NCBI GenBank assembly: GCA_030280995.1
Contig: JASXTE010000013.1
Location: forward strand, 14,614,501-14,678,500
Direction of reading: 5' to 3'
Origin: Hemileia vastatrix
Taxonomy: Eukaryota; Basidiomycota; Pucciniomycetes; Pucciniales; Zaghouaniaceae
DNA length: 64,000 nt
Below the pieces are notes generated by a model. It ran no database searches. It worked only from the letters and a program-made list of their open reading frames with translations, and had not been told where the DNA came from. The translations under genes were made by a program, and so were the position numbers. This document shows positions 1 to 64,000 of this stretch, piece after piece; positions within the stretch are counted from its first letter, which is position 1, and every line of letters starts with the position of its first letter.

Positions 1-361
1 GGTATTTGGTTCGATATTCCTTAGAATTAAATTATAATATCGTATTTACATTAATAGTGGTAAATACTTAAAAGTTAAATCATTGTTATTGTATCTTTCT
101 TTTACCTTCTCAATATTCATTTCTAAAATCCTAAATCTTTGATTATTGAGTTTCCAACCCTTCGTGAGATTTTAAGAGTTATTATTACCTTGGAACTAGT
201 TTATAATTCTTCTCGATCGAACCTCGAACCTATAGCTATTACTTCGAGTGACCTTCGAATAATTTCCTCGAATCATTCCTCTGTGCTTCGAAGAAGTTTC
301 TAAATCCCTCATCTCACTTTCAAGAACATCCTCGACCTTGTGCGTAGGTTGTCCGGTGACA
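1..361 (+). repeat. 5' LTR of Ty3 element 1, partial
   Basis: Near-identical to the last ~360 bp of the 3' LTR (7715-8075), ending in GGTGACA. The U3 part and the TATA box are cut off by the window edge. Positions 23-36 hold the 14-mer AGAATTAAATTATA, the proposed start of the transcript. At least one substitution separates the two LTRs (TACTT versus TCCTT near position 66). Confidence 0.95.
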
Positions 362-376
362 GTATAATTTAATTCT
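362..376 (+). promoter_or_regulatory. Putative self-primer binding site
   Basis: Directly after the 5' LTR, where a tRNA primer site is expected, there is no tRNA-like TGG. Instead, TATAATTTAATTCT (363-376) is the exact reverse complement of AGAATTAAATTATA at 23-36 in the LTR. Tf1/sushi-type chromoviruses are known to prime reverse transcription by folding the mRNA 5' end onto such a site. The geometry here matches; function is inferred. Confidence 0.6.
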
Positions 377-433
377 CCGTAGTTCTCATTCTTTGCACTA
401 CTACGACTTTTTTAGGTGCTTCCAAAATTTTAA

Positions 434-1621
434 ATGGCACCTGTTCAACGCACTCCTCCTACGGGCGCTACTACTAGAGCTCGCGCTAGAGGCAGGCCAA
501 CAGCCACAAGGTCTGTTTCTCGCATTCACTCTTTGGAACCACTCAACCTTAGGGAACGGCAACACTCAGTTCAATCTGTAGAAGACATTCCACAAGATTT
601 TGAGGATTCTAGTGATGAAGAAGAAGGAGAGGATACAATGCATGAGGCACCATCCGCCCCTGCCAATCACCCTTCTGGCCAATCCTCAGAACCGGGACCA
701 TCTAACTCTCTGGAAGATTTCATGAGACTTTTCATGAAAACCCTTTCAAATCCAACGTCTTCAGAGGGATCTAAGTTCAAAACTCCTTCTATGAAATCTC
801 CTGAAAAATTCGACGGAGATCACCCCAACAGATTGCGACCCTTCTTGCAAACCTGCAAGCTACTGTTCCATAATGACCCTCGAACCTTTAACAGCAACCG
901 ATCAAAGGTTGTTTACGCTTCTTCATTCCTAGCCGGGAAAGCAGCAAGATGGTTCGAACCTTATCTACTCATGCTTTCTTCGACAGAAACCCACTTACTT
1001 ATCAATAATTGGGAAAAGTTCGAAGACCATATTTTTACGTTGTTTGGGGACCCTAATGAAACGGACAACGCAGAAATTGAACTTGATTTTCTTTGCATGA
1101 GTGATAATGGTAAAGCCTCTGAATATATCTCGAACTTCAGAGCACTTCAAACTCGAGTAGGTTGGAATGATGCTGCCCTTAAGTATCATTTCAAGAAAGG
1201 ACTTCCTTCGAGGATTCTGGATCAATTAAATCTTCACGGTCAGAAGATGACTACTTTAACAGATTTAATGGATCGAACCCTCGAACTTGACGGCGTTTAT
1301 CAAGGACGACTTCAACATTGTTGATATGCCAACAAATCTCAAGGCCTAAATTTTAAATTGGGACCTTCTTCACACCCACGACCAAATCAATCCTCCTCGA
1401 CTCAATCCAAATCCAATAAGGGAAAGGATAAAACTCGACCAAAAGGCTCAACCCCAGGCGATATCAGCAAAGTACTGGATCCTAAAGGGGAACTTAAAGA
1501 AGCTGAGAGGAAGAGAAGAGCAGATAATGGGTTATGTATGTATTGTGGGGGTAAGCACAAGTTGGAAGACTGTGTAAAGTTGAAGGAAAGAGAAGGTACT
1601 AGTTCGAAGTCAAAAAACTAG
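434..1621 (+). pseudogene. gag: gag of Ty3 element 1 (one in-frame stop)
   Basis: Structural capsid protein that would package the element RNA. The frame opens at ATG 434 and runs to TAG 1619-1621, about 395 codons, with one TGA at 1322-1324. Residues ~1-110 are Arg-, Ser- and Glu-rich. Residues ~115-290 form the retrotransposon gag core (FDGDHPNRLRPF, WFEPYL, FTLFGDPNE, YHFKKGLPSRILDQL). A zinc knuckle starts at about nt 1535, read as CMYCGGKHKLEDC. This is CX2CX3HX4C, one residue shorter than the canonical knuckle. The stop sits between core and knuckle, so a truncated Gag would lack RNA binding. It could reflect CGA to TGA decay. Pol follows in a different frame 14 nt downstream. Confidence 0.9.
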
Positions 1622-1635
1622 TAGATAGTTTACTT

Positions 1636-4600
1636 GTGTGCAAAGCAAACTATCTTATCTCTCCCAGTGCACAGAACCTCCATGTCTTAAGGACTGGAGT
1701 TGCCTTAAACCGCTTGAGATTCATTCTTTTTAAGGAGGATATCCCCTTCAGTTGTCTTATAGACTCTGGAGCTTCAATTTCTTTTGTTAGTTTATCTTTT
1801 GCCGAGAAGCTTCAACTAACATTTACAGATATCGATCGAACTCCCATCTATTTGGTCGAATCAGAGGAACCCAAATATTGGGTAAGTAAGAAAGTTTTAT
1901 GGGTTTTCAACTTTCCGAATTTTCCCCCCTTCGAGTGGGAATTATCAGTCTTGGACGCCCCAAGGATGGACGATACCATTCTTGGCCATGACTTTTTAAC
2001 GCATTGGAATCCCGAAATTGATTGGACCCGGGGATTGATCACCCCACGCTCTAAGTATATTTCTGATTCTTTAATGCAGGTCAATAGGGAGTTAAACAAC
2101 CCGCCTGACAACGTCCTGCTAGAGGACAAATCTCTGCCAGATGACTTGCAAGCATCTGTACCTTCTTTAAATGAGCAATTGGCTAACCCTTCTAGCTCGA
2201 TGACTTCACTCGAAGAGGATTTAAATTGCCTCGAATTAATCGAATTATGCTCTCTCAATACAGGTATCACCTCGACAAATTCTCTCGAAGATGAAGAGGA
2301 TGACCAAATCAACGTTGAAGCCATTAAATCAACTCTACCGGAAATCTACCACGATTTCCTCGATGTTTTCTCAATCCGCAAGGCCGATAAGTTACCACCT
2401 CATCGACCCTACGACCATCAAATAGAGTTAATAGGCCCAGTACCTCCGGCAGGTCCTGTCTATTCTCTATTGAAGGACGAATCTCAAGTTCTTTGAGACT
2501 ACATTGCAGAGAATGTAGCCAAAGGTTTCATCAGAGCCAGTAAATCTCCAACCGGCTCCCCAGTCCTCTTTGTAAAAAAGAAGGACGGTAGTCTTAGGTT
2601 GTGTGTTGACTATAGAAAGCTCAACACAGTCACAAAGAAAAATGCATATCCTGTTCCTCCTATGTCATTACTTCTTACCCTTTTCAATGGTGCTAATTTC
2701 TTTTCTAAAATTGATCTTAGAGGCGCTTACAATCTTATTTGCATTGCAAAAGGTCATGAACCACTGACTGCAATGCGCACTAGATTTGGTAGTTTTGAAT
2801 ATTTAGTTATGCCTTTTGGATTATGTAACGCACCTTCAACTTTTCAAACTTTTGTTAATGATATCTTTCAAGATGTTGTTGAACAATTTGTAGTCGTCTA
2901 TTTAGATGATATTTTAATATTCTCGAAAACACTGGATGAACATATTCATCATGTTCGACAGGTCCTAAATCGTCTTCGAGATCATGGTCTCTACGCCAAG
3001 CATAATAAATGCAAATTCCACCTCAAATCAATTGATTTTTTGGGGTTTACGTTGTCCACTGACGGTTTAGTCATGGATGACAAAAAAGTCCAGAAAATCC
3101 TGGAATGGCCTGAGCCCAAAAACATTAAATCACTCCAAGGATTTTTGGGTTTTGCAAACTTCTATAGAAGATTTATTAAAGATTACTCTAAAACTATTTC
3201 CAATCTTACTTCTCTTCTTAGAAAAGATATTCCTTTTGTTTTTCACTTCTACAGCACGAAAGGAATTCGAAGCACTAAAAACGGCGTTCACCACAGCCCC
3301 AATTCTTCGGCATTTTGATCCTTCGGCCTCGACAATAGTTGAGACAGATGCGAGCGATTATGCTATTGCAGGGGTCATCTCCCAATTAAATCCTGAAACA
3401 AATTTGTTTCATCCTGTTGCTTTTGAGTCACGCAAACTCATAGCCGCGGAATTAAATTATGAAATTCATGACAAAGAGCTTTTAGCTATTATCCATTGTC
3501 TTAAAAAATGGTGTTCTTTTCTTCTCAGCCTAGATAGTCCTTTTCAAATTTTAACTGACCACAATTCTTTGAAATACTTCATGTCTTCCAAAGTGTTAAC
3601 CAGGCGTCAAGCCAGGTGGGCTGAATTTTTGTCTGAATTTTCTTTCTCTATTTCCTATCGCCCAGGAAAAAACTGCATTGTCCCAGATATCTTGTCACGT
3701 CGGGACGACGTTTACCCACAGCGGGGGGACGCATTTGCTGACAAGAACCCAGCAAATGTGCAATCAATCTTCAACGAATCAATGTTAACAACTCATCAAC
3801 TTAATTCGATGACAATTCAATCTTTTCGAAATCCACTATCCAACATCCTCAAAGCTCAGTCGAAGGACGATTATTGTTTAGGGTTAAAAGACAAAATACT
3901 CTCGAAGCAAGGGGCCAAAAGATTTAGTATTGAATCAGGTCTATTAGTCTTCGAAGGTAGAGTAGTCATACCCGACAACAATGAGATAAAATTATGGATT
4001 TTCAATAGTCGACATGATTCTCCGTTAGCTGGTCATTTTGGGGTTGATAAAACCTACCAGTTAATAGCGAGGGATTTCTTCTGGCCAGGTATGACCAAGG
4101 AAATCAAGGCCTATATAAAAGCTTGTTACGAATGTAATAGGAATAAGGCTCCCTGTCACCGGAAGCATGGGTTGCTTCAACCACTTCCTATTCCCTCTAA
4201 ACCTTGGGAATCTTTATCGATGGATTTCATTTCTCAACTTCCTATTTCTAATGATTTTGATGCTATATTAGTAATAGTAGATAGATTTTCAAAAATGTCT
4301 ATTTTTATTAAAACCACTACTACTGCTACAGCAGAAGATTTGTCAAAATTTTTTCTAGAATATGTATTTTCTAAACACGGCTTACCAAATGATATTATTT
4401 CAGACAGAGGCTCATTGTTTGTATCCACATTCTGGACCCAACTGTGTCGACAACTCAATATCACGAGGAATCTCTCCACGGCCTATCACCCTGAAACCGA
4501 TGGTCAAACAGAAAGAGTTAACCAAATCCTCGAACAATATCTTCGAATGTATGTCAGTTACCAACAAGATGATTGGACCACATGGCTACCATTGGCCGAA

Positions 4601-5269
4601 TTTGCTTATAATAACTCGACTCATTCTTCGACACGACAATCTCCCTTCGAAACCATTTATGGACGACATCCTCGATTCAACTCAATTCATGTAGGAACTA
4701 ATCATCCTGCAGAACATTATCTTCGAACTATATCACGACTCCAAGAAGAACTTAAAACAAATTTGGAATCAGCGATTCGAAGATACAAGGAACATGCCGA
4801 CAAACATCGACAATCTGCTCCTTCCTTTAAACCAGGCGACAAAGTATGGCTCGATGCACGGAACATCCGAACAACAAGACCATCAAAGAAACTGGCTGAA
4901 AAGCGCTTGGGACCATTCGAAATCGACTCTGAAGTCTCTAAAACTGCATTTCGACTCAAGTTACCTCCTAAATGGCAGGCGATTCACCCTGTTTTCCATG
5001 TATCTCTCCTGGAACTGGCTCGAGAAATATACCCGGGCAAGAACCAACCCCCTCCGGAACCGGTCGAAGTAGAAGATCATCTAGAGTGGGAAGTAAGTCG
5101 TATCCTTGATTCAAGAATACGCAAGGGGAAACTTCAATACCTTGTGGAATGGGAAGGCTTCCTCAATGACTCAGACAAAACATCCTGGGAACCAGCCATC
5201 AATGTTTCCAATGCTCCTGAACTCCTAAAATCTTTTCATTCGAAATATCCTTTAAAACCAAAACCTTAA
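1636..5269 (+). pseudogene. pol: pol of Ty3 element 1: protease-RT-RNase H-integrase-chromodomain (stop plus frameshift)
   Basis: Polyprotein for cDNA synthesis and integration. Protease: LIDSGAS near nt 1755-1775 and [22 protein letters not shown] and catalytic YLDD at nt 2899. RNase H: ETDASDYAIAG (~3340). Integrase: HHCC finger at ~4010-4140, then D (SMDFI, ~4220), D (SDRGS, ~4402) and E (DGQTERVNQ, ~4515). Chromodomain at ~5065-5240 (EWEVSRILDS, YLVEWEGF, SWEP). Two lesions are visible. TGA 2494-2496 interrupts the protease-RT linker, where relatives usually have Arg. A 1-nt shift near 3235-3245 moves RT (frame 1) to RNase H/integrase (frame 2). The region from ~3250 to the stop at 5267-5269 is uninterrupted. 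Gag and pol are in different frames. Confidence 0.93.
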
Positions 5270-6241
5270 AATTTCTTTATTTAAAATTTTCTTTTCTTTT
5301 CTTTCTTTCTTTAAAATCTAAAACACCTCTTAAATTTCTTAGCCTTGTTTTCTTTTTTCTCTCTTCTTTTTCTTTCTTCTCCTTCTATAAATTTCCTCCA
5401 AAACCAACCAAAAATAAAATCAAAATTAAAATTAAATACAATAAAATAAACTAAAATAAAATAAAAATTAAAATTAAATAAAATAAAATAAAATTAAATT
5501 AAATAAAATAAAATAAAATAAAATAGAATAAACATAAATAATAAAATAAAATAAAAACTCATAAATCTCTCTAAATATTTTCTTCTTTTCTTTTTTCAAT
5601 TCTTTAAATACATTCTTTTCTTAAATTTAAAATTCTCTTCAAAATTTTCTCTTTAAAAAATTTTTTTTATTCTCTCTTTTAAAGACTTTCTTTTTCTTCG
5701 AATCATCAAATCCTGTATGGCACGACCATTTCCTCGAACTTAACTTCAACCCCTGAATCTCCCTATAATAATTCTTCGAAACAAATAAATCTTCTTTTCA
5801 AACTCTCTTAAATTCTACACTTTGTTTTTTCTTTTCTTTCTCCTTTTTTTTTCAAACTAAAATTTCTTTTAAAAAAAAAAAAAAAAATCCTCAATTTAAC
5901 AACTCATCTCAATCACAAAACCGTTTTTTTCCTCTCTCTTTTCTTACATAAAAAATTTTCCTTTTAAAACACTAAAACTTCCTTCAATTAAAACAACCTT
6001 TTCCTTTTTCTTTCTTTAAAACTTCTTCTTTCAAATTCTAAAATTTTTTATTTAAAACTTCTTTTTTCTTTTTTTCTCTTCTTTTTCTCTTTCTCAAATC
6101 TTGTAAAATTAACAACATTCACCCACAATATATAAAAAAAAAAAAAATAATACTAATAATAAAATAAATAAAAAAAAAATAATAATAAAATAAAACTAAA
6201 ATACAATTTTTCTTCTACTTCTTTCCATCTCCTTTTCATTT
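5270..6241. other. AT-rich spacer between pol and the antisense gene
   Basis: No credible gene. The stretch is pyrimidine/A-rich, with runs of AAATA/AAATT (5400-5560), T-rich blocks and A runs near 5870-5888 and 6130-6180. Pol (+) and the antisense gene (-) converge on it. A shared termination/polyadenylation zone is a reasonable inference, but no specific signal is proven. Confidence 0.6.
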
Positions 6242-7193
6242 TCAAATTTTTTCTTTTAATTTTTCTCGAACCAATCTTTTCATTTTTTCCAAAACTACCC
6301 TTATCTCCTTCCTGTATTTATCAAATACCTCCTCCTCTCCTACCGGAACCACCTCTCCAATCTCCAAGAGCTCCTCCGCCACGTCAAAGGAAGCAGCGTC
6401 AATAATAGCGTCAACCTCCCCACATAGTTCTTCCGCGAACCTTACTCGTCGACCTTGACGAGGTTTCTTCGACCACACCTGGTCCAGGGTGTCTTTGGGC
6501 TCTTCAACCACTTCCGTGGCTGGAGGGTTTGCCTCAGTTGGTATAACCGGCGCAGGCTCCGCAATCGGCTCTTCCAGGTTATTCGATGTCTAAAACACGA
6601 CTCATCAGTAACTTCATCATTGAAATAAAACAATTAAAACTTACCTCGAAGATGGGATCAGGCTCCAGAAATAACCTGGGCGCCACTTCGACTTCTACCT
6701 CTCTCTCTTCCTCATCGTCCTCAATGACCACCCAACGCTTCTTGGGTGCCCGCCCTGGAACAGGGACTTCATCTTCATTTTCCTCCACCAATTCATCGAC
6801 CTCTTCCTCGACACCTCGCTTCGAACTCGTGGCCTGGGTTACCCAGGTTGAGATCTCGTTGTTCATCTCCTTATCATTTTCCCCCACCAATTGTTCATCT
6901 TTGATCGAGACATCCCAAATGTCTTCTACCACCTCTTTAGTCTTTGGAATTACCCAAAATTTTGTTTTTGTGAATCGATTTTCGATTTCCGTGTTCTTCG
7001 TCAACGCATCGCATGCCACTCGCCGCCAACAGCAAAACTCGCATTTCTGGCGAGGGCCTCGAGTCGCCGTACTTTCGACACAGAAATATTCCATGCTTTC
7101 ACAGGCCGTGCAAGTCCGTGAAAACTGTCGTGTGATTATTCCCCCATCCGCTTTAGGGTGTGGAGGCGTGGGTGTGGGGGTAGGGCAGTTCAT
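6242..7193 (-). CDS. Antisense accessory gene: Zn2Cys6-like cysteine-cluster protein (two exons, 298 aa)
   Basis: Opposite in orientation to gag-pol and starting 109 bp from the 3' LTR. Exon 1 is 7193-6645 (183 codons) and exon 2 is 6589-6242 (115 codons plus stop). They are joined by a 55 bp intron, 6644-6590, with GTAAGT and TTTTAG ends and phase 0. Cysteines at residues 28, 31, 38 and 51, 54, 61 give CX2CX6C-X12-CX2CX6C, matching the spacing of fungal Zn(II)2Cys6 clusters. The second half (CEFCCWRRVACD) ends in the typical CD. Residues ~95-185 are very acidic, and the C-terminal ~40 residues are Glu/Lys/Arg-rich and probably helical. No stop or shift interrupts it, although gag and pol on the other strand are broken. 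Function is unknown; DNA binding is inferred from spacing only. Alternative: another zinc-binding module. Confidence 0.7.
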
Positions 7194-7301
7194 TATAAAA
7201 TAAATAATTAAGAGATGAGGGAAAAAGTATTAGACAAGTGAAATTAGTGTGGGAAGATGGTTCAAGCTCAACGGAGTTCGCGTTTTTTATACCCGGGCAT
7301 C

Positions 7302-8075
7302 TGTCACGCGCCACGTGACACTCGAGGCGAAATTAACTCAATAAATCAATAATATCGAGTCCTACATCTATACTCGAAGCGCAGAAAGCAATTCTCCATA
7401 GCAACTGCGATTTTTCCTTTGTGTACTTACTATTTAACTGCGCTAGCCTAAACTCTAAATCTAAATTAGTCAATCTCCCAATAGGGTACCTTAGTCCTTT
7501 TCAATAAGCGACGCACAGCGCTAGGATCAACGAAATAGTACAGTAGTAGTTTTTTATTAAAGTTTTGTTAATTAATTAAAAAGGGGTATATTGAGCATGG
7601 GCGGATATTTAGTGAAGAGGGTCTAAGTGTATGTTAGTAATGGTCAATGGAATGGGAATACTGCGATGGAAGGAAGGTCAATGCGAAGAGGAACAAAGGA
7701 TATAAAAGGGGTTGGGTATTTGGTTCGATATTCCTTAGAATTAAATTATAATATCGTATTTACATTAATAGTGGTAAATCCTTAAAAGTTAAATCATTGT
7801 TATTGTATCTTTCTTTTACCTTCTCAATATTCATTTCTAAAATCCTAAATCTTTGATTATTGAGTTTCCAACCCTTCGTGAGATTTTAAGAGTTATTATT
7901 ACCTTGGAACTAGTTTATAATTCTTCTCGATCGAACCTCGAACCTATAGCTATTACTTCGAGTGACCTTCGAATAATTTCCTCGAATCATTCCTCTGTGC
8001 TTCGAAGAAGTTTCTAAATCCCTCATCTCACTTTCAAGAACATCCTCGACCTTGTGCGTAGGTTGTCCGGTGACA
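7302..8075 (+). repeat. 3' LTR of Ty3 element 1 (774 bp)
   Basis: Starts TGTCAC and ends GTGACA, short inverted ends typical of LTRs. The boundaries agree with the solo copy at 62864-63672, which has a clean target duplication. A TATA box (TATAAAAG, 7701-7708) lies ~30 bp before AGAATTAAATTATA (7737-7750), so transcription should start near 7730-7737. No polypurine tract abuts the LTR at 7301; the nearest purine run (7206-7224) is ~80 bp upstream, which is odd. Confidence 0.95.
7701..7708 (+). promoter_or_regulatory. TATA box in the LTR
   Basis: TATAAAAG followed by GGG, about 30 bp upstream of the conserved 14-mer at 7737. The solo LTR keeps both, read on the minus strand (TATA near 63233-63240 and the 14-mer at 63192-63205). 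This supports a real promoter. Confidence 0.65.
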
Positions 8076-8387
8076 AATAATTAACGGGCTTTAATACAAA
8101 AACAGGTTGTATTTTTTGTGGGATATTGGATATGATAAGGTCTTTTGTAAAAAAAACTTATATTGTTTAAAAGTATTCCTGAATCAGATGTGGGATAATC
8201 ACTACAAAAAATTGTAGTACTGTGGGCAATAAAATATATGCACAAGCAGTAAAGAAAGGACCAAGTGAACCCTTTTTGTGCAGTGGGAATCATTAGAGTG
8301 GAATTGTGGATGAAAAATATAATTCATTATTACCATTTTATTTAATCAAAAAATTTATAATATTAAAAAGAACTATTGATTAATTGG
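8076..8387. other. Flank between Ty3 element 1 and the satellite
   Basis: AT-rich single-copy-looking sequence with no gene or repeat that I recognise. The expected 5 bp target duplication after the LTR would be AATAA. Confidence 0.4.
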
Positions 8388-11300
8388 TATTTGACCTTTG
8401 TGCCTCACTCATATTTATCATTTGATTGATTTTTGTCACCATTATGTTATTAATATTATAAGTATAGCAAAAACTCGTGTGCCAAATGCATACAGGGTGA
8501 TGTTACACCTTTTATAATATTATTAAATAAAGGTAAAAAAATATGAAAATGATTTGTTTTACAAAAAATAAATTGATATACAAAAGCAATATGAGGGATA
8601 AAAAGGTAAAATTAATCTCAAAGAGATCAATCATGAAAAACAAAATACTAGTAAAATTCTTGCTCTCAAGAGCCAGTAGAAGTGTTGAAAAAAATGGGAG
8701 CCATCAGGGCTAAATTGTAATAAGTGACCTTTTTTTTAAAGATAAAAAATTATACACCTGAGGTTGGGAAGAACAACAGGTGGATGATTCAGCTAAACAA
8801 AACTGCTTGTAGTGAAGTTTAATAAAAAAATGTTTTTTTGTTGCCATATAGAGAATTGATCCCATCTGACTGCACGTGACTAAAAGTGTCTAGCACAAGT
8901 TTGGCTGAACTTGTGCTGGACACTTTTATGATGGAGAGTAGCTTGGGTGGAAATTTTCTTCAGTTCCTTCATCTTGTATTTCTCATAAACATGTCTACTG
9001 GTATTTGATCAGTCTGTATCTTTCATATTTATCATCCGATTAATATTTTATCACCATTATATTATTAATGTTATTAGTATAGCAAAAACTTGTGTGCCAA
9101 ATGCATACCATGTGAAGTTATACCTTCAATAATTTTTTAAAAAAGACATAAATAAATATGGAAAGGGTTAGTTTTACAAAAATTAAATAGAAATTTAAAA
9201 GTAAAAAGAGGAATAAAAGAGTAAAATAAAAGTCAAAGAGTTAAAATATGAAAAAAATACTGGTAAAATTCCTGCTATCAAGAGCCAGTAGAGGTGTTAA
9301 AGCAAATGGGAGCCATCAGGGCTTAATTGTAATAAGTGACCTTTTCTTTAAAGATAAAAAATTATACACCTGATATTGGGCAGAACAGCAGGTGGATGAT
9401 TCAGCTAAACCAAACTACTTCTAGTGAAATTTGATAAAAAATTTTTTTTGTTGCCATACAGAGAATTGATCCCATCTGACTGCACATGACCAAAAGTGTC
9501 CAGCACAAGTTCAGCCGAACTTGTGCTCGACACTTCTATGATGGAGAGCAGCTGGGGTAGAATTTTTCTTCAGTTCATCTGGTATTTCTTACAAACATGT
9601 CTACTGGTATTTTATCTTTGTGCCTCACTCATACATATTGTTTGATTAATTTTTTGTCTTAATTATATTATTAATTATATAAGTATAGCAAAAAATTGTG
9701 TGCCAAATGCATACTGAGTGATGTTACACCTTTTATAATATTATTAAAAAAATGTATAAAAATATTAAAATGATTTATTTTAAAAATCATTAATTGATAT
9801 CCAAGAGCAATATGAGGAATAAAAAATTAATTTAAAGCGATCAAATATGAAAAACAAACTCCAAGTATTATTGCTAATATCAAAGGCCAGTAGAGATGTT
9901 GAAGCAAATGAGAGCTTTCAGGGATAAATTGTACTTAATTGATTGTTTTTTAAAGATAAAAAATTATGTACCTGTGGTTTGGATGAACTCTAGGTGGATA
10001 ATTTAGCTATATCAAACTACATCTAGTGAAGTTTCTTATCAAATAATTTTTTTCATTTCCATAGAGAGAATTGATCCCATCTGACTGCACCTGACCAAAA
10101 GTGTCCAGCACAAGTTCGGCTGAACTTGTGCTGGACACTTTTATGATGGAGAGTAGCTAGGGTGCAGGTCTTCTTCAGTGCAACTGTCATTTTTTTAAAA
10201 CATGTCAAATGGTATTTGATCTTTCTGTGTTATTCATATTTTATTATCTGATTAATTTTTTGTCATTAGAATTTTATTAATTTTATTAGTATAGAAAAAA
10301 CTTGTGCGCCAAATGCATGCCATGTTATATTACACCTTTTATAATATTATTAAAAAATGTTAAAAAAATATGAAAATGATTTCTTTTCCAAAATTATAAA
10401 TTAATATCCAAATGTAACATGAGTGATAAAAAAGTAAAGTAAAAGAGATCAAATATGAAAAAGAAAAATTCAAGAAAAATTCCTGCCTTCAAGAGCCAGT
10501 AGAGGTGTTGAAACAAATGGGTGCCATCAGGGCTAAATTTGATAAAATTTAATTTTTTTTAAAGATAAAAAATTTTTCACCTGAGGTTTGGAAAAACTCA
10601 AGGTGGATAATTCAGCCATACCAAACTACTTCTAATGTGATTATTTAGCATTTTTTTAAATTTAATTTCCACAGAGAGAATTGATCCCATCTGACTGCAC
10701 CTGAACAAAAGTGTCCAGCACAAGTTCGGCCGAACTTGTGCTGGACACTTTTATGATGGAGAGTAGCTAGGGTGGAAGTGTTTCTCAGTACATCAGTTTT
10801 TTGTTTTTCACATTTCTATTGGGGTTTTAACTTTTTTTATCATTCATATTTATCTTATAATTAATTTTTTGTCACCATATATATTATTAATGTTTCTAGT
10901 ATAGCAAAAACCTGCATGCCAAATGCAAAATTGGTGATGTTACAACTTTAATAATATTATTATATAAAGTTAAAAAAATATGAATATGTTTATTTTTTAA
11001 AAAAATAAATTGATATTTAAAATTAAAAAGAGTAATAGAAAAGTAAAATGAAAATAAATAAGATCAAATACGGAATAAAAAATACAAGTAAAATTTTTAC
11101 TATCAAGAGCCAGAAGTGGTGTTGGGACAGTTGGGGACCCCTAGGTCAAGACTTGGTCTAAACTTACTTTTATGTATAGCTAACAAATTTTGAACTGAGG
11201 TTTGGACAGACTTCCAGGGGACAATTTTACAATATTAAACATTCTTTACTTCAATAATTGAGTGAAATATCATTTTTATTGCCATAGAGAGAATTTATCT

Positions 11301-14300
11301 CATATGACTTCATGCAACCAAAAGTGTCCAGCACAAGTTCGGCCGAACTTGTGCTGGACACTTTTATAATTGAGAGTAGGCATACAGAAAATCTTCTTAA
11401 ACTCAAAAGGGATTTCTTATAAACATTTCCACTGGAATTTGATCTTTCTGTGTCATTTAAATTTACCATTTGATTAATTTTTTGTCATCATTATATTGTT
11501 AATGTTATTACTATAGTAATAACTTGTGTGAAAAATGCATACCATGTGGTGTTCCACCTTTAATCATATATTATTAAATAAAGGTATTAGAGTATGAAAA
11601 TTATTTATTTTAAAAATTAAAAATTGATATCCAAAGCAATATGAGCAATAAAAAAGTAAAATAAAAGGGATAAAATAAGAAAAAAAAATCTAAGGAAAAT
11701 TCCCACTATCAATAACAAGTAGAGGTGTTAGTCAAATGTGCACCACCAGGGCTAAACTTGCACTATATTTTCTTTTTTGTTAAACCAAATAAAGTGTCCT
11801 GATGAGTTTTGAAAATTCATCAGGAGGACATTTTGGCAATATCAAACTACTTATTGTGCAATGATTGAGTAAAATGTCATTTTCATTTCCATAGAGTAAA
11901 TTTATCCCATCTGACTGCATGCAACCAAAAGTGTCCAGCACAAGTTTGGCCAAACTTATGCTGGACACTTTTATGATGGTGAGTATCTAGGGTGCAGGTC
12001 TTCTTCAGTTCATCAGGTATTCCTTATAAACAAATCCACATGTATATGATCTTTCTGTGTCATTCGTATTTATCATTTGATTCATTGTTTTTCACCATTA
12101 TAATATTAATGTTATTAGTATTGAAAAAATTTGTAAGCCAAATGCATACTGGGAGATGCTACATCTTTCATAATCTTATTAAATAAAAGTAAAAAAATAT
12201 GAAAATTATTAGTTTTACAATAAATAAATTGATATTTGAAAGCAAAAACAGGAATAAAAAAGTAAATTAAAGTGATTAAATATGAAATTAAACATTCAAA
12301 TAAAATTTCTGCCATCAAAGATAATTTGAGTTTTCAGACCAAATTTGCACCACCAGTTCTAGATTTGGAATATGTTTTCTTTTTTTTAAAATTAATAAAA
12401 GTTTCCACCTGATTTTTTCCAAAAAATCAGTAGGATAGTATAGCAGTATAAAGCTACTTCTTGTGCAATGATTGAGCAAAAATTCATTTTAACTTCCATT
12501 GAGTAAATTTATCCCATCTGCCTGCATGCAACCAAAAGTGTCTAGCACAAGCTCAGATGAAATTGTGCTGGACACTTTTATGATGGAGAGTAGCTAGGGT
12601 GAAAGTCTTCTTCAGTTAATCTTATATTCATTTTAAAAATGTCTATGGGTATTTGATCTTTCTGTGTCATCCATATTAATTATTTGATTATTTTTTAGTC
12701 ACCATTATATTATTAATGTTTTTAGTATAGCAAAAAAATGTGTAATGAATGTACACTGGATGATTTTACAACTTTAATAATATAATATAATAAATATAAA
12801 AAAATGTGAAAGTTATCAGTTTTACCAAAATAAAATTGATATTTAAAAGCTAAAGGATAAATAAAAGGGTAAGATTAAAATTAAAGAGATCAAACATGAA
12901 ATAAAGATATTAAGTATAATTTCTGCTATCATGAGCCAGTAGAGGCTTCAGAAAAAATGGGCACCATTATAGATTAACATGGATCAAATTTACTTTTTAC
13001 CAAAGGAAAAAATTGTCTACCTTAGGTTTGGACAAACTTTCAGAGGACAATTTGTCTATATAAAACTACTTTCAGTGCAATGATGGAGTGATAATTCAGT
13101 CTCATTTCCATAAAAAGAAATGATTGCGTCTGACGGCATGCAACCAAAAGTGTCCAGCACAAGTTTGGCCAAACTTGTGCTGGACACTTTTATCATGAAG
13201 AGTAGGCAGGGTGCAAGTAATTTTTAATCATCTGAAATTTCTTATAAACATTTCCACTGTTATTAAGTCTTTGTGCCTCACTCATATTTATCAATTGATT
13301 AATTTTTTGTCACCATTATATTATTAATATTATCAGTATAGCAAAAAATTATGGGCCAAATGAATACTGGGTGATGTTACACCTTTTATAATATTATTAA
13401 ATAAAGGTAAAAAAATATGAAAATGATTTATTTTAAAAAAAATAAACTTCTATCCAAAAGCAATATGAGAGGAATAAAGTAAAATAAAAGAAATAAAAGA
13501 TGAAAATTAAAATCCAAGTTAAATTCCTGCCATAAACAGAAAAAAGAGATGTTGAATTAAATTAGAACAATCAGGGCTAAACTTGCACTAAATTTTCTTT
13601 TTTGTAAAAATAAAAAAAAAATCCACTTGAGCTTTACCAAAACTTCAGCATGAAAATTTTGCCATATCAAACTACTTCTAGTGTAATTTTATATCAAAAA
13701 TTTATCTTCATTTCCATAGAGAGAATTGCTCCCATCTGACTGCACCTGACCATAAGTGTCCAGCACAAGTTTGGCCAAACTTGTGCTGGACACTTTTATA
13801 ATGGAGAGTAGCTAGGGTAGAATTTTTCTTCAGTTCATCTAGTATTTCTTACAAACATGTCTACTGGTATTTTATATTTGTTCCTCACTCATTAATATCA
13901 TTTGATTAATTTTTGGTTGCCATTATATTATTAATTTTATAAGTATAGAAAAAACTCATGTGCCAAATGCATACCAGGTGATGTTATGCCATTTATAATA
14001 TTATTAAATAAATGTATAAAAATATGAAAATAGTTTATTTTAAAAATTATTAATTGATATCCAAAAGCAATATTAGGAATAAAAAATTAAGTTAAAGGGA
14101 TCAAATATGAAAAAAGAAATCCAAGTAATATTCCTACTATCAAAGGCCAGTAGAGGTGTTGAAGCGAATGAGAGCCATCAGGGATAAATTGTACTAAATT
14201 GACTTTTTTTCAAAGATAAAAAATTGTGCACCTGTGGTTTGGATGAAATCTAGGTAGAAAATTTGGCTATGTAAAACTACTTCTAGTGAAGTTTTTTATC

Positions 14301-14830
14301 CAAAAATTTTTTTTCATTGCCATAGCGAGAATCGATCTCATTTGACTGCAACTGACCAAAAGTGTCCAGCACAAGTTCGGCCAAACTTGTGCTGGACACT
14401 TTTTTGATGGTGAGTATCTAGGGTGCAGCTCTTCTTCAGTGCAACTGGTATTTTTTTAAAACATATGCACTGGTATTTGATCTTTCTGTTTTATTAATAT
14501 TTTATCATTTGATCAATTTTTTGTTACCAGTATATTATTATTTTTATTAGTATAGCAAAAAAACATGTGCCAAATGCTTACAGGGTGATGTTAAACCTTT
14601 AATAATTCTATTAAATACAGGTAAAAAATTATGAAAATAATTTGTTTTACATAAAATTAATGGATATCTAAAAGAAAAAAAGGGATAAAAAGAAATAGTT
14701 TTAATAATAGGGATTTTATATGAAATTAAAAATTCAAGCTAAATGCCTACTTTCAAGGCTCAGAAGAGGTGTTGGATAAAATGGGCATCATCAGGAATAA
14801 AATTTTACTTAATTTGATTTTTTGAAAAAC
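8388..14830. repeat. ~606 bp tandem satellite, about 11 diverged units, each with a palindrome
   Basis: Anchor words recur about every 603-621 bp. One is GTGTGCCAAATGCATAC or close variants near 8478, 9092, 9691, 10301, 10911, 11525, 12135, 12744, 13349, 13958 and 14565. Each unit then carries the half-palindrome AAAAGTGTCCAGCACAAGTT followed by its reverse complement, near 8884, 9491, 10094, 10707, 11320, 11925, 12533, 13146, 13752 and 14357. The copies at 10707-10752, 11320-11365 and 13146-13191 are perfect 46 bp palindromes with no loop. A weaker hairpin (CACCTGAGGTTTGG followed by AACTCAAGGTGG) precedes it in several units. Units are clearly diverged, so the array is not recent. No protein-coding gene is supported. 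Confidence 0.93.
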
Positions 14831-15800
14831 TAAATGAAGTTTTCAACTGATTTTTTTCCAATATTTAGTTGGACACTTTATCTATATCAAATTACTTCTA
14901 GTACCATGATTGACCAAATTAAATCCTCATTTCCATATACAGAATTGATCCCATATGGCTGGACCAGGCCAAAGGTGTCAACCACAAGTTTGAGAATTCT
15001 TCTGGTGGACACTTTTATGATGGACAGTAGTAGGGTGCAAGTCTTCTTTAGTTAATCTAGTATTCCTCATAAATATTTCCAACTTATTTTTGGCCAAAAA
15101 TCAGGTGGAAAGTTTTTCCATATAAAATTACTTCTAATGCCATGATTGACTAAAAATTGATTCTCATTGCCATATAGAGAGTTGATCCCATATGACTGGA
15201 TCTGGCAAAAGTGTCACCACAATTTTTGATAAACTTAAGTTTGAAAATTTTATGATGGAAAGTAATTGCAAGTCTTCTTCATTTCATCAAGTAATCCTCA
15301 TAAAAATTTCCACCTGTATTTTGGCCAAACTTCAGGTGGACACTTTGGCCATATTAAATTAATTCTAGTTCCATGTTGATAAAAAACTGATACTTATTGC
15401 CATATATAGATATTAAACCCATCAGACTGTGCCTTTCCAAAAGTGTCTACCTGAATTATGGCTAAACCTCAGTTGGACACTTTTATGATGCAGAGTAGCT
15501 AGGGCAAAAGTATTCTTCAGTTAATTTGGTATTCATAATAAATTTATCCTCCTGAAGTTTATCCTAACTTGAGGTGGACAATTTCGGAAAGCACCAGTTA
15601 GTCACTATCCATCAAAAAAGTGTTCACCAAAATTTTGGCTAAACTTGTGGTGGACCCCTTTGATCAGCCACAGTCAGATGAGATCAACTCTTTAGATGGG
15701 AATGAGGATGATGTTTTGGTCAATCATGGAAATAGAAGTAGTGTGATGTGGCCAAATTACCCCCCTGAAGGTCAGAAAAACCTCAGAAGGACACTTTTTA
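14831..15800. repeat. Shortened and inverted satellite units at the array end
   Basis: The period drops to roughly 210-240 bp. Units keep the hairpin stems (GTGTC...GTGGACACTTTTATGATGG) and the CATTGCCATATAGAG...GATCCCAT segment but lose the long spacer. From about 15600 to 15800 a unit runs in reverse orientation; its CAGTCAGATGAGATCAAC is the reverse complement of the GATC...ATCTGACTG words of the main array. Confidence 0.75.
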
Positions 15801-16380
15801 GCAGGTAGTAACTGAGAAAAATCCATTTATCAGAAGGAAAATCTTTTATTGGATAGATGCCAAGGTTTCATACTTGTGTATTATGGTCAGTATTAATTTT
15901 GAAAGTGTCTGTCCAAGCAATTTCATTGCCCATCATGACTCATTTTGTTTTAAATGTTTCAAACTGCCTGATACAGTATTAAGGTTTCACATAGTATAAT
16001 TAAGTTCTATTACGTGCCCTCCTATGATGCCTAAATTTATAAGTTAATATCTTACATAATAATTTTTTTTATATAAATTCATCAATATTTTATTTTATTA
16101 TCAAATTTAATAGAGCAAGTATCCTGAATTATTATATATGCATAAGCTTAGGTTAGATCAATTTGTGCTCAATTTGTTCTCATCAGAGGACCAAAATCAA
16201 GTTCTGGAGGATCAACTTGTGCATAATTTGGAATCAGTTGATATTCTGTCTATAATCAATCTGTGAATAAATGTAAATCTAACTCTAATTTACTTATGTT
16301 TATAAAGTATTCATAAACCTGGCATATTTAAGGGACACTCTAAATTTTAAGAGAGGGGATTGCTAGCAATTCACCCCTAG
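15801..16380. other. AT-rich stretch before the Harbinger relic
   Basis: No ORF or repeat that I can identify. It may include the decayed upstream part of the Harbinger transposase, since the reading frame at 16381 opens straight after stops. Confidence 0.4.
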
Positions 16381-16815
16381 ATTTCCCGTGGTGATAGATA
16401 CTATCTTCTTGATGGGATTTATCCAACTTGGCAAGTATTTTTTAAGTCCCTTCATCATACTCAAGATGATGCTGGAAGGCATTATCAGACCCTCTAGACT
16501 TCTTGCAGAAAAAATATTGAAATTGCTTTTGGTGCTCTCAAAGAAGAGTGGGGTATAGTTTTACAGCTATGCCACTTTTGGCACATAGAAAATATTCATG
16601 TGATGACCTGTGCAATAATTATTCAAAAGATGATTGTACAGGATAATTATAACAACAATGAGTTTCTATTAAAAAATGAACAGAAAGCTGAAAATTTTGT
16701 ACAAGTTGTTCCAGAATATCTTGATCTTGAAATCTTTTTCACACAATCAAAATATCAAGAAATAAATCATACATTATGCAATACTCAGCTTCATCTCCAA
16801 CTCATGGAAGATTGA
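16381..16815 (+). pseudogene. PIF/Harbinger-type DDE transposase, C-terminal fragment
   Basis: Frame 1 reads RGDRYYLLDGIYPTWQVF, then stop TAG 16495-16497, then RKNIEIAFGALKEEWGIV, the block IHVMTCAIIIQKMIVQDN and a short tail to TGA 16813-16815. The order YYLxDGIYPxW, then RKxIExAFGxL, then MTxxIIxxxMIxxD, is the C-terminal half of the DDE_Tnp_4 (PIF/Harbinger) nuclease. It includes the region of the last catalytic acidic residue. The N-terminal half, earlier catalytic residues and element ends are not found, so this is a dead fragment. Confidence 0.75.
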
Positions 16816-19556
16816 AAAATTTACAATTGGCTGAGGAGAAGATTGAAATATTAAGATAAATTTTAAATAAAATATCAATATTATTTATTATTTTCTTTTC
16901 TTCTTCTAATATTACTACTTTTACTTTTCTTCTTTTTGTATATATTTTGTATCTTTTTTTCATTATTATTCATCCCTTATAGTCCCAGCCATTAATTAAC
17001 TTAGGAGTTTCTTCACCAATTTTTAGCTTGTTAGTTTCTAAGGAATAAATTTATTGGTCTCTTTATGGTAGTTTGGAGTAGTTAGTATTTTTAAGATAAA
17101 TACAAGTTTTTTGTTTAGTTTTTGTTTCTATTTGGATATGATTCTGGAGTTGGGAAGAAGATAAAGGGGAAGGAAAGGATAAATAATATACAAGCTTTAT
17201 CACTGCTATGAAGGAAGCTGCAGTGCCCATGAATCTCCCTGCCAGAGGATCCTGGCTGGGAGCAATTAAACAAATAAAAAAAAAGGATATGATTAAAAAT
17301 ACACCTCATACACTTCAGCTTTATACTATTTATGGAAAGATAAAGCCTATTTTATTTTAGCAGAAGGCAGGTAGCTTTAGTTGAAGAAGATTGGCAGATG
17401 AAGCACCCAATTTAGGCATCAGTTTTAATGAGAAATCTCAAACAATAATAAGATAGTAGAGGGAGCACAGAAAATTTCTCACTTTATTTTTTTTAGTTAT
17501 GAGGCAAATGTGTCACAAAGTGCTACTTGCTTGCACATGAGTTTTTATAAATGTTACAATTTTTATGATATTTGTTATGAAAAGAAAGCATAGTCAAATA
17601 GGGCTATGTACAAGTGCTTAAGCAATGGTGCTGATAAAAAAAATGAAAAGAAGATTCTAACTAATCAGTGTCTCTGTCAAAACTGGTAGGGTATCCTTTC
17701 CATTTTTTGGGCATTATGAAATTATTTAGATCTGCAGGAAAACCAGGGATTTAAGTAGAACTGATTTCATTCATTAGTTAACCAATCATTTTGATATGAT
17801 TATAGAAAGAATTTAATCTGTTTTCTGAAAACATAGGAGCACAATTGTAAGATGATGACATAGTGTCATAGATAAGGCAAAGGTGCAAAAAGATTCACAT
17901 TGACTGGACAAGAAGAAGAGGTTGGGTAACCCATACTAGGGAAATAGATTTGCTAAAGCCTTCAAAGAAGATAAAATTAGGAATTGATTTTTTTTAAAAA
18001 AGAATGAAGTAATTACTTGCAAGAATATTTGTGGGGTGAAAGGAGGGAGAAAGTACTCTCACAGTGTTTGGTACATAAGTGGAAGATGATTGCATGGCAA
18101 CATCTTGTTGCAAGGAAGTAGATGATTCCTCCTTAGGTTGGATGGGTATTTCTCATCAAGAATAAGTGGGATGAGACACACTTTTAATGGGTAAATTCTT
18201 GGTAGAAGGATGAGATGCACTATTAGAACTAGCTAGTATAGTAGGAGGGCTAGATGTATCATCAGGGGGGGTGATTCTACAAATTCATTAGGAGATGAAG
18301 GATATGTACCAGAGAAAGTACAGGTTGCATGATATTAAAAACAACTTTCATAAGAAGATCTAAAGGCACAGTAACTATGAGGCTTAGAGAAAGTACAATT
18401 AATATTACAAAAATGAAAAAAGGTGCAAGATTGATCTCTAGGTAAAGTGAGGTACTGAGTCATGCCTATTTCGATTTAATGGAAGAAGAATTTGGATATG
18501 AAAGTACAAAAATAAAAATCATGGTGGTCTACTTATAACAAGTTATGGGACTATAAGGCTGTAAAGGTAGGATAGCCCTGTACAGTATCCAAATGGAAAA
18601 CTAATGAGTGGAAGAATGGAGTTTACCCAAGCTAAAGGGAAAAGAAAGTTAGCTCTAAGGACCATAGATCTTTGGAAGATCTGAATTTCTTCAAGAATAT
18701 CATTTATGGGAACTATAAGAAGAAAAGTTGGTACCAACACATTAAGTTATCTAGGGAAAATTTTAAATCTTATTTCATTTTTTTAGGGGGATGAAAAATT
18801 TATGGATGTGCAAGAGGAAAAGAAAAATTCTAGTTTTTTCAAACTGCTAAACTCATCTCACTATCACAAAGAAAATAATGGGCAATATTTTTATGGGCAA
18901 TAAAAGATTTTTTTATACATAAGAAAATTTTATATTGAAAATGATAGTACACTACACAGGAGGAAAAAAGCATCAACTAGACGTCTGATTGTTTTTTTGG
19001 TTTCTGTTTGTGACCCTGTACAAATACTTTTCTAGAAATCTCTTAACCCTTTTTAGTTAAACCCCTTTCATACTTAACTTTTTTTTTCCACTCCATTAAC
19101 TTGCTTGCTCCCTTTGTTAAACTTCTTTCATGTTCTACATGCTCACCAATCCTTCCAGAAATCTTAATCGTTAACATTCTTTTTCTTCTATGAGTATTTT
19201 TCTACCTACTTCTTTCCACTCCCTGATGTATCCATCATGTTACCTCCTCTTAGCTTCCATACCATCCCCTGTTAATTGATACAAGATAAGAAAATAGAAT
19301 TACATCTATTTGTTTTTCTATCGTTACAATTGTTTAACTTTCTATATGCTTCATGATTTTTTATAATATACATGCCTTTTTGAATATTATTGTAGCATCC
19401 AAGATATCAATAGAAAAAATTGAAATTCACCAAGAATATTGTTGTTTACTGGATACTAATTTGATGCTTGTTTGGAACTTGATTTGCATTGGAATATATG
19501 TAAATAAAGGATAAGGAACAATGGGAAAAAATAAGCAATTAAAAAGTAATACAATT
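16816..19556. other. Long non-coding stretch, possibly with decayed fragments
   Basis: AT-rich with many short runs and no gene I can support. One 65-codon open stretch on the minus strand (18740-18543) has protein-like composition (LEEIQIFQRS, FPLAWVNSILPLISFPFGY). I cannot place it in a family, and it has no supported start or splice context. Confidence 0.4.
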
Positions 19557-19677
19557 AAAAAAAGAAAGGAAGGCAGAATACCCCACAGGTATTTTTGATG
19601 TGTACTAGGGGAAAAATTATGTCATGTTTGCATCACACATTAAAATGTCCTACAAAAAAAAGTAAAATAGTTTAGTA

Positions 19678-20669
19678 CAGCTATTTTATTTAGTCTTGGT
19701 GCAGCTGTAAATTTTTTGGCCACTTGTTCACAGCAATTTTGGTAGGTTTTCCGTGTCATCAGCTGTCAAAAAAAAACTTGATTGAGCATCTACCTTGTGA
19801 CATGTCACCACCAGAGCTGGCCCACCCCATCCTCCCAATCAATTCCTGGTGAACAATTCCACCCTCCTATCAATCCTGGACACTCTCATCCCTCCACTTC
19901 TTATTTTTATTCACTCAATCGCTTTTTCTTTCTCCCGGTGGTCTTTTTTTATAAAGACATATTTCATAAGTTTATTTGTTTTCCTTTGTTTTTTTTCTTT
20001 CTGTTTTCAGCAATCTCCCCCCTCCACTTCTTATTTTTATTCACCCAATTGCTTTTTCTTTCTCCTGGTGGTCTTTTTTTATAAACACATGTTTTGTAAG
20101 TTTATTTTTTTTCCTTTGTTTTTTTTTCTTTCTCTAATATTTTTCTTTCTGTTTTCAGCTTTCTCTCCCCTCCACTTCTTATTTTATTTCCCAATCGCTT
20201 TTTCTTTCTCCCGGTGGTCTTTTTTTATAAACACATATTTCGTAAGTTTTTTTTCCTTAGTTTTTTTTCTTTCTGTTTTCAGCATTCTCCCCCCTCAACT
20301 TCTTATTTTATCACCCAATCACTTTTTCTTTCTCCCGGTGGTCTTTTTTCATAAAGACATATTTTGTAAGTTTTTTTTTCTTTCTGTTTTCAGCATTCTC
20401 CCCCCTCAACTTCTTATTTTATCGCCCGATCGCTTTTTCTTTCTCCCGGTGGTCTTTTTTTATAAAGACATATTTTGTAAGTTTATTTTTTTTCCTTTGT
20501 TTTTTTTCTTTCTGTTTTCAGCAATCTCCCCCCTCCACTTCTTATTTTTATTCACCCAATCACTTTTTCTTTCTCCTGGTGGTCTTTTTTTATAAACACA
20601 TATTTTGTAAGTTTATTTTTGTTCCTTTGTTTTTTTTCTTTCTCTAATCTTTTTCTTTCTGTTTTCAGC
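19678..20669 (+). repeat. Left inverted repeat: tandem exon/intron cassettes
   Basis: After ~220 bp of unique terminal sequence come about six units of 110-150 bp. Each has a pseudo-exon (CTCCACTTCTTATTTT... GGTGGTC... ATAAA.ACATATTTT), then GTAAGT, a T-rich tract (some with CTAAT branch-like words), then TTTTCAG. Acceptor CAGs end near 20010, 20158, 20282, 20392, 20522 and 20669. The first donor is mutated (CATAAGT, ~19965). The last acceptor is followed by a 50 bp leader and the ATG of the + strand gene. Confidence 0.8.
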
Positions 20670-20719
20670 ATTCTCCCCCCTCCATTTATTATCCATCTGT
20701 TGATTTCATTTTTCCCCCT

Positions 20720-22146
20720 ATGACCTCTCAAAATCCTTTCATAAATCCTCCAAGTCTTTCTCCAAGTTACTCTCTCTTGGAATTAAACAATATTGATCTG
20801 ACAAACAACTCGGTAAACAGCTTGCCTTCTGTGCCTTCTAATTTATCCAACAATGATCATGAAGATGATTCTGTGAAAGCTCTGATAACTATAAATCTTG
20901 AGTTCATACTATTCATGAAGAAGAAGCAAGTCTCAGCTGCTTGCAAATCAAAGGCTACAAGTGAAGCCGGCCCCCCATGCCTAAGATATGTTCTGAACAC
21001 AGAAAGTTAAGTGTTTTGTGGGATGTTGAAAACACAAGCCTAAGTGCCTTCAAGAGCCGTGCAATTCAAACTATCAGAGAAGATGAAAATAAATTGTTGG
21101 CTGCACACATTAAAATGGAGAAAAATTCTACATTCTGGGTTGGCATCATTTCAAGATCTGGGGAATTCTCTGCTCAAAAGAAAACTAAGTTGAAAAACGA
21201 TGAAATTCTTAAAAAATACCTAAGTGTGGCGCAACTTGCTTTTCTTGACCGTCAAATCATTCTTCAGTTGGAGCAAATGGATCCCAAAGGTTCTCATGAG
21301 GTTTGTTTCTTTGTTTATTTATCATTTTTATTTCTTTAACTTAGTCTCTTTATTTATTTTTCCCAGAGACTTTGAGCATACCAGGATCTTGAAGCAAGTG
21401 TTTCACTCAACAGTATTGACAACATTTCTCCTTCAGCAACTCAGAGCATGCAAAGAGATGCAGGACATTACAAACGTGTCAATTTACTATTGCAAGTCCA
21501 TCATAAGAGGAGTGACATTACCAATGGCGAACTTGTTCACTTTTGTGTTAATCCAGCCAATCCTCAAGAGTACTTTATACTAACTTACGATATGGCTGAA
21601 ACTTGGGTAAATGCTATGGTATGTGTCTTGATTTCATCACCTCACTTCAACATTCTAATTAATTTAGTAATTTATTTATTTATCTCTTTGAAGAAGGAAA
21701 ATCCGAAAGAAGTCACCTACCTTGTGCCTCCCAAAGCCCCCCAATTTGCTTTCAAGATGAAAACTATTAAAAAAAGGGTTTGTGGTTCTAAAGAAGTTCA
21801 AGTTTCCTCATCTCCTGACCAGCTTCCAGCCAGCAATTCTTCAGTCTCTATTCCTTCATCTGACCTGTGTGAGCTTGAAAATGTATCTCCAATGAGTCGC
21901 TTCAAAGAATTTTTTCATAAGGCCAAAGTTGATGCAAATAATGTCAAGCTCCAGGAAGCTATTCAAAAATTAGGTTTGTTGCATTGGAGTCATTTTCAAG
22001 ACTATACAGTTGGTGAATTGATTGAAGCTGGTGCTCCAGATGCCCTTGCAAGGGCTTGTATTCGCACATGCAATACTTACAAAGCACATATTAAAGAGTC
22101 TCGTAAGTTGAATAAGAAGCATAAGCACAGTGTTGGTGCAGCTTGA
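20720..22146 (+). CDS. Tc1-element partner gene, unknown function, SAM-like C-terminus (likely 1-bp frameshift)
   Basis: Starts at ATG 20720, 50 bp after a TTTTCAG acceptor of the inverted repeat. Reading model: 20720-21300, intron 21301-21384 (GTTTGT...TACCAG), 21385-21618, intron 21619-21693 (GTATGT...TTGAAG), 21694-22146; about 420 aa. The frame changes at a run of six C (20971-20976), and one missing C would explain it. This is either a real lesion or a sequencing error. The N-terminal ~90 residues are Ser/Asn-rich. The middle (ENTSLSAFKSRAIQTI, FWVGIISRSGEF, YKRVNLLLQ) is unfamiliar. The C-terminal ~45 residues (LGLLHWSHFQDYTVGELIEA) look like a SAM-type helical module by pattern only. 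Alternative for the second intron: retention, since it is in frame and open. It may assist transposition. Confidence 0.6.
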
Positions 22147-22547
22147 GGGAATTTGAATGATATATTTAATTGTTTTTTTCATTTAAAAAGCAGACTTATT
22201 ATAAAATTATATAAAAAATGTTAAGATATGATGAAAATATTTATTGTTGAACTTGAATTTCTCTAAGTTGAATGTGGCATGTCAAAATTTTGAACAATTC
22301 CTAAGATTTTTTTTTCTAAGAAAAATAATTTTCAAAGAAATTTTTTTCTATGTCATCAATGTGCCAAAATTATTTCTAAGTTCTTCTTTCTCAGCTAGAA
22401 AAAAACTAAAAGTAAAATTTTATTTCATTGCCACATTTTCATTAAATTATTTCTAGCTTGCCTTTTTGGTGGCAAAAATTAAAATCATAATTTATTAAAT
22501 CTGTAATTTATGGTGTCTACATCAAATTGCATATATTCAAAAGCTAT
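22147..22547. other. Convergent intergenic spacer of the Tc1-like element
   Basis: AT-rich gap between the stops of the two inward-facing genes. Nothing else is recognised. It presumably holds both 3' ends. Confidence 0.5.
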
Positions 22548-23646
22548 CTATTGAACATATCCACTAGCTTTGAAACATGAGTACATCAAATCTGAGGTGA
22601 AAACCATTTTGACCCATATGTTTAATATTTCCTCATCATCTACTCCTCCCTTCATAACTTGATGAAAACATAACCTGCTCTTCAAAACACCAAAGCATTT
22701 TTCTATGGGGTTAAGGTCTGGTGAATATGCAGGAAGATACAGCAATTTAAAGCCCTTTTTTTCTATTATCTCACTGACACGTCCTCCATGGTGAATTGAA
22801 GCATTTTCCATTACAAGGACACTACAAGGCTCAAGAAAAGGATTCATCATCGGAATCTAAGAAAAAAAAAATATAGTTCTACATGATAAAAATACAAAAC
22901 AGAAGAGCTTACCAGAATGTTCTCAAGGTAATATTCTATATCAAATTGACAAACAGTTTCTAGTTGGGTAGTTGTTGCAACTAAACCAGAAAGGGAAATT
23001 GCAGGGATGATTGTAAATCAATGAGAAGCCCTAAAATGAGGACAACGCTTTGTTTGTGTTCCTACTTTAGACCAGCCCTTGCCTTGTTGAACTTCATCAA
23101 ATGAGATTCCAGACTCATCTGTTTTTTAAATTGGAGTATCAATAGAGAGAAATTTAACATATGAATTTACTATGATTAATTACCAGTGAAAACCAGCATA
23201 TTGGGATTATATTGGCCAACATTTGACATATACCTAATACGCTGGTCATAATCTTGCCTTGGGTTGACTTTTTTGGTAGTTTTCTTGCTCATATGGAGGC
23301 GTATAACTAGCTCATTATGTATAGTAGATAGACATACCTCCAAATCATAAATTTCACGCAAAGCCTTTTGCAATTCAATTTGGTATTTGGTCGGATCAGT
23401 TTCAAGCAATCCTTGAAGGAACTCGTGTTGTTCATCATCAAGCTTGAATGGTTGGCCACGTTTGAGGTAAGTTGATGGGTCAGTAACCACAGCTCTTGTG
23501 CTGTGGTAGAGCTTCAACCAACGATATAGAGAGTTTTGATGAATGTTTGAGGCATTTTTTAAATTTATTACAGATAAGCTTTCCCCATCAATAGCGGCAT
23601 TGACAGCCTTGACCTTCAATTGGGGGCCGTACTTGATGAACACCAT
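22548..23646 (-). pseudogene. Tc1/mariner-type DD34E transposase (premature stop, altered catalytic Asp)
   Basis: Three exons: 23646-23184, 23118-22913 and 22856-22548. Introns are 65 bp (GTAATT...AACAG) and 56 bp (GTAAGC...CTTAG); total 325 aa. Residues ~5-70 form a helix-turn-helix (NASNIHQNSLYRWLKLY). D155 in FTDESG is the first catalytic residue. The second, normally D in VMDNASIH, is E241 (VMENASIHHG). The third is E275 in SPDLNPIEKCFG, 34 residues on. TGA at 23018-23020 (residue 188) interrupts exon 2 where relatives usually have Arg. A 3' splice site (TTTTCAG ending at 23677) lies just upstream of the ATG, mirroring the partner gene. Two defects make this copy almost certainly dead. 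Confidence 0.88.
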
Positions 23647-23675
23647 GGATGGAGGTTGATTTGAGAGGAAAGAAC

Positions 23676-24721
23676 ACTGAAAACAAAAAGAAAAAGATTA
23701 GAGAAAGAAAAAAACAAAGGAAAAAAAATAAACTTACGAAATATGTGTTTATAAAAAAAGACCACCCGGAGAAAGAAAAAGCAATTGGGTGAATAAAAAT
23801 AAGAAGTGGAGGGGGGAGAATGCTGAAAACAGAAAGAAAAAGATTAGAGAAAGAAAAAAAAACGAAGGAAAAAAATAAACTTACAAAATATGTCTTTATA
23901 AAAAAAGACCACCAGGAGAAAGAAAAAGCAATTGGGCAGTAAAATAAGAAGTTGAGGGGGGAGATTGCTGAAAACAGAAAGAAAAAGATTAGAGAAAGAA
24001 AAAAAACTTACAAAATATGTCTTTATAAAAAAAGACCACCAGGAGAAAGAAAAAGCGATTGGGCAATAAAATAAGAAGTGGAGGGGGGAGAAAGCTGAAA
24101 ACAGAAAGAAAAAGATTAGAGAAAGAAAAAAAACAAAGGAAAAAAAAAGAAACTTACGAAATATGTCTTTATAAAAAAAGACCACCCGGAGAAAGAAAAA
24201 GCAATCAGGCGATAAAATAAGAAGTGGAGGGAGGGGGGAGAAAGCTGAAAACAGAAAGAAAAAGATTATAGAAAAAAAAAACTTACGAAATATGTCTTTA
24301 TAAAAAAAGACCACCAGGAGAAAGAAAAAGCAAGCGGGCAATAAAATAAGAAGTGGAGGGAGGGGGGAGAAAGCTGAAAACAGAAAGAAAAAGATTAGAG
24401 AAAGAAAAAAAAATGAAGGAAAAAAAAACTTACGAAATATGTCTTTATAAAAAAAGACCACCGGGAGAAAGAAAAAGCAATCAGGCGAATAAAAATAAGA
24501 AGTGGAGGGATGAGAGTGTCCAGGATTGATAGGAGGGTGGAATTGTTCACCAGGAATTGATTGGGAGGATGGGGTGGGCCAGCTCTGGTGGTGACATGTC
24601 ACAAGGTAGATGCTCAATCAAGTTTTTTTTTGACAGCTGATGACACGGAAAACCTACCAAAATTGCTGTGAACAAGTGGCCGAAAAATTTACAGCTGCAC
24701 CAAGACTAAATAACATAGCTG
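23676..24721 (-). repeat. Right inverted repeat: mirrored exon/intron cassettes
   Basis: Reverse-complement counterpart of the left repeat, read on the minus strand. Six GTAAGT donors lie near 23738, 23880, 24008, 24152, 24283 and 24432, each followed by a T-rich tract and TTTTCAG. The terminal ~220 bp match the left end closely, but cassette lengths differ between arms, so they have evolved by unit gain, loss or conversion. The last acceptor leads into the transposase. Confidence 0.8.
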
Positions 24722-24738
24722 CATCCTCTGAAACATCG

Positions 24739-26430
24739 ATGGATTCCGCCCAGAACGACGATCTTATGCTTGTTGACGCGACTAACGCGCCTCCTCCTTT
24801 ACCGCCTTCTCCCGTCCCTCCTGACCTCCCTCTGGCCCCGGAATCCCCACCCCTTCAAAGCTCTACTCTGCCTCCTTGCCCTAGAGCAAGTAGCCCTGAT
24901 CTGCCTGCCGCCTCTCTGTCCCCCAAACAGGCCCGTCTTCAGAAAAGACGCAGATTTTCTTCTCCCCCAGCCCCCTATAGACCCCCATGCATTGACCCTC
25001 CCAGCACCTTGGAGGAAGCTAGAGCTGCTCACCCTGAGCTCTTCTACGATCCCTCTGCCTCTCCCCCTGGTCACCCTCCTGCCCCTCAGTCACAAACCCT
25101 TAACGACTCATGCCATAATCCTGATAACCCGTTTGTGGATTTTGGCCTTACCTCTGCTCCCCGTGCCCCACTTCCTTCATCAGTCAATCATGATGCCCCA
25201 GCAGCACGAGTCGTCCGTCTTGTGGGTTTGTCACGTGCCACAAATGCTGTAGCACTGTCATCCTGCCTAACCAATCTCCTTGATACCATCAAAGAACCTA
25301 CCCGCAATGGAACCAAGGTTACAGTTCATAAAGCCGTTCTATCAGACATCAAGGCTTTAGCAGCTGCAATCTCCCACCAAGCAAATCAGTCAGATTTTCA
25401 CCAGGTACCTCCCAATGCCCCTCCTCAATACGTCTCCACTCTTACCAACAAAATCGACGAGCTCCTTACCCGCTTCCCTCCTCTTCCTTCTCCCACTACA
25501 TCATCCCCCTCCCCTCCCAAAAATATCCCCTCTTCTCGCCCTTCATTTGCTCAAGCAGCTTCCACTACTCCCCCACCCTCTGTTCAACGCTCCCATCCTC
25601 CATCAGGCCTCCCTCATTTCACTATAAAGCAATCTAACCCTTCCTCCCCTGTCCTCACCGATCTTACCAACTCTCAACTTCTCAACATGCTCAATAATAA
25701 AATTAAAGCAAAAAATATACTCAACCCCTCTTCTTCCTCAGTTATACGGGTCCGAGGAGTTATCAGACACAAATCTAATGATTTCAAAGTTATTGTAGCT
25801 ACCCCTCTTGACCTCAACACCCTCACCAGCGCATGGCAATCTTGGACCCCTCAAGGTTTGATTTACAAAGCTCCTACATTTTCAGTAGTTGTCCATGGGG
25901 TGCCAACATATTACGACTTTGATAACCAATCTGACATTAACACTTTGATTGAAGACAACCCTGAAACCCTCAAGTCCTTATACCGTGTCACTTGGTTGAG
26001 AAGGCCTGAAGCTAGAGCGGGAAAAAACCATTCCTCTGCTGTCCTTCACCTTCTAGACAAAAACATTGCTGACTCCTTATCCTCTCCTTCTCCTCCTTTT
26101 CCTTTATATATTGAAGGACAGGTTCGTCGTACAGAGGCTGTTAACCACGAGCAAAGTACCTGCTTCAAATGCTGGGGTAAGGGCCATTTATCAATTCATT
26201 GTGCCCTTCCTCCCAGATGTTCCAATTGTGCCGGCCACCACAGCACTAAATCCTGCAAAGCGCAACAACTATCCTCACCAGTGTGTTTTAGATGTATTGA
26301 TTCCCTTCCCCATGATCACCCAATCAAAACAGCTCAAGCATCACTTCATTCGCTCCTCAATGACGCTTCCCCCCCTCCCCTCTTTCACCTTCCTCACTTA
26401 CCCGCTTGCCCTCTCAATAAGTCTATATGA
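24739..26430 (+). CDS. LINE ORF1 (gag-like RNA-binding protein, 563 aa)
   Basis: Nucleic-acid-binding protein of the LINE RNP. I chose ATG 24739 because it lies at the 5' boundary. An open frame continues 99 nt upstream, but that part is Tc1 inverted repeat and target duplication. Residues 1-150 and ~250-310 are Pro/Ser-rich low complexity, with KQARLQKRRRF as a possible nuclear signal (~63-73). CCHC knuckles: CFKCWGKGHLSIHC (~475-488, CX2CX4HX4C) and CSNCAGHHSTKSC (~494-506, CX2CX3HX4C). A CFRC third site follows. The stop overlaps the ORF2 start as ATGA (26427-26430), which suggests coupled re-initiation. Confidence 0.9.
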   Translation: MDSAQNDDLMLVDATNAPPPLPPSPVPPDLPLAPESPPLQSSTLPPCPRASSPDLPAASLSPKQARLQKRRRFSSPPAPYRPPCIDPPSTLEEARAAHPELFYDPSASPPGHPPAPQSQTLNDSCHNPDNPFVDFGLTSAPRAPLPSSVNHDAPAARVVRLVGLSRATNAVALSSCLTNLLDTIKEPTRNGTKVTVHKAVLSDIKALAAAISHQANQSDFHQVPPNAPPQYVSTLTNKIDELLTRFPPLPSPTTSSPSPPKNIPSSRPSFAQAASTTPPPSVQRSHPPSGLPHFTIKQSNPSSPVLTDLTNSQLLNMLNNKIKAKNILNPSSSSVIRVRGVIRHKSNDFKVIVATPLDLNTLTSAWQSWTPQGLIYKAPTFSVVVHGVPTYYDFDNQSDINTLIEDNPETLKSLYRVTWLRRPEARAGKNHSSAVLHLLDKNIADSLSSPSPPFPLYIEGQVRRTEAVNHEQSTCFKCWGKGHLSIHCALPPRCSNCAGHHSTKSCKAQQLSSPVCFRCIDSLPHDHPIKTAQASLHSLLNDASPPPLFHLPHLPACPLNKSI

Positions 26431-29400
26431 TAGGACAAACTAATATTTTGCCAAAGTTTCCTTTCACAGTCTTTCAGCTGAACTGTCACCGTTCTTTCTA
26501 TGTTTTTCACTCACTCTTTAATGACCCCGCAGCTCCAACTTATGATGTCCTGGCTGTTCAAGAGCCTTTCCTTTCTCCCGATCATATTTCTCCAGCCCCT
26601 GCTCAAGGATGGCACCTCATTGTACCGCCCAGCCTTTCCCCCCCACCTCACTCAACTCCCATCCGAAGCTGTTTTTATATTAACAAAAATCTTCCTCTTC
26701 ATCTCTTCACTTCTCTTCCTTCCCCTTCCACCGACCTCACCCTCCTCCTCTTGAATCTCAACCCCCTCCCTCTTCTTCTTGTTAACATTTACAACCCACC
26801 TCAAACTTTTTCATCCACTCAACATATTTTTTCTTCCCTCTCCCCTTTCATTAATACCCCTACTTTTCTGTTCACTGACTCAAATCTTCATCATGATCTA
26901 TGGGCTAGTGCGAATAATCACTCCTACAATCACCCTGCCGCTACCCCATTCCTAGATTCCATTACTGATCTGAACATGACACTAATTTCCCAACCTGGTA
27001 TTCCGACTTTCTGCAACACCAGAAATTTCACGTCTGTGATTGATCTAGTGTTTGCAAATCGCTCTGCCTTGAATTTGGTGATTAGTTGTGTCACGGACAG
27101 TGATGGATCCCTTTCACATCTCTCTGATCATAGATCTATCATCACTCGTTTCCTCCTCTCCCCTCTTCCAAAGACACACAAACCCTTTCGCAACTGGAAG
27201 AAGTTTGATGAGTCTTCTCTTTCTATTTTTCTTTCCTCCATCACCCCTCCTTCTCCCTCCCCCCTCCCCTCTGACATAGACCAGGCTGCCGAATATGTCA
27301 CTTCCCTGTTTATCGAACTAATGGAGCGTTTTGTCCCGCTGCAGCAGCCCGGCTCGTCGTGTCGTGTATGGTGGAACAGAGATATCTTGGATCCCCTCAA
27401 GAAATCCTGTTACAGTGCTCAGAGAAGAATGCGTGCCTCCCCTACCCCTCACAATACGGCCGAGTTTCTGGCAGCGCGCAAAACGTTCCGGTCCAAAATT
27501 AAATATCTACGAAAATCTCATTGGCAAAACTTCTTATCCTCTCTCACTCCTCTTACCCTTCACAAACCTGCTAAGTACCTTTCTCTACCTTCTGACCCTC
27601 GCTCTAACCCACCTCTAACAGATGAGTCAGGTGCCATAATCACTGACAATCTCTTAAAAGCCTCCATGCTTTTTGAAGGCACCTCAGTTGCCTCAATTCC
27701 ATGCGATTTGTCTTCAATTCCCCCTCCCTTCCCTACTTCTCCCCTCAAGTCTTCGCCTTTCACCAAACAAGAGCTGATATCTACCTTGCTTAAGACCAAA
27801 AGAGGCAGAGCACCTGGCCCTGATGGGATTCCCAACGCGTTTCTACACTGTAATCCTAATGCTATTGCTGACATTCTATTACCTCTGTTTCAACAGTGCT
27901 TGAATACTGGTCATTATCCAACCACTTGGAAACAAGCTAGATCAGTAATAATCCCCAAGCCTGGCCGCCCAAATTACTCAGTCCCCAGTGCTTACCGCCC
28001 TATTGCACTCCTCAACACCATGGGCAAGCTGTTGGATTCAATGCTAACAAACCGTTTGTCCTTTTTCATGGAATCAGGCCATTTACTCCCCGAAAACCAT
28101 TATGGTGGGCGTCCTCTGAGAAGTACGTCAGACGCTTTACTGCACCTCACTGTCTGGACCAAGGATCAGTGGAGGCTAGGTAAGGTTGTTGGCGCCCTTT
28201 CTCTTGATGTCAAAGGTGCTTTCCCATCTGTAGACATTCGAAGACTCCAACACACTCTCTTCTCACTCCCACTTCCTCATGACCTCATATCCCTCATCAC
28301 AAACTCTTTAGAAGGCCGCAACACCAATATATCATTCTCCACATATGAATCTCCCTACGCCTTTTTTCCTAAGGGCCTTCCTCAAGGCTCTCCTTTATCT
28401 CCTCTCCTATACATCATTTACAATTCGTCTTTGCTCATGCTTCCCTCTCTTTCCAGATCCTGTTTAGCTATTGGATATATTGACGATGTCATTTTCCTAT
28501 CAGCTGACAAGAACCCTTCCAAAGTTACTACAACATTGTCTCAATTGGGTGCAGAGGCTCTTGAATGGGGTCGATCTCATGCAGCAGTCTTTGATGTTCC
28601 CAAAACCAAATGGCTATTGCTGACCAAACGTCTCCCCCTTCTAAAGTCACCCCCCACTCTTCTTTTCAACGATCAATCTCTGGTGCCGGTCTCTTCGTTC
28701 AAATGGCTGGGCATGGAACTGGACTCTACACTCTCTTTCAAACCCAATGGCACAAAAGTCGTTGCCAAGGGATTTCAAGCTGCCAATACAATTCACCGTC
28801 TTGCTTCGTCTGGCTGGGGCATCCCACTCCGTCAGTATAAGCTTCTAATTAACTCTCTCATTCACTCAAGAACAGACTATGCTGCCATTGTCTGGCACAA
28901 CCCAAGAATTTCCTCTCGAACAACAAGAATGTTGCAAGTGGTCGACAACAGGGCCATGCGAAGAGCACTTGGTTGCTTCCGTTCTACCCCTGTGTGCTTT
29001 CTTCTTCATGATTCGGCTTCTCTCCCAAGCAAACAGCGCTTAGATCTTGTCGTGCGTAAAGCATGGGCGAGACTTCTCTCCATTCCCCCCTCTAATCCGA
29101 TGGCTCGTCTAGCTAGATCAATAATCTCTTCTCCTCTGCCCAAACTGCATCTCCACCCCCTACACCTCCTATCTTCCCCCTGCTTTTTCCCTCCTCACTT
29201 CCCTCTTAGTAATTTGGACTCCCGTTCCCTTGCAAGTTTCCCTCCCTGGGCTCCCCCTCTTTTTGAGGTGGTCATTGATATGCCAAAAGAAAAAGCCCTT
29301 GACAACGTTTTGAACTCCTTGTCATCTCGCCCTCTACCCTCGCACTTCATTTACACAGATGGGTCAAGATCCGAGAAGGGCGTTTTCGCTGCCGCTTTTG

Positions 29401-30254
29401 ATCCAAGCCTCCCTCTCCCTCTGGTAGCCCGACTTGGTGATGCTTCTCTATATTCAGTTTTTGAAGCTGAGTTGGTGGGCATTCTCTTAGGGCTCAGGCT
29501 CTTCTTGACCAACCCCTTCCATAGCATCCTTCCTTCCCTCACGATCCTCTCAGATAATCAAGCAGTAATTAAGAAATTATCTTCCCCATCTTCACCTTCC
29601 CCTAATGCTGCGTTGCTCAGTGCCATTGTGCACACGGTTAATCAACTTTTTGAACTCAATCCCACTCTTAAACTTAAACTGCAATGGTGCCCAGGCCACT
29701 CTGGCGTCCAGGGTAATGAATTGGTTGACTCCCTGGCAAATGGCACTCATCCATTGGCCCCTCGTGCTGAGTCTTATTTTTCATTTGCCCCTCCTCCTCC
29801 GTCTGTTTCTGCTTTAAAATCTTTCTTAAAATCGCATCACTCTTCCCTCCTCTTTTTAGCCCCACCTCCAGATGTCCTCAAAAAACTCAGAGGAAAATTT
29901 GATCCCTCTCAAATTTTCAAAACCCTCTCGTCTCTTTCGCGGCCGCGGGCTACTGTCTTTTCACAGTGCCGCTCTGGTCACTCCCCCCTGAAAAATTACT
30001 TGTTTCGCTTCAAGGCAGTCGACTCACCTATCTGTGTCCACTGCGCGATGGGGGCGAAAGACACACCAGAACATGTTTTACTTTTTTGCCCTGCTCACTC
30101 CACTATTCGTAGCTCTCTTATCAAAGAAGTTGCTAAACACAAGTTATCCTTTACTACTTCTTCTCTTTTGTCTAATTCGCCTGTCATGGACGCTGTGGCA
30201 AAATTTTTAGTTGATACTCATAGATTTCCCAACAATTTGCCGTTATCCCAATAG
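26427..30254 (+). CDS. LINE ORF2: endonuclease-RT-RNase H (1275 aa)
   Basis: Enzyme for target-primed reverse transcription. Residues ~10-235 form an APE-like endonuclease (QLNCHRS, VQEPF, LFTDSNLHHDLW, SDHRS). RT spans ~440-720, with RGRAPGPDGIPN, YRPIALLNTMGKLLD, GLPQGSPLSPLLYIIYN and catalytic YIDD at ~683. RNase H spans ~970-1110, with FIYTDGS, FEAELVGI, SDNQAV and WCPGHSGVQGNELVD. A C-terminal CX2C...H...C finger (CVHCAMG, PEHVLLFC) lies at ~1200. This domain order fits the Tad1 clade common in fungi. No stop or frameshift is seen, so the enzyme could be functional. Confidence 0.94.
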   Translation: MIGQTNILPKFPFTVFQLNCHRSFYVFHSLFNDPAAPTYDVLAVQEPFLSPDHISPAPAQGWHLIVPPSLSPPPHSTPIRSCFYINKNLPLHLFTSLPSPSTDLTLLLLNLNPLPLLLVNIYNPPQTFSSTQHIFSSLSPFINTPTFLFTDSNLHHDLWASANNHSYNHPAATPFLDSITDLNMTLISQPGIPTFCNTRNFTSVIDLVFANRSALNLVISCVTDSDGSLSHLSDHRSIITRFLLSPLPKTHKPFRNWKKFDESSLSIFLSSITPPSPSPLPSDIDQAAEYVTSLFIELMERFVPLQQPGSSCRVWWNRDILDPLKKSCYSAQRRMRASPTPHNTAEFLAARKTFRSKIKYLRKSHWQNFLSSLTPLTLHKPAKYLSLPSDPRSNPPLTDESGAIITDNLLKASMLFEGTSVASIPCDLSSIPPPFPTSPLKSSPFTKQELISTLLKTKRGRAPGPDGIPNAFLHCNPNAIADILLPLFQQCLNTGHYPTTWKQARSVIIPKPGRPNYSVPSAYRPIALLNTMGKLLDSMLTNRLSFFMESGHLLPENHYGGRPLRSTSDALLHLTVWTKDQWRLGKVVGALSLDVKGAFPSVDIRRLQHTLFSLPLPHDLISLITNSLEGRNTNISFSTYESPYAFFPKGLPQGSPLSPLLYIIYNSSLLMLPSLSRSCLAIGYIDDVIFLSADKNPSKVTTTLSQLGAEALEWGRSHAAVFDVPKTKWLLLTKRLPLLKSPPTLLFNDQSLVPVSSFKWLGMELDSTLSFKPNGTKVVAKGFQAANTIHRLASSGWGIPLRQYKLLINSLIHSRTDYAAIVWHNPRISSRTTRMLQVVDNRAMRRALGCFRSTPVCFLLHDSASLPSKQRLDLVVRKAWARLLSIPPSNPMARLARSIISSPLPKLHLHPLHLLSSPCFFPPHFPLSNLDSRSLASFPPWAPPLFEVVIDMPKEKALDNVLNSLSSRPLPSHFIYTDGSRSEKGVFAAAFDPSLPLPLVARLGDASLYSVFEAELVGILLGLRLFLTNPFHSILPSLTILSDNQAVIKKLSSPSSPSPNAALLSAIVHTVNQLFELNPTLKLKLQWCPGHSGVQGNELVDSLANGTHPLAPRAESYFSFAPPPPSVSALKSFLKSHHSSLLFLAPPPDVLKKLRGKFDPSQIFKTLSSLSRPRATVFSQCRSGHSPLKNYLFRFKAVDSPICVHCAMGAKDTPEHVLLFCPAHSTIRSSLIKEVAKHKLSFTTSSLLSNSPVMDAVAKFLVDTHRFPNNLPLSQ

Positions 30255-30411
30255 CTTTCTTCAAAGAGTTACATTTTAATTGCCATTAGTTTCTGCTCAT
30301 TAGGTTTTATCTCCCCTCAGTTTGTAAATACTTGCTTATTTAGTTTACGTTTCCTTCATGCCCCTTGTTGGGTGAGATTGTATGAAATGAAAAAAAAAAA
30401 AAAAAAAAAAA
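30255..30411 (+). other. LINE 3' UTR and poly(A) tail
   Basis: About 135 bp after the ORF2 stop, then A-rich sequence ending in ~22 A residues before the downstream target duplication. The long unbroken A tract supports a fairly recent insertion. Confidence 0.9.
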
Positions 30412-30425
30412 ATCCTCTGAAACAT

Positions 30426-30982
30426 TTGATTATTAAATATAAATGCTTAAAACAAAATGTAACCATTTACAGGACACCATGTCATGTGTTTTTTTTTTTT
30501 TTGGCAGTAAATCCCTACTCAATGCACAAACGTGCAAATCCAACACCCCCTCCCCCATGTATGGAAGAATAGGACAAAATTACTAGATCAAAGTGGCCCA
30601 GTAATCAGTGCAGTGACAGTCGCTTACCATTATGATGATGTAAGACAACTAAAGTTGAAGCTGGTGTAAAGGAGCATACGGCTCAAACAATCTCAGCTTC
30701 AATTGAGACTCTACTGTGTCAGCTAAGTGGTAGAAGCTATACAAAGTATTTTTCTCACTACTTGTCCAAATTTTTTCTCCCCCAATACTATACTCAAAAG
30801 TGAAAATTTGTGAAGGAAAATGAACGATTTTGCTTGCCAGTCTTAATTACGCAATATGAATATCAATATTGAATATCCTCTTTTTTTGATCCTGTCGATA
30901 AAATATTTTCAACAACAAATTAAGAATTAAGTAAGCACAATTTTGTCATTGCGAAAGAGAGATAAGTCAATATGATTCTTGC
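30426..30982. repeat. Foldback element, inner left arm
   Basis: Reverse complement of ~39640-40192 plus 41050-41085, allowing for the MITE insertion on the other side. No gene. The match is close enough to use as an empty-site reference for insertions in the opposite arm. Confidence 0.88.
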
Positions 30983-33900
30983 AAATCCAATGAGCTATTC
31001 AGATTTAGAATCTAAGTAAATTTGGCCAAGTTATAGCCATTTCAACCTAACATGTGATTTTCAGTAAGAAGTGCTATATCTCACTCAAATTTTTAGCTAC
31101 AGCAATAATTTCAAGATATAGAAAGGTTAATATAATGATTCCGAATCTAATGAGCTATTCAGATTTAGAATCTAAGCAAAATTGGCCAAGTTATAGCCAT
31201 TTCAACCTAACATGTGATTTTCACTAAGAAGTGCTTTATCTCACTCAAATTTTTAGCTACAGCAATAATTTCAAGATATAGAAAGGTTAATATAATGATT
31301 CCGAATCTAATGAGCTATTCAGATTTAGAATCTAAGCAAAATTGGACAAGTTATAGCCATTTCAACCTAACATGTGATTTTCAGTAAGAAGTGCTATATC
31401 TCACTCAAATTTTTAGCTACAGCAATAATTTCAAGATATAGAAAGGTTAATATAATGATTCCGAATCTAATGAGCTATTCAGATTTAGAATCTAAGCAAA
31501 ATTGGACAAGTTATAGCCATTTCAACCTAGCATGTGATTTTCACTAAGAAGTGCTTTATCTCACTTAAATTTTTGCCTACAACAATAATTTCAAGATATA
31601 GAAAGGTTAATAAATGCTTCCGAATTCAATGAGCTATTTAGATTTAGAATCTAAGTAAAATTGGCCAAGTTATAGCCATTTCAACATAACATGTGATTTT
31701 CACTAAGAAGTGCTATATCTCACTGAAATTCTTATCTACAATAAGACTTTCAAGTTATAGAAAGGTTAATATAATGATTCCAAGTCCAATGAGCTACACA
31801 GATTTAGAATCTAAGTAAAATTGGGCAAGCTATATCCATTTCAACCTAACATATGATTTTTATTAAGTGTCACATCTCATTTATTGTTATGACTTAGCCA
31901 ACTAGACTTATATTCTAAATCTGTGTAGCTCATTGGTTATCAAACACTATATTAATCTTTATATAACTTGAAATTATTATTGTAGCTAAATATTTGAGTG
32001 AAATATAGCACTTCTTAGTAAAAATCACATGTTAGGTTGAAATGGCTATAAATTGGCCAATTATACTTAAATTGTAAATCTAAATAGCTCATTGCATTCG
32101 GAAGCATTATATTAACCTTTCTATATCTTGAAATTATTGTTGTAGGCAAAAATTTAAGTGAGATAAAGCACTTCTTAGTGAAAATCACATGCTAGGTTGA
32201 TATGGCTATAACTTGTCCAATTTTGCTTAGATTCTAAATCTGAATAGCTCATTAGATTCGGAATCATTATATTAACCTTTCTATATCTTGAAATTATTGC
32301 TGTAGCTAAAAATTTGAGTGAGATATAGCACTTCTTACTGAAAATCACATGTTAGGTTGAAATGGCTATAACTTGGCCAATTTTGCTTAGATTCTAAATC
32401 TGAATAGCTCATTAGATTCGGAATCATTATATTAACCTTTCTATATCTTGAAATTATTGCTGTAGCTAAAAATTTGAGTGAGATAAAGCACTTCTTAGTG
32501 AAAATCACATGTTAGGTTGAAATGGCTATAACTTGGCCAATTTTGCTTAGATTCTAAATCTGAATAGCTCATTAGATTCGGAATCATTATATTAACCTTT
32601 CTATATCTTGAAATTATTGCTGTAGCTAAAAATTTGAGTGAGATATAGCACTTCTTACTGAAAATCACATGTTAGGTTGAAATGGCTATAACTTGGCCAA
32701 TTTTGCTTAGATTCTAAATCTGAATAGCTCATTAGATTCGGAATCATTATATTAACCTTTCTATATCTTGAAATTATTGCTGTAGCTAAAAATTTGAGTG
32801 AGATATAGCACTTCTTACTGAAAATCACATGTTAGGTTGAAATGGCTATAACTTGTCCAATTTTGCTTAGATTCTAAATCTGAATAGCTCATTAGATTCG
32901 GAATCATTATATTAACCTTTCTATATCTTGAAATTATTGCTGTAGCTAAAAATTTGAGTGAGATATAGCACTTCTTACTGAAAATCACATGTTAGGTTGA
33001 AATGGCTATAACTTGTCCAATTTTGCTTAGATTCTAAATCTGAATAGCTCATTAGATTCGGAATCATTATATTAACCTTTCTATATCTTGAAATTATTGC
33101 TGTAGCTAAAAATTTGAGTGAGATATAGCACTTCTTACTGAAAATCACATGTTAGGTTGAAATGGCTATAACTTGGCCAATTTTGCTTAGATTCTAAATC
33201 TGAATAGCTCATTAGATTCGGAATCATTATATTAACCTTTCTATATCTTGAAATTATTGCTGTAGCTAAAAATTTGAGTGAGATATAGCACTTCTTACTG
33301 AAAATCACATGTTAGGTTGAAATGGCTATAACTTGGCCAATTTTGCTTAGATTCTAAATCTAAATAGCTCATTGAATTCGGAAGCATTTATTAACCTTTC
33401 TATATCTTGAAATTATTGTTGTAGGCAAAAATTTAAGTGAGATAAATCACTTCTTAGTGAAAATCACATGCTAGGTTGATATGGCTATAACTTAGCCAAT
33501 TTTGCTTAGATTCTAAATCTGAATAGCTCATTGCATTCGGAAGCATTATATTAACCTTTCTATATCTTGAAATTATTGTTGTAGGCAAAAATTTAAGTGA
33601 GATAAAGCACTTCTTAGTGAAAATCACATGCTAGGTTGATATGGCTATAACTTGTCCAATTTTGCTTAGATTCTAAATCTGAATAGCTCATTAGATTCGG
33701 AATCATTATATTAACCTTTCTATATCTTGAAATTATTGCTGTAGCTAAAAATTTGAGTGAGATATAGCACTTCTTACTGAAAATCACATGTTAGGTTGAA
33801 ATGGCTATAACTTGTCCAATTTTGCTTAGATTCTAAATCTGAATAGCTCATTAGATTCGGAATCATTATATTAACCTTTCTATATCTTGAAATTATTGCT

Positions 33901-34291
33901 GTAGCTAAAAATTTGAGTGAGATATAGCACTTCTTACTGAAAATCACATGTTAGGTTGAAATGGCTATAACTTGTCCAATTTTGCTTAGATTCTAAATCT
34001 GAATAGCTCATTAGATTCGGAATCATTATATTAACCTTTCTATATCTTGAAATTATTGCTGTAGCTAAAAATTTGAGTGAGATATAGCACTTCTTACTGA
34101 AAATCACATGTTAGGTTGAAATGGCTATAACTTGGCCAATTTTGCTTAGATTCTAAATCTGAATAGCTCATTAGATTCGGAATCATTATATTAACCTTTC
34201 TATATCTTGAAATTATTGCTGTAGCTAAAAATTTGAGTGAGATATAGCACTTCTTACTGAAAATCACATGTTAGGTTGAAATGGCTATAAC
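30983..34291. repeat. ~160 bp tandem repeats in two opposed blocks
   Basis: Anchor TGAGCTATTCAGATTTAGAA at 30991, 31151, 31311 and 31471, and more diverged near 31630 and 31790, gives six forward units. After a pivot near 31880 the reverse anchor TGAATAGCTCATTAGATTCG recurs every 160 bp (32241, 32401, 32561, 32721, 32881, 33041, 33201, ... 34160), about 15 units, and resumes after the copia insertion. Several neighbouring units are identical or nearly so, indicating recent homogenisation. No ORF. Confidence 0.95.
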
Positions 34292-34467
34292 TGTAGCACG
34301 GTGTCAGCCTGTAGAACTCCGGAAAGAACCTCTAACTTCATTACTTTACCTGTAGCACGGTGTCAGCCTGTAGAACTCCGGAAAGAACCGGAGAACAGGG
34401 GACGCCGCGACTACAGTCTATATACATTCTTACACATAACTAAGTACATAGTCCTAGCGACTTAACA
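34292..34467 (-). repeat. 3' LTR of the copia element
   Basis: 176 bp. On the minus strand it begins TGTTAAGTCG and ends CGTGCTACA. It contains a direct repeat of a ~39 bp segment (TGTAGCACGGTGTCAGCCTG...) whose copies start 59 bp apart. Confidence 0.96.
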
Positions 34468-34602
34468 TCCCCCCCACTTAGTTATGAAAAAAAAAATTGT
34501 TGATATCCCCCCCATGAAAACATAACCAACTCCAAAATGACAAAGAAATAAAATGAAATGAGAAAAATAAGAGAAAAGGAAAAGAAAACAAATGTAACCC
34601 CA

Positions 34603-37600
34603 TCACCACACACACACATCTTTCCTTCTAAGCATTGTCAGAGATGGGCCCAGTGATTTTGTGAGTATATCAGCCCGCATTTGAGCAGTGGGAACCCATT
34701 CCAATGTTGCTTTTTTCAGAAAGAGTTGTTCATTAACAATATAGAAACACCTATCCACATGCCGTGTCCGCTTGTTGCCAGGGTTATCTTTTGCATTGGC
34801 AATTGCTCCTTTGTTGTCGCAGAAGATCTTGATAGGGGGGATATCAGGAAAGATATCTTTGAGCAGGTTTGAGATCCAAATTGCGTCTTTCATACCACCA
34901 CCAAGTGCCACATATTCAGCTGTGCACGATGAATCACTTACTGTCAGCTGGCGTCTTGATGTCCAAACAATTGGGCAAGAATTAAGGAGTAGCAGGTGTC
35001 CACTTTGCGCTCTTGAGAATTCTTTGTTATTCCAAGTGGAATCAGAGAAAGAAAGTAGTTCAAGTGGTGAGTTACGGTCAGGGTGGATGTGAAGACAAAG
35101 GGTGGAGGTGTGTTGAACATATCTAAGAAGGTGATTGAGAGCTATCCAGTGGGTGGCATTCGGTTTGGAGGAGAAGCGTGCCAAAAAATTGACTGGGAAG
35201 GACAGGTCTGGTCTAGTTGCAACTGCCACATAGCTGAGAGCACCTAAAATGGAGAGATATTTAGTTGTCTCTATAGCTACCTCTTCGTCTTTTGCCGTGG
35301 TGATTTCCAAATTGTTTGGTAGAGGTGATCTTGTGGTTAATCCAGATGGGTTATGAGTCCGTAGAATTTTGTCAATGAGCTGAAAATTGTGTAGGTCAAA
35401 ACCTTCTGGAACTTCTTTGATAGAAACACCTACTATACCATCAATATTATCATTCCATTTCACCTTCAAACTACCATCTAAACCATCTTCCAAACACTTT
35501 AACACCGCTTCACTACTACCAGTAACTATACCATCATCAACATGTATCCATATCACCCCCAAACAATCCTTCTTCCTAAGAACATAGAAACTTTTATCAT
35601 ACTGACTAGCTTTATACCCCAGAGCATCCAACTTGCTAGCTATATGGAGCCACCAGCATCTTGCTGCTTGCTTGGTACCATATAGGGCCTTCTTCAAGCG
35701 TAGGGCATTGCCACTGTCACGTAGCTGGTAACCTTCAGGAGGTCTTACCCAAATTGCTTCATCAATTGGACTGTGAAGGTAAGCAGCAGTGACATCAAAT
35801 GATTTGACAGGCCATTTGTGATAAGCTGCTAAAGTGAGGAGAATGCGTTGTGAAGCAAAAGTAGCGGTAGGGGCAAAGGTGTCAGTAAAATCAATACCGT
35901 ATTGTTGTAAAAAACCTTTAGCTACATATCGTGCCTTGTAAATCGGAGTGCTCGAAGAAGGATTTTTGATTGTGAAGACCCATTTTGCATTGGTGAGCTT
36001 GGCGCCAGGGGGGAGCTTTTCCTCATACCATACATCCATATCTTTCATGTTTAGTAGTTCCCTTTTGCAAGCTTGGTCCCACTTACGACTGTCAGGCGAG
36101 ATCATAGCTTGCAGGTGTGTTCTGGGAATAATGGACGATTGGGACAAACCTTTTTTAACAGTCTCACGTACCGCTTTTTCCTGAGAAATAAGAGTTTCTT
36201 CATCCTTGAAATCACCTAGCTTCATATTATTGAGGATATGACCTAAAGATCCCTTAGATGGTGGTGGTTGATAAGCAGCTTTGTGGGAAGGAAGTTGGTC
36301 ACCAGGGAAAACAGCCATAGCAGATTCAAAAAAGGAGTTTGATTCTGGGTGCCAGAAAATCCAACCTGCATTGTTCAGAGAATAACCTATACACTTACAT
36401 ATCAAAGCTCGCTGGTCCAGTTTACATCTAGTTTCTTTGTGGATATGGACAAAAGCTGTTTCACCAAATATTCTAAGGTTTGAGTAAGTTGGGTCACAAT
36501 TGTACATGAGCTTCAGAGGAGTTTTGTCACCAGTCTTGACATTTGGGAGCCTGTTGTGAACATGGGCTGCCCATTTGTAAGCAAGGCCCCAGAAACATTC
36601 AGGTAGTTCACTTGCTAGTAAGATTGTCCTGGCAATGTCACCAACAGTCCTGTTGAAGCGTTCTGCTGATCCATTTTGTTCATGGTGGTGAGGACAGGTG
36701 ATCTCATGAGTAGCTCCAATGTCAGCCAGAATCTGAGCCATCTGTTTACTGTGCATTTCCCCCCCATCGGTTCTTAATGCTTGTAATTTCTTACCAGTAA
36801 CATTTTCGAGCTTTTTATAAAAGGTAACAAAAGCAGTTGTGGCCTCAGATTTGGAGTTGAGCAAAAATACCTCACCATAGGACGTTGAACTCTCTCTAAA
36901 CATTGCCGCCCATCTAGCTCCATTCACAGTGGGATCCATAGGACCAACCAGGTCTCCAACAATAAGGCTCATCATTGATTCTGGTCTTGATTCCCGTGTT
37001 GCTGAAGCTTTTCTTGTACTTTTGGCTATTAAGCAATCTTCACAGTCAATCTTACCTGGTGGCATAGATAGGGGCAAGCCAGCACCAATTCCAGTTTTGA
37101 TAATAGTGCGAATTGTGTTTTCACTGGTGTGGCCAAGCCTTCTATGCCAGTCCATCAGGGAACCTTTTGCAGCAGGTGGTCGATTGATGATTTCATTCTT
37201 TTTAACAGTACGCAGGAGGGAAGGATTCAAGGGAAAGTGATAAGAGGAAACATTTTGATTGCAGTCACTAGACCTAATTACATCTAAAATCCATCTTCTC
37301 CTCGTACTTTCCAACTGCCCTGTCATAATCAGTTCATCTTTAAAATAAATCCCTAAATTTTTGTTTTCAGCACATAGATCAAAACAAAAACCATTGTCCA
37401 CTAAATCAAAGAGAGAAATAAGTGTAGTTCTAACTTCTGGACAATAAAAAACATTGGTAATAGTAACAACTTTCCCATCTCCTTTTATTTTTAGGTCCCC
37501 TATGCCAGTGATAAATGAGGAAGGACAGTTAGTTGCTACTTTGATAGGGATTTGATTTGTAAGAGGTCTGAAATTGCTGAGAAGGCTCACATTGCCAGTG

Positions 37601-39336
37601 ACATGATGGGTAGCACCAGAATCCAATATTGCCACATTCCCGGTGAGCGCTTCGATTGACCATTCTGTACTGTTCAGATCAATTTGTTCCAACTGTTCAT
37701 ACAAAGCCTCCACATTTTCCTCAAAGATAGTGACTTCATCTGTTTCAACTTGTACATCCCGTGCTCTAATTTGCCTGCGTTGTGGGCGTCTGTAAGGGAT
37801 GTATATTGGTTTGCTTTTTGCCTTTGGGTCAGAGGTAAGGGACGTAGCACGTTCTCTCATGAGGTAGAGCCTTGCAGAAAAGGTGGATGAGTTAAGGTTG
37901 TATGGGCAATGGGTAAAGAAATGAGCAGTTGATTTGCATTCGTGGCATTGTCTTTGAGCACCTGGGGGCCTGTAGGAGTCTGTATGGCGTTGGGGTTGTG
38001 TTGCCACACTAAAGATGGGTTCAGATGATAAAGAAGCAGCAGGAGTTATCGATACAGATTCTCTATCCACCCTATTTTGAGATAAAGATGGCATCAGTTG
38101 GCAGAAATCCTCGAAGGTGACCGCATTTGTGTCAGTACGATTGTCTAAAGCAACACAGAGATCAACGTATAGGTCCTTAAGAGATGAAGGTAATAAGGCG
38201 TGAGACATTAGTGCTTTGAATACTTTATGATCAAACGTGATTCCTTGGCGTTCAATTGCTTCAAAATATTTGTTGAATGCCTCTAGATATTCAGTATGTG
38301 AAGTGAACTGTGTTTGCTTAATGTTGATGAAATTACAAATGGCTGTCATTTTGGAAGTATGGTTAGATCTAGAGAATTTGTTGAAGATATGAAGATAGGT
38401 TGGGCGTGCTCTCCAATCTGTAGAAATCTCATGGCGCAAGTTAGGGGAAATGGAGTGTAAGAGGATTAAGTGCGTCACTCTGTCTTCATAATCATCAGGG
38501 CCAGTGCCATCATTCAACGCATATGCTCTTGTTCCTACAAAGTCCTTGATTAAAGCTAAGACATTACTGTGCCATTCGGAGAAATTGCCCCCAGAGATGT
38601 CAAGAGTTGGGATTGATTTAGTAAATTCTATAACATTTCTTAAAGTTCTTTGTCTCTCAGTCATGCTAATCTGTTGTGGAGGTTGTGGAAGATGGGGTGG
38701 CACACTCCTTCGGAAAGGAGAGTTAGAACGATTAAGAGGATTGATTTGTGCCATTATATTTGAGTTTAGCGAAAGATCCCCAATCGCGCGGGTAAGATCG
38801 TCGATTGGGGTAGGCACAGGGGTAGTATTAGTCACAGGGATAGGGTTAGGTACAGGGGTAGGAGTATCCTCTGTATTGCTATGTGATAAGGGGGTGGGGG
38901 TGAGTGTAGCGGTGGTAGGTTCAGATACTAGGGTAGTGGTGATAGTCACGCTAGTGGTAGTAGGGGAGATAGCACTGCTAGCGTTATCTCTGTTAGTGTA
39001 GGGGGTAGTGGTTAGGGTAGGTAGGTGAGTGGAGGGGGTATAGGTAGCGGTCGTGTTAGAAGCCGAAGCCGAAGGGATAGGGGTAAGGGAGGAGGGGGTA
39101 GTGGTAGGTGAGGGAGAGGCCTCGCTATTCTTCGTTTGTTTAGCGAGGTTTGAGGAGGAAGCGACCGGGGTGCCAGGAATAGGGGTGAGGGTAGGGGCAG
39201 GGGTAGGGGAAGAGTCGCGTGCGGAGGAACGTTGAGGGGGAGGTACAACACCGATGCTCCTTAGCTCTCGGTTGGAGATGGTTCGGGTAAGTTTTTTACC
39301 AGCGCGGGAAGATGATGGTAAGTCTTTTTCAGACAT
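34603..39336 (-). CDS. Copia Gag-Pol polyprotein (1577 aa)
   Basis: Single ORF from ATG 39336. Residues 1-200 are Ser/Thr/Pro-rich. The gag core is at ~225-420 (NVIEFTKSIPTLD, FSEWHSNV). The knuckle CHECKSTAHFFTHC is at 464-477 (CX2CX4HX4C). Protease ILDSGATHH has Asp572. The integrase HHCC finger is at ~731-768 (WHRRLGH...CEDC), with catalytic D795, D857 (RTDGGE) and E892 (NGSAERFN). RT spans ~1100-1340, with KARYVAKGF, AAYLHSPIDE and the catalytic IHVDD at 1264-1268. RNase H spans ~1425-1560 (FSDSTWNN, TAEYVAL, FCDNKGAI). The integrase-before-RT order defines Ty1/copia. Gag and Pol are fused without a stop or shift, so their ratio must be set some other way. All catalytic residues I looked for are present. 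Confidence 0.97.
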   Translation of the reverse strand: MSEKDLPSSSRAGKKLTRTISNRELRSIGVVPPPQRSSARDSSPTPAPTLTPIPGTPVASSSNLAKQTKNSEASPSPTTTPSSLTPIPSASASNTTATYTPSTHLPTLTTTPYTNRDNASSAISPTTTSVTITTTLVSEPTTATLTPTPLSHSNTEDTPTPVPNPIPVTNTTPVPTPIDDLTRAIGDLSLNSNIMAQINPLNRSNSPFRRSVPPHLPQPPQQISMTERQRTLRNVIEFTKSIPTLDISGGNFSEWHSNVLALIKDFVGTRAYALNDGTGPDDYEDRVTHLILLHSISPNLRHEISTDWRARPTYLHIFNKFSRSNHTSKMTAICNFINIKQTQFTSHTEYLEAFNKYFEAIERQGITFDHKVFKALMSHALLPSSLKDLYVDLCVALDNRTDTNAVTFEDFCQLMPSLSQNRVDRESVSITPAASLSSEPIFSVATQPQRHTDSYRPPGAQRQCHECKSTAHFFTHCPYNLNSSTFSARLYLMRERATSLTSDPKAKSKPIYIPYRRPQRRQIRARDVQVETDEVTIFEENVEALYEQLEQIDLNSTEWSIEALTGNVAILDSGATHHVTGNVSLLSNFRPLTNQIPIKVATNCPSSFITGIGDLKIKGDGKVVTITNVFYCPEVRTTLISLFDLVDNGFCFDLCAENKNLGIYFKDELIMTGQLESTRRRWILDVIRSSDCNQNVSSYHFPLNPSLLRTVKKNEIINRPPAAKGSLMDWHRRLGHTSENTIRTIIKTGIGAGLPLSMPPGKIDCEDCLIAKSTRKASATRESRPESMMSLIVGDLVGPMDPTVNGARWAAMFRESSTSYGEVFLLNSKSEATTAFVTFYKKLENVTGKKLQALRTDGGEMHSKQMAQILADIGATHEITCPHHHEQNGSAERFNRTVGDIARTILLASELPECFWGLAYKWAAHVHNRLPNVKTGDKTPLKLMYNCDPTYSNLRIFGETAFVHIHKETRCKLDQRALICKCIGYSLNNAGWIFWHPESNSFFESAMAVFPGDQLPSHKAAYQPPPSKGSLGHILNNMKLGDFKDEETLISQEKAVRETVKKGLSQSSIIPRTHLQAMISPDSRKWDQACKRELLNMKDMDVWYEEKLPPGAKLTNAKWVFTIKNPSSSTPIYKARYVAKGFLQQYGIDFTDTFAPTATFASQRILLTLAAYHKWPVKSFDVTAAYLHSPIDEAIWVRPPEGYQLRDSGNALRLKKALYGTKQAARCWWLHIASKLDALGYKASQYDKSFYVLRKKDCLGVIWIHVDDGIVTGSSEAVLKCLEDGLDGSLKVKWNDNIDGIVGVSIKEVPEGFDLHNFQLIDKILRTHNPSGLTTRSPLPNNLEITTAKDEEVAIETTKYLSILGALSYVAVATRPDLSFPVNFLARFSSKPNATHWIALNHLLRYVQHTSTLCLHIHPDRNSPLELLSFSDSTWNNKEFSRAQSGHLLLLNSCPIVWTSRRQLTVSDSSCTAEYVALGGGMKDAIWISNLLKDIFPDIPPIKIFCDNKGAIANAKDNPGNKRTRHVDRCFYIVNEQLFLKKATLEWVPTAQMRADILTKSLGPSLTMLRRKDVCVW

Positions 39337-39423
39337 GCGCTGGGGGTTTTTCGGTTACTAGCGCTCCTAGTGTCGCTAACGCTAGTGGAGTTTTGGTTGG
39401 CTAACGTTTCAGTGCCCGCGAGT

Positions 39424-39436
39424 ACAGCCCATAACC
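39424..39436 (-). promoter_or_regulatory. Putative primer binding site of the copia element
   Basis: On the minus strand GGTTATGGGC follows the 5' LTR directly. It resembles the complement of an initiator-tRNA-Met anticodon arm (GGTTATGAGC type), with one mismatch by memory. That would imply half-tRNA priming as in Drosophila copia. Confidence 0.45.
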
Positions 39437-39612
39437 TGTAGCACGGTGTCAGCCTGTAGAACTCCGGAAAGAACCTCTAACTTCATTACTTTACCTGTAG
39501 CACGGTGTCAGCCTGTAGAACTCCGGAAAGAACCGGAGAACAGGGGACGCCGCGACTACAGTCTATATACATTCTTACACATAACTAAGTACATAGTCCT
39601 AGCGACTTAACA
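39437..39612 (-). repeat. 5' LTR of the copia element
   Basis: Appears identical to the 3' LTR across 176 bp, which indicates very recent insertion. Confidence 0.96.
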
Positions 39613-41203
39613 ATAACTTGGCCAAATTTACTTAGATTCTAAATCTGAATAGCTCATTGGATTTGCAAGAATCATATTGACTTATCTCTCTTTCGCAATG
39701 ACAAAATTGTGCTTACTTAATTCTTAATTTGTTGTTGAAAATATTTTATCGACAGGATCAAAAAAAGAGGATATTCAATATTGATATTCATATTGCGTAA
39801 TTAAGACTGGCAAGCAAAATCGTTCATTTTCCTTCACAAATTTTCACTTTTGAGTATAGTATTGGGGGAGAAAAAATTTGGACAAGTAGTGAGAAAAATA
39901 CTTTGTATAGCTTCTACCACTTAGCTGACACAGTAGAGTCTCAATTGAAGCTGAGATTGTTTGAGCCGTATGCTCCTTTACACCAGCTTCAACTTTAGTT
40001 GTCTTACATCATCATAATGGTAAGCGACTGTCACTGCACTGATTACTGGGCCACTTTGATCTAGTAATTTTGTCCTATTCTTCCATACATGGGGGAGGGG
40101 GTGTTGGATTTGCACGTTTGTGCATTGAGTAGGGATTTACTGCCAAAAAAAAAACATGACAAGGTGTCCTGTAATTGGTTACATTTTGTTTTGGGACAAT
40201 ATTAGGACACACTGGCACACTCAACCAAAAGTTTTAAGTGCACGCCGGTGATGCTATTTTTGTCTGTTTTCAATTCAAATTTTTTCGATGTCTCATACTA
40301 TGTAACAACATCCCTTAGATATATACATAATTCTTACGCTTGGTGTGCAAGTGTGATATTATTACCGAATAGGGAAAAAAACACCCACTACTACAAATAC
40401 ATATGGTGTGCAAGTTAGATACTACTGCATTATGGGGCAACAAAAATATGTTGCCAGGCACTGTACAATCCTTTGTTAAATATGCAAGTATTACTTCAGT
40501 ACAGGCTCAGTTTGTGGACACTGAACTATTATATACATATTTAAGGGAATGATTGTAAAGTGCACATTAATTTAAGAATTCAGTGATTGCGCAAGGTTTA
40601 GAGTCACAAAATTATTTGCTTGTTATCATCATTTGACTCATATTGATTGCCATTACCACACTTATAAGTTACTGGTGATAAAAACTAAATTAAATATGTA
40701 TATAATAGTTCAGTGTTCACAAACTGAGCCTGTACTGAAGTAATACTTGCATATTTAACAAAGGATTGTACAGTGCCTGGCAACATATTTTTGTTGCCCC
40801 ATAATGCAGTAGTATCTAACTTGCACACCATATGTATTTGTAGTAGTGGGTGTTTTTTTCCCTATTCGGTAATAATATCACACTTGCACACCAAGCGTAA
40901 GAATTATGTATATATCTAAGGGGTGTTGTTACATAGTATGAGACATCAAAAAAATTTGAATTGAAAACAGACAAAAATAGCATCACCGGCGTGCACCTAA
41001 CACTTTTGGTTGAGTGTGCCGGTGTGTCCTAATATCGTCCCTTTGTTTTAAGCATTTATATTTAATAATTAAACGTTTCAGAGGATACTAAACTATTTTA
41101 CATTTTTTGTAGGACATTGTAATGTGTGATGCAAACATGACATAATTTTTCCCCTAGTACACATGAAAAATACCTGTAGGGTAATCTGCCTTCCTTTTTT
41201 TTT
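39613..41203. repeat. Foldback element, right arm
   Basis: Continues the interrupted 160 bp repeat, then mirrors 30982 to 30426 and 19677 to ~19557, apart from the MITE at 40193-41041. No gene is seen. Confidence 0.88.
40193..41041. mobile_element. 849 bp foldback MITE with 8 bp target duplication (hAT-like)
   Basis: Terminal inverted repeats of ~350 bp begin GGGACAATATTAGGACACAC and end with the near reverse complement. A ~147 bp unique centre lies at 40544-40690. It is flanked by TTTGTTTT at 40185-40192 and 41042-41049. The left foldback arm near 30450-30462 has the site once only, confirming insertion and duplication length. Eight bp fits hAT (or P-type) transposases. No coding capacity. 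Confidence 0.88.
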
Positions 41204-41846
41204 AATCGTTTAAATTTTTGGTCATTCATTTTTATGTTTTTATTATTTCTCACCACATATGTACATCAAACTAGTAGTCCTAAATTACAGAATTAAGAGA
41301 AAAATTTACTTTTCTTATTAAGTGCTTTAAGCACCTTTGAATTGCATGAAGTCGTATTCTGTAAAGAAGTAAGTAGATATGTAGTTAAAATGTTTTCATG
41401 TGTCACATAAGAAGCAAAGAAAGGAAAATGGAAAGAAGTGAGAATAGAGCGAGAAAAAGAGAAAAGAAAATTTTAAAAAGGGGGAATAGAAATGAGGGAG
41501 GGAAAAAGAAACGATGATCAGGTAAGTAATAAAGGGATAATGGGAAGAAGGGAGCAAGTGGGTTAGTGAAAAAGTGATTTATAGACAGTGAAAGGGTGGA
41601 AGGGATAAAGCAAGGTCATTCAAAGGTATTGAGAAGACTCACAACCAGGGCTTGAACAGGGTCAAAAAAACAACTAGACGTCTAGTTTACTTGTTTTTCC
41701 TGCTGTGCTACTTACAAGGTGGTTTTACAGGAAAAACACAAATAAGAAACAATAACAAAATATAAAAGAAGAATCACTGATAAGGCAAGAAAAGATTTTA
41801 GTTTTTTTTTACTAAATAAGAAAGAAGCAGAAAAGGATTTACTTTA

Positions 41847-42905
41847 GTGTCTATCAAGAAATCTGTGCTCCCAGTCCTCATAAATATGATCATAAGTCAT
41901 ATTTCAGGTTATTAATAAAGCCACTCAATTTTGTAAATCTTGTTCATCAAGAGCCAGAAGACTTTCAGGGTAGGTGAATACTGCATTAAAGGCAGTATTA
42001 AAGTGACCAATGGTGTGGTAAAAAGGCACAACAACAACTTGATTGAGAACATTTCAATCTTCAGGGAAAGGGGGATGGATTCAAAGAGCTTATTCCTCAG
42101 AACTATTGATTGAAGTTAGGGGGCTATTGACCCAATCATCTAGTTTCATCAGAGGAGGGGTGGCTTCCCACTCAGGACAAGTAATTTTGTCTGCAATAGT
42201 GGGAGGGAAGATATTTCCAGGTGTAACAGCCCAGAATGAATCTTCTTCCAAACCCAGGATTGTGAATTCAACACAAGTAGTTGGGGATGTTGCAGCATAA
42301 GGAGTGTTAGGCATGTCCTAATAAAGATAAAAAAATAAAATATAATAAAGAAGAAGGATTATTTATCAATCAGAATAAAGAAGACAAAAATCAAGAAAAA
42401 AGGAGAAATCACTGTATGGATTGACTCTTCTGAGAAGAGCAAACAATGAGAGACAGTTCTTGCCATAGGCAAGCAATGCATTTTCTTAGCTTTCTTTAGA
42501 GCAGGCATGTGATTTTAAGGGTAGAAGGAGTAGGGCATTTGATGGCCAACTGACTCATAAGATTTGAAGTAGATGCATTTCGATTGACAGTGGAAGTAGT
42601 AGTGACAACTATTTTTCTTGTTGCAAGTCTTTCAAGATTTGTGTGACTAAAAGGAGTAAAATAAACAAGTTAGAAGTGGAAGAAAAGAGAAGAGGAAAGG
42701 AAATAAAAGAAACACTTACAGTGAAGAAGCCGTTACCATGGTGAGATTTCAAAAATTAACTTGGAGTATCTCAATTATCAATGCAGTGCTTAAAACGCTT
42801 GGCTCCAGTGAGGACAGTTTTCACAGTAGGAGCAGTGGTGGTGGAAGCTTTCTGGATTTAAATTAACTGAAAAATAGCATTCAAAACATTTTTATTGGTT
42901 TTCAT
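41847..42905 (-). pseudogene. Decayed multi-exon gene of unknown family
   Basis: Minus-strand reading finds protein-like blocks separated by splice signals. Exon 1 is 42905-42720: ATG, then TAPTVKTVLTGAKRFKHCID and FLKSHHGNGFFT, with three in-frame stops. The intron is 42719-42647 (GTAAGT...TTTTAG). Exon 2 begins at 42646 (NLERLATRKIVV) and needs a 1-nt shift. A further exon lies at about 42314-42090 (MPNTPYAATSPTTCVEFTIL, ITCPEWEATPPLMKLDDWVN). Downstream comes VVVVPFYHTIGHFNTAFNAV and TYDHIYEDWEHRFL, ending near 41847, with more stops. Composition and splice sites suggest a once-real gene. I do not recognise the family. Confidence 0.5.
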
Positions 42906-45268
42906 GATGCTAATATAAGAAAGATGAAGGAATAATAGTAATAGAAAATAAGTGGGAAACTAGTATAGAATTTAGAAGAAGAAAAGATGGAGGAATGAGA
43001 AAGAATTGTGAGATGTTCACCTGGTTTTATTGTACTTGGAGACAGTTGAAAGTTGAGGGAGACTTCGGTACACATACTTCAGCAGTGCAGCAAGCACAAC
43101 AAAGGGTTGCTATGAAGGATAGTTATTAAATCACAACAACAGGGTTTTCAAAAGTGCAGAAAAAGTAGACTCTATGCACACATTTTTTTCAGTGTGATAT
43201 AGATATACATTCTTCAGCAAGTAGAAGTTCAAGAAAAGTGCATACTAGACTATAAGACAGAGCATGGTATGTACTTGAAGAAAACATGGCCAGTGCTAAA
43301 GGCATAGTATAGCTTTAGGAAGCAGCGTTAATTGATGATACAGGTTTCGCCCTGGGATAGGTGCAATGGTACATAGAACATATGCCATAAATATCTATCA
43401 CTGGTAGTCTAGAGACTTGGAAGGATGATCAAACATGGGGCTAGGAAAATTAATTAATTAACAGCAATCAAAAGATGTAGCTCTCAAGGATTAGATTAAC
43501 AATGTAAGACCCTAAATAGGGAAGGGTACTTACTCAGCACTGAGGGTTTCATGATTAGTGGATACTCACATTTAAAGCACATGTTTTTTCCATAATAAGT
43601 ATTGAAGGAAGTACAGTAATTATTATGAATTCAGGAATCTCAGGAAGTCTAGGGTATGTAAAGATAGTTGTGGTGCAAGGTGCTAATATTTGATTTTGTA
43701 TATACATTTCAGACACTATTAGAACAAAATTATGATAACACTGTACTTAGACCACTGATGTAATTAGTTTATCATTTGATATACTTTGACTAAATCTGAG
43801 GTTGTGTAGGAAACCAATAGGGGAAGAGTTAATAGGGGAAGGGGGATGTTCATATAGAGTATATAAATAAGAAAAAACTCTTTTAAAAATGATGGTGAGT
43901 AGTGGAAGTAGTAGTAGAAGAAGAAGAAAGAAAACTGATAGAGATAAAAAAATATATACATATTTTATTTTTTTGTGTGCATAACAGGTGTACATAGCCA
44001 GACGTAGCACTGTAGAGTTATTTTATTACTACAGTAAGGATATTATTAGAGAGAGATCTTCAAAGTGGAAGTGACTGATAATAATAGTGCTTGCTGAGAA
44101 TAAATCTACCCTTAATTAGGATAACTTACAGTAAAATATATATATATTTTTTAGTCTCTTATATAAAATTCTTTCTAACCTTATTTTGTCCAACCATACT
44201 TAAATACTTGTTACCACTGTCTTTATAAATTAGGGTGGCAGGCACTTCTTTTTAAACTAGATTTAGAAAGGAGAACAAACCCATCTCATATTTTGTCTAT
44301 AGAATACTATTATAGAACTCTCTCTCTACAGCACAAAGAGTCTACCTTTTCTGCGCTTTTGAAGACCCCTTTGATGCACTTTTGTAACCATCATTCATAG
44401 AAACCCTTTTTTGCACTTGCTGTGAACTGAGACTTTTCCTGTGCTGCTGAAAGATGTGTACCACAGCTGGTGTACAGTGGAATGGTTTAGCACTAGGCAC
44501 ACCGGAAATTTTATGTTGTACGGGATAGGTCTTAAAAGCTAGTTGAGAACTTAGGTAACAATAAGGGGAAAGTGAAGGAGTTTGAGAAAGAGCACAGGGG
44601 GCAGGAAGGTTAAAATGGGGGGGTAATGTTATGATTTGGTTGAGAAGGTAGGAGGAGGATTACTATGGGCCCTATGCATTGTAAGAGGCTGAAGAGGGGA
44701 TATTTCCTAAGGGGGTTTTATGGGAAATGTGCTGTCAAACACCCCTCATTGGACAACTCATTAAGTAATCCAGTTACTTCTTAGTATCTTATAATTTTAA
44801 CCCTCACTGTTGGTATCCCCAACATAGTCAGTCTAGTTTGTCTCACTTATGTATCAGCATAGTCAGTCCCATCTCAGGCTAGTATTAGTGCTAGTAGTAG
44901 TCCACCCTCCTAGGTCTTAACATTTTCCAAGACCCATGACACTACTATCCCCAGATATTACAGCACTTAGAGGGTGCTCCTCTCCCCATGGTGTTTACTT
45001 CAAGCAGTTTCAAAGGCCTATTAACCAAAGAAATTTCCTCACACAGAAGAAGAATTATGTCACAGGCCAAAAATCAGAATAACATGGGATAATCCAACAA
45101 AATATAGAAATAACCCAAAAAAGAATATATGTGTGTTATTCTTCAAATAAACATACTTAAAAAGGAGATAAAAGAGCCAAATATAACTTCTAAATAAGGT
45201 GGATCAACATTAGAAATTAAAACACTAACAATAACAATTTTCCCCATTGAAATTTACACTTTAAATTA
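42906..45268. other. Long AT-rich stretch without a supported gene
   Basis: Both strands are full of stops, with purine-rich tracts around 43905-43950 and 44560-44720. Short open frames such as those near 43764-44010 are low complexity. Nothing else is recognised. Confidence 0.5.
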
Positions 45269-45772
45269 CCCAATATAGACTTTATACCCATTAAGAAGCC
45301 AGTAAAGGATGAAGAATGTGGGTTAAATGAATGCAGAGTCCTGGAAGGAGCTTGAACCAGTAAATTCTTGACTATTTAAGTGCATTTAGGCATTTTTAGT
45401 AGTGATTGTGAATTGTGGCTGTTGATCTTAAGGATAATAAAATTATTAGCACTGTGGTCTTCCAACATTGGCAGAGGCCTTTGTTGGGCTGTTTGGCGCT
45501 GTTTTGGTATATCTTAATTACCCAATATAGACTTTATACCCATTAAGAAGCCAGTAAAGGATGAAGAATGTGGGTTAAATGAATGCAGAGTCCTGGAAGG
45601 AGCTTGAACCAGTAAATTCTTGACTATTTAAGTGCATTTAGGCATTTTTAGTAGTGATTGTGAATTGTGGCTGTTGATCTTAAGGATAATAAAATTATTA
45701 GCACTGTGGTCTTCCAAAATTGGCAGAGGCCTTTGTTGGGCTGTTTGGCGCTGTTTTGGTATATCTTAATTG
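45269..45772. repeat. 252 bp tandem duplication spanning an LTR junction
   Basis: 45269-45520 and 45521-45772 are nearly identical (one visible difference: CCAACATTGG versus CCAAAATTGG). Each unit contains ~184 bp of flank and the first 68 bp of the LTR, so the duplication occurred after LTR insertion. Confidence 0.9.
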
Positions 45773-46785
45773 ACATTGATTGAATAATTGGGTGCTTTAT
45801 GGTCTTATTCAGTGAATATTGGGACTAAGGGTATGTGAGTACTACCATTGGATAGCCCTAGTTTTTCTCTATATTTTATGTTGCAATGACATTTTTCATA
45901 TTCTAAGTTTTAAGGGGTCATTTCCTCAATTTTCATTTCTAAAAGATAACTGTTTAATTTTTTTTTTGTGTTTTACGGGCTAACCTTAAGTCTTAGGGTT
46001 AGGTGCTTAGAACCATTAAGTAGAGCTAATTTGGCTCTATATTTTATGTCACAATGTTTTCATAGCTTAATTTTGTGTTTTAAGGGTTTTAGTAGTCATA
46101 GTAGATTTTTCTATGTATTTTGGGCTTTATTGGGGGTTTTTGGTGGTTTTCTAGCTTCAGGGAGGTCTGGCCGCTTCTACGCAGGCCACCTGCCTTGGTT
46201 ATAAAAGGCTGGGGAGCGTTTCTAGAGGGTTTTTATTCAATTTGGCTATCAAAAGCGCTAAATTTGTTGCTGTGCATGGATTTTTTAGATGGTGGTCTGT
46301 GTGTACATACTGAAAAAGACAGTTTGGGGCAATTTTATTTATCATACAACCATATGGTAATTATATCATTGTTTCTCACTCAGCTTTCACTGTTCTTTGG
46401 CCACAATTGGCTGTGTTTGTTTCAAGGTTAGTTCTTCATTTAACTAAACTTTGGCAACTGATTTCTCTGGTGTAGCTTTGCAACCTGCATCAAGTATTAT
46501 TCCTTTTTTCTGTGCAACAAGTTCACAGTGTTTTGTTTTTCTGGTGTGAATCTTTCTGAATTTCAGGTTTCTGGTTCTTTGGTTCTCAATGATCTGCTAT
46601 TGGCTACTGTCTTGACTTGTTAAGCAGTCAAGAAGTGTGTTGGAATGGGTATAGTAACAGTCTCTAATTTGTTGTAGAAAATAAAACTCACCTAGTATTT
46701 CTCAAAGGGACAGGGGTTTCTCTCTTCAGTTTTACTCCAACTCCCTTGGTCAAGGCCTATGGCTAGTACTATAGGATTGTCTACA
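45705..46785 (-). repeat. Stand-alone LTR of the Ty3 element 2 family, inverted relative to element 2
   Basis: Reverse complement of 47972-49035 and 59899-60872 over ~1.08 kb. On the plus strand it starts TGTGGTCTTCC and ends TTGTCTACA. A TATA-like TATAAAAGG lies at 46199-46207 on the plus strand. No matching target duplication is visible (AGCAC before, GTGCA after), so a rearrangement is possible. Confidence 0.85.
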
Positions 46786-47627
46786 GTGCATATAATGAGG
46801 TCAGTGCTTGTGTAATGCAATTAGGAGACTAAATATGGGTCTCTTACCTAATTTAGAGTGATTAGACATATTTTGCATGTACACAAGTGAGTAATTAGCA
46901 TGAAATTAGTAACTTTTAATTAATGAAAATATACATGTGTGATAATTGCAGGAAGTATAAGGCCAGTACACATAAGCCAATTCCAGCATAAAATTTCATA
47001 AATTTTTAGAAGTCTTTTTTTAAGACATTTAAGTAGTTAAATCAATTGAGCTGAATAAGGAAAATTGATCTTTGAAGGTTCAATTTTAATATAATTAAAT
47101 TTAATGTGCTTATATCCAACTTTTTAGTGATTTAAAGTGCATTTATCAATTATTTAAACACAATAATGTAAAAAAAACTTAAAGACCATTTAGAAATCAT
47201 ATAAGCTAATTTCTAAGGTACTTAATATTTTTTTAACCTAATACCACCTAATAATAAGTACATAAGATCTATTAAAGGTGGGTATATGTGTGTATCTAAG
47301 GCATTCTAATGGCATATACTGTAGTATATGACTTATTTCAATTATGTATACATATTAGAGGGTATCAATGTTGACCAATCTTCAATTAAATTAATTGCAG
47401 ATAAAAATCATTATACCCAAATTGACTTCTGCAATTAATTTTTCTAATAGTTGGGTTATTATACCTTTTACATGTCAATGTTCACATCTATCTGACATTT
47501 TTATACTCAATTTTTCATAACCACATATTGGACAACTTTCTGGATGTGCCAGCCTCCCTAACTTTCTGCACACTCCCATCCTTTCTATTCATTATATCTG
47601 GTCAAAACCCCTCCCCATCTCACCTGT
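46786..47627. other. AT-rich stretch between the stand-alone LTR and the SANT-like pseudogene
   Basis: No supported feature. The last part, ending TTGTCTTCATAG near 47681, may include a 5' intron of the following pseudogene. Confidence 0.4.
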
Positions 47628-47971
47628 TTGTTTCTTCTCCTTTTCATCTTTAAATATCTCAACATTCCTTGTCTTCATAGATCTTATCAAAGGCAGCCTT
47701 CCCCCAGTTATTCTTCAAATATCATTACTCCCTCTTTCCCCCACTCAGCTGAGAAATCAAAGACCGTTCAACTAAAAAAAGGTGATCATCTCATACTTAT
47801 CAACTTGCTGAAAACTAAAACTGATTATGATTCTTGTTTTGGTACTGAGAATGCAACTAAAGTAGGACAGCCCCTGCATCAAACATCAATAGATATCTTC
47901 TAATGACCAATGAGTTACAAAATAAGATAAATGGAAGGATTAATCTTTTGACCAAACAGATGTCTGAACAC
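47628..47971 (+). pseudogene. SANT/Myb-like gene, 5' half, interrupted by Ty3 element 2
   Basis: Reads KKGDHLILINLLKTKTD, CFGTENATKVGQPLHQ, then after a small shift NGRINLLTKQMSEH, where the LTR begins. The sequence resumes 12.9 kb away as HYQAKLKKAKTLKSSPDFG (60877 on). The layout resembles the SANT/Myb-like DNA-binding proteins abundant in rust genomes (recollection, unsearched). Shifts and stops mark it as dead. The first exon is uncertain. Confidence 0.5.
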
Positions 47972-49035
47972 TGTAGAAAATACTATAGTACTAGCTATAG
48001 GCCTTGACCAAGTGAGTTGGAGTAAAACTGGAGAGAAGAATCCCTGTCCCTTTGAGAAATACCAGGTGAGATTTATTTGCTACAGCAAATTAGATATTGT
48101 TACAATACCCTTTCCAACACACTTATTGAATGATTTACAAGTCAAGACAGTAGCCAATAGCAGACCACTGAGAACCAAAGAACCAGAAAACCAGAAATTC
48201 AGAGAAATCCACACCAGAAACCATAGAAACAGTGCACTTGTTGCACAAACTCAGCAAAAATACTTGATGTAGGTTGCAAATATACAACAGAGAAATCAGT
48301 TGCCAAAGTTAAGTTAAATGAAGAACTAACCTTGCAAAAAACACAGCCAATTGTGGCCAAAAAACAATGAAAACTGAGTGAGGAACAATGATATAATTAC
48401 CAAATGGTTGTATGATAATTAAAGCTCCCCCAAACTGTCATATTCAGTATGTACACACAGACCACCCATCTAAAAATCCATGCACAGCCACTAATTTGGT
48501 GCTTTTGACAGCCAAATTGAATAAAAAACCTTTAGAAATGCTCCCCAGCCTTCTATAACCAAGGCGGGCAGACCTCCCTAAAGCCAAAAAACCACCAAAA
48601 ACATCTAATAAAGCCCAAAATACTTCGAAAAATCCACCATGACTACTAAAACCCTTAAAACACAAAATTAAACCATGTCAACATTGGGACATATAATATA
48701 GAGCCAAATTTACTTTACTTAATGGTACTAAGCAATTAACCCTAAGACTTAAGGTTAGCCTGTAAAACACAAAAAACAAAATTAAACAGTTATCTTTTAG
48801 AAATGAAAAATGAGAAAATGACCCCTTAAAACTTGAAATATGAAAAATATCAACAAGACATCAAATATAGAGAAAACCCAGGGCTATCCAATGGTAGTAT
48901 TCACATAGCTATAGTCCCAAATTCTACTGAGTAAAACCAAAATAACATATAATTATTTGACCAATGTCAATTAAGACATACAAAACCAGTGCCAAACAGA
49001 CCAACAAAGGCCTCTTCCAATGTTGGAATACAACA
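47972..49035 (-). repeat. 3' LTR of Ty3 element 2
   Basis: Bounded by TGTAGAAAATAC on the left and ...GGAATACAACA on the right (TG...CA). It differs from the 5' LTR by many substitutions and indels. Confidence 0.85.
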
Positions 49036-49083
49036 TCCTTTCTCCAATTGAGAATTTCCACATTCTCCTTCATCAGATCCACC

Positions 49084-49586
49084 ATGTTCAGATTTCTTTC
49101 AAAATCTGCCTCTGACATGGGCCCTTGCCAATACTGCATTGACAACAATCTGATCTGTGCCATCACACCACCAGATCATCCATACATAAACCCCTGTGAT
49201 GTCTTCCAATTCAGAAAGAAGACTTGCTAAAGACATTTTACATTATCATCTTCAACAGCTTCACCTCCACCTCAACCTGGTCCATCTTCCACCAGCACCA
49301 AAAGATCCAGGCCATCCATCCTGATACCCAGATTAGTAAAAAAACTACACCCTTCAAAAAAGAGTGTGAACACCACTACAGCAATCAATACCACCATGCT
49401 TGGTCCATCTGATGGTAAAAACTTTTATTCCTTCCTTCTACCTTTAAAGTTGATGACTTCTCAGTTCCTCCATCTTCTGCCAGTGATGATGAAAATGTAG
49501 GATCCATTGAACCCCCAACACCTAAACACTTGCCCATCATTAAGGCCAAGTTCCAAAACACTCCTCTGAACAAAAAAAATTTCTAA
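49084..49586 (+). pseudogene. Antisense accessory gene A of Ty3 element 2 (Zn2Cys6-like)
   Basis: Runs opposite to pol and starts ~50 bp inside the 3' LTR boundary (in-frame ATGs at 49084 and 49117). Reads CQYCIDNNLIC, 12 residues, then CDVFQFRKKTC. This is CX2CX6C-X12-CX2[F]X6C, the same spacing as the element 1 antisense protein, with the fifth Cys changed to Phe. TAA 49228-49230 follows at once. A Ser/Pro/Lys-rich tail continues in frame and then shifts (VDDFSVPPSSASDDENVGS) to a stop near 49586. Decayed but clearly coding-like. Confidence 0.6.
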
Positions 49587-50347
49587 TAAGCTACTTCCAA
49601 TCCAATCCTTCTAGAAATCCACAGGACCTTGAGAAAAGGAAACACCTCATCCACTAGTTCAAGGCTAATGCTGAACACTTTGTTTCATCTCTTGATGCTC
49701 TTCTACAACTTGACTCATGACTGAAATTTTGACTTAGAAATGAAAATTCTTTACCACTGTACAGACTTCCTGAATGTATCTAATCATAAAAAATTCCTCA
49801 GTTTACAGTCTTGGGGGTATCATCCTCAGTTTTAAGTCTTGGGGGACTAACAGCCCTCATTTTATAGTCTTGGGGGACTCAAAACCTAAATCACAAAGAC
49901 AGAACCAGAGATCAAACCATTCAAGAATAAAGAAATAAACTAACATTCTGGAGTAACTGTTCTACAGAGCAGCCAGCTCATCAGTTACCCCCACACTTGC
50001 CTTAACTAAATTCAGAGACTCCCCCTTTAAATGACCTCCACCAGAATCACACCAACACCACATTATCAGTTTATAGTCCTGAAGGACTCAACCATAAAAC
50101 CATCCTCAGTTTATAGTCTTGGGGGACTATACCATTTTTCAGTTTAAATTCTTAATGGAATGTCCCAGTGTTTAGTTTAAAGTCTTGACTGACTTCCAAA
50201 ACTTTGTTTAAAAAGACAAATTCAAATCCATGCACAATTCCCCACAACCAACCTACTGAACTTACGTTTTCTCTTAATCATCTACCCATCACTGATAAAA
50301 ATTTTCCTCTTATCTCTTTTCTGTTCATTTTTGTCTTATCACAGATC

Positions 50348-51886
50348 ATGGCTGGATCCACTGATTTTGACCCAGATCTTCCTTGCTTCACTGCTCCAAA
50401 GGACTATTCTTTCAAACAGTGTATCCGCATGTGCGGACCTTGCACTTCCACTCTTCCAACTCCTGAGGCCAAAATCTAAAACAGGGCCTGTGATTCTTGC
50501 AACTCCAAAAAGAAAAAATGTGACAGAGACCCCAATTATCCTATACCAATACCTTCACCTTCACATAAATACATCTTAAGATCCCCTATTAAATCCCCAG
50601 AGCTTGGTCCTGCTTCTACCTCTTTATCTTCAGCTCCATCCAGAAGATCCCGGCAATCAGTTCCCAGAACACTCTCCAAAAGACCTGGTTTACCATCTCA
50701 AGAAACAGCCTTTATCTCTGCGAATTCAGCTCAAACAGCTTCAAAATAAGCTACCAAACTACTAGACCGCATCCCGGAAGACGGCCCGCCTAGCTAGGAA
50801 GCAAAAATCATGCTCAAAACCTTCAAAATCAGCCAGAAAGCAGCCAAATTCCGCCAACAAGCACCAAAAACACCACACAACAACCTCTTAGTGCTCTCAG
50901 AGAAGTGAGCTCAAAATTTTCTACATCAAAAAATGCCAAAAATTTCAAAACTTCTAGAAGACCTGCCAGAGGACCCCTAGAAGACACCAGAGCACCAATC
51001 AATGCTCCCAGAAAAAACTCTCCCTCTCAGCCAAGAAGAATCAACTACACCTCTCCTCTGCCAGCCAATTATTCATCTGAATGTTCAATTTCTTCCAGAA
51101 CTTCATCAACAAGAGAAAGATCAGCTTCCAGGTCACCTTCTCCTGCTCCATCCTACAACAACCCTGGTACTCTACAATCAGTACCCAACCAAACTTAACC
51201 AAGCAACAATATAAACAACAACAAAAAAAGACCTACTGCTACAACTAGGCCACAGGAGTGTCCTCATCCTAGTTCATATTCTCAACACCATTTAGAGGAT
51301 GACCAAGAAAATCTATATATCCACCTGGTTGATAATTTTACTACCTCCATTCAAAACCAATCAACAGTCCAAATTTCAGCCGCTTACATATTTGATGAGC
51401 TTCCAATCTGATAGTACCAAATTAATTCATCCAATTTCTTCAACAAAAAAAATGATCTGATTCTTTGGTTTAGTTGGCACTCTGCCTCCTGAAGCTACTA
51501 TTGGGATTGGAAAAACTCTGGGAACCACATTGACACTGAATTACACCAATATGAAGCAACACCTAAGTATGATGTGTTTAAAAATACTTAAGGCCTTTGC
51601 TCTTCATGGGCCATTGAATGGATTTGAGAAGAACCTGAGAAAACAACTTCTTGACAATCACTGGAAGATTTCCAGGATAATTAAGCACACCTTCCAACAC
51701 TCCATCCCAGCCTCTCTGCTTCCACCCAGAAATTACCTTTAGTTCCAGTTCCTGACCATTACAAGCCCTACACTCTCTCCAGAAGACTACACCATAAGGA
51801 ACACAGTGCTTCCTCAAATCCCAACAAGAAAAAAAAAGGCCAACATAATCCAGACCAACCTTCAGAAGCTTCTTCTTCCAAAAATT
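50348..51886 (+). pseudogene. Antisense accessory gene B of Ty3 element 2 (Zn2Cys6-like)
   Basis: Begins MAGSTDFDPDLPCF at ATG 50348, 3 nt after a TTATCACAG acceptor-like site. CIRMCGPC, then a stop TAA (50477-50479), then ACDSCNSKKKKCD. The second part is the classic CX2CX6CD half of a Zn2Cys6 cluster. The first half fits CX6C with an upstream Cys replaced by Phe. Beyond it a Ser/Arg/Pro-rich region changes frame (SSRTSSTRERSASRSPSPA, 50905-51198). More fragments follow (HHLEDDQENLYIHLVDNF; VGTLPPEATIGIGKTLG; NGFEKNLRKQLLDNHW) to about 51886. The original was perhaps ~500 aa. Gene A lies upstream in the same orientation, so the two may be diverged duplicates. Confidence 0.55.
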
Positions 51887-53240
51887 AATTAAAAAAAAGA
51901 AATTAATATAAATTAATAAATAGAGAAAACAATCATAATTAGAAAAAATATAAAAAATTTATTTATTTTATTTTTATTTTTATTTTTTATTTTTATTATT
52001 ATTATTTTTTCTTTTTTCTTTTTTCTTTTTTATTTTTTTAACAGATAAATACTTAACTAATAACATACTAAAAAAAACTTGAAAAGAATTAAACGAAATT
52101 GCCCAAAAAAATGAGATCTGAGAAAATAAAATAAAATGAATGATAATAACATAAAATAGATAATAATTACAAATGGTATCCCCCATCCAATTGATGAGTA
52201 GATCCCCTGATACCTTACCCACATCCAAGTGCACCTTGATGTGGATACACCTCTAAATAAATTTTAAAAGATTTGAGATAAAAAAATTAAAATTAAAGTA
52301 AAAAATAAAAATAAAATAAAAATGAAACAAAGATAAAAAAAGAAAATAGCATTGCCCTTTCCCATCCAATTGATGAGCCTTTCCCTACCAATGCTTGCCC
52401 ACATCCAGGTGACCCTAATGTGGTGACACCATATAATATAATTTTGTGATTTTTCCGTTCTTTACATCCTAATAACCCCCATAAAAATTAAAAGAAAAAA
52501 AAGAGTAAAAAAAATAATCTAAAACCTCTATCTAACATGACCATAGCCACAAAGTAAATGAAAGAAAGAGAAAAAGTCCTGCTCCATTGAGGGTTCAATC
52601 TAAGGAAGTGATCACTGGGTGGGCTCCCTCAAATAATTAAAAATGATGGAAGACCACCAATGATCCACTTCAATCCAAATAGACCAAAGACAAAGAATCC
52701 AGTTGTAAACTAGTTTAAAGTCATAGTGGACTTGAAACCTGAATAACAAAAACCAGAATTAGGATTCAACTGGGACAAACAAAATACTTGAAACAGACAT
52801 AATAGGGTAACTGTTCAACAGAACAGCCTACTAATCAGTTACCCCCACAGTTTCCAAAATGAAATCTAGAAGCCCCCCCTAGGTACCTTCTAACAAAAAA
52901 CACAAAATCCAGCACAATAAGCCAAAATAATAAGTGTGAAGAGTCCAGCACTTTAAGACAAAAATAATTTCCAGTTTAAAGTCATAGAGAACTAAAACCT
53001 GTGAAGAGAAACCAATAATAGGGTTCAACCAAATTAAGAGAAGAGGTTGGAAACAGAAAATATGGGGTAACTATTCTACAGAGTAGCCAGCCCATCAGTT
53101 ACCCCTGCGCTTTCCAAGATATTATCTAGAAGCCCCACACATGGGTACCTTCTAACAACAAATTTCCAACAAAACAGATGCACAGCATCACCAATATCCA
53201 AAATTTAAAGAATGGTCCATAGTTTATCCTCATTGCAGAG
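51887..53240. other. AT-rich spacer of Ty3 element 2 with small repeated hairpins
   Basis: A/T tracts at 51890-52160 and 52260-52520, and a doubled segment (CCCATCCAATTGATGAG...CCCACATCCA) at ~52180 and ~52360. Copies of GGGTAACT...AGTTACCCC occur at ~52804 and ~53065, with another at ~49952. It occupies the same position as the AT-rich spacer of element 1, between the convergent pol and antisense genes. Confidence 0.6.
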
Positions 53241-56200
53241 TCAATATTCTTCACTTCTAGTTCCTCTTGGGTAAAATATCATAACCTGATCAGCAGCCAC
53301 TCTCTTCTTTAAGACTGCACCATCTAACTCCTCCAAAACATAAGAACCTCCAGACACCTGAGACCTGACTCTGTGAGGTCCATTCCATCTATCAGCAAAC
53401 ATTTTTCCCCACTGACTCTCCAAACTTGTATTATACACCAAAACCAAGCAACCAGGTTTCAAGGGATTCCTGAGTCTATGAGCTAACTTCTTGTCCCAGT
53501 ATCTCACTGATTAATTTCTTATCTTCATCATTCTGGAGTATTACTTCTCCTGAAATTCCTCTCTACATTCCTACTGTTGCATCCTGGCACAGAGAAAATC
53601 ATCTGTTAAGCATGCATCATCCCATCAATTCCAAGATAAGAGAAAGATTCCAAATCCACTGGTAGAACAACTTTCTGCCCAAGCATTAAATCATAAGGGG
53701 AATAGCCAGTTTTCCTTTTCACAGTGACCATATCAGCAAATAACACCAAGGGTAAATAATGCCTCCAATTTTCTGCACTATCTCCACACATCTTCACCAA
53801 AGCGTTCTTGATAACTTGATGGCCTCTTTCAACTAAGCCTTCAGATTCAGGATAATAAGGTGTAGCCACTCTGACTTTAGAACCAATACTTGCCACAGCT
53901 TCTTTGAATTCAGTTCCAAACTCTGGCCCACTATCAACAGTCACCAGCTTCATCAATCCATATCCAAACACCCATTCCTTCTTCAAAAACTCTGCAACAT
54001 TTTAAAAAGTCAAATTAACCAGAGGCACTGCCTCAACCCAACCAGAAAAATTATCCCAGGCAACAATCAAGTATTTATAACTTCCCTCTTTGATATGGAC
54101 AGCATCCAGACTGACTCTTCCAAAAAAAGCTGATTCACCAGTAGCATGGAAAACCTCTTTAGGTTTCAAGTGACTTCGTCTTTGACATTTTTCACAAGAT
54201 TGAACCCAACCCTGAACAGCCAACTTCATACCTAACCACCAAAATCTGTCTTCTACTCTTCTATAAGTCTCCTCAAAGCCTCTATGACCATAGTCTACAT
54301 GAAAAGACTTCAACACCAACTCTTGACCCTTCTTATGAGTCACTACTACTTGAGGATTTGGATGTCTCCTCCTCATCAACCTCCTTCCTGACACATAGAG
54401 GCCAAGACTCATCTTCTTGATTGCCACCAGAGTATCATCATCACAACTATCTGGCCTCTCCAAGGTTAGCAGATATTCGACCATAGTAAAATAAAACCAA
54501 GACTGACCCCAGGTCTCATCTTCAAAGTCCAACAAAACTACATCCAAGGGTTCAAATCTGTCATCAGAATCACCAGTGTACACATGAGCTACTTGACCGG
54601 CCCAACCAGGAAACCAATCCAAAAAAACCATTTTCCAATTTTGATCTGTCCCAAACAACAACTCCATCTTCATCCATAAAAACATCCTGATCACCTGAAT
54701 CAAGATCAGATCCAGCAAGTTTAACCTCTTGGGGTAGGAGATAAAAATCTTCCAGTTTAGCCTCATGGGGGAGGAGAGAAAAATCTTCAGCACCCTTTGT
54801 GCTGGCCCTAACCACTGGGAAATCTTCATAAAATTCTTCAGAATCAGAATCTTCCTCTGTGGGTAGTCTCCTTGATAATCCATCAGGCATTGTAAAAGTT
54901 TTTCCAGGTTTATGTACCAGGTCAAAAGAAAAATGCTGAATAAATGCCACCCACCTAGTCATTGGAGAATTTGGAAGACTAGGTGTGTTGATCATCTGAG
55001 CCAGATATTTCACATCCACCTGCAGCTCAAAATTCTGCCCCCAAAAAACAGTTTGCAGCTTCTTCAAAATTTTTTCTACACCACACAATTCCAACTTAGG
55101 TTGAGAATATCTATATTAAACCTCATCAAATAACATGGACTCATACCTTACTGGCCTGACCCTCACATTTTTATCTTCCTGAGACAAAAAAGCACCAGCA
55201 GCAATATAGCTTAAGTCCACTTCCAGATAAAATTTTCCAGCTCCCACACCATAATCCAACTTGTGAAGAATAATATATTCACCCACCACCATTTTCAACT
55301 TCTAAAAAGCCTCTTCACACTCTTCTGTCCGTTCCCACTCTGCATCTTTCCTGGTCAGCCTCCTTAAAGTAGAAGCCAAAAAAGAAAAATCTTTAATAAA
55401 AATCCTGACATACACACAAAACCCCAAAAATCCCCTGACTTTGGTAGTAATTTTAGGCCTTGGCTATGACTGAATTTTATTAAAATTTTTCTTTGCCATA
55501 ATCCTTCCCTCTTTACATAGAACATGCCCCAAACCTTCCTGAGCAGGAACACAATAACAAAACTTTGACCCAGAAATGGTCAAACCAGCCTCTTCAATCC
55601 TAAACAATACTCTCTCTAGAGTAATTGTATATTACCAAACGAACCTCCTTATACCTGGGTTCTCCTTCAGAACCTCATTCGCATAATCAGTGGATGGTCC
55701 TTTGATTCAACCATCATCAATAAAAAAACCAGCATGAGTAAGAACCTCATCCTGAAAATACCAAGTCATTTGTGTTTTATATACTGCTACAGAATTTGTT
55801 GCTCCTTGAGGCAGCCTAGTGAGCTGAAACTTCAAAAAGGAGTCTCAAAAGTTTTAAGTGGCCGTGAATCCATATGTAGTTCCCTTTCATCATAACCACC
55901 CATAATATCACCCAAACCATAACACACCCATCCAGAGAAAGCTTCAACAAAGTCCGCTGCACTTGGCGGCATACCAGCATCCTTGATAGCAACTCTATAC
56001 AAGGCTCTAAGATAATGAACAACCCTCATCTTCCCATTCTGCTTCTTTACACAGAAAACTGGACTTGAGTAACTAGATGTTTATTGTTTGTATAAACCAG
56101 TCCTGACTCTTTCCCTAACAATCTCTAAAAATTCATCCCTGATAGAAGATGGAATTAGGATAGTATTGATTTGCCAAGATTTTGACAAACCACAGGAATC

Positions 56201-57895
56201 AAGTAAGGTTCCCCATAAGAGTGTTTCAATACACCCATTTCCTCTTCAACAAATGCCACCACCTCTCCCTCAGCAAAATAATGTGCAACAACAACTTCTT
56301 TTCCTTATCAGAAAACCACCCATCAGGACCAAAATTAACAACTTTAAACCTCTCCACAGTCACCCTAGCAGTTTCCGCAAAATCTGGAGGATTCTTCACC
56401 AGAGGAGTACAGTACAGATCTCTTGACAAAGGAGGTCACTTCAAAGGAGGATTCAAACCCACAGGCATAGGCTCATTGACAGGCCTAATCTTATGAGATA
56501 CCTTATTATATTTGCATCTCCACCTTCAACTTGAGGGATCTTCAGGATATCTTCTCCACCTGAAATAAAAAAAACCAAGGGTTTCCCATTTCTTACATGC
56601 ATGGCCAAGGAAATGTTTTTGAAAGGTGTAGAAGAAACCCTAGCAGTGCACAATTGGGAGGACTTACTTTTATTCCCCAATCTCACCATTCCAACACTTT
56701 TCTGAAATTAAACATCTTCATCCTCACTTCCATTTTCTAAATCTCCAAATCTTTATTCATATGATGAATCCCATCTTCTAAAATTGTGCAGTTTATCCTC
56801 ATGCTGGAGGCCCAAAAATTGATCTTGATGATATTCTTTCCTCAAAATTTTGTGCAGTTTAACCTCATTCTGGAGGCCCAAAATTTTATCTTGATGATCT
56901 TCTCAAACATATTTCTTGTCTTCTTTCTTAATTATCTTCAGAATTTTTTCTTGATTTTCTTCAGTTATCTTGAAATTTTTATTTTTATTTTTTGAGTTTT
57001 CTTCCATCCTACAAAAATAACAAGAGGTTTCCCCAATGCTCACAGGTGTAGCCAAGGTAATGTGTTTGAAAGGTGTAGAAGAGAGCCTAGCAGGGCACAA
57101 TTGGGAGGACTTACTTTTAGACCTCAATCTCACCACTCCACAACTTTTCCACATATCTTTCAATAAAGATATATAACCAATCTTCTTATTTGAACTTGAA
57201 TTAAAAATAATTGAGAATCTTGAGAGAGAGAAGATACTTAATAAAAAATTGAAGAATACTTACAGATAAGAGAAACATTAAAAAGAGAAAGTTGAAAATA
57301 AACTTGGTATATCTCCAAGGGAACTGGCCTGCTACAACCTGGGATTTCCTCATCTTGGAGAGAGGTTGTAGCACTTGGGTGATCAGCCCTCATCACTCTA
57401 AAAAAGACAGACTCCCACTAGAGCCTGATCCACACTTCAAAAAACCAGAGGCAGCACCAACTTCTCTCTTCTCCTGAAACAGTCCAGGCACTGGCACATT
57501 GAAGACAAACCAGGCCTGGTCTCCCAAACATCCTCTCCAGGGGAAGATAAGATCATGTGAAGCCTCCTTTCATATTCACCAGTCAACTCCAAACTGATTC
57601 CCATATCAAATTGATAGCCAATTCTTTCTTTAAAATCCATCAAAAATGGCCCATTCAAAACAGCTCTTACTGTTCTTTTGGAAATGTAAAAATGAACCTT
57701 CCCTGAGGCTCCACCAACATCCAACTTCACAAACTCAAATGTTACAACCAATTCCATGACATGGCCAACAATACCTCTCAAATTTCCACCAATACCTGTT
57801 TTGATGGGGAGGCCCAGATGAGTTGCCTCAAACAAAGAAAAAAAGTTAATATGAGAACCCAATCCACCATTGCCCTAGACTCCCTGTCATTCAGA
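53241..57895 (-). pseudogene. pol: pol remnants of Ty3 element 2
   Basis: Read right to left. Protease around 57890-57600: AMVD followed, after a 1-nt loss, by GSHINFF, a retropepsin DSGS site. PR-RT linker, partly duplicated (QLCTARVSSTPF at ~56650, QLCPARLSSTPF at ~57110). RT ~56080-55390: SSPVFCVKK, LPQGATNS (~55815) and FIDDG (~55720). RNase H ~55300-54860 (FYLEVDLSYIAAGAFLSQ, HKPGKTFTMPDGLSRR). Integrase ~54340-53606: HVDYGHRG...CEKC finger, D (SLDAVH), D (VDSGPEFG), E (EGLVERGH). C-terminal FADRWNGPHRV ends at 53241. At least eight stops or shifts. No chromodomain is found. Confidence 0.85.
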
Positions 57896-57977
57896 GTGAC
57901 ATTGACATAACCAAGAGGTGCAGAAAAATGAGTTTTCAACCCCTCACCAAATTTTTCAGCAGAATCAAAAATGTATT

Positions 57978-58580
57978 CTACCTCCCCAGAAGAAACCTTA
58001 TCCTGGTCAACAACTTTTTCTGCCTATCAGCCAACCCAGGAGTGATAGCATACAAATCCCCATAAGTAAGGGAAACCTGACCCTGATTCATCCTTTCCAG
58101 GAAAGAGTCCAAAACATTAACTTGGCCAGAAACCACTTGCCTCTCAAAGTGAGCCCTTTGATTCACTATCTTGGTCCTAGAAGATTCTTGAGGACCAGAA
58201 CCACCAACAGATTTACCATCAACAGGAACCAAACCAGATCCCTCACCAGACCCCCTAACTCCAGAAGACTTTGGCAATGAAGCAAAAGAGAAATCCTCCT
58301 CAGAGTCAGAATCAAAATCCATAGGCATTGACTCACCATTCATGTCCAATGCTCCAAAACTAGGGGTACCCATATCAGTTATACCCTTCTGCATTTTATA
58401 CAGCTCCTCTTTGCTGTACTTCTTCCTAGATGCACTCAGCTTAGGATCCACCTTTGAAGACTTAGGCTTTGGTTGGGCCTGAGAGCTGCTCTTAGGCCTT
58501 CCCACCTTTCTTGCTTCAACATCATAGACACAAGCCAAGAATTCCCCACTTGAATTTCCACCACAAGAATACAACTCCAA
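57978..58580 (-). pseudogene. Gag-Pol linker region of Ty3 element 2
   Basis: An open stretch between the zinc knuckle and the protease, Ser/Lys-rich (KSSSQAQPKPKSSKVD), with acidic DFDSDSEEDFSF and ending YGDLYAITPGLADRQKKLL. It has no recognised domain. By position it links Gag to the protease. Confidence 0.5.
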
Positions 58581-58679
58581 ACCTCCAAAGGAAAATGTAA
58601 ATGAGACTCTACTAGCCTACTTTCCCTTACCCTTACCATTATCTCCACCTTTACCAGAAGAAGAAGCCTCATTAGGAAG

Positions 58680-59791
58680 CTATTCAAACCTTGCCCTCCT
58701 TGAGTTGAAATTATGTCTCCTCCTCACCAAGTCCACTGGAGCCTGACAATCATTAGGCTTCACAAAAGAACCATCTGGGAACTTGAACACTTTCCCATCA
58801 AATTCCACCATCCCTTCAGAAACATCCCTATTCAGTGCCCAAAAATCATTGGAGTTGTGGCCCTTCCTGCTGCAATAAGAGCAGACCCAAGAATCACTCC
58901 TACCAAACCTCCTTTTAAAATCTCTAGGCAGAGAAGGAGACTTATTGGCCTTCTGAGCCTCCTGAACAAAAATATGTATCTGTTTTGTCAGATCAGCCAA
59001 CTGCTCCACTACTGGATCAACCTATTTAGGCTTCTCAGGAGCCTTTACCTTGTTCAAACTTTCCTTCATCCTAGATTCCTCCACATCTTCAGCAAAAGCT
59101 TCACTGACATTTATATCATGATTGAGGCTAGCTTCTTGGAAAGAATCTACTGCCAACAGTTTCAGATGAACCTCCACAAACTCCTTCACCACAGAAAGAG
59201 CAGGTAACTTCTGATTCTAATTAGGAAGAATTTTTATCTTATCCTCCCTTTCCAACTCCTTCAGCAAATCAATTCTGACATTCCTGGATAGAGCAGACCA
59301 GAAAAACTCCCTTGCAAGGTCAGTAATCTCCAACTCCTGCTTATTCACCAAATAATCCTCCACTGGCTCCAAATGAGCCAGAAAATTCTTATAAGTATGG
59401 AGGCTGTCCACCCTTCCATAAGATTGCCATTCACTTGCAATCATATTGAGATCTACCATTGAATACCTGGATCTCCATCTGTCTGTCATCTGCAGACACA
59501 ACTTTTTCCAATCCTTTCTCCTATAACCCTCTATAGCAGCAACTTCCTTCACCAGAGCCCTGTCACCAATGTAGAAGATGAATTGCTTCACCATGTCCAA
59601 GTGATAAGCACCATCCACATTCCCAGAAACCCCAAAAACTCCAGAAACAACTTCACATCCTCCCCCATATACATAGGCCCCTTCCAGGACTTGATCCTGA
59701 AAGAAGGCCTAACAGAAACAGGAGGATTACCATCCTCAGCAGCACCAACAGTGCCACTACCACTACTAGAGAAAGAGGGTCCAGAAGCCAT
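58680..59791 (-). pseudogene. gag: gag of Ty3 element 2
   Basis: Begins MASGPSFSSSGSG at 59791, about 85 bp after the primer site. A shift near 59600 joins KLFLEFLGF to YHLDMVKQFIFYIGDRA, then WKKLCLQMTDRWRSRYSM and the gag core to a stop at 59217. The remaining part (59009-58680) includes CSYCSRKGHNSNDF, a CX2CX4HX4C knuckle whose last Cys is Phe. It is non-functional as it stands. The order and spacing after the primer site support the gag call. Confidence 0.8.
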
Positions 59792-59876
59792 GGTACAATA
59801 AATTCCAGAAAACCCATCTCCAACTACAGAAGAGAGTCTAAAAGTAACACAAAGTCCAAAAAGCTAACAAATCCTC

Positions 59877-59894
59877 ACCCCACGTTGGGCACCA
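59877..59894 (-). promoter_or_regulatory. tRNA primer binding site of Ty3 element 2
   Basis: On the minus strand TGGTGCCCAACGTGGGGT starts four bases after the 5' LTR. TGG plus this length is the classic tRNA-3'-end-complementary site. The tRNA is not identified. It contrasts with the self-priming arrangement of element 1. Confidence 0.7.
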
Positions 59895-59898
59895 GAAA

Positions 59899-60872
59899 TG
59901 TAGATATTCCTATAGTACAAGCTATAGGCCTTAACCAAGGGAGTTGGAGTAAAACTGGAGAGAAAAACCCCTGTACCTTTGAGAAAAAAGAGGTGAGATT
60001 AATTTGCTACAGCAAATTAGAGACTGTTACAATACCCCTGACAACACACCTCTTGACTGCTTTACAAGTCAAGAAAGTAGCCAATAGCAGACCACTGAGA
60101 ACCAAAGACCAGAAAACCAGAAATTCAGAGAAATCCACACCAGAAACCAAAGACACAGTGCACTTGTTGCACAAACTCAGCAAACATACTTGATGTAGGT
60201 TGCAAATCTACAACAGAGAAATCAGTTGCCAAAGTTAAGTTAAATGAAGAACTAACCTTGCAACAAACACAGCCAATTGTGGCCAAAAAAACAGTGAAAA
60301 CTGAGTGAAAAACAATATGCACAGAAACTAATTTGGTGCTATTGACAGCCAAATTGAATAAAAACCCTCTAGAATTACTCAACAGCCCTTTATAAAAAAG
60401 GCAGGCGGACCTCCCTGAAGCCAAAAAACAACCAAAAACGTCTAATAAAGCCCAAAATACTTAGAAAAATCCTTTACAACTACTAAAACCCTTAAAACAC
60501 AAGATTAAGCTATGACAACGTTGAGACATAAAATATAGAGCCAAATTAGCTCTACTTAATGGTACTAAGCAATTAACCCTAAGACTTAAGGCTAGCCCAT
60601 AAAACACAAAAAACAAAATTAAACAGTTATCTTTTAGAAATGAAAAATGAGGAAATGACCCCTTAAAACTTTGAATATGAAAAATATCAATGAGACATCA
60701 AATATAGAGAAATACAAGGGCTATCCAATTGTAGTACCCACATACCCAAAGTCCCAAAATTCACTGAATAAAACCAAAATAACACCTAATTCTCTGACCA
60801 TTTTCAATTAAGGTATAAACAAACACCACAAAATAGACCAACAAAGGCCTCTGCCAATGTTGCAAGACCACA
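59899..60872 (-). repeat. 5' LTR of Ty3 element 2
   Basis: Starts TGTAGATATTCC and ends CAAGACCACA on the plus strand. It is homologous to 47972-49035 with a ~90 bp deletion near 60315. Confidence 0.87.
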
Positions 60873-61821
60873 TCACTTCAAGCACTATCAAGCCAAATTA
60901 AAGAAAGCTAAGACTCTTAAATCTTCCCCTGATTTTGGTATTACTGACCTTGATATCAGCAAGGGCATTAAAAATATAGATGATAAACTTGATTCTTTAC
61001 GTCCTTGCTATAAAGAGATGGATTCCATTTTTGGAGAGCAAGCCAATTTTAATCCTGAAAACATGTTGGATGGAGAAGATGATATCTCCAAACATGATTT
61101 AAAAAGAAATAATTTTCCTTCCACTTCTACTCAAGCCTCCACTCATTTGACTTCCACCAATCAAGATATATTTTCAATAGATCCTTTTGGAAATATAAAC
61201 TAACCTTATCTCACTCCAGTGAGCCTTTATTTCTTGTCTAGTTGTTTTACTTTTTTATTCACATCTCTTTTTTTTTATTTCTGAAAAGGCTAATGAAAAA
61301 AATGAGGATACTCAAGCAAGCAAGTCTGAAGCTAGAATAGGAGATAAAATTTGATCTTTCTTTAAAGAGGGATGAGAAAGACCATGACTTGGAGGAGAAG
61401 AAATTCAAGATAAAGAAAGAGGAGAAGGCACTTAGGTACAATTTCATATTGGATCAATTTAAACTCAAGTATCAAATTGAAGATTGTTAAAAAAATAAAG
61501 TTTTCTTGATAGAATGTGTTAAAGCTAATAAATATGTTGAAGAGATTGAATGCTTAGTGAAAATTTTTGATGACTAGTTTTTTTATTTCATTCATATTTA
61601 ATTTCAAATTTTTTCAGAAAGCTTTCTTGATAAAATACATTAAAGCTAATAAATATGTTGAGGAAATTGACTGCTTAATGAAACTGTTTGATGACTAGTT
61701 TTTTAATTTTCTTGTTCATGTTTCAATCAAATTTTTTTTGAAAATTTTATTGATAAAATGCATTAAATCTAATAAATCTGCTGAGGAAATTGAATTCTAA
61801 ATGAAAATTTTTGATGAATAG
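60873..61821 (+). pseudogene. SANT/Myb-like gene, 3' half, with a triplicated last exon
   Basis: Reads HYQAKLKKAKTLKSSPDFG, DKLDSLRPCYKEMDSIFGEQ, a stop at 61203, and a decayed helical segment (LEEKKFKIKKEEKALRYN) to ~61490. The terminal block FLIECVKANKYVEEIECL then ends at TAG near 61577. That block recurs as FLIKYIKANKYVEEIDCL (~61620-61698) and again as LLIKCIKSNKSAEEIE (~61741-61820), each with its own stop. The second copy is preceded by TTTTTTCAG, a plausible splice acceptor. The 5' part lies at 47628-47971, beyond Ty3 element 2. Confidence 0.55.
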
Positions 61822-62288
61822 TTTTTTTTATTCTTTTTTCATATTTAATTCCAAATTTTTTTAAGTCAAAAAATTTACACATCTTATTTGAAAATTTGGC
61901 AATACCACCCCTGAAATTGACTCTGGAAGGGGGTAAGGATTACCAAATTTTCATTCTATTTCAAAAATAATTAAATAAATCAATTATAAAGATAATCAAC
62001 CATGTAAAGGAATTCCAAAAAATATCTGTCAATGATTTCATGAGTGAAGTCAAAAAAATGACAATAATGGTATTATGAACTCATTCTTAGAATATAATTG
62101 AATAAACATTTTTATGCAGCACAAGGGCTTGATGGTACAATACTTAATTTGATTGATTATCTTTAATAACTAATAAATTAAAAATTAAAGATTTTTTTTT
62201 GAAATCCTTTTATTACCGTATTTAGAACCCCTCCCTGATATTTTAGTAGCCATTGACCCTTCACCCCTTACCTTACTTACCTGGTTTA
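61822..62288. other. AT-rich stretch, nothing recognised
   Basis: No ORF, repeat or RNA gene that I can support. Confidence 0.4.
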
Positions 62289-62742
62289 TCAAATTTTAAT
62301 TGATCTGAAAAGAACATCAAAAATGAGTAAACTTTTTGCAAGATTCCAATCCAGGAGGTGCCTTATTATTTTGTTGATTATCTCTTGAAGAATTACAAAT
62401 TGCTTCCATAATCCTGTTTCATAATCCAAATTCCATGATACCTTTATGATCTGTAAACTATACTCCATGGCCTCCAATTTTAGCAGGTGAAGGGATTGGT
62501 CTTCCAGTAATAAGATTGATATAATTGAAAAGCCAAAAAGTAAGCATATTAGAATCAGTTTTTTCAGAATGGCTCTGGCTATGAGATCCTACATAGTTGA
62601 TAATAACATTAGAATAAAAGATATAATCATTACTGAGTTTAACCCATTCTATATCTGTCCGATGGGGAAGTCCAGCTTTCTTGGCCAGTTTATGATTGGA
62701 TTGAAATGCATAAATATATAATTTTTTAAAGCAATCAGCCAA
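62289..62742 (-). pseudogene. Unknown protein fragment
   Basis: Minus-strand reading gives FQSNHKLAKKAGLPHRTDIE, FYSNVIINYVGSHSQSHSEK and INLITGRPIPSPAKIGGHGV. After a shift near 62470 it continues IIKVSWNLDYETGLWKQF and IIRHLLDWNLAKSLL, to a stop at 62289. Composition looks protein-coding across ~150 codons. I do not recognise the family and see no supported start. Probably a relic of a host or transposon gene. Confidence 0.35.
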
Positions 62743-62863
62743 GAAATAATTAAGAAATCCCAGGCTTTGGGAGATAAAAGCCTATATAATCATCAGATAA
62801 GTTTTTCAGATTCCATATTCTCTAATTATGCAATATAAAAACATGAAATAAAATAAGTGTAAT

Positions 62864-63672
62864 TGTCACCGGAAAACTTATGCACAAGGTCAGGGGTGTT
62901 CCTGGAAGTGAGATGAGGAGAGTAGTTTAGAAACTTCTTGGAAGCACAGAGGAAATTTTCGAGGAAGTGATTCGAAGATGACTCAAAGGAAGAGCTACTG
63001 CTTTGAGATATTTTTGATAAGAATTCAAATATAATTTAAAGGTAATATTAATATTCTTAAGATCTCACAAAGGGTTGAAAACTCAATAATCAAAGATTTA
63101 GGATTTAGAAATGATTACTGAGAAAATAAGAAAAGATACAATAATAATGATTTAACCTGAATCTTTACCACTATTAACTATATATATGTTTTATAATTTA
63201 ATTCTAAAGAAGTATCAAACCAAAATCCAACCCCTTTTATATCCATTACTCCTCCTTGCATTGAACTCATATCCATCCATCATTCTGCACACCACAGACC
63301 ACCAAAAATACACCCATTACACCTGGACCCTTCTCACTAACATCTGTTAACCCTTTAATCCTCCACTAACCATCCCGTCCATGCTCACTACTCCTTTTAA
63401 TAACCAACAGATACTTAATAAACCTTTTAGTGGACTATTACATAAACTATTGCGCTGTGTGTTGCTTATTGAGGAAAAGACTAAAACACACTATTTAGAG
63501 ATTGACTAATTTAGATTTAACGTTTAGGCTAGTGCAGTTGAATAGTGAGTACACAAAGGAAAGTCCCAGTTACTATGTAGAATTGTTTTCTGCGCTTCGA
63601 GTATGGATTTAGGCCTCTGCATTATTGATTTAATAAGATGCTTTTGCCTCGAGTGTCACATGGCGTGTGACA
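62864..63672 (-). repeat. Solo LTR of the Ty3 element 1 family
   Basis: Reverse-orientation homologue of 7302-8075, 809 bp, with ends TGTCAC...GTGACA and a perfect 5 bp target duplication GTAAT (62859-62863 and 63673-63677). It keeps the TATA box and the 14-mer proposed as self-primer (63192-63205 as its complement). It formed by LTR-LTR recombination. Confidence 0.95.
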
Positions 63673-64000
63673 GTAATTTAGAAAAAAGGCACAAATTTAA
63701 ATGTCAATATCTCAGAAACAACTGAACCAAATTCAAATCCATTTGTGGAAAATGAAAGATAGGCTTTAGAAGAATCTTTAGCTAAAAGAGCATAAGATTT
63801 GAATAAAACTAACCCTAATTTTGACTCTGATTTTCAAAATTGCACAAAAATTTGAAAATTGATGATGAAAATTCCAACAAGATGGAGATATAAGTCTAGA
63901 TAATCATCAGTTAAGAGTTTCAGAAGCCTTATTCTCTAATTATGCAATACAAAAACATAATTAAATTAAGTAACATTTGGAAAAAAAGGCTTAACTTTTA
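63673..64000. other. AT-rich flank with a direct repeat
   Basis: 63889-63985 resembles 62777-62860 (ATAATCATCAG..AAG.. TTTCAGA...TATTCTCTAATTATGCAATA). An older direct repeat therefore surrounds the solo LTR. No gene. Confidence 0.5.

What the first reader, a model, noticed from the sequence alone, without database searches (positions are those of the whole stretch)
6242..7193. Ty3 element carries an intact, spliced antisense gene with a Zn2Cys6-pattern protein
Seen: two exons with a 55 bp GTAAGT...TTTTAG intron in phase 0, 298 codons, opposite to pol. Cysteines 28/31/38 and 51/54/61 form CX2CX6C-X12-CX2CX6C. Known: fungal Zn(II)2Cys6 regulators use CX2CX6CX5-12CX2CX6-8C. Inference: the retrotransposon encodes its own DNA-binding or RNA-regulating factor, transcribed from the 3' LTR side. 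Its frame is uninterrupted while gag and pol on the other strand are broken, which hints at separate selection or recent mobilisation in trans. I know of no described equivalent.
Basis: partly seen in the sequence, partly recalled or inferred. Interest (0 to 1): 0.88.

Follow-up and report, generated by a model that had tools for sequence, protein, structure and literature searches.

The report
Retrotransposon's antisense zinc-cluster gene, real
A Ty3 retrotransposon present in many copies in a rust-like fungal genome carries, backwards between its enzyme gene and its end repeat, an intron-bearing and strongly conserved gene for a probable zinc-cluster protein; antisense genes of this kind are known in other retroelements, but this one is a new variety.

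Summary
On the minus strand, between pol and the 3' LTR of a chromodomain Ty3 element, lies a 298-codon, two-exon gene (7193-6645, 6589-6242; 55-bp intron). It is no chance frame. In 68 aligned copies splice and branch signals, start and TATA are kept in 63-67; intron length drifts (54-74) while exon 1 stays in frame in 67. Against sister copies dN/dS is 0.06-0.12 (7 of 8; one undefined), lower than in any other frame. All six cysteines, CX2CX6C-X12-CX2CX6C, are kept in 53 of 55 main and 7 of 13 (mostly decayed) sister copies.

The Zn2Cys6 reading is partly supported. Pfam Zn_clus stays below cut-off, and its first half fits this protein's second half: reversed half order. A second Ty3 lineage in this genome has an antisense gene with identical spacing and order that passes Pfam. 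Best reading: a nuclear, nucleic-acid-binding accessory regulator, analogous to HTLV-1 HBZ, Grande gene23 or Retand TRP28 proteins (inferred; no RNA data).

'No described equivalent' is wrong for the general kind. Intactness beside broken gag/pol is weak evidence: pol stops lie mostly at CGA codons, as CpG decay would give. Unexplained: this region diverges several-fold more than pol on internal branches.

The parts
6645..7193 (-). antisense gene, exon 1 (codons 1-183)
   Evidence: translation; frame kept in 55 of 55 main and 12 of 13 sister copies
6590..6644 (-). intron, 55 nt, GTAAGT..TTACTGATGA..TTTTAG, phase 0
   Evidence: GT in 67 of 68, AG in 67 of 68, branch CTRAY in 63 of 68 copies, lengths 54-74; GT..AG in 8 of 8 copies found by LTR alone
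6242..6589 (-). antisense gene, exon 2 (codons 184-298 and stop)
   Evidence: first 300 nt in frame in 52 of 55 main and 11 of 13 sister copies, among them in-frame indels of 3, 12 and 18 nt
7011..7112 (-). six-cysteine cluster, residues 28-61, CX2CX6C-X12-CX2CX6C
   Evidence: all six kept in 53 of 55 main and 7 of 13 sister copies, 5 of 8 copies found by LTR alone
6723..6746 (-). basic stretch PKKR(R/W)VVI, residues 150-157, resembling a nuclear localisation signal (motif recalled, no predictor run)
   Evidence: KKR[RK] in 27 of 55 main and 5 of 13 sister copies; KKRW in 17 and 1 (codon 154: CGG 37, TGG 23 of 68)
7262..7302 (-). block between LTR and antisense ATG with TATAAAA at 7291-7285 (minus strand): proposed antisense core promoter
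   Evidence: divergence 0.07 (7 main copies) and 0.10 (6 sister copies) against 0.18 and 0.36 in the adjoining leader; the neighbouring LTR end is similarly low (0.05 and 0.16). TATA in 52 of 55 and 12 of 13
7302..8075 (+). 3' LTR TGTCAC..GTGACA; CACGTG at 7312-7317; sense TATAAAA at 7701
   Evidence: start set by the sister-family solo LTR with 5-bp duplication ATTAC
1..361 (+). 3' part of the upstream LTR (1 difference in 361 from the 3' LTR); the element is the last of five regularly spaced hits
   Evidence: hits on C84
434..1621 (+). gag, one internal TGA
   Evidence: Retrotrans_gag
1603..5269 (+). pol: protease, RT, RNase H, integrase, chromodomain; one internal TGA and one frame change
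5270..6241 (.). AT-rich spacer on which pol and the antisense gene converge
   Evidence: its part 5960-6241 diverges 0.12-0.14 (main) and 0.41 (sister)

Best explanation
The element is a chromodomain Ty3 retrotransposon with a third, antisense gene. SHOWN: the gene recurs in 68 aligned copies, keeps splice signals and is selected at the protein level, and its N-terminus keeps a six-cysteine pattern of zinc-cluster spacing. INFERRED: it is transcribed from its own TATA promoter beside the 3' LTR and spliced. INFERRED: its intron survives because only the sense RNA, from which it cannot be spliced, is reverse-transcribed. INFERRED: the protein binds zinc, enters the nucleus through a KKRR-type signal, and uses the basic second half-cluster (CxxCRWRRVACD in most copies) to bind DNA or RNA of the element, regulating LTR transcription or another nuclear step, as HBZ does and as is proposed for the plant antisense proteins.
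For: Gene structure. Selection: omega 0.06-0.12 against 7 of 8 sisters, 0.11-0.19 against 7 nearer copies, median omega falling from 0.67 to 0.15 as dS grows. Splice signals kept while intron length drifts. The second codon position of the antisense frame changes least in 12 of 12 comparisons; the open sense frame 6547-7203 shows the reverse order in 12 of 12 and is open in 26 of 55 main and 0 of 13 sister copies. All three sister elements whose two LTRs are in the hit list carry the gene. Six cysteines kept while Cys55 and Cys239 are not. A second Ty3 lineage carries an antisense gene with the same six-Cys spacing that passes Pfam Zn_clus (27.6 bits); 24 of 24 neighbouring gene-pol pairs there are on opposite strands, 23 with the gene 3.3-4.4 kb beyond the pol piece. 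Profile comparison of the two N-termini: P 0.00085, six Cys aligned without gap, though probability only 24%.
Against: No RNA evidence of any kind. Pfam Zn_clus at most 10.8 bits against 21; only 4 of 13 members matched at all. No homologue at E up to 1 among 5.8 billion proteins, fungi included (control). AlphaFold2 useless (mean pLDDT 31 and 37.5). In classical Zn2Cys6 proteins the basic half comes first (recalled; profile order); here it is second. The TATA block is no better conserved than the LTR end beside it in the main copies. Acidic stretches follow the cluster. dS against the sisters is saturated, so omega there is rough.
Confidence: 0.6

Rival explanations
1. The antisense protein is a structural or nucleic-acid-chaperone accessory acting in the particle or on the element's RNA (a zinc-knuckle-like role or an integration-targeting partner of the chromodomain), not a transcription regulator.
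For: Six Cys and basic residues would suit RNA as well as DNA; selection on the protein is equally expected.
Against: Separate antisense expression is an odd way to make a particle protein; the KKRR-type stretch and acidic regions fit a nuclear regulator better (inference); the second lineage's cluster scores as Zn_clus.
Confidence: 0.2
2. The antisense RNA matters more than the protein: transcript overlap makes dsRNA that limits copy number, the protein being secondary.
For: The whole antisense mRNA would be complementary to the sense genomic RNA; antisense RNA control is discussed for such elements (PMC7264820 passages).
Against: omega near 0.1 and mostly in-frame exon indels show selection on the protein.
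Confidence: 0.12
3. A host Zn2Cys6 gene was captured by the element and is a passenger.
For: The assembly holds 43 longer Zn_clus hits besides the repeat family (counted), many on small contigs; Zn clusters are typical of fungi (recalled).
Against: Passengers decay; this gene keeps omega near 0.1 through a family split with saturated dS, and a similar gene sits in a second Ty3 lineage.
Confidence: 0.05
4. Chance ORF with fortuitous cysteines, or a by-product of selection on the overlapping sense frame 6547-7203.
For: A 218-codon sense frame is open here and in 26 of 55 main copies; it shares the wobble position and has omega 0.15-0.24 over exon 1 (12 copies).
Against: The sense frame is open in 0 of 13 sister copies, has stops in all 12 diverged copies tested, and its second codon position changes more than its first; antisense omega is lower; splice signals are kept.
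Confidence: 0.02

Closest known systems
[quoted passage not shown]
   Same: Same place and orientation; conserved across copies; gene23 has its own promoter and a nuclear protein; TRP28 predicted to bind DNA (PMC7264820 and PMC11963269, passages seen)
   Different: No shared Pfam family; here a fungal chromodomain element, an intron, and a six-Cys cluster
brtn of Boty (Botrytis cinerea)
   Same: Antisense additional gene in a fungal LTR element (cited in PMC7264820 and PMC8365987, passages; the original paper was not seen)
   Different: Sequence not compared (not available here); no zinc cluster mentioned in the passages seen
HBZ of HTLV-1
   Same: Antisense, spliced, 3' LTR side, factor that lowers sense transcription (PMC3185765 passages)
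   Different: bZIP factor with starts inside the LTR (R and U5); no bZIP here; here the proposed TATA lies just inside the internal region
Fungal Zn(II)2Cys6 cluster (PF00172; GAL4, PPR1)
   Same: CX2CX6C and CX2CX6C with a basic CxxCRxxKxxC half
   Different: Halves in reversed order; below Pfam cut-off for this family

Membership tests
Zn(II)2Cys6 binuclear cluster (PF00172) | six Cys, CX2CX6CX5-12CX2CX6-8C | tested here: met
   kept in 53 of 55 and 7 of 13 copies
Zn(II)2Cys6 binuclear cluster (PF00172) | profile match above curated cut-off | tested here: not met
   9.6-10.8 bits against 21 where matched; 4 of 13 members matched at all. The second lineage's gene meets it: 27.6 bits, one copy
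Zn(II)2Cys6 binuclear cluster (PF00172) | basic residues between Cys2 and Cys3 | tested here: not met
   CESMEYFC is acidic/neutral; the basic loop lies between Cys5 and Cys6; profile positions 3-15 align to residues 51-63
Zn(II)2Cys6 binuclear cluster (PF00172) | cluster fold | tested here: inconclusive
   mean pLDDT 31.0 and 37.5
Zn(II)2Cys6 binuclear cluster (PF00172) | binds two Zn and DNA | not testable with these tools
   -
antisense aORF of LTR retrotransposons (aORF-3R) | antisense, between pol and 3' LTR | tested here: met
antisense aORF of LTR retrotransposons (aORF-3R) | conserved as coding in many copies | tested here: met
antisense aORF of LTR retrotransposons (aORF-3R) | transcribed from its own promoter | tested here: inconclusive
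   TATA kept in 64 of 68, block about as conserved as the LTR end beside it; no RNA data
HBZ-type retroviral antisense factor | bZIP domain | tested here: not met
   no bZIP family in Pfam scans at E up to 10
Ty3 chromovirus | gag, RT-RNaseH-integrase order, chromodomain | tested here: met

The most novel reading that the evidence does not exclude
Several Ty3 lineages of rust-like fungi carry an undescribed class of antisense, element-encoded zinc-cluster regulators whose two half-clusters stand in reversed order. These regulate their own LTRs (a fungal counterpart of HBZ), and the gene region diversifies faster than the rest of the element in active lineages, perhaps under selection for escape from homology-based silencing or from cross-regulation by older copies.
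Probability: 0.3. Interest if true: 0.8.

Novelty: new variant of a known kind. Interest (0 to 1): 0.62.

Why it matters
Antisense accessory genes of LTR retrotransposons are known, but the papers seen here give those of retrotransposons no proven function. One genome with 150 scored copies per search (thousands of unscored candidates), two lineages and a recognisable metal-cluster motif is a natural experiment for finding out what they do. It also adds a self-encoded candidate regulator to the question of how Ty3 elements came to fill large rust genomes, and a possible half-swapped form of a very common fungal DNA-binding domain.

Tried and rejected
Protein searches: phmmer and profile searches of 5.8 billion proteins gave nothing at E up to 1. 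The control with the RT found Austropuccinia psidii at mostly 56-66% identity, so fungi are in that set; the method needs shared 5-residue words, so distant relatives can be missed. Viral-contig scans with the protein and the RT confirmed nothing. PDB: two chance-level hits (E 0.28, 0.32) and none. TRAM and Death_3 Pfam hits (best E 0.0095 and 0.025; bits below cut-off in those shown) were taken as chance.

Rejected: the sense frame 6547-7203 as the selected one. My first count for it (2 of 68 open) was wrong because the stretch included its own stop codon; one search replaces it. Local mutation rate after insertion as the cause of the fast divergence (terminal branches 1.5 times longer, internal 8 times). 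Deaminase-type hypermutation (changes go both ways). Escape selection acting on the mRNA alone (intron and spacer diverge too).

A count of copies with both exons in frame (23 of 55 and 1 of 13) looked adverse. One search puts most of it in the last 48 nt (in frame in 22 of 55 and 0 of 13, nearly always one base off), which I take for an effect of aligning the AT-rich gene end; not proved. Copies were mostly picked by likeness to exon 1 of the window copy or of L062, which favours open frames; only 8 copies were found by LTR.

Full report
What is there. The window starts inside an LTR. Gag (434-1621) and pol (1603-5269) follow, with Pfam hits for gag, protease, RT, RNase H, integrase and a chromodomain: a Ty3 chromovirus. 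The 3' LTR runs 7302-8075; its start is set by a sister-family solo LTR at 62862-63671 (-) flanked by the 5-bp duplication ATTAC. On C84 five hits on one strand lie 7714-7719 bp apart: the window's element ends a tandem array. The minus-strand gene was reproduced exactly as described: 298 codons, two exons, 55-bp intron, cysteines as stated.

The genome. It is 747.6 Mb in 791 contigs. The RT's best hits are Austropuccinia psidii (60-66% for the top ones), so I take the host as a rust or near kin; the species is not known to me.

The copies. Searching the genome with exon 1 gave 150 scored hits of 6877 first-look candidates. I fetched 40 of the 150 at steps down the list, beside the 8 given (one is the window copy). 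A search with the sister solo LTR gave 40 scored hits of 7047 candidates. I fetched 20 flanks: 8 held the gene nearly whole, 2 held part of it, 4 matched over at most 56 bp and 6 not at all by blastn (one of the six, L053, showed a weak partial protein match). In three cases both LTRs of an element were among the hits; all three elements carry the gene (L049, L050, L051). A search with a sister exon 1 gave 150 scored hits; I fetched 12, of which 7 group with the main and 5 with the sister family. In all 68 copies were aligned, the window's included: 55 main, 13 sister.

Selection. Between the window copy and 8 sister copies dN is 0.18-0.21 and dS 1.7-3.1 (one undefined); omega is 0.06-0.12. 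Summed differences at codon positions 1/2/3 are 521/320/1173. For one pair alone, 60/33/141, chi-square p 3e-18. The two shifted frames give mean omega 1.1 and 1.8; the opposite frames 1.0, 2.4 and 0.22. Against 7 nearer copies omega is 0.11-0.19. Within the main family median omega falls from 0.67 at dS under 0.03 to 0.15 at 0.15-0.3, as expected when inserted copies decay freely and the active lineage is selected. The same test on known genes of the same copies gives 0.21-0.31 for pol (5 sister copies) and 0.17-0.21 for gag (3 copies).

Which strand? The sense frame 6547-7203, open in the window, shares the wobble position with the antisense frame, so low omega alone does not settle the matter: over exon 1 it has omega 0.15-0.24 in 12 copies. 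But in the antisense frame the second codon position changes less than the first in 12 of 12 comparisons, as in real genes, and in the sense frame it is the other way round in 12 of 12; each of the 12 has sense-frame stops within exon 1; the sense frame is open in 26 of 55 main and 0 of 13 sister copies. The antisense gene reads to codon 290 or beyond in 40 of 55 main and 2 of 13 sister copies.

Splicing. GT in 67 of 68, AG in 67 of 68, CTRAY branch site in 63 of 68; intron lengths 54-74. Exon 1 is in frame in 67 of 68; the first 300 nt of exon 2 in 63 of 68, with indels of 3, 12 or 18 nt among them. None of the 68 lacks the intron. An intron opposite to the genomic RNA is invisible to splicing of that RNA, so it can survive retrotransposition (inference).

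Promoter. Between LTR edge and ATG lies a block with TATAAAA on the minus strand at 7291-7285. It differs by 7% in 7 main and 10% in 6 sister copies, against 18% and 36% in the next 68 nt; the LTR end on its other side differs by 5% and 16%. TATA was found in 52 of 55 and 12 of 13, ATG in 52 of 55 and 12 of 13. The block abuts the site where a polypurine tract is expected, so a role in plus-strand priming could also conserve it.

The protein. The N-terminus carries CX2CX6C-X12-CX2CX6C; the six cysteines are kept, Cys55 and Cys239 are not. Cys55 and Trp154 of the window copy look like CpG decay of arginine codons (codon 55: CGY 43, TGY 18; codon 154: CGG 37, TGG 23 of 68), so the usual second half reads CEFCRWRRVACD. 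Pfam Zn_clus aligns its positions 3-15, its first and basic half, to this second half, at 9.6-10.8 bits against 21. The half order is thus reversed relative to GAL4-type clusters. A PKKRR-type basic stretch, acidic stretches and a basic C-terminal segment follow. AlphaFold2 gave no usable model.

A second lineage. A Zn_clus search of the genome gave 127 hits; 43 span more, and 84 match only the first 18 profile positions or fewer (counted). Of 7 fetched from the short class, 5 read ...CELC(A/T)RYQVPCLMSNPNLPGRTACDxCR(V/L)KKVKCN..., the same spacing and order, and 2 are diverged forms. One copy scanned passes Pfam at 27.6 bits. By sequence its second half aligns weakly with the first halves of PPR1 (E 0.023) and GAL4 (E 1), beside chance hits at like E-values. 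Of 150 scored gene hits and 150 scored pol hits, 24 pairs lie within 7 kb: all 24 are on opposite strands, and in 23 the gene is 3.3-4.4 kb beyond the pol piece. That pol piece has no retroelement Pfam hit itself; its identity rests on a 75% match to the window at 53.2-53.7 kb, which adjoins frames with Integrase_H2C2 and RT_RNaseH and RT and integrase matches at 25-29% to the first element. Two diverged copies differ 12/9/30 and 14/9/31 over 58 codons, again a third-position excess. So two distant Ty3 lineages carry antisense genes with this cluster. Common origin is suggested (hhalign P 0.00085 but probability 24%; 1 of 2000 shuffles reached the alignment score, scored with arginine at residue 55), not proved.

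An unexplained pattern. In the same copies the antisense region diverges far more than pol. Main copies: dS 0.08-0.41 against 0.03-0.08 (18 pairs); sisters: dS above 2 in 4 of 5 pairs (1 undefined) against 0.20-0.25. LTR, gag and pol are of like order (gag somewhat above pol); leader, antisense third positions, intron and spacer are higher. Close copies show no such excess. In trees of 27 matched copies the summed internal branches are 0.708 (antisense exons) and 0.084 (pol); without the main-sister branch 0.19 and 0.04. Terminal branches sum to 0.73 and 0.49. 11 of 24 splits are shared; no pol split with support of 95 or more is missing from the antisense tree; 4 antisense splits with such support are missing from the poorly resolved pol tree. 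This argues against a local mutation rate acting after insertion and gives no clear sign of swapping, but recombination that homogenises gag, pol and LTR is not excluded.

The 'intact beside broken' argument. In 22 main copies a 505-codon pol piece has 1.9 stops on average (3 of 22 stop-free), 31 of 42 at codons reading CGA in the window copy; the antisense gene has 0.4 (13 of 22 stop-free), 8 of 9 at CGA codons. The copies were chosen by antisense exon 1, and 15 of 55 main and 11 of 13 sister antisense genes stop early. The contrast in one copy says little.

Comparison with print. [quoted passage not shown] brtn named in PMC8365987, passages; Zhao 2011 itself not seen). Retand's TRP28 proteins are predicted to bind DNA (PMC11963269, passages). 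HBZ is spliced, antisense and regulatory (PMC3185765, passages). In seven searches of the held library no listed title or abstract start describes a zinc-cluster antisense gene in a retrotransposon. In the rust transposon paper PMC12210899 (passages) 'zinc' and 'additional ORF' do not occur; 'accessory gene' occurs twice in places I did not see. The library lacks most subscription papers.

Verdict. Observation confirmed; interpretation partly supported; new variant of a known kind.

Noticed in passing
G000:C84, window 1-8075 and upstream: Five copies of the element stand head to tail, 7714-7719 bp apart, apparently sharing LTRs: a tandem array.
   Followed up: partly
window 49117-49227 and 50420-50653 (+): Weak zinc-cluster-like relics (E about 0.03) on the strand opposite the decayed Ty3 pol at 53.2-56.1 kb (-): possibly that element's own antisense gene.
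   Followed up: partly
antisense region 5960-7261 against pol and LTR: Leader, antisense third positions, intron and spacer diverge several-fold more than pol and LTR, on internal far more than on terminal branches.
   Followed up: partly
window 7262-7302: No purine-rich tract abuts the 3' LTR; the sequence there is TATACCCGGGCATC, so plus-strand priming of this family is unclear.
   Followed up: no
pol and antisense copies, L009-L048 and L069-L105: Stops lie mostly at codons that read CGA in the window copy (31 of 42 in pol, 8 of 9 in the antisense gene): suggests CpG decay in this genome.
   Followed up: partly
window 8385-13866: A diverged repeat (75-83% alike at 8385, 9605, 10207, 12042 and 13269) with a palindrome around AGCACAAGTTCGGC(C/T)GAACTTGTGCT in several units.
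   Followed up: no
window 24634-30254 (+) and 34603-39354 (-): Two further retroelements with long open frames: a LINE-like pair (598 and 1277 aa) and a Copia-like polyprotein (1583 aa), judged from the look of the frames only.
   Followed up: no
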